Source: Actinomycetales bacterium (lineage in GTDB: Bacteria > Actinomycetota > Actinomycetes > Nanopelagicales > Nanopelagicaceae). From it: a stretch of DNA of 37,995 nt. Positions 1 to 37,995 of the stretch are shown piece by piece; the first letter of the stretch is position 1; every line of letters begins with the position of its first letter. Location: NCBI GenBank assembly GCA_018969355.1, contig JAGWYO010000015.1, positions 1 to 37,995 on the forward strand, in the 5' to 3' direction. The notes under the pieces are model-generated. The model made no database searches. It was not told where the DNA came from and was given only the letters and a program-made list of their open reading frames with translations. The position numbers were made by a program, and so were the translations under genes.

Positions 1-864
1 GAAAGCGAATATTCGCTGCTTCGCAAAGACCAAACCATATTTACTTATTTGCATCTTGCAGCCTCGAAGGCATGCACAGATGCTCTATTGGCAAGTAAAA
101 CAACTGCGATTGCGTATGAGACTGTTGAAGTAAATGGACAATTGCCGTTGTTAGCGCCGATGAGTGAAGTTGCTGGTCGTCTTGCTACACAAGTAGGTGC
201 AACTGCTCTGCAAAAGCCTCACGGCGGCCGTGGAGTTTTGCTCGGAGGAGTTCCAGGAGTAGCCCCAGGCAAAGTTGTAGTTATTGGCGGAGGTGTCGCA
301 GGACTCAACGCTGCAGTTATTGCTGTGGGAATGGGTGCTGATGTAACAATCATTGATCGATCTGTTTCACGGCTTCAATACATAGACACTGTTTATGGTG
401 GACGCATAAAAACTTTGATATCTTCACAGTTTGCAATAGAGCGAGAAGTTAAGCAGGCAGATCTAGTTATCGGCGCAGTGTTGGTTCATGGAGCAAAGGC
501 ACCTACCTTGGTTTCAAATGCTTTAGTAGCACAGATGAAATCTGGATCAGTTCTTGTAGATATCGCCATTGATCAAGGTGGATGTTTTGAAGATTCACGT
601 GCAACAACACATGCTGAACCAACCTATCGAGTTCATGACTCCGTTTTTTACTGTGTCGCCAATATGCCGGGGGCAGTCCCCGTTGCCAGTACATATGCGC
701 TCACAAATGCAACATTGCCTTATGCCTTAGCGATTGCAAATCGCGGATGGAAGAAAGCATGTTCAGAAGATCCAAACTTAGCTAAGGGCCTAAATGTTCA
801 TGATGGGCAGATCTATTATCAAGCAGTAGCTAAAGCTCATGGATATGCAAGCGTTGACCTTTGA
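1..864 (+). CDS. ald: Alanine dehydrogenase, 5' end cut by the window
   Basis: NAD-dependent L-alanine dehydrogenase, interconverting alanine with pyruvate and ammonia in the cytoplasm. The frame is open from base 1, so the true start lies upstream; a TTG at 49 is internal. Visible are the TYLHLAA segment, whose His is a catalytic residue in the family, the GGGVAG dinucleotide-binding loop, the DIAIDQGG segment with the catalytic Asp, and the C-terminal [21 protein letters not shown] stretch (20 residues quoted in part) typical of Ald. About 90 N-terminal residues are missing relative to the usual 370. The last 26 bases overlap xerD, so the two are probably translated together. Confidence 0.95.
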
Positions 865-1768
865 TTTAGTTGCTACATCTTTTCTTAATCATTTAGCGAT
901 TGAACGAGGTTTATCAGTTCATACCATAGCGGCATATCGCAGAGACTTAGCAAAATTTGAAAATTTCTTGAATGGGAAAGCCCTTCAGGATCTCCAACCC
1001 CAGACAATTGCTGATTTTGAAATGGCTCTCAAAGCTGCTTTAGCATCACCTGCTTCCATTAACCGTATCAATTCAACACTTCGCTCCTTTTTCAAACATG
1101 CTCTGAGCGAGTTTGGAATAGCAAATCCGACTTTTGAAATCTCGCCCAGTCAGTCAAATCGTCGACTTCCTAAAGCGTTAACAGTTGAGCAGATTATGTC
1201 CTTGATAAACGTGGCCTATAGGGAGAGTGAACCCATAACCTTGCGAGATCAAGCAATGATTGAGCTTTTATACAGCAGCGGTGCCCGTGTCTCTGAATTG
1301 GTCGGAATCAATCTTGCTGATATCGCCAAATCCCAAAGCGCTGATGGTGAGATCACGACCTTAAAGCTGCGCGGTAAGGGTTCTAAGGAGCGGATAGTTC
1401 CACTTGGCTCTTTTGCAACTAAAGCTATTACGGATTACTCAATTCGTATTCGGCCCATGCTTGCAGCAAGAAATGCACAAGCCAATCCCGCTCTCTTTCT
1501 TAACTCCAGGGGTGGGCGGCTAACCCGCCAATCGGCGTGGAATATGGTTATGAAGGCGGCTAAAAATGCAGGAATTGATATTCACGTCTCGCCCCATGTT
1601 TTTAGACACTCCTATGCAACACATCTGTTAGATGGCGGCGCAGACATTCGTGTTGTTCAAGAACTACTAGGGCATGCTTCAGTCACTACTACGCAGATAT
1701 ATACGCTTATAACTATCGATAAAGTGCGAGAGAGTTATTCCCTAGCTCATCCGCGCGCACGCGGTTAG
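839..1768 (+). CDS. xerD: Tyrosine recombinase XerD
   Basis: Site-specific tyrosine recombinase that would act with XerC at dif to resolve chromosome dimers. The 309-residue protein has an N-terminal SAM-like core-binding domain (about 8-95) and a C-terminal catalytic domain. All expected catalytic residues are present: R150, K180, H253, R256, H279 and nucleophile Y288, with the same spacing as E. coli XerD. The start overlaps the end of ald; ATG at 839 and ATG at 845 are both possible. Its place beside ald, a ParA-like gene and scpAB matches the usual actinobacterial arrangement and favours XerD over a phage integrase. No att-like repeat is seen nearby. Confidence 0.92.
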   Translation: MDMQALTFDLVATSFLNHLAIERGLSVHTIAAYRRDLAKFENFLNGKALQDLQPQTIADFEMALKAALASPASINRINSTLRSFFKHALSEFGIANPTFEISPSQSNRRLPKALTVEQIMSLINVAYRESEPITLRDQAMIELLYSSGARVSELVGINLADIAKSQSADGEITTLKLRGKGSKERIVPLGSFATKAITDYSIRIRPMLAARNAQANPALFLNSRGGRLTRQSAWNMVMKAAKNAGIDIHVSPHVFRHSYATHLLDGGADIRVVQELLGHASVTTTQIYTLITIDKVRESYSLAHPRARG

Positions 1769-1774
1769 TTCTCC

Positions 1775-2185
1775 TTAAAGTCCGCGTAAACGGCGGGCAA
1801 GAATACTTTGATCACCTTTGGCTTCAAGATCAGCGATGATGACAGCGATTGATTCGCGAACAATGCGACCGCGATCAACTGCAAGTCCAAGATCACCACG
1901 AAGTTGCAAACGTGCTTGATCTAGTTCAAAGAGCTCATCAGGAGAAAGATAAACAGTGATCTTTTCATCATGGCGCTCACGACCAGAAGGTGAGCGATCA
2001 ACTGTTGTCACACGACGCCGTGCGATTGTGCGGACACCTTTCTTGCTAGATGGTGCCTTAGGCGTTGCGATGGCAGGAGGTACTAATGGAGCAGGTGCTT
2101 CACTTTGTGCAGGAACGGCGCTTAACGCTGGAGTAGTAGAACGAAAAAGTTCATCAGCACCTGGAAGATTTGCTCTGCGTGTCAT
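1775..2185 (-). CDS. Small ribbon-helix-helix-like partner of the ParA-like ATPase
   Basis: 136 residues of unknown function. Residues 1-70 look disordered, rich in Ala, Pro and Ser with a basic patch near 48-60. Residues 74-122 resemble a ribbon-helix-helix DNA-binding fold: a short strand (KITVYLS, 75-81) followed by two helices. The start ATG overlaps the parA stop as ATGA, and a strong GAGGAGG-like ribosome site lies upstream inside parA, so the two proteins are translationally coupled. A ribbon-helix-helix protein after a ParA ATPase is reminiscent of ParG- or Omega-type centromere binders of plasmids, but here it is chromosomal and beside scpAB. The fold is inferred by eye; function is not known to me. 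Confidence 0.72.
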   Translation of the reverse strand: MTRRANLPGADELFRSTTPALSAVPAQSEAPAPLVPPAIATPKAPSSKKGVRTIARRRVTTVDRSPSGRERHDEKITVYLSPDELFELDQARLQLRGDLGLAVDRGRIVRESIAVIIADLEAKGDQSILARRLRGL

Positions 2186-3066
2186 CGTGCACCTCCTCGG
2201 GCAATAAGTTCTCTAGCTAGTCGGCGATATGAAACCGCGCCACCTGAGCTCGTTGCATACGTTGTGATTGGTTCGCCGACCACAGTTGTTTCAGGGAAAC
2301 GAATTGTCTTGGCAATAATTGTTTCAAATACATCTTGTGGGAACTGCTCAAGCATGCGCTCTAATACTTGGCGATTGTGTGAAGTCTTCTTGTCATACAT
2401 TGTTGCCAAAATACCAATGAGCTTAAGATTTGGATTGAGGAAGTTCTTAACCTTGTCTAGGTTACCTTTAAGTTCAATGAAGCCATGAAGTGCGAAATAT
2501 TCACATTGCAAAGGAACGATTACTTCATCAGCCGCAACAAGTGCGTTGATGGTTAACTGACCCATTGTTGGTTGACAGTCAATCAAAATAACGTCGTAGT
2601 AATCGCGCAGCGAAGCTAGAGCGCGCTTGAGATACTGTTGGCCTCCAATTTCTGCGCCTAGTGTTGTCTCAGCAGTTCCAAGGTCGCGGTTGGCAGGCAA
2701 GAAATCAAGGCCAGGCGTTGCAGATTTAAGAACAATGGAATCCACATTGGCGGTTGGAGTCATGAGTGCGTAGTAAACAGTTTGTTCTAACGGAAGTGAG
2801 TGGGCATTAACACCTAGACCAAGAGAAAGACCACCTTGAGGATCAAAATCCACAAGCAGAACGCGACGACCCATCTCGGCGAGGGATGCACCAAGGTTGA
2901 TCGTTGTAGTTGTTTTGCCAACTCCACCTTTTTGATTAAAGATGGCGATGATCTTGGCATCTCCATGCTCAGTAATTGGAGGGGGTGTGGGGATTTTTGT
3001 CGCCCTCTTGCCCAGAAGAGATGCAGTAGTTGCATCTTCTTCTAGTTTTGTCGATTTAGCGTTCAA
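2182..3066 (-). CDS. ParA/Soj-family ATPase (orphan, no ParB nearby)
   Basis: Deviant-Walker ATPase of the ParA/MinD superfamily, 294 residues. The P-loop KGGVGKTT spans 46-53 with signature lysine K46 and K51; the Walker A' motif LVDFDPQG is near 71-78 and Walker B with D163 is in LIDCQP. An N-terminal extension of about 37 residues precedes the core. The start is TTG at 3066 with an AGAGG ribosome site eight bases upstream, fed by the promoter at 3099-3127. It is divergent from scpA, as in mycobacteria, where a second chromosomal ParA-like gene sits next to scpAB. This is probably not the origin-proximal ParA because no parB or parS-like site is visible. Confidence 0.9.
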   Translation of the reverse strand: MNAKSTKLEEDATTASLLGKRATKIPTPPPITEHGDAKIIAIFNQKGGVGKTTTTINLGASLAEMGRRVLLVDFDPQGGLSLGLGVNAHSLPLEQTVYYALMTPTANVDSIVLKSATPGLDFLPANRDLGTAETTLGAEIGGQQYLKRALASLRDYYDVILIDCQPTMGQLTINALVAADEVIVPLQCEYFALHGFIELKGNLDKVKNFLNPNLKLIGILATMYDKKTSHNRQVLERMLEQFPQDVFETIIAKTIRFPETTVVGEPITTYATSSGGAVSYRRLARELIARGGAR

Positions 3067-3098
3067 GCGTCAAACCTCTTTTCCATGAAGTGAGCGCG

Positions 3099-3127
3099 AG
3101 CCTACGCGTTACCTAGAACTGGAGCAA
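3099..3127 (-). promoter_or_regulatory. Promoter of the parA-like operon
   Basis: On the minus strand TTGCTC (3122-3127) and TAGGCT (3099-3104) are separated by 17 bases, fitting a housekeeping sigma promoter. Transcription would start near 3092, giving a leader of about 26 bases that carries the AGAGG ribosome site for the TTG start. It is about eight bases from the scpA minus-ten element on the other strand. Confidence 0.5.
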
Positions 3128-3135
3128 CTGTGAAG

Positions 3136-3141
3136 TAGGGT
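3136..3141 (+). promoter_or_regulatory. Leaderless minus-10 element of scpA
   Basis: TAGGGT followed by exactly six bases (GGCTCC) and the scpA ATG. This spacing places the first transcribed base at the start codon. The same TAGGGT-N6-ATG arrangement, even with the same CTCC tail, occurs at 30076. No convincing minus-35 box is seen. Confidence 0.55.
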
Positions 3142-3147
3142 GGCTCC

Positions 3148-4020
3148 ATGGATGTTTCACTGGAGGAGTCAAAGGATGTAAGCGCCGTAGCAGGGGCATT
3201 TTCCGTCCACCTTGATAACTTTGATGGACCTTTCGATCTGCTCTTACACCTTATTTCACGCCACAAAATGGATGTCACGCAGATATCCCTCAGCCTTGTG
3301 ACCGATGAGTTCATAGCCTTCATCAGGGCCCTGGAGGCTTCAGGGGAGGGCTGGCGCTTGGACCAGGCCACTGAATTCCTGGTTGTGGCTGCAACCTTGT
3401 TAGATGTGAAAGCGGCGAGATTATTGCCAAGTGGTGAAGTAGATGAAGATGAAGATCTAGCTCTTCTTGAAGCCCGCGATATTCTCTTTGCGCGTTTGCT
3501 CCAGTACCGAGCCTTTAAGGAGATAGCAGCGACTTTTAGCCAGCGCATTACTACAGCCGATAAGTTCTTCCCCCGTGTTGTAGCTCTTGATCCCACGCTG
3601 AGCGCACTTCTGCCAGAGGTTCTAATTGGGGTGGGACCACAACGCTTTGCCGCTATAGCTGAGCGTGTGTTGACTCCTAAGAGCTCACCGATTGTGAGTG
3701 TGGAGCATCTGCATGTGGCATTGGTCAGCGTCGCCGAGGAGTCTCGAGTTGTAGTTGAGGCTTTGCGCAGATCGAGGTCAATGAGTTTTAGGAACTTAGT
3801 TTCAGATGCTGACAACACCATGGTTATTGTTGCCAGATTCCTAGCCTTGCTCGATCTATACCGTGTAGGTGTTCTGCGCTTTGACCAGGTCATGGCCCTT
3901 GGGGAGCTTCAGATTTCCTGGACTGGTTCTGAGTCTGGGGAAGTGGAAATAACGGACGAGTTTGATATTCCCGTGGTTGTAGAGGATGAAGAGCCAACAG
4001 AAGGTAGCAGGAATGTCTAA
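3148..4020 (+). CDS. scpA: Segregation and condensation protein A
   Basis: Kleisin subunit of the SMC-ScpA-ScpB condensin that organises and segregates the chromosome. The 290-residue protein shows the N-terminal ScpA signature FDGPFDLLLHLI (about 24-35), which binds the SMC neck, an acidic linker near 92-100, and a C-terminal winged-helix region. The length is normal for actinobacteria. The start is fixed by the TAGGGT element six bases upstream. The gene ends inside the start of scpB. A long open frame antisense to it (3102-3893) is a composition artefact. Confidence 0.93.
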   Translation: MDVSLEESKDVSAVAGAFSVHLDNFDGPFDLLLHLISRHKMDVTQISLSLVTDEFIAFIRALEASGEGWRLDQATEFLVVAATLLDVKAARLLPSGEVDEDEDLALLEARDILFARLLQYRAFKEIAATFSQRITTADKFFPRVVALDPTLSALLPEVLIGVGPQRFAAIAERVLTPKSSPIVSVEHLHVALVSVAEESRVVVEALRRSRSMSFRNLVSDADNTMVIVARFLALLDLYRVGVLRFDQVMALGELQISWTGSESGEVEITDEFDIPVVVEDEEPTEGSRNV

Positions 4021-4564
4021 TGTAGAAGTTGAACGTTCTATCGAGGCGATCCTGATGGTCGTAGATGAACCGGTTTCAGAGATCATTCTGGCTCAAGTCC
4101 TTGAGAAGAGCGTTGAAGAGGTTGAGGCAGCTCTGGCTCACCTGGTAACTACTTACGATGATCGTGGATTTTCCTTGCGCAAAATCAACGGGGGATGGCG
4201 CTTTTATAGCAACCCTGACTATCACACAGCCGTTGAGAAGTTCGTCCTGGATGGTCAACAATCGCGTTTGACTCAGGCAGCTCTGGAGACCCTCTCGGTC
4301 ATCGCTTATCGCCAGCCAGTCTCGCGCGCCCGAGTTTCAGCTATTCGCGGCGTTAATGTCGAGGCAGTAATGAAGACCTTGATCACCAGGGGGTTAGTTG
4401 AGGAGTCAGGTATTGAACATGAGAGTGGCGCCATCCTCTATAAGACCACAAGCTATTTCTTAGAGCGTCTTGGGCTTAACTCTCTTGACGATCTACCAGC
4501 TTTGGCACCGTATCTGCCTAATCTTGATGGTTTAGATGAAATACTTGATTCGCTAACTGATTAA
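4013..4564 (+). CDS. scpB: Segregation and condensation protein B
   Basis: Winged-helix dimer that joins ScpA in the SMC complex. The 183-residue protein begins VERSIEAILMV shortly after the chosen ATG and carries the conserved ALETLSVIAYRQPVSR segment followed by IRGVN, hallmarks of ScpB. I chose ATG at 4013 (overlapping the scpA stop by eight bases, with GCAGG upstream) over ATG at 3986, which would add nine residues lacking family resemblance. Co-translation with scpA is likely. The C-terminus ends about 40 residues after the second winged helix with an acidic leucine-rich tail. Confidence 0.93.
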   Translation: MSNVEVERSIEAILMVVDEPVSEIILAQVLEKSVEEVEAALAHLVTTYDDRGFSLRKINGGWRFYSNPDYHTAVEKFVLDGQQSRLTQAALETLSVIAYRQPVSRARVSAIRGVNVEAVMKTLITRGLVEESGIEHESGAILYKTTSYFLERLGLNSLDDLPALAPYLPNLDGLDEILDSLTD

Positions 4565-4571
4565 CTTCCGC

Positions 4572-4605
4572 GCTATCCTTCGCCTCTGACTGTCGGGAGG
4601 ATAGC
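4572..4605 (+). promoter_or_regulatory. Inverted repeat overlapping the rluB ribosome site and a possible minus-10
   Basis: GCTATCCT (4572-4579) and AGGATAGC (4598-4605) are perfect eight-base complements separated by 18 bases. The right arm covers the end of the GGGAGG ribosome site and stops two bases before the rluB ATG at 4607. The left arm contains TATCCT (4574-4579), a possible minus-10 box. Read-through RNA from scpB could fold and hide the ribosome site, whereas RNA started from this promoter would lack the left arm. The function is inferred. Confidence 0.4.
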
Positions 4606-4606
4606 C

Positions 4607-5320
4607 ATGGGCCAGATGCGCCTGAATAAGATAATTGCTGATGCGGGCATTACCAGCCGCCGAGGCGCAGATGAGCTCATTGAATCTGGCCGAGTTTCAG
4701 TCGATGGAATCACGATTCACGAGATGGGTTCCAAATTCGATCCTGAATTAGTTCAAGTCATGGTAGATGGTGAGACAATAAGACCCTCTATGTCTAAGTC
4801 TTATTTAGTACTTCATAAGCCTAAAGGCGTTTTGTCAACCATGTATGACCCAGATGGGAGACCATCCTTAAGTGACTTCATTGACCTTCGAAAAGAGCGA
4901 CTTTTCCATGTCGGGCGCTTGGATAAAGACTCCGAGGGATTGATCCTTTTGACCAACGATGGAGAGCTCACCTTCCGCGCGACCCACCCATCTTTTGGCC
5001 TGGAGAAGACTTACATCATCGAGCACGAGGGAAAACTGCCTTCTGGAATCGACAAAATTCTTCTCAAAGGCATCGAATTAGAGGATGGGATGGGTCGGGT
5101 GTTGAGCTATAAAGAGATCTCTCCAACTTGGCTTGAGGTTTCAATTCACGAGGGTCGGTACCACATTATTCGCCGCCTAATGGAGGCAGTCGATGTGCAA
5201 GTCCTTCGTTTGATCCGCACTAACTTCGGACCGATCTCATTGGGAGACACCCCAGAAGGACGCTGGAGGAACCTCAATAAGGGAGAGTTAACTAATCTAC
5301 GTAACGCTTTACAGCTATAA
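4607..5320 (+). CDS. rluB: 23S rRNA pseudouridine synthase, RsuA/RluB family
   Basis: Converts a specific uridine of 23S rRNA to pseudouridine, probably the site equivalent to E. coli 2605. The 237-residue protein has an N-terminal S4 RNA-binding domain (about 4-60, RLNKIIADAGITSRR) and a catalytic domain with the GRLDKDSEGL motif in which D106 is the catalytic aspartate. The start ATG follows a strong GGGAGG ribosome site. The position after scpB is the standard actinobacterial arrangement. RsuA-type 16S specificity cannot be excluded from sequence alone, but context strongly favours RluB. Confidence 0.93.
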   Translation: MGQMRLNKIIADAGITSRRGADELIESGRVSVDGITIHEMGSKFDPELVQVMVDGETIRPSMSKSYLVLHKPKGVLSTMYDPDGRPSLSDFIDLRKERLFHVGRLDKDSEGLILLTNDGELTFRATHPSFGLEKTYIIEHEGKLPSGIDKILLKGIELEDGMGRVLSYKEISPTWLEVSIHEGRYHIIRRLMEAVDVQVLRLIRTNFGPISLGDTPEGRWRNLNKGELTNLRNALQL

Positions 5321-5340
5321 CGGCTTTACTATAAATCAAT

Positions 5341-5524
5341 AATAAGTGAAATACAGTTAAATTAATATATCGATAATACGAAGAAAAAATATATATTTAT
5401 CGATTTTTCAGACGCTTACGTAAGACTCGGGATAACGATAAATCGATATTCAATATTTCAGGAGGACGTCGAGAGAAAAGCAGATTCAATGACGAAAATA
5501 TCGTAAAAAGGTTTTATCGATAAA
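5341..5524. repeat. AT-rich gap with four ATCGAT palindromes
   Basis: The 271-base gap 5321-5591 holds no convincing gene. It is strikingly AT-rich (9 G or C among 5341-5400). ATCGAT occurs at 5369, 5399, 5442 and 5516, often extended to TATCGATA or, at 5513-5524, the perfect 12-base palindrome TTTATCGATAAA. A further perfect palindrome CTTACGTAAG lies at 5415-5424. A purine-rich GGAGG at 5460 is not followed by a usable frame. The repeats could be operators for a dimeric regulator of aroH-tyrA or curved DNA; no known element was recognised. Confidence 0.5.
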
Positions 5525-5579
5525 TATTTAAACAATCTTAGAACTATTCAAAATCGAGCGAAAAAGTGACCGAGAAAGG

Positions 5580-5585
5580 TACCCT
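5580..5585 (+). promoter_or_regulatory. Leaderless minus-10 element of aroH
   Basis: TACCCT followed by exactly six bases (TATCCC) and the aroH ATG at 5592. No Shine-Dalgarno sequence is in the usual position, so translation is probably leaderless. No minus-35 is obvious, but the AT-rich palindrome cluster lies just upstream. Confidence 0.5.
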
Positions 5586-5591
5586 TATCCC

Positions 5592-5954
5592 ATGTCGATC
5601 AGAGCTATACGTGGTGCCACTCAAGTGAGCGCAAATACCCCAGAGGCTATAGCCACAGGGGTTAAAGAGTTGATCCTGGCGATTTTGGATGCCAACAGCC
5701 TGACACCTAGCGATGTCGTCTCGGTCTTTTTCACTTCGACCCCGGATTTAACGGCCTCCTTTCCGGCAGCTGCTTGTCGGGAAATTGGCTTTGCCTCAGT
5801 ACCCTTGATCGGCTCCGTTGAGGTTGATGTTCCAGGGGCTTTAGCCATGGTCATCCGCGCCATGCTCCACGTTGAAAGTGGAAAGAGCCATGACGAGATT
5901 TCTCATATCTATTTACACGGGGCAGTAGCCCTGCGCCGAGATATAGCCCAGTAA
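5592..5954 (+). CDS. aroH: Chorismate mutase, AroH class
   Basis: Monofunctional chorismate mutase that turns chorismate into prephenate, the branch point to phenylalanine and tyrosine. At 120 residues it matches the Bacillus subtilis AroH fold, a trimeric alpha-beta barrel, rather than the helical AroQ type. Active-site residues align: R7 in IRGAT, E77 (family E78), R89 (R90) and Y107 (Y108). The stop codon shares one base with the ATG of tyrA, whose product uses prephenate, so the two enzymes are made together. Confidence 0.95.
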   Translation: MSIRAIRGATQVSANTPEAIATGVKELILAILDANSLTPSDVVSVFFTSTPDLTASFPAAACREIGFASVPLIGSVEVDVPGALAMVIRAMLHVESGKSHDEISHIYLHGAVALRRDIAQ

Positions 5955-7006
5955 TGGTGCGCTCAGTTCGAATTGTTGGGGCTGGCCTTATCGGCACCTC
6001 CATCGGGTTGGCTCTGGCAGCCAAAAACATTGCCGTTGAGATGATCGACGTAGATAGCCGAAATCAGGCTTTGGCACAGGATCTAACAGGGGGAGTCAGC
6101 ATTGCCGAGCCGGAGCTCATTATTCTGGCAACTCCTCTCAGATCCCTTTCCCAGGTCATAGACGAGCAATATAAACTAAACCCAAACTCAACGTTTATGG
6201 ATGTATGTAGCGTTAAAGTAGAACCTCTACAAAAGGTTAAAGCATCAAAGCTGCCATTGAAGCAATTCATTGGCACTCACCCAATGGCCGGCCGCGAAGT
6301 CGGGGGAGCAGAGTCAGCTCGCGCCGATCTCTTTCTCTCCAGAAGTTGGATCATCACGCCGGATTCTCAGAGTGATCCTGAAGCCGTAACCAAGGTCAAA
6401 TGGCTTGTTCAACTGCTTGGGGCAACCTGCGTGGAATTAGATGCGGCATCCCATGATGCAGCAGTAGCCAGGGTTTCCCATCTGCCACAAATCACGGCCA
6501 CCCTCTTGGCCAGCTCTTTGCATGGTGTTGCTCCTGATTGGCTCGATCTTGCTGGAGCCGGACTTCGAGACACAACCCGAATAGCAGCATCGGATGAGAA
6601 TTTATGGAAAGAGATCATCAGTTCAAATTCTCAAGAGATTAAGTCGTTGCTTTCAAATTTACATACAGAGTTAGGCGAGATCATTGATGCAGTTGATGAT
6701 CAAGAGAAAATCGCCGCCTTTATGCGCAAAGGCCGTGAAGGACGAAAATTGATTCCAGGTAAACACGGTGGGAAAGCACGTGAATACACCTACGTTCCAA
6801 TAGTTATCGATGATAAACCAGGTCAATTAGGTGCAATCTTTAATGAATGCGCTGCGATGTCTGTAAACGTTGAAGATTTAGTAATCGAGCACTCACCAGG
6901 ACAACTCAATGCTTTAATCACTTTGGCTCTTTCTGCAGATGATGCAGTGAAGTTATCAAATCATCTCTCATCAATCGGGTGGAACGTTCACCCGGTTCGT
7001 AATTAG
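5954..7006 (+). CDS. tyrA: Prephenate dehydrogenase
   Basis: Oxidatively decarboxylates prephenate to 4-hydroxyphenylpyruvate for tyrosine synthesis. The 350-residue protein has an N-terminal Rossmann loop GAGLIG (9-14), the THPMAGRE substrate-binding motif, VSHLPQ with the conserved histidine, and a C-terminal ACT domain (from about residue 276, beginning YVPIVIDDKPGQLG) expected to sense tyrosine. It starts in an overlap with the aroH stop (TAATG). Base composition steps down inside the gene: 33-34 G or C per 60 bases around 6421-6600, against 18-29 in 6601-6900, near the end of the catalytic domain. Confidence 0.95.
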   Translation: MVRSVRIVGAGLIGTSIGLALAAKNIAVEMIDVDSRNQALAQDLTGGVSIAEPELIILATPLRSLSQVIDEQYKLNPNSTFMDVCSVKVEPLQKVKASKLPLKQFIGTHPMAGREVGGAESARADLFLSRSWIITPDSQSDPEAVTKVKWLVQLLGATCVELDAASHDAAVARVSHLPQITATLLASSLHGVAPDWLDLAGAGLRDTTRIAASDENLWKEIISSNSQEIKSLLSNLHTELGEIIDAVDDQEKIAAFMRKGREGRKLIPGKHGGKAREYTYVPIVIDDKPGQLGAIFNECAAMSVNVEDLVIEHSPGQLNALITLALSADDAVKLSNHLSSIGWNVHPVRN

Positions 7007-7015
7007 AAGTAGGCT
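6987..7015 (+). promoter_or_regulatory. Promoter with leaderless spacing before cmk-der
   Basis: TAGGCT (7010-7015) lies six bases before the ATG at 7022, and TTCACC (6987-6992) sits 17 bases further upstream as a partial minus-35. The element overlaps the end of tyrA, so cmk-der can be transcribed independently of aroH-tyrA. Confidence 0.5.
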
Positions 7016-7021
7016 CATTAC

Positions 7022-8977
7022 ATGGGAATAGTCGTAGCAATCGATGGTCCCAGTGGCGCAGGTAAATCCACTACATCTAAAGCCATTGCTATTCGCGCTG
7101 GATGGAACTACTTAGATACGGGAGCCCTTTATCGTGCCGTAACTTGGGTTGCCTTGGAAAATGGCTGCGTCGAAGCAGATGCAATTCTAAAAGCATTAAA
7201 AGATGCACCCATCAGATTTGTTTCTGACCCCCATTCACCGGATGTATTTGCAGGAGAAATGAAGATTACTCACGCAATCCGTGGAACTTCAATAACAGAA
7301 AATGTCAGCCGGATAAGTGCTATGCCGCAGATTCGAGAAGAACTTCTTTCGATTCAGCGGAAAATTATTTCGCAAGCTCCACGAGGCATAGTTGTTGAAG
7401 GACGAGATATTGGAACAGTTGTAGTTCCAGACGCTCCACTGAAGATATATCTAACAGCTGATTTAGAAGCACGCGCTTATCGACGCGAAAATGAAACAGA
7501 AGATAGATCTGTTGATGTGAAGAGTTCGCTGGAAAACCGCGATTCCATTGACTCTACGCGCACGGTTTCACCTCTTGCTATGGCTTTTGATGCAGTCGAA
7601 GTTGATTCAACTAATTTAGATTTAGATGAAACAGTGGAGCGAATCTGGGAACTACTTCGCCAGCGCTCACTTTTGGGATTACCCATCGTTGCGATTTTAG
7701 GTCGACCTAACGTGGGAAAATCAACACTAATCAACAGATTTTTAGGACGGCGGGAGGCGATTGTCGAGGACACACCTGGTGTGACACGCGATCGTGTTCA
7801 ATATGAGTGCGAGTGGGGTGGGCGGCGCTTCATCCTTATGGATACCGGGGGTTGGGAAGCTAAACCTGATGGTATTTCAGTTCAAGTAAGTGCTGGTGCA
7901 GAGATTGCAATGCAGGAGGCTGATGTACTTGCATTCATCGTTGATGCACAAGTAGGTGCGTTAGATGAAGATGATGTTCTGGTTGCACATTTGCGCAAAG
8001 CGAAGAAACCTCTGATTTTGATTGGTAACAAAGTTGATGGAGAGCGTGAAGAATCAGAAGCCCATAGTTTGTGGTCCTTAGGACTAGGTGAACCATATTT
8101 TGTTTCAGCACTTCATGGTCGCGGTTCAGGAGATTTACTTGATCACATTGTTGCAGAGCTACCTGAAGTTGGGGGAGCGCAAACCCACGATGGTTATCGC
8201 AAAGTTGCTCTCATAGGTCGACCCAATGTTGGGAAGTCATCTCTGCTCAACGCTTTAGCTGGAGAAAACAGATCCATCGTTGATGATGTTGCAGGAACAA
8301 CGAGAGATCCAGTAGATGAGTTAATTGAATTTGGTGGATCGATCTGGAGATTTATCGATACTGCAGGTTTGAAGAAGCGAGCCAACCAAGCATCCGGTAC
8401 TGATTACTACGCATCCCTTCGCACACAGACAGCGTTAGAACGTTGTGAGGTCGCAGTTATTGTGTTGGATGCATCAGAGCCAATAACTGAGCAGGATTTA
8501 CGAGTCATCACCATGGTAGAAGAGGCTGGAAAAGCCATGGTTATCGTGATGAATAAGTGGGACCTGGTCGATGAAGATCGCCGGGATCAGTTGGATCGGG
8601 AAATCGATAGGCACCTGAATCAAGTTGAATGGGCGCAGCGCGTAAACGTGGCAGCCAAAACTGGTTGGCACCGTGATCGATTAGCGCCCGCCCTTCGCAC
8701 AGCACTCGATAGTTGGGAAAGGCGTGTTCCAACAGCCAAGCTCAATTCATTCTTGGGGGCACTCATCGGTGCAACGCCACCTCCAGTTCGAGGCGGCAAG
8801 CAGCCTAAGGTCTACTACGCCACCCAGGCTGGCATCGCGCCTCCCAAGTTCGTAGTCTTTTCAAATGGCTGGATTGAGGCTTCTTATCGACGATTCATTG
8901 AACGCAGATTGCGTGAGGAGTTCTCCTTTCCTGGCACTCCAGTGCAAGTAGCAATCAGGGTGAAAGAGCGAGAGTAA
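7022..8977 (+). CDS. cmk-der: Bifunctional cytidylate kinase / ribosome assembly GTPase Der
   Basis: One uninterrupted 651-residue frame joins two enzymes. Residues 1-215 are cytidylate kinase (P-loop GPSGAGKS 9-16, GRDIG 127-131), which phosphorylates CMP and dCMP. Residues 220-651 are the double GTPase Der/EngA, which helps assemble the 50S subunit: G1 motifs GRPNVGKS at 227-234 and 399-406, DTGG 274-277 and DTAG 446-449, NKVD 336-339 and NKWD 511-514, then a C-terminal KH-like domain. Mycobacteria keep the two genes adjacent but separate; fused forms are known in other actinobacteria. The linker is only a few residues (about LGLPIV). Confidence 0.96.
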
Positions 8978-8980
8978 GCA

Positions 8981-9553
8981 ATGGATTCATCGCTTGCATC
9001 AATTCCTAACGCGTTAACTTTCCTGCGCTTTTTAGGTATCCCACTCTTTGTTTACTTGACTCTTTTTATTGAGGCCGATGCTTGGGCGATTGTAGTTTTG
9101 GCTATCGGGGGAGCCACTGATTACTTTGATGGCAAGTTAGCTAGAGCCTGGAATCAAACTTCTCGCTTTGGAGAGTTAGCCGATCCAGCTATTGATCGCC
9201 TCTATATCTTGACGATTCTGATTGTCTTTTTAATCCGCGACATTGTTCCGGCATGGATAATCCTCTTACTCATTGCCCGCGATCTAGCTTTAGGTCTAAT
9301 AACACTGATGATGAAATCTCAAGGCCTGGCACCTTTCACGGTGACCTATTTAGGCAAGGCGGCAACCTTCAACCTCATGTATGCCTTCCCATTTTTACTC
9401 TTGGCAAAAAGTGAGACACCTCTCGGCACTATTGCCTTTGTTCTGGGGTGGAGTTTTGCCATTTGGGGCATTGCCCTCTACATTGCTACAGGTATAAGTT
9501 ATGGACGCGAAGGCTTTTCGCAGATGAGAGGAACACGTGTCATCAATTCCTGA
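8981..9553 (+). CDS. CDP-alcohol phosphatidyltransferase, membrane phospholipid synthesis
   Basis: Integral membrane enzyme that transfers a phosphatidyl group from CDP-diacylglycerol to an alcohol. The 190-residue protein has the complete family motif D47-x2-D50-G51-x2-A54-R55-x8-G64-x3-D68-x3-D72, and several hydrophobic helices. The size fits phosphatidylglycerophosphate synthase or a related cardiolipin-synthase-type enzyme; the acceptor cannot be decided. The gene starts three bases after cmk-der and overlaps the gcvH start by 17 bases, so it is probably co-transcribed with both neighbours although functionally unrelated. Confidence 0.88.
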   Translation: MDSSLASIPNALTFLRFLGIPLFVYLTLFIEADAWAIVVLAIGGATDYFDGKLARAWNQTSRFGELADPAIDRLYILTILIVFLIRDIVPAWIILLLIARDLALGLITLMMKSQGLAPFTVTYLGKAATFNLMYAFPFLLLAKSETPLGTIAFVLGWSFAIWGIALYIATGISYGREGFSQMRGTRVINS

Positions 9554-9911
9554 AGGTTTGCACTATACAAAAGAGCATGAGTGGGTAAGTTCAACTGGAA
9601 ATCTCTACACAATGGGAATTACTGATTTCGCACAGGCTGCACTCGGTGACATTGTCTATGTTCAACTTCCTAAAGTTGGCGAAACGCTCACTGCGGGCAA
9701 GGTGTGCGGTGAAATTGAATCTACAAAATCTGTTTCTGAGATATTTGCAGCTGTTAGCGGTGTTGTCAGTGAAATCAATGGCTCACTTTCGCAAACCCCA
9801 GAACTAGTCAACAGCGATCCTTATGGCGCTGGATGGTTGGTAAAGGTTGAGGTTGCAGCAGCTCCATCCGACCTGCTCGATGCCGCCAGCTACGCCCACA
9901 TTACGGCTTGA
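9537..9911 (+). CDS. gcvH: Glycine cleavage system H protein
   Basis: Lipoyl-bearing shuttle protein of the glycine cleavage complex; carries the aminomethyl group from GcvP to GcvT. The 124-residue protein shows the biotinyl/lipoyl fold, with GEIESTKSVSEI containing the lipoylated lysine K64. The start is GTG at 9537 with GAGAGGA upstream, inside the end of the preceding gene. gcvP lies four genes downstream at 12337; gcvT and the lipoamide dehydrogenase gene are not in this window. Confidence 0.96.
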   Translation: MSSIPEGLHYTKEHEWVSSTGNLYTMGITDFAQAALGDIVYVQLPKVGETLTAGKVCGEIESTKSVSEIFAAVSGVVSEINGSLSQTPELVNSDPYGAGWLVKVEVAAAPSDLLDAASYAHITA

Positions 9912-9936
9912 CCAAAGCCTCTCACCCCTTTAGTGT
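9908..9936 (+). promoter_or_regulatory. Promoter of the garA-like gene
   Basis: TTGACC (9908-9913, five of six consensus bases) and TAGTGT (9931-9936) are separated by 17 bases. Transcription would start near 9943, leaving a leader of about 29 bases with the strong AAGGAGGAG ribosome site before the GTG at 9972. The minus-35 overlaps the gcvH stop codon. Confidence 0.6.
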
Positions 9937-9971
9937 CAGCCTCAGGTTGACGGTGAAGGAGGAGAGATAAA

Positions 9972-10421
9972 GTGAAGCCAGAACAAAGGCCCAGCGAACT
10001 CACCACCACGTTGCACCTAGGTCTTCGCACAGCCAGTGATTCCCCAGCTGGGGCTCTAGATGAGTTTCTAGCCACAGTTGCAGCCGCAGATCGCAGCATT
10101 ATCGAAGAAATCGCACAGTCGTCAGAAAAAGCTATGTTGATTATCAATCGAGGATCTAATCTTGGTTCTAGATTTTTAGTCACTGCACAAGGTGCAAGCA
10201 TTGGTCGCTCATCTGACAGTGATGTTTTCTTAGATGATGTAACAGTCTCAAGGTCTCACGCAAGGATTGAAAGTACTTCTTCAGGGTTTTCACTCACAGA
10301 CAGTGGTTCGTTAAATGGCACCTATGTCAACAACTCTTCAGTAACAGAACACGCACTACATTCCGGGGATCAGATTCAAATTGGCAAGTTCCATCTGCTT
10401 TTTGTTTCTGGCAAAAAATAA
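9972..10421 (+). CDS. garA: FHA-domain regulator, GarA/OdhI-like
   Basis: Forkhead-associated protein. In mycobacteria and corynebacteria the homologue binds and restrains 2-oxoglutarate dehydrogenase and glutamate dehydrogenase until Ser/Thr kinases phosphorylate its N-terminus. The 149-residue protein has FHA landmarks GRSSDSD (78-84), SRSHAR (93-98) and SLNGTYVN (113-120). The N-terminal threonine cluster ELTTT (9-13) sits where the family has its phosphorylated ETTS-type motif, so regulation by a PknB/PknG-type kinase is plausible but not shown. GTG start with AAGGAGGAG upstream. The position between gcvH and two MerR genes matches Rv1827. Confidence 0.85.
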   Translation: MKPEQRPSELTTTLHLGLRTASDSPAGALDEFLATVAAADRSIIEEIAQSSEKAMLIINRGSNLGSRFLVTAQGASIGRSSDSDVFLDDVTVSRSHARIESTSSGFSLTDSGSLNGTYVNNSSVTEHALHSGDQIQIGKFHLLFVSGKK

Positions 10422-10437
10422 TTAGGGGAGAATTACA

Positions 10438-11163
10438 ATGGCAGTTCCAGCTCGCGCGTATCTGAGCATTGGTGAAGTACTCAATAGACTTCGCCCAGAT
10501 TTTGCAGATATAACAATTTCTAAGATTCGCTTCCTTGAATCTGAAGGTTTGATTGAGCCGCAGCGAACTCCATCGGGTTACCGCAAGTTCACAACTTCTG
10601 ATTTAGAGCGTCTGCGCTATGTATTACTTGCCCAGCGCGATCAGTACCTGCCACTTAAAGTTATTAAAGATAATTTAGATGCAATCGATCGCGGCCTAGT
10701 TCCAGCAGCAACTGGTTCAGTTCCAGCACCGCGTGCAACTCTTGGCCTGGCAACAATTGATGGCGAAATGGCACCCAGCACATTTGGTGAAGTATCAGAG
10801 ATGCGATTGTCGCGCGGTGAGCTTTTGAAAAACTCAGGTTTGAAAGAGGATCAACTTGTTGAATTAGAAGGCTATGGCCTTATCGCAATTCGTGGTCGTC
10901 ACTACGATGGGGATGCGCTAGCTATCGCAAAGGCTGTTACAGAGATGGCAGGTTTTGGAATTGAAGCACGCCATTTGAGATCATTTAAATCAGCAGCAGA
11001 TCGCGAGATTGGATTGATTGAACAAGTCACCACTCCACTGACTCGCCAAAAGGGTGCCGACTCAAAGGCCCGTGCTGAAGAAGTTCAAAAGGAGATCGCA
11101 TCTCTTTCTATTCGTCTGCATGCAGCACTTGTTCGCGGCGGGCTTCATCGCCTTCGTTCATAG
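10438..11163 (+). CDS. ftsR: MerR-family regulator, FtsR-like
   Basis: The 241-residue protein has an N-terminal MerR winged helix (about 8-75, LSIGEVLNRL and RFLESEGLIEPQRTPSGYRKF read in part) and a C-terminal region with a second helical domain. Context (garA before it, a BFN-domain gene after it) matches Rv1828 and corynebacterial FtsR, a regulator of the division gene ftsZ; that role is carried over by orthology. A clear AGGGGAG ribosome site precedes the ATG. No metal-binding cysteines are seen in the C-terminus, in line with a non-metal MerR protein. Confidence 0.85.
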   Translation: MAVPARAYLSIGEVLNRLRPDFADITISKIRFLESEGLIEPQRTPSGYRKFTTSDLERLRYVLLAQRDQYLPLKVIKDNLDAIDRGLVPAATGSVPAPRATLGLATIDGEMAPSTFGEVSEMRLSRGELLKNSGLKEDQLVELEGYGLIAIRGRHYDGDALAIAKAVTEMAGFGIEARHLRSFKSAADREIGLIEQVTTPLTRQKGADSKARAEEVQKEIASLSIRLHAALVRGGLHRLRS

Positions 11164-11166
11164 TCA

Positions 11167-11661
11167 ATGATGATTTCCATGGAGGTCATCGGCGTTCGAG
11201 TCGAAATGCCTTCCAATCAGCCCATCGTCTTACTCAAAGAAATTGATGGTTCACGCTTTTTGCCGATTTGGGTAGGCGCTGTTGAAGCCACGGCTATCGC
11301 CTTTGCCCAACAAGGGGTTCAACCACCAAGACCGCTGACCCACGATTTAACTCAGAACATCGTTGAACAACTCGATGCAACTCTGACTGCAGTTCACGTG
11401 ACCCACATTGACGAGGGGGTCTTCTATGCCACCCTCATTGTCAGAGATAGATCTGAAACTACCCACACCATCTCGGCCAGGCCTTCAGATGCCATTGCAT
11501 TAGCCCTTCGGGCCTCCGCCAACATTTTGGCTAGCTCAGAACTACTCGATGAAATTGGAATTGAGATCCCATCAGAGGCAGCGCCAGGGGATGAGAACCA
11601 GGAAGTTGAACGCTTTAGAGAGTTCCTGGATCAGATCAACCCTGAGGATTTTGCCGGGTAG
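11167..11661 (+). CDS. BFN-domain (DUF151) bifunctional-nuclease family protein
   Basis: 164 residues of the DUF151/BFN family, named after a plant nuclease and including mycobacterial Rv1829. The core EVIGVRVEMP-NQPIVLLKE, LPIWVGAVEATAIAFAQQG and the SARPSDAIALALR segment are typical. A short acidic C-terminal tail follows. It starts three bases after the ftsR stop, with ATG at 11167, 11170 or 11179 and no clear ribosome site, so coupling to ftsR is likely. Nuclease activity in bacteria is poorly established; the role is uncertain. Confidence 0.87.
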   Translation: MMISMEVIGVRVEMPSNQPIVLLKEIDGSRFLPIWVGAVEATAIAFAQQGVQPPRPLTHDLTQNIVEQLDATLTAVHVTHIDEGVFYATLIVRDRSETTHTISARPSDAIALALRASANILASSELLDEIGIEIPSEAAPGDENQEVERFREFLDQINPEDFAG

Positions 11662-11708
11662 GGGCTTAAACCCTCAATCTCAAGTAGAGGTTTCGACCGT
11701 GTCGGTCA

Positions 11709-11737
11709 TTGAAGGTGGGGCCTTGCTGCCCTAGATT
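11709..11737 (+). promoter_or_regulatory. Possible promoter of the second MerR gene
   Basis: TTGAAG (11709-11714) and TAGATT (11732-11737) are spaced by 17 bases in the 108-base gap between the BFN gene and the MerR gene at 11770. Transcription would start near 11744, leaving a leader of about 26 bases containing AAGAGAAACGAG as a weak ribosome site. Nothing else was recognised in the gap. Confidence 0.4.
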
Positions 11738-11769
11738 TACATCACTCCCCAAGAGAAACGAGTTTCCCC

Positions 11770-12270
11770 GTGACTTCCCAGGAACTAGAAATTGGCTACC
11801 GTGGCGCTACAGCATGCTCTGCGGCTGGTATTACATATCGCCAGTTAGATTATTGGGCACGGACGGCTTTAGTTGAGCCAAGCATTAGAACTGCAAGTGG
11901 CTCTGGAACTCAACGCCTGTATGGGTTTAGAGACATTCTTGTTTTAAAAATTGTTAAGCGCTTATTAGATGCTGGCGTATCACTTCAAAACATTCGCACC
12001 GCTGTTGATCACCTGCGCAGCAGGGGAGTTACCGAGTTAGAGAGCATGACGTTAATGAGTGATGGTGCATCTATCTATGAGTGCGCCAGCCCCGATGAGA
12101 TCATCGACTTGCTGGCAGGTGGCCAAGGAGTCTTTGGCATCGCTGTTGGAAAAGTTTGGCACGAAGTTGAGGGTTCTCTCTCATTGTTGCAAGGTGAGGT
12201 CAGCGCTCAAAGCCTGGGTGTTGAATCTAACGATGAACTCTCCCTTCGCCGAAAGAGCAAAGGCGCATAA
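11770..12270 (+). CDS. MerR-family regulator, Rv1830-like
   Basis: A second MerR-type winged-helix protein, 166 residues. The DNA-binding domain (about 14-85) reads AAGITYRQLDYWARTALVEPS, shown in part, and ends with RLYGFRDILVLKIVKRLLDAGVSLQ. The C-terminal region is short and lacks cysteines. GTG start at 11770 without a strong ribosome site. The gene sits directly before gcvP exactly as Rv1830 precedes gcvB in mycobacteria, so control of gcvP or of the cluster is an attractive but unproven idea. Confidence 0.85.
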   Translation: MTSQELEIGYRGATACSAAGITYRQLDYWARTALVEPSIRTASGSGTQRLYGFRDILVLKIVKRLLDAGVSLQNIRTAVDHLRSRGVTELESMTLMSDGASIYECASPDEIIDLLAGGQGVFGIAVGKVWHEVEGSLSLLQGEVSAQSLGVESNDELSLRRKSKGA

Positions 12271-12285
12271 AAAGACATATTCTTA

Positions 12286-12321
12286 ACTCATACGGGCCAA
12301 TGATGGCCTGTTTGTATGAGT
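12286..12321 (+). promoter_or_regulatory. Stem-loop directly upstream of the gcvP ribosome site
   Basis: ACTCATAC (12286-12293) pairs perfectly with GTATGAGT (12314-12321). Inside, GGGCCA (12294-12299) pairs with TGGCCT (12304-12309, one G-U), leaving an ATGA loop and a four-base bulge. The total is 14 base pairs. No T tract follows, so it is not a classical terminator. AGGGG, the likely gcvP ribosome site, begins two bases after the right arm. TATTCT at 12278-12283 is a possible minus-10. It may be an RNA control element or a DNA operator. Confidence 0.5.
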
Positions 12322-12336
12322 AGGGGTTCTTTCTCC

Positions 12337-15198
12337 ATGATTGACTACGACGCATTTTCACGTCGCCACATCGGTCCTTCAGAGGATCAAGCACAAACTA
12401 TGTTGATGGAACTTGGTTATTCCTCCATGGCAGATTTTATCGCAGATGTTGTTCCTCACAATATTGCAATGACTCAGCGGTTAAGTCAGACATTACCTAC
12501 GGCGCTCAATGAAGTTGATGTCATCGCAGAGCTACGAGCACTGGCAGATAAAAATGATGTCTATCGCAACGTGATTGGTACCGGCTATTACGGGACCATT
12601 ACTCCGCCAGTTATTTTGCGCAATGTTTTGGAAAACCCAGCCTGGTACACCGCTTACACACCTTACCAACCAGAGATTTCGCAAGGTCGCTTAGAGGCGC
12701 TATTTGCTTTTCAAACCGCAGTCTGTGATTTAACAGCGTTATCAATTGCAAATGCCTCCATGCTAGATGAAGGCACAGCTGCAGCAGAGGCTATGACCTT
12801 AGCCCGTCGTGTTTTTAAGGGTAGCGATGATGCAGTCTTTTTGATTGATATCAATGTTCATCCTCAAACCATCGCAGTGGTGCAAACTCGCGCTAAGCCA
12901 CAGGGCATCACTGTTGAAGTTCTTGATCTCTCAAAGAATCCTTCAAATAACGAGGTTTTTGGAGTTCTTGTGCAGTATCCAAATACACGTGGTGAAATTA
13001 TTGATTACAGTGAACTTGCAACCTGGGTACATTCAAAAGAAGCTTTGTTAATTGCTGCAACAGATCTACTTGCACTCACACTCTTAAAAGCACCAGGGGA
13101 GTGGGGGGCAGATATTGCAGTGGGATCAGCTCAGCGCTTTGGAGTACCGATGGGATTTGGTGGTCCGCACGCTGGTTTCATGTCAGTGCGCGAAGGTCTG
13201 GAGCGCTCACTTCCTGGACGTTTAATTGGTCAAAGTGTTGACGCCCATGGCAACCCCGCATTTCGCCTAGCTCTGCAAACGCGGGAGCAACATATTCGCC
13301 GTGACAAGGCAACAAGCAATATCTGCACCGCTCAAGTTCTGCTGGCTGTCATGAGTGCCTTCTATGCAATGTGGCATGGACCAGCAGGTTTAAAGATAAT
13401 CGCCACCAGAGTTAATCGACAAGCACAGGAACTTGCCAGTTCTGTAACAGCTTCTGGTCACAGAGTTGTTCACTCAAACTATTTCGACACATTAGTAATT
13501 GAAGTTAAGGATGCAGCAGAATTTCACAACAGAGCTGATGCCAAGAAGATTAACCTCAAGAGAATTGATGCAACCCATGTGGGGGTTTCACTCGATGAAA
13601 CTACGGATGCAAAGATGCTCAAAGATTTATGCGAGGTCTTCGGCGATGGGGCAGTAGGGGCTGCCGGCAAATCGATTCCGGATTCAGCGGTGCGCTCATC
13701 AACCTACCTTCGTCACCCAATCTTTAACACCATGCGCTCTGAAACATCAATGCTTCGCTATTTGCGCACACTCTCTGATCGCGATTTAGCCCTTGATCGC
13801 ACAATGATTCCTCTAGGTTCATGCACAATGAAACTCAATGCCACAACTGAGATGCAAGCAGTTACCTGGCCAGAGTTTTCATCACTGCACCCATTTGCAC
13901 CAGCTAGACAAAATGCGGGCTCTCGCGAACTTATTGAGCAACTCTCTGATTGGCTTATCAAAATCACCGGTTATGACGCAGTTTCACTACAACCAAATGC
14001 TGGAAGCCAAGGGGAGTTCGCCGGTTTATTGGCTATCCGCAACTATCACGATTCACGTGGTGATCAGGGCCGGACAATTTGTTTGATTCCATCCTCTGCC
14101 CACGGAACTAACGCTGCAAGTGCCGTAATGGCTGGAATGCAGGTAGTGGTTATTGAGTGCGATGATCATGGAAACGTCAGCATTGATGATTTGAAGGCGA
14201 AAATAGTTCAATATTCAACCTCTTTAGCGGCCATGATGGTTACATACCCATCCACCCATGGTGTTTTTGAGTCATCTATTACAGATCTGTGTGGACTTGT
14301 ACACGATGCTGGTGGACAGGTTTATGTGGATGGTGCAAATTTGAATGCGCTAGTTGGCTTAGCGCAACCTGGAAAATTCGGTGCAGATGTTTCTCACTTG
14401 AATTTACATAAGACATTTTGTATTCCACATGGTGGTGGGGGACCAGGAGTTGGCCCAGTTATCTGTCGATCACATTTAGCGCCATTTCTACCAAATCATC
14501 CATTAGATGAGTTAGCAGGACCTGCAACTGGACCTGGACCAATTAGCGCTGCGCCATTTGGTTCTGCAAGCATTTTGCCGATTTCTTGGGCTTACATCCG
14601 CATGATGGGTGGGGAAGGCCTCACACTTGCAACATCAGTGGCAATCTTGTCCGCCAACTACATGGCAGCAAAGTTAAATCCAATGTTCCCAGTTCTCTAT
14701 ACAGGAGAACATGGACGCGTTGGCCATGAATGTATTTTGGATTTACGTGAAATCACCAAGGTAAGTGGAGTGAGCGTTGATGACATCGCAAAGCGATTAA
14801 TGGATTATGGATTTCATGCACCGACAATGAGCTTTCCTGTGGCAGGCACATTGATGATTGAGCCAACTGAAAGTGAAGACATCGCAGAGATTGATCGCTT
14901 TATTGCGGCAATGACTGCCATTTACGGTGAAATCCAAGAAATCATGGAGGGCAATATCTCGGTGGAGGAGTCAGCTCTGCGCCATGCGCCACACACCATT
15001 GAAAGCGTTCTTTCACCCAATTGGGATCGTGTGTATCCACGTGAAATGGGCGGGCTTCCAACGGTGCGCAATGGTCTTGTGAGCGGAGAAATCATCGGTA
15101 TGCAGGGCAAATACTGGCCGACAGTGGGACGTATCGATGGCGCGCACGGGGATAGGAACCTCATCTGCTCGTGCCCACCCATATCTGAATTCGCCTAA
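12337..15198 (+). CDS. gcvP: Glycine dehydrogenase (decarboxylating), P protein
   Basis: PLP enzyme that decarboxylates glycine and loads the aminomethyl group on GcvH. The 953-residue protein is the fused alpha-beta form (N- and C-terminal halves in one chain), normal for actinobacteria. FSRRHIGPS opens the protein and the PLP lysine lies in [18 protein letters not shown] at residue 692. The ATG at 12337 has AGGGG ten bases upstream; an ATG at 12316 would add seven residues but lies inside the stem-loop arm. Folate-carrier partners gcvT and lpd must be elsewhere. Confidence 0.96.
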
Positions 15199-15214
15199 CT
15201 TTACATAATGTAAC

Positions 15215-16588
15215 TTATCGGCGAAATATATACGCTCGACGTGCAACTATCAGCAGCCAAAGCAGCGTCATTACCAAGGCCCAATCCCCATATGAATCTC
15301 TTGGCGATGTGCTGGTAATCAGGCCTATTTCTGCATAGAGATGTTGCGCAGTTCCCATGTCACTCTTTTGCAGAACTTTTCCGGTGTAATCAATAACGGC
15401 TGAATAACCCGTTGTCGACACCGAAAGAATATTTCTGGAATGTTCTAGTGCTCGTATTCGAGTTATTTGCAGCTGTTGGGCACTCTCTGGCGAATCTCCG
15501 AAAGTTGCGCTATTAGTTTGCACGGCCAGCAGGTTTGATGTCTTTGCAGCCTTTTCAAGGATGTGATCATCTAGTAACTCAAAACAGATAACTGGCGCAA
15601 TCTTTGCACCCTTTATTGTAAATACTCTCGACTCATCTCCAGGTGAGAAATCTCGGACATCATTAACTAAGGGTGAGATCTTAGAAGCCAAGGAGCGCAA
15701 AGGAATATATTCCCCAAATGGTGTCAGATGCTGTTTTACGTAGACATTTTGTGACTCTTTTGTCCACAATATAGATGTGTTCACAATATCGTCGGATCTT
15801 TCAACAATAGCCCCAACAATGAGTGGAACTTCATACTTATTGAGTGTTTCAAAAACCTCTGGGTTACGGAAAGGATCCACATCTACTGAATTTTCAGGCC
15901 AAAGAAGAAAGTCAACTTTCCTATTTTCCCTTAATGCACTATCAGTTTGCTTAACATGATTCAAAAAAACTTCTTTTGCTCTGGAGTTAAAATCCAAACC
16001 TAACTTTGGTACATTTCCTTGAATCATGAGCGCCTGTGTTGTTTGATTCATTTGAACATCCATTGGTACTAAAACAAATAGCGCTGGCAAAAGTACGAGA
16101 ATTCGTAACTGTTTCTGAAGTAATGAAAAAAGAGCAAATCCAATAAGTACCGTAATCGCAGAAAGGGCTACCGCTCCCCCGTGTGCTGCAATCTTGGCGT
16201 AGGGAGCATCTGCCTGAGAGTAGGCAATTCTGGCCCATCCAAAACCTTGGAAAGGAAATCTGTTGCGAATCTCTTCCAAGACGATAAAAATCAAAGGAAA
16301 GAATGCAATCCCCAGACGTTTTACAGCTACCAGAGGCAGGTAAAAAAGGCTCAATCCCGTAGCAAGAATGACCCACGGCACAGATCCCACATAGATACTT
16401 GTCCAGTGCAGTAAAACGAGATTAAAGGTAAGGGCAAATGCCAGAACGCTCAGATATTGCCGCTCACTTCGAGAGAGTGCAAATATTTCTAGAGCAAGTG
16501 CTATCGGTGCAATCCACCACAGAGCTAATGGTTCAAAAGCTGCACTCAGCAGTAGCCCGCTGAGCGCAGATAAAAGTAGATTTACCAA
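15215..16588 (-). CDS. lnt: Apolipoprotein N-acyltransferase
   Basis: Membrane enzyme that adds the third acyl chain to lipoproteins. The 457-residue protein has several N-terminal membrane helices (to about 178), a periplasm-facing nitrilase domain with E232 (WPEN), K285 (KQHLTPFGEY) and C335 (VICFE) in the expected order, and a final membrane helix near 436-450. It starts with TTG at 16588, overlapping the end of the exonuclease gene by seven bases; no ATG or GTG alternative exists near the N-terminus. In mycobacteria this domain is often fused to the dolichol-phosphate mannosyltransferase Ppm1; here it stands alone. gcvP converges on it with a 16-base gap. Confidence 0.9.
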   Translation of the reverse strand: MVNLLLSALSGLLLSAAFEPLALWWIAPIALALEIFALSRSERQYLSVLAFALTFNLVLLHWTSIYVGSVPWVILATGLSLFYLPLVAVKRLGIAFFPLIFIVLEEIRNRFPFQGFGWARIAYSQADAPYAKIAAHGGAVALSAITVLIGFALFSLLQKQLRILVLLPALFVLVPMDVQMNQTTQALMIQGNVPKLGLDFNSRAKEVFLNHVKQTDSALRENRKVDFLLWPENSVDVDPFRNPEVFETLNKYEVPLIVGAIVERSDDIVNTSILWTKESQNVYVKQHLTPFGEYIPLRSLASKISPLVNDVRDFSPGDESRVFTIKGAKIAPVICFELLDDHILEKAAKTSNLLAVQTNSATFGDSPESAQQLQITRIRALEHSRNILSVSTTGYSAVIDYTGKVLQKSDMGTAQHLYAEIGLITSTSPRDSYGDWALVMTLLWLLIVARRAYIFRR

Positions 16589-17484
16589 CCTAACGCACTG
16601 ATCAAACGATCAACGCTGGCACCTAATCCATAGCGTTCCTTAAACTGGTAAATTTCAGAAAGATCTTTGGGAGCTTTAGGAATTGCTAGATCAACTTGTG
16701 GAAGTGGTGCATTACGAGCAACCTCAACAACTGTTGGAGCTATTTTCAAATATTCAGAACCAGCGATAATCTTTTTAGCTAATGCTGGAGGCAATGATTC
16801 ATGGGAAGCGTGTGCAGCTGCCAGGGCTTCATCAACAGTTGCGAAATTGTTAGCGATAAGTGCAGCGCCCTTTTCGCCAATACCTTTCACTCCTGGCAAA
16901 CCATCAGATGGATCACCGCGAAACATTGCAAATATGGCATAGCGATCCCCTGGAATTTCATACTTATTTGTAACATAAGCGAAATCAACTAGATCGTGTT
17001 GCGAAATACCTTTAGCTAAATAGACTACCTTTATATCTTGCTTATCATCGACTATCTGAAAGAGATCTCTATCTCCTGTAACAATGCGGATAGGACCCTT
17101 CTCTATTTGGGCATATGTTGCCATAACATCATCGGCTTCGTAGTCATCTACTCCTACGACAGGGATTCCAAAGAGATCGAGCAAGTCGAGAAGAATCGGT
17201 ATTTGTGGAGTGAGAGTCTCAGGCTCTTCTTCCTCATCACCTTCGTCTTCTAATCTATTGGCTTTATAGTCAGGAAAGAGCTCTACGCGCCACGAAGGAC
17301 GCCAATCCCCATCAAGACAAGCAACTAAGCGATTTGGTTTATACACTGAAATCAAACGAGATGTCATGTCAATATAACCACGAATTGCATTCACTGGTGT
17401 TCCATCGGGAGCCGTTAACGTATCAGGCATTCCATAATATGCGCGATACCAAAGGGAAGCACTATCTAGAAGCATTAATGTCAT
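16582..17484 (-). CDS. 5'-3' exonuclease / flap endonuclease, PIN-FEN family
   Basis: Stand-alone homologue of the DNA polymerase I 5' nuclease domain (Rv2090 type), 300 residues. Acidic metal ligands are placed as in the family: D7, D60 region, D113-E116-D118-D119, D138 and D140 (GDRDLFQIV), D191 and D194. A helix-3-turn-helix DNA-binding motif GVKGIGEKGA spans 198-207. It would remove RNA primers or flaps. The ATG overlaps the helicase stop as ATGA, and its own stop overlaps lnt, so all three are coupled. A Glu-rich insertion (79-89) is unusual but near the helical arch. Confidence 0.92.
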   Translation of the reverse strand: MTLMLLDSASLWYRAYYGMPDTLTAPDGTPVNAIRGYIDMTSRLISVYKPNRLVACLDGDWRPSWRVELFPDYKANRLEDEGDEEEEPETLTPQIPILLDLLDLFGIPVVGVDDYEADDVMATYAQIEKGPIRIVTGDRDLFQIVDDKQDIKVVYLAKGISQHDLVDFAYVTNKYEIPGDRYAIFAMFRGDPSDGLPGVKGIGEKGAALIANNFATVDEALAAAHASHESLPPALAKKIIAGSEYLKIAPTVVEVARNAPLPQVDLAIPKAPKDLSEIYQFKERYGLGASVDRLISALGW

Positions 17485-19856
17485 AGATCTCCCATAAGAA
17501 ATGCAACCACTCCCCTGTCAATGCGCTCAATGGCATCTTTGCATACCGGTCGCAGTTTTTCACTTGCTGTAGCAATTTGATTGAGCAAATCCGAAAGTTG
17601 TTTGGTGCTTCGAACAAAATCTCCCACGGACATATCTGTGCCTTTGAGGACATTGCGCAATGAGTTTCCATTAGCCCAGCGGTATGAGATTAAACAGAAA
17701 CCAGCATCTGGTTGGCGCTGAGTCTTCACGCCATATTCAGTCTCTATCTCTTCCAATTGCGCCCAGATTGAAATTACATCGGCAAGTGCACTGGAGACTC
17801 GCGGGCTTGGCAACTTCGGTGCGACATTGTCTGCATTGCGTGACTCGAAAATCATCGTCGATACTACCGAGAGAAGTTCAGGGGCATTAAGGTCATCCAA
17901 AATTCCGCGACGAATAGCTTCAGTTAAAAGTAAATCAGATTCTGCATATATTTTCGTAAGAATTTTGCCCTGAGCAGTAGGCTTTTCCCCTTCGATATAT
18001 CCCAGGTGCGTTAAAACCTGACAAATCTGATCAAATGTTTTTGCAATCACATGTGTGCGACTTTGCACGCGGGTTCGAAGTCCAGCGTTTTCACGGCTAA
18101 GACGCCCAGCTTTTTCTGCAAAGCGGGAATGGTCTTCTCGTTGGGCACATGAATGACAGCTGTGATTTCGAAGTCCTTTTTTCAAATCACTTAAATCACC
18201 TTCCAATCGCGCTCTTTGTCGATTATCAAAACTTTTCTTATGATCGCGCCTTGAAAGAAGAGTTTCAACCTCCTTGATTTCACGGCGAATACCTGCGTAC
18301 TCCAGAAAGTCACCTAGATGGCAAACTGCTTGAGAAAGTAGCTCCTCAATTGCTGCCTCATTCTTTTGAATCTGTCGAGATAAGCCAACAACGGCGCGAT
18401 CTGCTTGAAACTGTGCAAATGATGACTCTAAGGAACGGCTTGCGCGTTCGCGACCAAATCTAGCGATGAGATTGATTGACATGTTATAGGTGGGTGAAAA
18501 GGATGAACGAAGTGGATATGTACGAGTTGAAGCTAAACCCGCGGCAGATGCTGAATCAACAGTGGGAGACCATTGAATAACGGCGTTGCCTTCAATATCT
18601 ATTCCTCGTCGACCTGCTCGCCCAGTTAACTGTGTGTACTCCCCTGGTGTGATTGGCACGTGAGATTCTCCGTTGAATTTGATGAGCTTTTCTAGAACAA
18701 CAGTCTTTGCAGGCATGTTGATACCTAGTGCCAATGTTTCAGTAGCAAAGACAGCCTTGATTAACCCTTTTTGGAAAAGCTCCTCAACTACCGACTTAAA
18801 GCTTGGTAAGAGCCCTGCATGATGGGCGGCGATTCCACGCTCCAACGCGCTCAACCATTCATCAAAACCTAAAACCATCAGATCTTCTTCTGCAATATTG
18901 TTTGTGTACTTCAAAGCCGTGGCGCGGATCTCTTCACGTTCAGCAGAGGATGTCAATCGCAAACCCGCGTGCAAACATTGCTTAACTGCGGCATCGCAAC
19001 CGATTCTAGAAAATATGAAAGTAATAGCAGGAAGTAGGTTTTGATGAGCCAATTTTTCAATGATATCGGCTCGAGACAATCGATCGTGAGCCTCGTTAAA
19101 ACGGCCTCGGCGATGTCTACTAATGGCAGCTTTGCGCACTTCTTCTCTTTCGCGCTTCAAGATCTCAGGATTAATCTGTCCTGGCTTATCGAAAAGATCA
19201 AGTAATCGATTCCCAATTAGAACATGCTGATAGAGAGGGATAGGTCGGACTTCACTCACAATTACCTGCGTATTGCCACGTACTTCACCCAACCACTCTC
19301 CAAACTCCTCAGCATTTGAAACTGTAGCTGAGAGGGAAATAACTTGAACACTTTCCATTAAATGAATGAGAACTTCTTCCCATACTGCGCCTCGAAATTT
19401 GTCTGCTAAGTAATGCACTTCATCCATCACTACATAACCCAAGTTAGTAAGGGTATTTGAGCCGGCATAGAGCATGTTACGTAGGACTTCCGTAGTCATG
19501 ACCAAAACATCTGCTTCGCCATTAATGCTGGTGTCGCCTGTGAGAAGACCTACTCTGTCTTCACCAAACATAGCCACAAATTCTGAGTACTTTTGATTTG
19601 AAAGCGCTTTAATGGGGGTTGTATAGAAACACTTTTTCCCCAGTTTGAGGGCTAAATGGGCAGCAAATTCGCCAACCACAGTCTTTCCAGCACCAGTTGG
19701 CGCTGCAACCAATACTCCACTTCCCTCTTCAACTGCATGGCATGCTGCCACCTGGAATGGATCGAATTCAAAATCAAAGCTTTGTACAAAAGACGTTGTC
19801 TCTTTGTATTGATTGCGAACCTTTGCGGCTGCGAATTTGTCAGCCGGGGTCGTCAA
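17481..19856 (-). CDS. helY: DExH-box RNA helicase, HelY/Ski2-like
   Basis: Superfamily 2 helicase of the Ski2/Mtr4 group, known as HelY (Rv2092c) in mycobacteria. Motifs seen: Q-motif FDPFQ (31-35), Walker A AAPTGAGKT (51-59), DEVH, SATVSN, and motif VI GRAGRRG. The C-terminal half carries a cysteine pattern CHSCAQREDHSRF followed by helical regions. I chose TTG at 19856, which overlaps the kinase stop as TTGA and aligns with actinobacterial N-termini; ATG at 19889 would add 11 residues. At 791 residues it is shorter than the roughly 900 of mycobacteria. Role in RNA turnover is by family. Confidence 0.9.
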   Translation of the reverse strand: MTTPADKFAAAKVRNQYKETTSFVQSFDFEFDPFQVAACHAVEEGSGVLVAAPTGAGKTVVGEFAAHLALKLGKKCFYTTPIKALSNQKYSEFVAMFGEDRVGLLTGDTSINGEADVLVMTTEVLRNMLYAGSNTLTNLGYVVMDEVHYLADKFRGAVWEEVLIHLMESVQVISLSATVSNAEEFGEWLGEVRGNTQVIVSEVRPIPLYQHVLIGNRLLDLFDKPGQINPEILKREREEVRKAAISRHRRGRFNEAHDRLSRADIIEKLAHQNLLPAITFIFSRIGCDAAVKQCLHAGLRLTSSAEREEIRATALKYTNNIAEEDLMVLGFDEWLSALERGIAAHHAGLLPSFKSVVEELFQKGLIKAVFATETLALGINMPAKTVVLEKLIKFNGESHVPITPGEYTQLTGRAGRRGIDIEGNAVIQWSPTVDSASAAGLASTRTYPLRSSFSPTYNMSINLIARFGRERASRSLESSFAQFQADRAVVGLSRQIQKNEAAIEELLSQAVCHLGDFLEYAGIRREIKEVETLLSRRDHKKSFDNRQRARLEGDLSDLKKGLRNHSCHSCAQREDHSRFAEKAGRLSRENAGLRTRVQSRTHVIAKTFDQICQVLTHLGYIEGEKPTAQGKILTKIYAESDLLLTEAIRRGILDDLNAPELLSVVSTMIFESRNADNVAPKLPSPRVSSALADVISIWAQLEEIETEYGVKTQRQPDAGFCLISYRWANGNSLRNVLKGTDMSVGDFVRSTKQLSDLLNQIATASEKLRPVCKDAIERIDRGVVAFLMGDL

Positions 19857-20722
19857 GGCATCCACGTCAATAACGCCCCTGGAACACATTGAGCGGTAAT
19901 CGGCAGTTGTCCAATACGCTCGCCATCGGCATAAGCCACTGCATTGGAGGCAATACTTACACTCTTACTACGTACGATCTCAACGGCTGGATGAGTCACA
20001 TGTGTTCCCTTAAAGACTCGAGGGAAAACCTTGATGAACTCAAGTTTTGAAACTGGATGCAAAACCATTACATCAAAATATTCATCAGTGATATCTGCAT
20101 CCGGACACACCAACATTCCACCTCCGTAGGAGCGACCATTTGATACAGCAATTAACATTGCCTCTGTAGAGATAGTGTGATCGTCGAGAACTATTTCGTA
20201 ATGACGAGGTGTGAACCTAGGTAGCTCGATTGCGATTGCGACATTGTACTTATTTGGACCTTTTGGCCATGACATTGTGTTGGCCTTTTCATTAACAACG
20301 GAGTCAAATCCAGTAGATAGGATCGCTGCGAACCATTCCCCATCAACTAAACCGAGATCGATTGAGCGTGGCTGTGTAGATAGGACCGCTGAGAGAATCG
20401 AATCGATGTCATCGAGTGGCCAACCGAGAGTACGAGCAAAATCATTGCCTGTTCCGGCCGGAATTAAAGCTAACGGAACCTGTGCGGGCGTGAGCTTTTG
20501 GAGCACAAGATGCAACAAACCATCTCCTCCAACTGCAATTACTCCATCGCAATCTGGATATCGCTGCAAAAACCTTTGTAGCATGTCACCTTGATCTATT
20601 GCATTTCGACCAATAATTATTTCGTAACTAACTCCATGACTATTGAGGTAACCAGCTACTTGCGTTCCGATCTGGGCACCTTTGCCTTGCCCAGAGACTG
20701 GATTGATAACTAAGGCCCACAC
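19853..20722 (-). CDS. Diacylglycerol / lipid kinase, DAGK catalytic family
   Basis: Soluble lipid kinase of the DgkB/YegS group, phosphorylating diacylglycerol or a related lipid with ATP. The 289-residue protein starts INPVSGQGKG (about 6-15), has the GGDG motif at 65-68 and GTGNDFA at 90-96, and a C-terminal beta domain ending in VAYADGERIG. GTG start at 20722 with AGGGGA upstream in the end of the tatC gene. Its stop codon overlaps the start of helY. The substrate could be diacylglycerol, sphingosine-like lipids or a glycolipid precursor; the sequence does not decide. Confidence 0.9.
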   Translation of the reverse strand: MWALVINPVSGQGKGAQIGTQVAGYLNSHGVSYEIIIGRNAIDQGDMLQRFLQRYPDCDGVIAVGGDGLLHLVLQKLTPAQVPLALIPAGTGNDFARTLGWPLDDIDSILSAVLSTQPRSIDLGLVDGEWFAAILSTGFDSVVNEKANTMSWPKGPNKYNVAIAIELPRFTPRHYEIVLDDHTISTEAMLIAVSNGRSYGGGMLVCPDADITDEYFDVMVLHPVSKLEFIKVFPRVFKGTHVTHPAVEIVRSKSVSIASNAVAYADGERIGQLPITAQCVPGALLTWMP

Positions 20723-20733
20723 GTGATCTTCCC

Positions 20734-21549
20734 CTATTCGCTTATAGGTGATGGTGCATCGATTGAGGCAGATTCAGTTTCTAGCGTGCTCATTCGCTTA
20801 TCACGCCGTTTATCAACAAGAAGGGCAATACCGCCTGCCATGAAGTACAAGAGAATCAAAGGCAGCGCCAACAGCATCATCGTAAATGGGTCAGCGGTAG
20901 GGGTAAAAGCTGCGGTGAAAAGAACAATAGAAAATACCCAGATACGCCATGGTTTGAGAATAGTGTGACCACGTAGAAAACCAATGAGGTTGAAAGTCAC
21001 CAAAAAGATGGGCAATTCAAAAGCCAGACCAAAAAGCAGGATGATTCGCATGACAAAATCGAGGTAGTCATCAAATTTAACAAGGTTTGAGAGTGCGTTA
21101 GGTGTAAAACCAAAAAGCACCTTAATTGCCACAGGCAGGATCAGATAGCCCAGTGTTGCCCCTGCAACAAAAAATGGAGTGGCAGAGACCAAAAAAAGAA
21201 CAGAGTTTCGCTTCTCTTTGCGATGTAAACCTGGAGCGATAAATGCCCATAGTTGGAAGAGCCATACAGGAGCAGCCATGATGACCCCAGCTAGAAGGGC
21301 AACCTTTATTTGAAGATTAAGCGGACCTAGCACTCCATTGATATACAAAGAACCACAATGTGTTGCGCCGCTTTTTTGCGCCGCTTTTAAATCGCAGACC
21401 GGTAAAGCCAGCTTTGTAATAATCGGGTTATAGAAATACCAACCCACACCAGATGCTAAGACAATCGCGACGGATGCGCGAACTACTCTCTTACGAAGTT
21501 CTCGTAAATGATCTAGTAATGGCATCCGTGCGTCTTGAGAAGACGCCAT
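20734..21549 (-). CDS. tatC: Twin-arginine translocase subunit TatC
   Basis: Core receptor of the Tat pathway exporting folded proteins. The 271-residue protein opens with the diagnostic MPLLDHLRELRKRVVRA (about 9-25), and has the FxLP-type segment FELPIFLVTFNLIGFL and six hydrophobic helices. A loop with two cysteines (residues about 53 and 66) faces outside. The basic, acidic tail after the last helix is probably cytoplasmic. It follows tatA by six bases; no tatB is present here, as in the minimal TatAC arrangement, or TatB lies elsewhere. Confidence 0.95.
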   Translation of the reverse strand: MASSQDARMPLLDHLRELRKRVVRASVAIVLASGVGWYFYNPIITKLALPVCDLKAAQKSGATHCGSLYINGVLGPLNLQIKVALLAGVIMAAPVWLFQLWAFIAPGLHRKEKRNSVLFLVSATPFFVAGATLGYLILPVAIKVLFGFTPNALSNLVKFDDYLDFVMRIILLFGLAFELPIFLVTFNLIGFLRGHTILKPWRIWVFSIVLFTAAFTPTADPFTMMLLALPLILLYFMAGGIALLVDKRRDKRMSTLETESASIDAPSPISE

Positions 21550-21555
21550 CAGAGA

Positions 21556-21741
21556 TTACTTGTCTGTTGGGGTTTCGCCGTCAACCTTTTTTTCTTCGGC
21601 GCTCATTTCCTTCATCTCACTCTTGAAAATGCGCATGGAGCGACCAAGTGAGCGGGCAGAATCAGGAAGACGCTTTGCCCCAAATAAAACAAGGACAACG
21701 ATAAGAAGAATTAAAATATGGCTAGGCTCACGTAAGAACAT
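21556..21741 (-). CDS. tatA: Twin-arginine translocase subunit TatA
   Basis: Pore-forming subunit of the Tat translocase, 61 residues. One short membrane helix (about 8-20) is followed by the FGAKRLP hinge and an amphipathic helix ([17 protein letters not shown]), then an acidic-basic tail. ATG with a GGGAG ribosome site. It is the standard neighbour of tatC and follows pafC after 62 bases in which no promoter or terminator is certain. Confidence 0.95.
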
Positions 21742-21803
21742 GGCAAACTCCCTGTGTTAGAAGTACTTAAGCGACAAGGCTACCTCAGAGCCCCAAATAA
21801 TGG

Positions 21804-22733
21804 CTAGGCAGGTGAGTGAGCCTGATAACGATCAAGTATCAGTTGGGCCTTTTGGGCTATTTCCCGGGCTAAATCGCTCGGTTCAAGGAGAACTGCACTT
21901 GCCGATGAGGCAAAAATACTGCGAATGATCCATTGCCGAGAGAAGGCTTGAATCGCAATTCTTTGATTTAGCGGCGCATTTTCAAGCCCGAATCTCTCCT
22001 TCATCAACCTAGCTCGAGAATAGATGCAGATTTGGGACGTAAAGCCCTGATCCATTAATACAGGTTGACTCTTTACCGCTTTAAGTCGATCAGCTTTGAT
22101 TGTGAGTTTTTGGATTCTATCTAAACGGAAAACCCTAAAGGCAGATGCGTCAAGACAGTACGCGAAAAGATATTCAACTCCATTATCTATGCGCAATTCT
22201 AATGGAGTAATTTCTCGTTCTGAAACACTATCGTTATAAAGGGAATGATAGGTAATCTTTAAGTTCTCTTGCTTGAGCAAACTGCTTTCAATGTCACTAC
22301 GAATAGTACTTGCTACAGGATTGGTAGCGCGAAATCGTGCTCCTACTCCAGCTTTTTGGCTCAAACGCTGAGATAGTTTGGCAACGCTGTTGAGTATTTC
22401 CGAATTGTTTGGTGAGGACTCACGCACAAGATCTAATCCAAGTAGCAGAGAGATAATCTCTTCTTTGCTAAGTGTGCGCGGAGATTTAAGAGTTGGGGCA
22501 TTGCGAATACTCACAAAGCCTGATTCGAAAGAGAGATCCATGAGTTCGAGGGCGGTATAGCCAGGTAAACCACACATCCATAATGTAGTTAAATCGGCGA
22601 TAATCTGCGTAGTTGTGACATTGAATACTTGTGCTAGATTCTTTACAGTTATTCCTTGATGAGCACTGATATATGGAACTAGGGCTAGTAAACGTTCGGT
22701 GTGGATGATGGGTGCAGGTTTAGCGTGAGGCAT
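21804..22733 (-). CDS. pafC: WYL-domain transcriptional regulator PafC
   Basis: Partner of PafB in the DNA-damage activator PafBC of actinobacteria. The 309-residue protein has an N-terminal helix-turn-helix region (about 10-60), a WCX/WYL region with ITYHSLYND-SEREITPLELR (WYL strand pattern degenerate) and a C-terminal WCX extension. ATG at 22733 overlaps the pafB stop by 14 bases; TTG at 22745 would add four residues. Kept together with pafB although the proteasome genes that usually share the locus are missing here. Confidence 0.88.
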   Translation of the reverse strand: MPHAKPAPIIHTERLLALVPYISAHQGITVKNLAQVFNVTTTQIIADLTTLWMCGLPGYTALELMDLSFESGFVSIRNAPTLKSPRTLSKEEIISLLLGLDLVRESSPNNSEILNSVAKLSQRLSQKAGVGARFRATNPVASTIRSDIESSLLKQENLKITYHSLYNDSVSEREITPLELRIDNGVEYLFAYCLDASAFRVFRLDRIQKLTIKADRLKAVKSQPVLMDQGFTSQICIYSRARLMKERFGLENAPLNQRIAIQAFSRQWIIRSIFASSASAVLLEPSDLAREIAQKAQLILDRYQAHSPA

Positions 22734-23667
22734 GGTTGACCGCAATTGTGCTGAGAATATTTACTATGGCATCACGTAAATGAGTTGGTCCAATGACCAC
22801 CACATCGTCCAAATGCCACAAAAGAGAGTCCAGAAAAGAAGTCTCATCAACATAGTGGAGTGTGATTTGATCCCACTCCCCTTTCTCGCATATCGAGAGA
22901 GCTCTCTTCCTTAAAGCTAAAGCCTTGTCTTTGCGAACGTCCAATGTTGCTATTGTGGATCCAATCGCATCTTCACCTTGTGAGAAGAGGTCAAAACCTT
23001 CCGGTATTTCAAACTCTGCACTCTTTTTTCCTACACTAATTTCACCTTCTACTCGATCCAGGCGAAAAGTGCGGATAGCCTCTTTTCCCAAATCTAAACC
23101 CGCAAAATACCAATGTCCCTCACGCGAAGCCAACGCATAGGGATAGATAGAGCGTTTCTGATTCTGCAAATCCTGTGAGCGATAAGTGAAAGTGATGGGT
23201 GACTTCGTTGAAATGGCTTGCACCACATTAACCAACTCATCATTTGCAACCACCATCCTGGGAGCTAACATTGGAATGGAGTCAATATCTGAATTGATTC
23301 CAATTGATTGAAGTTTCACTAGGGCTGAATGCGCAACTGAGTTGAAGGCTTGGCCATTCCAAGCGCGTGCGGCCACAGAAAGTAGGGCGATATCGCTACT
23401 AGATAATTCACCCAGATCTAGTGCATAGCTCTCTGGTTTAATGCGATATCCAGCTTCGTCATTGAAGATCGGATCGAAACCACCCACTTCAATCTCTATG
23501 CCCAATGAGCGTAGATCATCTTTGTCGCGCTCAAACATCCGTTCTTTTGATTCGTCACTACCTTCGTATCCTTCGATGCTTCGAAAGATTTCATTCTTTG
23601 TCAGGTAGCGCCGAGTCGCTAGCAGCGCAATTGTTAAATTTACTAAGCGCTCACTCTTCCGCGACAC
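22720..23667 (-). CDS. pafB: WYL-domain transcriptional regulator PafB
   Basis: First half of the PafBC activator controlling the LexA-independent mycobacterial DNA-damage response. The 315-residue protein starts MSRKSERLVNLTIALLATRR, matching the family N-terminus; the helix-turn-helix is at about 15-60 and the WYL domain reads PITFTYRS-YALASREGHWYFAGLD in two parts. I chose GTG at 23667 with AAAGG eight bases upstream, which overlaps the end of trmI by 17 bases; a longer frame to 23760 only reads antisense-like trmI sequence in another frame. Translation coupling to trmI is likely. Confidence 0.9.
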   Translation of the reverse strand: MSRKSERLVNLTIALLATRRYLTKNEIFRSIEGYEGSDESKERMFERDKDDLRSLGIEIEVGGFDPIFNDEAGYRIKPESYALDLGELSSSDIALLSVAARAWNGQAFNSVAHSALVKLQSIGINSDIDSIPMLAPRMVVANDELVNVVQAISTKSPITFTYRSQDLQNQKRSIYPYALASREGHWYFAGLDLGKEAIRTFRLDRVEGEISVGKKSAEFEIPEGFDLFSQGEDAIGSTIATLDVRKDKALALRKRALSICEKGEWDQITLHYVDETSFLDSLLWHLDDVVVIGPTHLRDAIVNILSTIAVNHASR

Positions 23668-24502
23668 CGTATGCACCTTTAGATGGTCTGCGACGACGAG
23701 GTAAAACTTCAACACCGGGTGCCATTCGGCGGCTGTGAATGAGAAATCCTGTGTGACCAATCATTCTCTGCTGCGGGCGAACGGCCAAGCCTTCATGATG
23801 CCATCCCCGAACTAATGTCTCACTACTTTCTGGCTCTGTAAATCGACCATCCTCTTTGATAGCTTGCGCTGTTGCTGATAATTGGGTGGTTGTTGCAACA
23901 TAGGCCATAAAAACACCACCTGGACGTAGAGCTTTAGCTGCAAGATCAACACACTCCCACGGGGCTAACATGTCCAAAATAACTCGATCGAATTCACTAT
24001 TAAAGCTTTGATCTTGTAAATCACCGACATCGAGGCGCCAATTACTCGGCCCACCTTCAAAGTAAGCATCGACATTTGAGCGCGCATTTTCAGCAAAATC
24101 AGCACGGCGTTCAATTGAATGCACGTAGCCTTTTTCACCTGCAGCACGTAAGAGGGAGATTGTCAGCGCACCGCTTCCAACACCAGCTTCGAGCACTCGT
24201 GCACCTGGATAGATATCGGCCACAGCAACAATCATCGCTGCATCTTTGGGATAAACAATCGTTGCTCCGCGTGGCATTGTTAATACGTAGTCAGCAAGTA
24301 ATGGCTTAAAAGCCGTGAACTTTAATCCGGCAGTGGTGCTCACGACCGAGCCTTCGGGTATGCCGATGAGGTCATCGTGGGTAATCCAGCCTTTGTGGGT
24401 GTGCCACTCCTTACCGGCGATAATGGTGAAGCTGTAGAGCTTGCCTTTGGCATCGGTGAGTTGAATGCGATCACCCGCTGCAAAGAAACCTTGATTCGAC
24501 AC
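23651..24502 (-). CDS. trmI: tRNA (adenine-58-N1)-methyltransferase TrmI
   Basis: SAM-dependent enzyme that makes m1A58 in the T-loop of tRNAs. The 283-residue protein has an N-terminal beta domain, the SAM motif VLEAGVGSGALT, the acidic IERR and VGDLQD positions, and the catalytic LDMLAPWE segment with the conserved aspartate. GTG at 24502 is chosen because TAAGAT lies exactly six bases upstream. A basic tail RRRRPSKG ends the protein. In mycobacteria and Streptomyces this gene flanks the proteasome cluster; here it runs straight into pafB. Confidence 0.94.
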   Translation of the reverse strand: MSNQGFFAAGDRIQLTDAKGKLYSFTIIAGKEWHTHKGWITHDDLIGIPEGSVVSTTAGLKFTAFKPLLADYVLTMPRGATIVYPKDAAMIVAVADIYPGARVLEAGVGSGALTISLLRAAGEKGYVHSIERRADFAENARSNVDAYFEGGPSNWRLDVGDLQDQSFNSEFDRVILDMLAPWECVDLAAKALRPGGVFMAYVATTTQLSATAQAIKEDGRFTEPESSETLVRGWHHEGLAVRPQQRMIGHTGFLIHSRRMAPGVEVLPRRRRPSKGAYGVAEE

Positions 24503-24508
24503 GGGAGC

Positions 24509-24514
24509 ATCTTA
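24509..24514 (-). promoter_or_regulatory. Leaderless minus-10 element of trmI
   Basis: On the minus strand TAAGAT is followed by exactly six bases (GCTCCC) and the GTG of trmI. There is no ribosome site. The element probably drives the nine-gene minus-strand run that ends with lnt at 15215, because overlaps and short gaps link most of those genes. Confidence 0.6.
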
Positions 24515-24540
24515 GGTCAAATTAATCCAGCAAGTGCGGG

Positions 24541-24546
24541 TATGTT
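24541..24546 (+). promoter_or_regulatory. Leaderless minus-10 element of the RecB-like gene
   Basis: TATGTT followed by seven bases and GTG at 24554. It decides between this GTG and the ATG at 24542, which would overlap the element. It is back to back with the trmI element 27 bases away. Confidence 0.45.
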
Positions 24547-24553
24547 GCCATAC

Positions 24554-25315
24554 GTGAGTAACCAGCCATTGCGCCTGTCGCCAAGCCGAGTGAGTGAGTT
24601 TGAGAACTGCCCCCAACTCTACAAATACCGTGTGATTGATCAACTGCCACAACCGCCCTCACTCGATGCAGAACGCGGGACTTTAGTTCATACAATCTTG
24701 CACGATCTTTTTGAGAGTGCAGCACCTGATCGAACACCACAAAGTGCAATTGATCTCCTGCCCTCACGGTGGAAGGCTCAAATGGCTCAAAAACCAGAAC
24801 TCAAGGAGATGGTCACCGATGAAAAGGAATGGTTTGATCGCGCAGAATCACTTTTACGCACTTACTTCACCCTAGAGGACCCACAGAGCTTTGAAGCAAC
24901 TCACCGTGAGCTACACCTAGAAAATGATCTCTCGAAAGATGTCTATCTACATGGCTATGTTGATCGATTAGATGTAGCTCCCACTGGTGAGGTGCGTATC
25001 GTTGACTACAAAACAGGCAAAGCTCCCAAACCTGGTTGGGAAGACAAAGCCCTTTTCCAACTGCGTGTCTACGCTCTCCTGTATTTTAAAACACATAACG
25101 TCCTGCCCCGCCTATTGCAGTTAATCTATTTGGGAGATGGAAAAGTTATCAAAAGCACACCAACATTGAGTGATCTTGCAGCAACTGAAAAAGTATTAGA
25201 GCGTGTTGCTCAAGACATCGTGGCTTCTATTGAAAAAGATTACTGGCCACCTCAACCAAGTCGCTTGTGTGATTGGTGCTTCTTTAAGAGTATCTGCCCG
25301 GCCCACACGGATTAA
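24554..25315 (+). CDS. RecB/Cas4-like PD-(D/E)XK nuclease with Fe-S cluster
   Basis: Predicted single-domain exonuclease related to the AddB/RecB nuclease domain (Rv2119 type), 253 residues. H46, D137, D151 and K153 (VDYKTGK) form the PD-(D/E)XK site. C19 near the N-terminus and C239, C242, C248 at the C-terminus have the 1+3 spacing that holds a 4Fe-4S cluster in AddB, Cas4 and Dna2. It opens with LSPSRVSEFENCPQLYKYR (in part), typical of the family. There is no cas gene nearby, so a role in DNA repair is more likely than in adaptation. Its stop overlaps that of the HAD gene. Confidence 0.9.
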   Translation: MSNQPLRLSPSRVSEFENCPQLYKYRVIDQLPQPPSLDAERGTLVHTILHDLFESAAPDRTPQSAIDLLPSRWKAQMAQKPELKEMVTDEKEWFDRAESLLRTYFTLEDPQSFEATHRELHLENDLSKDVYLHGYVDRLDVAPTGEVRIVDYKTGKAPKPGWEDKALFQLRVYALLYFKTHNVLPRLLQLIYLGDGKVIKSTPTLSDLAATEKVLERVAQDIVASIEKDYWPPQPSRLCDWCFFKSICPAHTD

Positions 25316-25983
25316 ATCATGGCATGAAAGTCAATATAGAGCTCTTGCATTTTCTTAAAGCTCATCTGTTTGAGTGATTGAATGACGCGCACCCTTGCAG
25401 ATTCCTCCACTTGAACTAAATGTGGCACAGCGATTAACCACGCGCCACTACTTGTGGCAGCGCCAACACCAGTCAACGAGTCCTCGAATATGAGACATTG
25501 AGAAATCTCAGCATCTGCCAGATCAGCTGCCTTAAGATATGCATCAGGGTATGGTTTGGTACGTTCGACATCATCGCTTGAAATTGAAAATGGAAAAAGA
25601 TCCTGACCCACATTCTCCAGAACTGCATCTACGATAATTCTTGGACTGGCAGAGACTAATCCGGTCTTAATACCATTGCTTTGTAACTCCTTAACAAGCT
25701 CATAAGCACCTGGCATAAATGGTGTATGTGATCGCATCTTCTCAGATTGCACTTGAATGAGAGTGCGTGTGAAAAACTCTGGGGTCTGGACCTTTTCGCA
25801 CTTGTCATGCAAATATTGGCCAACCCTAGTTAATGGTCCACCTAAACAGGCTATCTGATCCTCTATCTGCCAGTGATAACCATATGTTGCGGCAATTTCA
25901 CTCTCAGATTTGAGCCATTGCGGTTCAGAATCAACGAGCAAGCCATCCATGTCGAAGAAGACTGCATCAAAAAATGTATTCAC
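25312..25983 (-). CDS. HAD-superfamily hydrolase, beta-phosphoglucomutase-like subgroup
   Basis: Phosphatase or phosphomutase of the HAD family, 223 residues. Motif I is FDMDGLLVDSE, motif II the SAS serine, motif III the lysine in RTKPYPDAY, motif IV FEDSLTGVGAA. A helical cap lies between motifs I and II. The substrate is unknown; a sugar phosphate or nucleotide is usual. GTG at 25983 has GAGGAG upstream; the frame extends further but without family resemblance. The final four bases overlap the RecB-like gene tail to tail. Confidence 0.88.
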   Translation of the reverse strand: MNTFFDAVFFDMDGLLVDSEPQWLKSESEIAATYGYHWQIEDQIACLGGPLTRVGQYLHDKCEKVQTPEFFTRTLIQVQSEKMRSHTPFMPGAYELVKELQSNGIKTGLVSASPRIIVDAVLENVGQDLFPFSISSDDVERTKPYPDAYLKAADLADAEISQCLIFEDSLTGVGAATSSGAWLIAVPHLVQVEESARVRVIQSLKQMSFKKMQELYIDFHAMI

Positions 25984-26030
25984 CCGTCTCCTCAGAGATT
26001 CATATGTAGCACAAGTGCAGAAGGTTACCC

Positions 26031-26036
26031 TAAGGT
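26031..26036 (+). promoter_or_regulatory. Possible minus-10 element of the PAC2 gene
   Basis: TAAGGT ends eight bases before the ATG at 26045. The spacing is slightly longer than the six or seven seen elsewhere in the window. TAAGG could also act as a weak ribosome site if transcription starts further upstream. Confidence 0.35.
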
Positions 26037-26044
26037 GTAGTCCC

Positions 26045-26908
26045 ATGGAGATACATCACATCCCTGCTCTGCGAAATCCAATAATGGTGATGGCCTTTTC
26101 TGGATGGAATGATGCAGGTGCGGCAGCCACAGGTGCTGTTGAGCATCTTCTTTCGGCCTGGCACAATCAAGCTGATGATGTTGTGCCGCAACTTATTGCA
26201 GATATTGAATCAGAGGATTTTTATGATTTTCAGGTTAATCGTCCTCACATATATGTTGACGAATCAAAGATCCGAAATATTTCTTGGCCAACAACGCAAA
26301 TATTTGGGCTGGCGCTGCCGGAATACAGTCGCGACTTAGTAATTGTTAAAGGCACAGAGCCCTCTATGCGTTGGAAGAGTTTCACGCGCGAGCTTCTAGA
26401 TTTAGCTGATGATTTAGAGGTTTCTCTGATTATTGCGTTGGGCTCCATGTTGGCTGATGTACCCCACTCACGCCCTATTACTGTTAGCGGAAGTAGTACT
26501 CATCCAGATCTGGCAGCGCGTTTAGGAATGGAAGTTTCACGCTATGAAGGTCCCACCGGAATACTGGGCATCATCAGCGATGGCTGCATGCGACGTGGAA
26601 TTGATGCGCTCTCTTTGTGGGCAGCCATTCCACATTATGCCTCCAGCTCTCCCTCTCCAAAAGCCACGCTGTCCTTGGTCAACTCACTAGAAGACTATTT
26701 GGATATATCAATTCCACTTGCGGATCTTTCTGAAGCTGCCGATGAGTGGGAGAGGGATGTGACAGAGATGGCTAAAGAAGATAGCGATGTTGCTGAGTAT
26801 GTAAAAGCTTTAGAGGATACAAAAGATGCAGCAGAATTGCCTGATGTTTCTGGAGATACTATTGCTAAAGAGTTTGAAAGATACTTACGACGCAGGTCTA
26901 AAGATTAA
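26045..26908 (+). CDS. PAC2-family protein
   Basis: 287 residues of the PAC2 family, related in fold to eukaryotic proteasome-assembly chaperone 2 and nucleoside phosphorylases (Rv2125 in mycobacteria). It begins IPALRNPIMVMAFSGWNDAGAAAT, shown in part, includes LALGSMLADVPHSRP-like sequence near the middle, and ends with an acidic helical tail. The bacterial function is unknown. In actinobacteria it lies near mshC, as here. ATG at 26045 matches the family N-terminus; earlier in-frame codons overlap the divergent HAD gene. The stop is shared with mshC. Confidence 0.88.
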   Translation: MEIHHIPALRNPIMVMAFSGWNDAGAAATGAVEHLLSAWHNQADDVVPQLIADIESEDFYDFQVNRPHIYVDESKIRNISWPTTQIFGLALPEYSRDLVIVKGTEPSMRWKSFTRELLDLADDLEVSLIIALGSMLADVPHSRPITVSGSSTHPDLAARLGMEVSRYEGPTGILGIISDGCMRRGIDALSLWAAIPHYASSSPSPKATLSLVNSLEDYLDISIPLADLSEAADEWERDVTEMAKEDSDVAEYVKALEDTKDAAELPDVSGDTIAKEFERYLRRRSKD

Positions 26909-28146
26909 AGGGCTAATCCAAGCAGGCAATCCAGAGCAGCGGATAGTTCATTTGCATCTCCCCCACTGACCCCATCCATAGTCTGTGCAGCCCATCGATC
27001 TAAAGCAGACAATGCAGTTGGAGTATCTAAATCATCGCTGAGTGCATGAATGAGTTTTTCTATGACGGAATCAGTTGGTGCCACAACAGGGGCCGATAGG
27101 GCTGTGCGAATATTACCCAGACGCGCAGTAGCCTGAGTCAGTAGTTCGTCAGTCCACATTCGATCAATTCGATAATGCTGTGACATCAAAGCAAAGCGAA
27201 TAGCCATAGGGTCTGCGCCAGATTGAATGAGTTTTGAAACAAAGACCAGATTGCCTTTACTCTTGCTCATTTTTTCTCCATCTAACCCAATCATTGCTGT
27301 GTGAACATACATCGCTGCAAGATCTTTGCCGGTAAGCACCTGCGCTTGAGAAGCACACATCTCATGATGAGGAAAAATTAGATCACTTCCACCACCTTGA
27401 ATGTCGATGCAAGTATGCTGCGAATTAACTGGCTCTAGATATTTCAAAGCGATTGCTGTGCACTCAATGTGCCACCCTGGTCGTCCCACACCATGAACCG
27501 ATGGCCAGCCTGGTTCATCATCACGCTTTGCCATCCACACCAAGCAATCGAGTGGATCAATTTTTCCAGGCAACGTTGGGTTTCCTCCGCGCTGAGAGAA
27601 AATTTCTTTCATCTGCTCTTTATCAAGATGTGAAAGAGAACCAAAATCTGGCGAAGAGTAGTTCTTAAAGAAAAGATCTTTCTCGATGGTATAGATGGCT
27701 CCTGCGGCTTGAAGTGAAGTCACAGCCTGGCTGACGAGATCAATCGACTCAACTGCTCCGATGTAATGATCAGGGGCAAGTACGCGCAAATTCATCATAT
27801 CCGCTCGGAAGAGATCTATTTGAGATAAGGCTAAATCCTCCCAATTGACATTATCTCTAGCAGCCCGCTCAAGAAGTGGATCATCAATGTCGGTGATATT
27901 TTGAACGTAGAGAACTGTAGAACCAGTAGCTCGTAAATAACGATTGATGAGATCAAATGTTAAGTAGGTGGCTGCATGGCCTAGATGTGTCGCATCATAT
28001 GGAGTGATTCCACAGACATACATTCGATATGTCTGCTTCTTGAGCATTAGCTCTTTATTAAGTGTTTTAGAGTTTGTTAGAGAGAGTTGTGGAATCTTGT
28101 GGGATTTATTCAGTTGTGGGATTGCGACCGAAGTCCAAGAGTTCAT
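26905..28146 (-). CDS. mshC: Mycothiol ligase: L-cysteine:GlcN-Ins ligase
   Basis: Joins cysteine to glucosaminyl-inositol in an ATP-dependent step of mycothiol synthesis. The 413-residue protein is a cysteinyl-tRNA synthetase relative: MYVCGITPYDATHLGHA (42-58) contains zinc ligand C45 and the HIGH-like site, C229 lies in HIECTAIA, and KMSKS is at 292-296. GITPYDATHLGHA and the short length distinguish MshC from CysRS, which is longer and reads GPTVYD. TAGAAT six bases upstream fixes ATG at 28146. Mycothiol is restricted to actinobacteria. Confidence 0.94.
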   Translation of the reverse strand: MNSWTSVAIPQLNKSHKIPQLSLTNSKTLNKELMLKKQTYRMYVCGITPYDATHLGHAATYLTFDLINRYLRATGSTVLYVQNITDIDDPLLERAARDNVNWEDLALSQIDLFRADMMNLRVLAPDHYIGAVESIDLVSQAVTSLQAAGAIYTIEKDLFFKNYSSPDFGSLSHLDKEQMKEIFSQRGGNPTLPGKIDPLDCLVWMAKRDDEPGWPSVHGVGRPGWHIECTAIALKYLEPVNSQHTCIDIQGGGSDLIFPHHEMCASQAQVLTGKDLAAMYVHTAMIGLDGEKMSKSKGNLVFVSKLIQSGADPMAIRFALMSQHYRIDRMWTDELLTQATARLGNIRTALSAPVVAPTDSVIEKLIHALSDDLDTPTALSALDRWAAQTMDGVSGGDANELSAALDCLLGLAL

Positions 28147-28152
28147 GGTTGG

Positions 28153-28158
28153 ATTCTA
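28153..28158 (-). promoter_or_regulatory. Leaderless minus-10 element of mshC
   Basis: On the minus strand TAGAAT is followed by exactly six bases (CCAACC) and the mshC ATG. It sits in the 24-base gap after the kinase-like gene, so mshC can be transcribed both from here and by read-through. Confidence 0.6.
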
Positions 28159-28170
28159 GTTACTTCATCG

Positions 28171-28875
28171 TTAGAAGGCAGGCCAAGGAATAGCAGGCCA
28201 TTCGGCATTGGGCGAAGGCATAGTCCGGTTTTCTAGCAATCTAACCATACGAGCATGCAACGCCTCGATTTCTCGGTGCGTCAGATGTGGCGATAAGTCG
28301 CACTCTTTCCCCAAAGCATTTTTGAGTACATGCAGCAAATCTACTTCTTGGTCAGTAAGAGGATCGCCAGCCCATTGCCAGAGAACTGTTCGAAGTTTGT
28401 CCTCTTCGTGAAAAGTTACCCCGTGATCACAGCCATAGAGATGACCTTCTGTGTCAGGTAATAGATGACCAATTTTTCGATCAGTGTTATTGATAATGGC
28501 ATCAAAGAATGCCATAGCCCTCAGTTGTGGAAGATCTCGAGAAAAGTAGTCAGCTAAATCTATGGACTCATCGATATCAATCCACTCTTGCACCATACCC
28601 ATTCCATATGGACCTTCGCGCAGAATCGTTAATGGCACTAAATCCAAACCAAGATAATCACTCACCAGAAAAGCTGCATATTCACGATCAGCTAACGTGC
28701 CATCCGGGAAATCCCATAATGGGCGTTCGCCTGCAACAGGTTTATATATACATGCAATCTGATCGGACCCATAACCAACTGTTGCAAAGAGAGTTGCATT
28801 AGATGCATCAACTAATCGCCCAGTTACAGATATCTGACCTTGTGTCAGAATTGAGCGCTTATCGCCTGTAGCCAT
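28171..28875 (-). CDS. SCO1664-family protein with PI3K/PI4K-like kinase fold
   Basis: 234 residues of an actinobacterial family with resemblance to phosphatidylinositol 3/4-kinases. Kinase landmarks are visible: a lysine in IYKP (42-46, K45), NNTDRKIGHLL (129-139) resembling the catalytic loop with D132, and CDHGVTF (149-155) in place of DFG with D150. WQWAGDPL lies C-terminal. The substrate is unknown. ATG at 28875 overlaps the end of the DUF3090 gene by 17 bases; the longer frame only reads through that gene. The conserved link to a DUF3090 gene, a phosphomutase and mshC suggests one shared process. Confidence 0.85.
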   Translation of the reverse strand: MATGDKRSILTQGQISVTGRLVDASNATLFATVGYGSDQIACIYKPVAGERPLWDFPDGTLADREYAAFLVSDYLGLDLVPLTILREGPYGMGMVQEWIDIDESIDLADYFSRDLPQLRAMAFFDAIINNTDRKIGHLLPDTEGHLYGCDHGVTFHEEDKLRTVLWQWAGDPLTDQEVDLLHVLKNALGKECDLSPHLTHREIEALHARMVRLLENRTMPSPNAEWPAIPWPAF

Positions 28876-29368
28876 TTGCCCTAGGACATAAATGACCACG
28901 GGGATCAATAGGGATTGCACAAAATGGGCAAGGAATTCGACCAGCATTGACAACTGCATGAGTTCGTGAGATGAAAGCTTTAGCCTGTCGAAAAGTAATA
29001 TTCAAAGAGATTTCAGGAGTATCATCTTCAATGTCGACTTCTTTGATTGAGTAAAGTTCAACACACACTTTCTTAGCCTCATTCTTCCAAGCAACAGATA
29101 GTGCTCCAATAACAAACTCCCTATCTACGGGCATTTCAAGTGGAGCATCATCGCTCTCGAGACGATCAATTATCAACGTAGGATCTTGTTTGACTACCTC
29201 TTTACAGAGAATATCTAGTCTTTGCGCCAATGCCGCGGCTTGGGCTTTTTCTAGGGATGCACTTACTATTGTCGACCCTGAGCGGACCTGAAGGTAGAAC
29301 TCGCGCTCACCTGGTTCACCTACTGTTCCACAGATAAAACGGTCGACGTTTTCAAACTCAAAAATCAT
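28859..29368 (-). CDS. DUF3090-family protein with C-terminal zinc-like motif
   Basis: 169 residues, function unknown. The N-terminus has the repeated beta pattern of the family (FICGTVGEPGEREFYLQV, in part), and the end carries C147-x2-C150, H159 and C161 in CPFC-x8-HLCPR, which could hold a zinc ion, finishing with NGYRR. ATG overlaps the phosphomutase stop as ATGA and its own end overlaps the kinase-like gene, so the three are translationally linked. The family is confined to actinobacteria as far as I know. Confidence 0.87.
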   Translation of the reverse strand: MIFEFENVDRFICGTVGEPGEREFYLQVRSGSTIVSASLEKAQAAALAQRLDILCKEVVKQDPTLIIDRLESDDAPLEMPVDREFVIGALSVAWKNEAKKVCVELYSIKEVDIEDDTPEISLNITFRQAKAFISRTHAVVNAGRIPCPFCAIPIDPRGHLCPRANGYRR

Positions 29369-30036
29369 TTTCCCGACCCACCACCTAATAAGTTTTTTAC
29401 ACGTTTAGGAGATGAGAGTGCCTCATGTACGTTGGAACGAGTGTCATTGAGCAAAGTTAACCGGGCTTGGTTCTGTGAGTAATCTAAAATAGTCACAGAT
29501 GCGGGATCTATCACAATGCGTTGGAAATCATCCAAATGCATACCAAGGGCATTGGCGACAATCGCCTTGATGACATCCCCATGGGTTACTAGTACTGCAA
29601 CACCTGTTCTTTTTGAATTGAGAATATCGTGCACCGCTTGCATAGCCCGCTGTTGCATATGCGCTAAACCCTCACCGTGAGGGAAATACATCGCTGAGGG
29701 GGTATTTTGAACCGTTTTCCACAATCTGTGGCGTGAGAGAACCGTTAGTTTTTTGCCGCTCCAACTGCCGTAATCAACCTCGGTAAGATTCTCATCTGTC
29801 ATTAAGAGTTTTTGACTAGCTTTTGGCAAAGTCAGGAGCCAGGGAGCGATTGTTTCGTGGCATCTTTGCATAGGACTTATGCGTATGTGCACAAGGGGAA
29901 ATGAACCTAACCTGGCAGATAACTCCTGGGATTGCTTAACTCCCTTTTCAGAGAGTGGAACATCGGGCAAACGTCCCGACAATACGCCTCGAGCATTCGC
30001 TTGCGAATGGGCATGTCTAATCAAAACGATCTGCAT
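29365..30036 (-). CDS. Histidine phosphatase / phosphoglycerate-mutase-like protein
   Basis: 223 residues of the histidine phosphatase superfamily (MSMEG_4193/Rv2135c type). RHAHS near the N-terminus supplies the phospho-histidine H8, RISPMQRC gives the conserved arginine region, and VTHGDVIKAIVA the second histidine. I chose ATG at 30036 because TAGCCT lies seven bases upstream and the RHG motif is normally near residue 8; GTG at 30084 would add 16 residues. The substrate is unknown; proteins of this type may be acid phosphatases rather than mutases. Confidence 0.88.
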   Translation of the reverse strand: MQIVLIRHAHSQANARGVLSGRLPDVPLSEKGVKQSQELSARLGSFPLVHIRISPMQRCHETIAPWLLTLPKASQKLLMTDENLTEVDYGSWSGKKLTVLSRHRLWKTVQNTPSAMYFPHGEGLAHMQQRAMQAVHDILNSKRTGVAVLVTHGDVIKAIVANALGMHLDDFQRIVIDPASVTILDYSQNQARLTLLNDTRSNVHEALSSPKRVKNLLGGGSGK

Positions 30037-30043
30037 ATCGTAA

Positions 30044-30049
30044 AGGCTA
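30044..30049 (-). promoter_or_regulatory. Leaderless minus-10 element of the phosphomutase operon
   Basis: On the minus strand TAGCCT is followed by seven bases and the ATG at 30036. No ribosome site is present. It would drive phosphomutase, DUF3090 and kinase-like genes together. Confidence 0.5.
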
Positions 30050-30075
30050 TCGCAGGTTTTACACTCATGAGTTGC

Positions 30076-30081
30076 TAGGGT
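30076..30081 (+). promoter_or_regulatory. Leaderless minus-10 element of the aldo/keto reductase gene
   Basis: TAGGGT followed by exactly six bases (CACTCC) and ATG at 30088, nearly identical to the element before scpA. It is divergent from the phosphomutase element, 26 bases away. Confidence 0.5.
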
Positions 30082-30087
30082 CACTCC

Positions 30088-31032
30088 ATGCAGATGCGCA
30101 AAGCGGGCAATAGCGGGCTGATGCTCTCGCGTTTAGCACTGGGAACTATGACATGGGGTCGAGATACTGACGAACACGAGGCAGCTGATCAATGTCGTGC
30201 ATTTATCGATGCTGGTGGAAACTTTCTCGATACCGCAGCTACCTATGGAGATGGTGATAGTGAGCGTGTTATCGGTGGTCTCATTGGCACGTTTTTTCAA
30301 CGCGATGAAGTAGTCATTGCGACGAAGGCAGGTTTAACGTTCCCTGATGGAGTGAGGACGGTTGATAACTCACGCCATGCACTCATCGCTGAACTTGATC
30401 GTTCTTTGGGAAGGCTTGGAACTGATTTCGTAGATATATGGCAAGTTCATACATGGGATCCATTCTCACCCATTGATGACACACTTTCTGCATTAGATTA
30501 TGCATACAGTACTGGTCGTGCTCGCTACGTTGGTATCTCCAACTTCACTGGCTGGCAATTGGCCCAATCAGCAACTAAACAGATTAGTAACTCTGCCAAA
30601 GCACCAATCACCACGATTCAAAGCGAATACTCATTGCTCAATCGCGATGTTGAAATTGAGACACTTGATAGCGCGCATGCATGTGGTGTTGGTTTCCTGG
30701 CGTGGGCTCCCCTCGCACGTGGTGTGCTGACGGGAAAATATCGAAATGGCATTCCGAGTGACTCGCGCGGAGCTGCCCCACATTTCGCTAAAGACATCAC
30801 TCCATATTTAGACTCGCGATGCAGCGCCATTGTTGAATCTGTGTGTGTTGCAGCCAGTGGATTGGGCTATTCACCACTTGAAGTTGCGCTGGCCTGGGTA
30901 AGAGATGCCCCAGGAGTGACAAGCACGATTGTTGGTGCTAGAACTGCCGCCCAACTACGTGGAGTGCTGCAAAGTGAAGAGATTTCTCTTCCAGATATTG
31001 TGCGTAGCGCTCTCGACGATGTGAGTGCTTAA
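30088..31032 (+). CDS. Aldo/keto reductase
   Basis: NADPH-dependent oxidoreductase of the aldo/keto reductase superfamily, 314 residues, TIM barrel. The catalytic tetrad is intact: D48, Y53, K80 and H121 (WQVHTWD). The C-terminal GARTAAQL segment binds the cofactor 2'-phosphate region. YgdS/YhdN-type general reductases are the closest recognisable group; the physiological substrate is unknown. The TAA stop is shared with the convergent peptidase gene. Confidence 0.92.
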   Translation: MQMRKAGNSGLMLSRLALGTMTWGRDTDEHEAADQCRAFIDAGGNFLDTAATYGDGDSERVIGGLIGTFFQRDEVVIATKAGLTFPDGVRTVDNSRHALIAELDRSLGRLGTDFVDIWQVHTWDPFSPIDDTLSALDYAYSTGRARYVGISNFTGWQLAQSATKQISNSAKAPITTIQSEYSLLNRDVEIETLDSAHACGVGFLAWAPLARGVLTGKYRNGIPSDSRGAAPHFAKDITPYLDSRCSAIVESVCVAASGLGYSPLEVALAWVRDAPGVTSTIVGARTAAQLRGVLQSEEISLPDIVRSALDDVSA

Positions 31033-32342
31033 GCGTTCTCTAGAAAATCTTTGAGAACTCTCACACCGAAAGTAAGACCCTCAATAGGCACACGCTCATC
31101 AACCCCATGAAATAGAGCCATGAAATCAAAGTCAGCATCTAGCTTTAATGGGGAAAAACCGTAACCAATAATCCCCAATTCAGCTAAAGCCTTATTGTCT
31201 GTTCCGCCGCTCATCACATAAGGAACTGGAATACCTTCTGGATCTTGCGCCTTGATTGCCGCACACATCGCATCGACTAAATCACCCTCAAATGCAACTT
31301 CTAGAGCTTTATCAGTTGTAATAGTTTCGATAGTGATATCGGGTCCGATAAGGGATTTGATCGTCTCATTGAGTTCATTCTCAAAACCTGGGATAAACCG
31401 ACCATCAATAACAGCGCTGGCAGAACCAGGAATCACATTTGCTTTGTAACCAGCTTCTAGCATTGTTGGGTTAGCTGTATTTTGCAGTGTCGCACCCACC
31501 ATGCGTGCAGCAAATCCCAGTTCGCTCAACAACGGTGTTAAATCCTCCTCGTTGTAATCCTTACCGGTTTCAGATGCCACTTTCTTAAAAAAGGCTTTTA
31601 CTGTTTTGCTATAGCGTTGTGGCCATTGGTGATTTCCAATTCTGGCAACTGCTTCACTCAAGCGAGTTAAAGCATTTTCACTATTTGTAACTGAACCATG
31701 TCCTGCACGGCCGTGTGCAGTTAACTTCATCCAATGAATTCCCTTTTCTGCTGTCTCAATAAGATACAGGCGTTTGCCACCAGTGACAGTGACAGAAAAT
31801 CCACCTACCTCAGATACTGCCTCTGTACATCCAGCAAATACTTCAGGATGCTTATCAACCATCCAGTGCGAACCATAGATACTTCCAGCTTCTTCATCAG
31901 CAAAAAAAGCTAACACTATGTCGCGCTTTGGTTTATAGCCCGTTCTAGCCCAGTCGCGCACAGTTGCCAAAATCATCGCGTCCATATTCTTCATATCGAC
32001 TGCTCCGCGACCCCAAATCATTGCATCTCGAATCTCCCCACTAAAAGGATCTACCGACCAATCGTCAGCATTGGCGGGCACGACATCGATATGACCATGA
32101 AGAACTAATCCTGGGCGTTTTGAATCAGTGCCCTTAATTCGTGCGACCACATTGCAGCGATCTGGAGCGGATTCATACATCGTTGCTTGGATGCCAACTT
32201 CAGTCAGCAGTTTCATTACATGTTCTGCAACCGCCCTTTCATCACCTTTTCCATCTCCAAAATTGACAGAGGGAATACGGATCAATTCCTGGCAAATTCG
32301 GATAGCATCGGATTCAAGTTCAGTGTGTGATGATGTAGTCAT
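31029..32342 (-). CDS. M20-family metallopeptidase
   Basis: Zinc amidohydrolase/peptidase of the M20 family (ArgE, DapE, carboxypeptidase G2), 437 residues, cytoplasmic. LHGHIDVVP supplies H84 and D86, GRGAVDMKN the bridging D116, FADEEAGS the catalytic E150 and ligand E151, and GGTDNKAL the last histidine-region loop. A dimerisation lid occupies the middle. DapE cannot be excluded, but the sequence is nearer to the general M20/M25/M40 peptidases seen in Streptomyces. ATG at 32342 has GAGAG about ten bases upstream. Confidence 0.88.
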   Translation of the reverse strand: MTTSSHTELESDAIRICQELIRIPSVNFGDGKGDERAVAEHVMKLLTEVGIQATMYESAPDRCNVVARIKGTDSKRPGLVLHGHIDVVPANADDWSVDPFSGEIRDAMIWGRGAVDMKNMDAMILATVRDWARTGYKPKRDIVLAFFADEEAGSIYGSHWMVDKHPEVFAGCTEAVSEVGGFSVTVTGGKRLYLIETAEKGIHWMKLTAHGRAGHGSVTNSENALTRLSEAVARIGNHQWPQRYSKTVKAFFKKVASETGKDYNEEDLTPLLSELGFAARMVGATLQNTANPTMLEAGYKANVIPGSASAVIDGRFIPGFENELNETIKSLIGPDITIETITTDKALEVAFEGDLVDAMCAAIKAQDPEGIPVPYVMSGGTDNKALAELGIIGYGFSPLKLDADFDFMALFHGVDERVPIEGLTFGVRVLKDFLENA

Positions 32343-32343
32343 T

Positions 32344-32372
32344 TCGCCATTCTCTCACCCAGTTGCTATCCT
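32344..32372 (+). promoter_or_regulatory. Likely promoter of tRNA-Leu
   Basis: TCGCCA (32344-32349, four of six consensus bases) and TATCCT (32367-32372) are separated by 17 bases. The expected start is near 32379, seven bases before the mature tRNA. It overlaps the 5' flank of the divergent peptidase gene. Confidence 0.45.
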
Positions 32373-32385
32373 GTCCCAGCACTTA

Positions 32386-32469
32386 GTCCGGGTGGCGGAA
32401 TTGGCAGACGCGCTAGCTTGAGGTGTTAGTTCCCGTAAGGGATTAGGGGTTCAAGTCCCCTCTCGGACA
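32386..32469 (+). tRNA. tRNA-Leu (anticodon GAG)
   Basis: An 84-base tRNA with a long variable arm. The acceptor arm GTCCGGG (32386-32392) pairs with CTCGGAC (32462-32468, one G-U), with discriminator A at 32469. The anticodon GAG is at 32420-32422 in the loop TTGAGGT. The T arm GGGGTTCAAGTCCCC is standard. The CCA end is not encoded. It reads CUC and CUU leucine codons. Confidence 0.97.
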
Positions 32470-32476
32470 CATTCGT

Positions 32477-32482
32477 TAGGAT
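32477..32482 (+). promoter_or_regulatory. Leaderless minus-10 element of apt
   Basis: TAGGAT followed by exactly six bases (GCGCAT) and the apt ATG at 32489. It begins only seven bases after the tRNA ends, so apt probably has its own start rather than depending on tRNA read-through. Confidence 0.5.
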
Positions 32483-32488
32483 GCGCAT

Positions 32489-33016
32489 ATGAGAATCGAT
32501 GAGGCGGTCGCACTCATCAGAGCAATCCCTGACTATCCAAAACCTGGGATTCTCTTTCAAGACATCACACCCTTGCTTGGACATGGTCCAGCTTTCACCG
32601 CAGTGACAGATCACTTTGCACAATTTGCCCGTCCAGCAACATCTATCGCAGGTATTGAAGCCCGTGGTTTCATATTTGCATCGGCTTTGGCAAATAAGAT
32701 GCACGCCGGATTCGTACCGATACGAAAAGCTGGCAAACTCCCCCACGCAGTTTTCTCACAAAATTACGGGCTCGAATATGGCACTGATGTTTTGGAGATA
32801 CATGTTGACGCCATTGCCTTTGCAGGTGAGGTCCTTCTTATCGATGATGTTTTAGCTACTGGTGGTACTTTGGAAGCAGCAATTGATCTGATACATCGTG
32901 CTGGTGGAACGGTTTACCAGGTTTTGGCACTTCTAGAAATACGAGCACTTGGGGGCCGAGCTCGCTTGGCTAGCAAGTATCCTCAGATTCCAGTGCAATC
33001 GTTAGTAATCACCTAA
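32489..33016 (+). CDS. apt: Adenine phosphoribosyltransferase
   Basis: Purine salvage enzyme making AMP from adenine and PRPP. The 175-residue protein has the PRPP-binding loop VLLIDDVLATGGT (115-127), IEARGFIF (56-63) and VPIRKAGKLP (76-85), all characteristic. Its length is the normal one. In mycobacteria apt lies between secF and relA; here it instead follows a tRNA and precedes an acyltransferase gene after two bases. Confidence 0.96.
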   Translation: MRIDEAVALIRAIPDYPKPGILFQDITPLLGHGPAFTAVTDHFAQFARPATSIAGIEARGFIFASALANKMHAGFVPIRKAGKLPHAVFSQNYGLEYGTDVLEIHVDAIAFAGEVLLIDDVLATGGTLEAAIDLIHRAGGTVYQVLALLEIRALGGRARLASKYPQIPVQSLVIT

Positions 33017-33018
33017 GT

Positions 33019-34869
33019 ATGCGCATTACCCAGATTCAAGGTTTGCGTGCACTTGCGGCGATATTGGTTACTGTTTTTCATGCCCGAATAGTTCCTGGTG
33101 GATTTATCGGCGTTGATATCTTCTATGTTATCTCCGGATACTTGATTACCGGGCTGATTCTGCGCGAGATAGAAGATACCGGCACCCTGGATTTAAAGAG
33201 CTTCTACCAACGCCGTATCAAACGTCTTTTGCCGACTTCTGTGTTTGTGCTTTTTGTAACAGCTGCTTTTGCTTGGATACTTCTCCCCCCGATCGTTCGT
33301 GATTCTCTCGGCCGTGATCTTTTTGCTGCTGCTACTTATATCTCGAATTATCTCTTCGCATGGTGGCAAAACGATTATCAAAATCTCAATGCCACACCGT
33401 CACCCTTTATTCACTACTGGTCTTTAGCTGTTGAAGAGCAGTTTTATCTGATCTGGCCAATCTTCATACTCTTGTTAGCACGATACGGAAAGAAGATAAT
33501 TTTCCTTGGAATTGCTGCAACAACTACGCTCTCTTTGCTCTTTTCCATCTATCTGACTCAAGTCGCACCTATTTGGGCTTTCTATTCTTTACCAACACGC
33601 GCATGGGAGCTAGGTTTTGGGGCTCTACTACTTTTTCTTCCAGAAAGTAATAAAAGAGTTCGTCTATATCCGTGGCTTGGATTGCTAGGCATTGTATTTG
33701 CATCATTTACATTCAATGAAAATACTGCTTTCCCTGGAAAAAATGCCTTACTTCCAGTGCTGGCCACTGTTGTGCTCATCGCTTCAATCTCCTTTTGGCC
33801 TCCGATATTTAATGATGTAGCTAACTCTGGTTTGAGTCAATGGTTAGGTGCAATTTCCTACCCCCTCTATTTATGGCATTGGCCGGCATTGGTATTGCCC
33901 AGCAGCGCTCTTGGACGACCATTGCGCATCTATGAGCGATTCCTGTGCATTCTTTTAACAATCGTACTTGCTCATTTCACGAGCAAATATATAGAAGAGC
34001 CTCTACGCCATAGGCAAATTGCAGTTACAACTGTGTATAAAGGTGCTGCGATAACAACTGCGATTTCATTGATCGTCGGAATCACTATCGCCTTTAGTAC
34101 CTCGTCCATCATCACCACCAGGGGCGAAGTAAGTTACAAGTTTGATTTGAAAAAGGTCATGCAAAAGCCTGCCGTATATGGAGATGACTGCCATGTCAAT
34201 TACGGTGAAACTAAGTCGGGCTATTGCACATTTGGAAACAAAAACTCTTCCCACACCATCGTTCTCTACGGTGACTCCCATGCAGCTCAGTGGTTCCCGC
34301 CCCTAGAAAAGCTTGCGCGCGAGCGTGGTTTCAAACTAGTTTCACTGACAAAATCTGCCTGTCCTGCAGTTGATGTATTGCGGCCAGATCAGGGCGCCTT
34401 CAAGATGGTGCATTGTATAAAGTGGCGTCAGAATTCAATCGAGAGAATTGCAAAGCTCAAACCGATGGCAGTCATAACCAGTAACTTCCAATACTTCACG
34501 CCCGCAAATGAAAAAATCAGCCGTGCTCAGTGGTGGCGTGATGGTCAAAGAAAATTACTCAATGATCTGCAGGGAAAAACTGAGCATTTGATTTACATCA
34601 GTGATACACCTAGGCCTCTTCGCGATATCCCTAACTGTCTGGCCTCGCGCAAATCCTCTTCCTGCGACTCCACCGAAAAAACTCCCGTATCGATTATCTC
34701 TGGCTTTGAGATAATTGATCCAAATCCATGGCTTTGTTCCTCCTACTGCCCAGCCATCCTTGATGGCGTTGTTGCCTATCGCGATGCATCTCACATTTCT
34801 GTTGCAATCTCCTTAAAGTTGCTACCCAAACTTGAAGCTGCGCTACTTGCAAAGGGGCTCTTTGCCTAA
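33019..34869 (+). CDS. OafA-like membrane acyltransferase fused to an SGNH domain
   Basis: Predicted O-acetyltransferase for a surface polysaccharide or cell-wall glycan, 616 residues. Residues 1-370 form the acyltransferase-3 membrane domain with about ten helices, including the N-terminal GLRALAAILV-FH pattern and VDIFYVISGYLI, and EEQFYLIWP. Residues about 385-616 form an extracellular SGNH hydrolase-like domain: GDSH with S420, and D589-x2-H592. Its true acceptor is not known. It follows apt by two bases, so it is probably read with it. Two cysteine pairs in the outer domain may form disulfides. Confidence 0.9.
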   Translation: MRITQIQGLRALAAILVTVFHARIVPGGFIGVDIFYVISGYLITGLILREIEDTGTLDLKSFYQRRIKRLLPTSVFVLFVTAAFAWILLPPIVRDSLGRDLFAAATYISNYLFAWWQNDYQNLNATPSPFIHYWSLAVEEQFYLIWPIFILLLARYGKKIIFLGIAATTTLSLLFSIYLTQVAPIWAFYSLPTRAWELGFGALLLFLPESNKRVRLYPWLGLLGIVFASFTFNENTAFPGKNALLPVLATVVLIASISFWPPIFNDVANSGLSQWLGAISYPLYLWHWPALVLPSSALGRPLRIYERFLCILLTIVLAHFTSKYIEEPLRHRQIAVTTVYKGAAITTAISLIVGITIAFSTSSIITTRGEVSYKFDLKKVMQKPAVYGDDCHVNYGETKSGYCTFGNKNSSHTIVLYGDSHAAQWFPPLEKLARERGFKLVSLTKSACPAVDVLRPDQGAFKMVHCIKWRQNSIERIAKLKPMAVITSNFQYFTPANEKISRAQWWRDGQRKLLNDLQGKTEHLIYISDTPRPLRDIPNCLASRKSSSCDSTEKTPVSIISGFEIIDPNPWLCSSYCPAILDGVVAYRDASHISVAISLKLLPKLEAALLAKGLFA

Positions 34870-34890
34870 CTCTGTGGCAAGATGCATTCC

Positions 34891-35535
34891 ATGGCTGAGT
34901 TGATTTATTACTGCGGAACGATGGATAGCGGAAAATCCACTCTTGCACTGCAGACCGCCCACAACCACCAGTCTCGCGGCAGATCTGGTCTGATCTTTAC
35001 CAACAAGGATCGAGCAGGTAGTGGAATCATCTCATCACGTTTAGGCTTATCTAGTCCTGCAATTGAAGTCATTGCTTCTTTAGATATTCATAAATACGTT
35101 GTTGACGCACTTTCTGCTGGAGATCGCATTGATTACATCATTTGTGATGAAGCCCAGTTCTATGAACAAGAGCAAATAGAACAACTAGCAAGAATTGTTG
35201 ATGGCCTGGGAATTGATGTTTATGCATTTGGGATTCTCAGTGACTTTCGCACACGGCTCTTTCCTGGATCACAACGACTGGTAGAACTGGCAGATCGTGT
35301 ACACACATTACAAGTTGAAGCGTTGTGCTGGTGTGGTTCTCGTGCCACTCATAATGCTCGCACAGTGGGTGGAGTAATGGTTGTTGAGGGTGAGCAAGTA
35401 GTTGTTGGGGATATCTCCCCTGGAAGTGAAGTTGGTTATGAAGTTTTGTGCCGTCGCCACCATATGCGCCAAGTTACAGCGCGCGCGTCTCGCGCAGGTC
35501 ATGTATCTTCGCAACCTCTCCCATTTAAGGAGTAG
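34891..35535 (+). CDS. tdk: Thymidine kinase, TK1 type
   Basis: Phosphorylates thymidine to dTMP for salvage. The 214-residue protein has the P-loop GTMDSGKST (9-17), CDEAQFY as Walker B, and zinc-binding cysteines in LCWCG and LCRRHH. Starts are uncertain: ATG at 34891 is favoured by a CAAGAT element seven bases upstream and by the family N-terminus; ATG at 34882 would add three residues. Possession of TK1 with apt fits an organism that salvages nucleosides and bases. Confidence 0.94.
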   Translation: MAELIYYCGTMDSGKSTLALQTAHNHQSRGRSGLIFTNKDRAGSGIISSRLGLSSPAIEVIASLDIHKYVVDALSAGDRIDYIICDEAQFYEQEQIEQLARIVDGLGIDVYAFGILSDFRTRLFPGSQRLVELADRVHTLQVEALCWCGSRATHNARTVGGVMVVEGEQVVVGDISPGSEVGYEVLCRRHHMRQVTARASRAGHVSSQPLPFKE

Positions 35536-35553
35536 CCAATTCAAGGAGTACCT

Positions 35554-36594
35554 ATGAAGGCACGTGGATTAGCAGCATTAACCCCTAAAGCACCTCTGAC
35601 TTCATTTGAATTTGAACGTCGTGATTTGGGTGCCCACGATGTAGCTCTAGACATCGCCTATGCCGGTATATGCCATTCTGATATCCACCAAGTGCGTGAA
35701 GAATGGGGCCCAGCGATATTTCCCATGGTTCCAGGTCATGAAATAGCAGGAACAGTCAGTGCCATTGGTAGCTCAGTAACACGATTTAAGGTTGGCGATC
35801 TGATAGGAGTTGGTGTTTTCATTGATTCTTGTCGCACATGCGCCAGTTGTATTGCTGGATTGCAACAATATTGCCAAGAAGGAATGACCGGTACATACAA
35901 TTCAATAGAGCGAGATGGAAGAACAGTTGCCTTTGGTGGGTATTCAAATCTCTTTGTTATTGATGAAGATTATGCCGTTCATATCCCACCTCACCTGCCC
36001 TTAGCTGGTGTAGCGCCTTTACTATGCGCAGGGATTACATTGTATTCGCCACTTCGCACATGGAATGTTGGACCTGGAAGCAAAGTGGCGGTTATGGGCC
36101 TTGGCGGGTTAGGACACATGGGTGTGAAATTCGCTGTAGCGATGGGCGCAGAAGTAAGCGTACTTTCCCACTCTCCTTCGAAAAAAGCTGATGCGTTAGC
36201 GATGGGTGCAAAGCACTTCATCGACACCAGCATATCCGGAGCACTCAAGCCTCTGAATAAATCTTTCGATCTAGTCCTCAACACCGTAAGTGCTTATCTT
36301 GATATTAATGAGTACTTAGATCTTCTCAAGTTAGACGCAACATTGGTAGTAATCGGCTTGCCAGGAAGGCCATATGAGGTAAGTGCTGGCGCTTTACTCA
36401 ATGGCCGCAGAAGAATTGCCGGTTCGATGATCGGTGGCATTGCCGAAATGCAAGAGATGCTGGATTTTTGCGGAAAGCATTCGATTGTCAGCGATGTCGA
36501 AATTGTTGAGGCAGGTTATGCAAACACCGCATATGAGCGAACTATCGCAAGTGATGTTAAATACCGCTTTGTTATCGATGCAGCTTCATTCTAA
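35554..36594 (+). CDS. Zinc-dependent alcohol dehydrogenase, cinnamyl-alcohol/YahK type
   Basis: NADP(H)-dependent medium-chain alcohol dehydrogenase, 346 residues. Catalytic zinc ligands C40, H62 and a third cysteine in LLCAGIT, structural zinc C93, C96, C99 and C107, and the cofactor loop GLGGLGHMGVK are present. The closest recognisable group reduces aldehydes (cinnamyl-alcohol or YahK-like). The ATG follows a strong AAGGAG site; an identical AAGGAG lies 16 bases earlier across the tdk stop. The stop overlaps that of the DUF554 gene. Confidence 0.92.
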   Translation: MKARGLAALTPKAPLTSFEFERRDLGAHDVALDIAYAGICHSDIHQVREEWGPAIFPMVPGHEIAGTVSAIGSSVTRFKVGDLIGVGVFIDSCRTCASCIAGLQQYCQEGMTGTYNSIERDGRTVAFGGYSNLFVIDEDYAVHIPPHLPLAGVAPLLCAGITLYSPLRTWNVGPGSKVAVMGLGGLGHMGVKFAVAMGAEVSVLSHSPSKKADALAMGAKHFIDTSISGALKPLNKSFDLVLNTVSAYLDINEYLDLLKLDATLVVIGLPGRPYEVSAGALLNGRRRIAGSMIGGIAEMQEMLDFCGKHSIVSDVEIVEAGYANTAYERTIASDVKYRFVIDAASF

Positions 36595-37325
36595 ATAAAG
36601 GAGTTCACCAGCATCGCAAGTAATGGTGCAATAGCCAAGGCTGGAAGCAGATTGCCAACAGCGACATGTTTTATATTAAGTAAGCGCATACCGATTCCAA
36701 TCAGAAGCACACCGCCCACAACTGTCATTGCATCAACCTGATATCCCGCAAGGATTTCACCTAGCACTAGCCCAATAAATGTCCAGAGACCTTGATACAC
36801 GCCGACTGGAATAGCAGCCACCGCCACTCCCCAACCAAGTGAGGAAGCAAAAGCCATAGCGGCAAAAAAGTCGAGAACGCTTTTTAATAAGAGCTGATCA
36901 ATTCCATTAGACATTCCGTCGCTGATGCTGCCCAAGATTGCTAAAGGTCCAATTGCAAAAAGTAAAGAGGCTGTAACAAAGCCTTCAACAAATTGACTCT
37001 CTTGTGATGCCCTAAATCTTTGTCGCAGATTTTCACCTAGGTGATCTAAACGATCTTCCAATTTCAATGCTGAACCAATGAGTCCTCCACAAACAAGTGA
37101 ACCAAGAACTACCAGTAATGGCCAACCCGTTGGAAGAGAATCAACATACCGCGAAGACCACATGGGTATTAGAGCAGAAGCTGCGCCTATCAACGTTGCT
37201 AAACCTAAAACATCTGTCAGCAATGTTCTTGTTCTAGTGCTCAATCGATGACCAATAACTATTCCAAGGACTGCTCCCCCAATGATTGCAATGATATTGA
37301 TGAGCGTGCCAATGCCTGGAAACAT
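36591..37325 (-). CDS. DUF554-family membrane protein
   Basis: 244 residues, seven or so predicted membrane segments, DUF554 family of unknown function (YdfK-like, possibly transporter). It begins MFPGIGTLINIIAIIGGAVLG, shown in part, and repeats glycine-rich helices such as VVLGSLVCGGLIGSALK. The start at 37325 is fixed by TATTCT six bases upstream; ATG at 37391 would add 22 residues of no resemblance. Divergent from the YczE-like gene. Confidence 0.85.
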   Translation of the reverse strand: MFPGIGTLINIIAIIGGAVLGIVIGHRLSTRTRTLLTDVLGLATLIGAASALIPMWSSRYVDSLPTGWPLLVVLGSLVCGGLIGSALKLEDRLDHLGENLRQRFRASQESQFVEGFVTASLLFAIGPLAILGSISDGMSNGIDQLLLKSVLDFFAAMAFASSLGWGVAVAAIPVGVYQGLWTFIGLVLGEILAGYQVDAMTVVGGVLLIGIGMRLLNIKHVAVGNLLPALAIAPLLAMLVNSFI

Positions 37326-37331
37326 TGCTGA

Positions 37332-37337
37332 AGAATA
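37332..37337 (-). promoter_or_regulatory. Leaderless minus-10 element of the DUF554 gene
   Basis: On the minus strand TATTCT is followed by exactly six bases (TCAGCA) and the ATG at 37325. No ribosome site is present. Confidence 0.5.
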
Positions 37338-37363
37338 GCCTGATAACTCAGGTATCGTTGCAC

Positions 37364-37369
37364 TAGACT
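37364..37369 (+). promoter_or_regulatory. Leaderless minus-10 element of the YczE-like gene
   Basis: TAGACT is followed by exactly six bases (CCCACA) and ATG at 37376. It selects this ATG over the in-frame ATG at 37394, which has GGAAAG upstream. Confidence 0.45.
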
Positions 37370-37375
37370 CCCACA

Positions 37376-37995
37376 ATGTCCTGGAAAGCATTCATGGAGT
37401 TTCTACGCCCACATCGCACAGTTCCAGTAACTCCTTGGAGCGCACAATCAAAATGGGATCTTGGATTTACTCGCATAATTATTTTATGGTTTGGGCTATT
37501 TATCTTCGGACTTGGAGATGGCTTTGTTATTCAAAGCAATATCGGCAATGGCCCCTGGTCGGTCTTGGCGCAAGGAATCTCCAAGCATTTGGATATCACT
37601 ATGGGTTGGTCAACTTTTGGAATCAGTGCACTAGTGTTATTGGGTTGGATACCTCTTCGTGAAAAGCCAGGCTTTGGAACGATTTCAAATATAGTTATCA
37701 TCGCCTTAGCTATTGAATGTGGTGTCACATTTATTCCGCTGCAAGATAATTTTCTGATTGGGATTATCTATACCGTGTTGGGTATAACCATGGTGGGAGT
37801 AGCTTCTGCTCTCTACATCACCTGTGGGCTAGGACCTGGACCGCGAGATGGATTGATGACTGGTATTCACTTTGCTACTGGCATTCGTGTGGGCAGAGTG
37901 CGCCTGGCCATCGAAGGCACGGTATGCGCCCTTGGGTGGTTCCTTGGTGGAACGGTGGGCCTTGGCACGCTACTTTTTGCCACCTTAGTCGGACA
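37376..37995 (+). CDS. YczE/YitT-like membrane protein, 3' end cut by the window
   Basis: The frame is open to the window end, 206 codons visible. It reads MSWKAFMEFLRPHRTVP at the start, then hydrophobic helices with IGNGPWSVLAQGIS and TCGLGPGPRDGLMTG, the pattern of YczE-type membrane proteins, in which two similar GPWD/GPRD-like turns recur. The function is unknown; relatives influence peptide antibiotic production or are regulated by nearby GntR genes. Neither a GntR gene nor the end of the protein is in the window. Confidence 0.82.
   Translation, partial: MSWKAFMEFLRPHRTVPVTPWSAQSKWDLGFTRIIILWFGLFIFGLGDGFVIQSNIGNGPWSVLAQGISKHLDITMGWSTFGISALVLLGWIPLREKPGFGTISNIVIIALAIECGVTFIPLQDNFLIGIIYTVLGITMVGVASALYITCGLGPGPRDGLMTGIHFATGIRVGRVRLAIEGTVCALGWFLGGTVGLGTLLFATLVG

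Follow-up and report, generated by a model that had tools for sequence, protein, structure and literature searches.

The window analysed here, a stretch of 37,995 nucleotides from a draft genome of 1.40 Mb in 83 contigs, carries on its minus strand three overlapping genes followed by mshC. The first gene of the trio (29365-30036, ATG start) encodes a branch 1 histidine phosphatase matching PF00300 (2.8e-43) and TIGR03848 (221.1 bits); an alternative GTG start at 30084 would add 16 residues. The second (28859-29368) encodes a DUF3090 protein (PF11290, 1.4e-48; TIGR03847, 179 bits) and the third (28171-28875) a kinase of the TIGR03843, or SCO1664, family (299.7 bits). Their neighbour on the same strand, mshC (26905-28146), encodes the mycothiol cysteine ligase (TIGR03447, 532.7 bits). 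All three trio proteins score above the curated NCBIfam cut-offs (203.9 bits for TIGR03848, 117 for TIGR03847 and 172 for TIGR03843, with 485 for TIGR03447), and their genes are adjacent, in the usual order and on the usual strand. The phosphatase and DUF3090 genes overlap by 4 nt (29365-29368), the DUF3090 and kinase genes by 17 nt (28859-28875), and 24 nt separate the kinase stop from the mshC start; the preliminary description of this DNA had these distances exactly right. Purifying selection on all three trio genes is strong, with pN of 0.10–0.13 against pS of 0.65–0.78 among freshwater relatives. The nearest relatives of the DUF3090 protein are found in freshwater actinobacteria such as SCGC AAA044-N04. 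Neither an RNA element nor a strong promoter was detected when sought for the trio.

The phosphatase has its catalytic R7 and H8 in an RHA motif (30013-30018, minus strand) present in 100% of 64 homologues. R58, E86 and H152 are likewise invariant in this set, which together with the PF00300 match places the protein in branch 1 of the histidine phosphatase superfamily. Its family is named 'MSMEG_4193 family putative phosphomutase' (TIGR03848), and the term 'phosphomutase-like' used in the preliminary description is correct as a family name only. As an activity it finds no support in the M. tuberculosis orthologue, Rv2135c, an acid phosphatase of weak activity without phosphoglycerate mutase activity (PMC3866925). 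Rv2135c is inactive on G6P, 3PGA and ADP and weakly hydrolyses F6P, PEP and glycerol-1-P, with a millimolar Km for every substrate tried; it was detected in membrane fractions, and its model shows a large hydrophobic pocket (PMC3866925).

In the DUF3090 protein, the four residues of a C147-x2-C150-x8-H159-x-C161 motif (28886-28930, minus strand) are invariant in 63 homologues, as are G17, G20, R22, K41, G143 and R144. The conserved residues include the ligands expected of a metal site, so that DUF3090 is probably a zinc protein; its 'CxxC..HxC' has been noted before as putatively metal-binding (PMC9425974). The AF2 model (pLDDT 88.6, with lower values for the C-terminal tail) shows a domain made of two β-β-β-β-α units followed by the putative metal-binding motif. 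The top eight Foldseek matches of this model are all Pur-alpha (probability 0.75–0.93, E 0.016–0.1, TM 0.37–0.50), and no Pfam link between DUF3090 and PUR was found. Aligned with hhalign, the two halves scored 20.0 across 47 columns, in the same register as in the model, and unrelated profiles reached up to 19.4 (14 columns). An internal duplication is therefore not claimed, the repeat score not standing above unrelated controls. On the evidence of the model, the domain is possibly PUR-like.

The kinase retains its ATP-binding residues and every catalytic residue. K45 (YKP; 28741-28743), the predicted ATP-anchoring lysine, D132 (NTDRK; 28480-28482), the predicted catalytic aspartate, matched in the alignment to the NTDR loop of PI4KII, and D150 (DHG, the DFG equivalent; 28426-28428), which aligns with the DNG of PI4KII alpha, are all encoded on the minus strand and are invariant in 61 homologues. 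S25-N26, E65, D125, N130, R133-K134, H137, R162-T163, W166 and P230-W231-P232 are among the other invariant positions. The AlphaFold model (AF2) is confident (pLDDT 94.9), and its top Foldseek matches are PI4KII alpha and beta (4hne, alpha: E 4.9e-8, TM 0.64), with CtkA and HipA coming later. By sequence, PI4KII beta (1e-4) and FAM20A (2e-4) lead the matches of the kinase profile, and NTDR, D-x-G, KP and VP-x-T are common to the kinase and its PI4KII and FAM20 matches. Of the 61 homologues, 51 match PF00454 at E≤0.01 (best 9.7e-14), four match HipA_2 and one Fam20C; the window kinase itself scores 18.9 bits, under the PF00454 gathering score of 27.1, and is not assigned to that family by its score alone. 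With its kinase fold and its catalytic Lys, Asp and D-x-G, it belongs to the PI3/PI4-kinase, or PI4KII-FAM20-HipA, group. H137 stands five residues after D132, where Asn is usual, and the usual chemistry of PI kinases cannot therefore be taken for granted. When 22 genomes were scanned for PF00454, the trio kinase was the only match, in 14 of them. The eight genomes with no match comprise four without the trio (G231, G243, G045, G057) and four whose trio kinase was missed by the profile; other divergent kinases could be missed in the same way, and the trio kinase is the sole PI3/PI4-kinase-like protein at that sensitivity.

Since the landmarks of the three proteins are invariant or nearly so in 61–64 homologues, they are not due to chance. 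Those singled out in the preliminary description (K45, D132 and D150 in CDHG, a histidine phosphatase site and a zinc-like C/H motif) are all present and conserved. Its kinase reading is supported by the retention of the residues predicted to bind ATP.

We examined the distribution of the trio in a sample of 149 Actinomycetota genomes. An identical set of 68 genomes holds DUF3090 and the kinase, and in all 68 the phosphatase gene adjoins that of DUF3090. The kinase gene is next in line, except in G084 and G095, which have it at the beginning of a different contig. An apparent loss of DUF3090 in G155 and G160 proved to be a contig-end artefact. Across the 63 retrieved loci with all three genes, order and strand are constant and no gene fusion was seen, and a 963-nt insert was found in the trio locus L092. 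When neighbouring open reading frames were clustered, the trio was the only element conserved across classes, and mshC appeared in 12 loci only. A scan of genome contigs with a single DUF3090 protein as query reached three loci only. The three proteins had been proposed to form a unit, and their strict order and matched presence bear this out: the families do not occur independently of each other. In the control genome of Corynebacterium glutamicum there is a kinase match and no DUF3090 match, for which reason the phosphatase and the kinase may be the core of the trio. Few uncharacterised gene blocks of Actinomycetota are conserved as faithfully as the trio, which even freshwater genomes of 1.2–1.5 Mb retain.

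Several loci depart from the common arrangement or come from unusual records. Genome G008, which holds a complete trio, also contains a second copy of the phosphatase and kinase genes, which are separated by a few bases and have no DUF3090 gene with them (L041, G008:C17:146000-161000, at 6892-8263). In L100 (G274, at 7152-10341), the kinase gene and mshC share an inversion with respect to the phosphatase and DUF3090 genes. All three families are found on an unverified faecal scaffold deposited as 'Bacteriophage sp.' (L101, MT835969.1, at 8153-12791), probably a bacterial fragment; a viral origin of the trio was rejected, as no relative was found in viral contigs. 'Plasmid 20' of Tsukamurella tyrosinosolvens (L102, NZ_LR134462.1) carries the trio together with mshC, PAC2 and metH, genes of chromosomal type, and is perhaps a chromosome fragment labelled as a plasmid.

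The trio co-occurs with inositol synthesis. Inositol-1-phosphate synthase (Ino1) was found in 65 of the 68 trio genomes versus 42 of the 81 without the trio and, counted by family, in 21/21 trio-bearing families versus 18/28 others (Fisher p 0.003, ancestry not removed). Shared ancestry inflates all the co-occurrence figures given for the trio, here and below. Four trio genomes (G006, G063, G135, G186) gave no Ino1 match. Within the class of the window, a chosen set of 40 genomes showed Ino1 in 31/32 of those with the kinase or DUF3090 versus 2/8 of those with neither. Family f79, made up of six complete genomes (G231, G243, G254, G275, G285, G305), lacks the trio, MshC and Pup, and five of the six lack Ino1. 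Among the trio losses in the class, Ino1 is also missing from G284 and, except for a divergent copy in G254, from f79; G172 keeps it. Inositol synthesis is close to necessary, and not sufficient, for the trio.

We tentatively favour a reading of the trio as a self-contained module for reversible phosphorylation, its substrate being most likely an inositol-containing molecule such as PI or PI3P. As an active member of the PI4KII/FAM20/HipA group of kinases, the TIGR03843 protein would convert phosphatidylinositol to phosphatidylinositol phosphate. The histidine phosphatase would remove the phosphate added by the kinase, returning phosphatidylinositol phosphate to phosphatidylinositol, and might also act on the PIP arising from de novo PI synthesis. 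DUF3090 would have an accessory part in recruitment, sensing or read-out, and mshC stands outside the module. An inositol substrate is proposed because PI4KII is the nearest kin of the kinase, because the trio co-occurs with inositol synthesis, and because the phosphatase orthologue Rv2135c is reported to be associated with membranes and to have a modelled hydrophobic pocket (PMC3866925). Of the inositol-phosphate or inositol-lipid cycle put forward in the preliminary description, the cycle itself remains the best guess, given the PI4KII fold and the presence of Ino1 in every trio-bearing family, and its tie to mycothiol does not hold. Against an inositol lipid, PI4KII-like folds include protein kinases (CtkA and HipA by Foldseek, FAM20 by sequence), Ino1 is common in genomes that lack the trio, and G172 has lost the trio while keeping Ino1.

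According to work attributed to Morii and colleagues, mycobacterial PI is reportedly made via a PI-phosphate that needs a phosphatase; the same work is said to imply that de novo PI3P may derive from PIP synthase and not from a PI kinase, which counts against the kinase step. Rapid turnover of PI3P by a vanadate-sensitive phosphatase is also said to have been seen by Morita in 2010. We know of no gene for either stress-induced mycobacterial PI3P synthesis or the PI-phosphate phosphatase. If the kinase or the phosphatase of the trio acts on PI or PI3P, the trio would offer candidates for both. The stress-induced synthesis of PI3P was described in M. smegmatis (Morita 2010, as cited in PMC6176652).

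A switch directed at protein or RNA is nearly as likely as the inositol module. The kinase would then act like HipA, CtkA or FAM20, the phosphatase would reverse its action, and a PUR-like DUF3090 with its zinc motif would be a nucleic-acid-binding adaptor or effector in a regulatory circuit without lipid. CtkA and HipA are among the next Foldseek matches, FAM20A, FAM20C and FAM20B match the kinase profile by sequence, and Pur-alpha, to which the DUF3090 model is most similar, has a fold that binds single-stranded DNA and RNA. However, PI4KII outranks HipA, CtkA and FAM20, the PUR match is of modest quality (E 0.016, TM 0.37–0.50) with an internal-repeat test not above controls, and the trio has no conserved host protein next to it. 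DUF3090 is not an obvious substrate for the kinase either, because it has no invariant Ser, Thr or Tyr in 63 homologues.

We regard as unlikely a kinase–mutase pair, as the name 'putative phosphomutase' would have it, with a soluble phosphate of a sugar or cyclitol as its substrate. The family names, the weak hydrolysis of F6P, PEP and glycerol-1-P by Rv2135c (PMC3866925) and the distant match of the kinase to FAM20B, a xylose kinase, speak for such a pair; the missing mutase activity and millimolar Km values of Rv2135c (PMC3866925) speak against it, and no sugar-metabolism gene is conserved near the trio. Returning to the inositol module, its most specific form would be an actinobacterial phosphoinositide switch, with a PI kinase, a PI-phosphate phosphatase that perhaps also carries out the last step of PI synthesis, from PIP, and DUF3090 as a zinc-containing, PUR-like effector coupling lipid state to nucleic acid. 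Put together in this way, the scheme appears unlikely.

A role in mycothiol synthesis is improbable. Among the 68 trio genomes, MshC scored over the cut-off in 12, all within the class of the window, leaving 56 without an above-cut-off MshC. Divergent MshC-like proteins occur in 15 further trio genomes, and neither form was found in 41 of the 68. INDEPENDENCE from mycothiol is seen in three single-contig genomes (G171, G241, G252), where the intact trio lies ~550–570 kb from mshC. As mshC remains 15–27 kb from pup in these genomes, it is the trio that has moved, as a block. Linkage to mshC is confined to one class, the gene is not counted in the trio unit, and the trio is independent of MshC both in distribution and in linkage, contrary to the mycothiol link suggested in the preliminary description. 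The rival account would have the phosphatase perform the MshA2 step, the dephosphorylation of GlcNAc-Ins-P, which pathway accounts name without a gene (PMC2628429, PMC9736012), and the trio regulate mycothiol synthesis. The trio does adjoin mshC through most of the class, and both are absent together from f79, G172 and G284. Such joint loss would favour a link, yet it is equally expected from one deletion removing adjacent genes, and the genomes lacking any MshC-like protein together with the separated loci lead us to reject the partnership. The distribution data free the trio from a tentative mycothiol assignment and point to inositol. The divergent MshC-like proteins (~370–446 bits, under the cut-off; G134, G016, G129, G102, G113, G031 and ten others) lie outside the class, unlinked to the trio, and are possibly MshC-related ligases of other function.

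Equally improbable is a trio that serves pupylation as an accessory of the Pup-proteasome. Pup gives the strongest statistical association of all (66/68 trio genomes and 20/21 trio-bearing families, with absence from 77 of the 81 genomes without the trio), but this is confounded by ancestry. Pup lies 20–40 kb from the trio in many genomes of the class, and f79 has neither; outside the class the two are unlinked. Dissociation in both directions weakens the partnership: the trio is kept without Pup in 14/14 genomes of the Nanopelagicaceae, the family of the window (several of them single-contig), and in G152, and Pup is kept without the trio in G172, G284, G045 and G057. In the window, trmI (PF14801) is directly followed by two WYL regulator genes, the second PafC-like, and by those for TatC and a DSHCT helicase (21804-24502). 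Genes of this set are the usual neighbours of the Pup-proteasome cluster, and since the genome lacks Pup, the region looks like a clean excision scar, at which PAC2 (25910-26908) was left behind. An anti-phage defence system was rejected, as no PADLOC model matched the trio and the best match, to the kinase alone, had an E-value of 0.063.

The trio families and their linkage to mshC are already catalogued. We take Rv2133c, Rv2134c and Rv2135c to be the M. tuberculosis counterparts of TIGR03843, TIGR03847 and TIGR03848, respectively, and the TIGRFAM notes presumably describe these families as a three-gene actinobacterial system. In a 2013 review, the kinase (SCO1664) appears among the signature proteins of actinomycetes and is described as 'invariably closely linked' to mshC, with a suggested role in a mycothiol/inositol network (PMC4255298). 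With families and linkage on record (NCBIfam; PMC4255298), the word 'undescribed' in the preliminary description was too strong. In the literature searched, we found no published function for the trio: papers naming DUF3090 or the Rv locus tags give none, and no paper naming TIGR03843, TIGR03847 or TIGR03848 was found. What is new here is the independence from mycothiol, the association with inositol, the tentative PUR-like fold of DUF3090 and, at the sensitivity tested, the standing of the trio kinase as the sole PI-kinase-like protein. The trio of the window adds one more member to a system that is catalogued but functionally dark.

Among known systems, the NCBIfam trio (TIGR03843, TIGR03847 and TIGR03848) is matched by the window without difference, order and overlaps being as elsewhere; this further copy sits in a streamlined freshwater genome without Pup. 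For the kinase, PI4KII alpha and beta offer the closest solved fold, with the NTDR loop, the D-x-G metal site and the KP and VP-x-T motifs of the N-lobe in common, but the trio kinase is minimal (234 aa), has no palmitoylation insert, carries His at D+5 and has an invariant C-terminal PWP of its own. It also shares the N-lobe KPxR...E-A...VPPTV with FAM20, and four of its 61 family members match HipA_2; the resemblance to FAM20, HipA and CtkA is weaker overall than that to PI4KII, and neither a toxin-antitoxin partner nor a secretion signal was seen. With Rv2135c the phosphatase has in common the RHA motif and all the catalytic residues of the histidine phosphatase superfamily. The DUF3090 model resembles Pur-alpha in its two β-β-β-β-α repeats, a likeness that is only suggestive given the E-value of 0.016 at best, the missing Pfam link and the extra C-terminal zinc motif.
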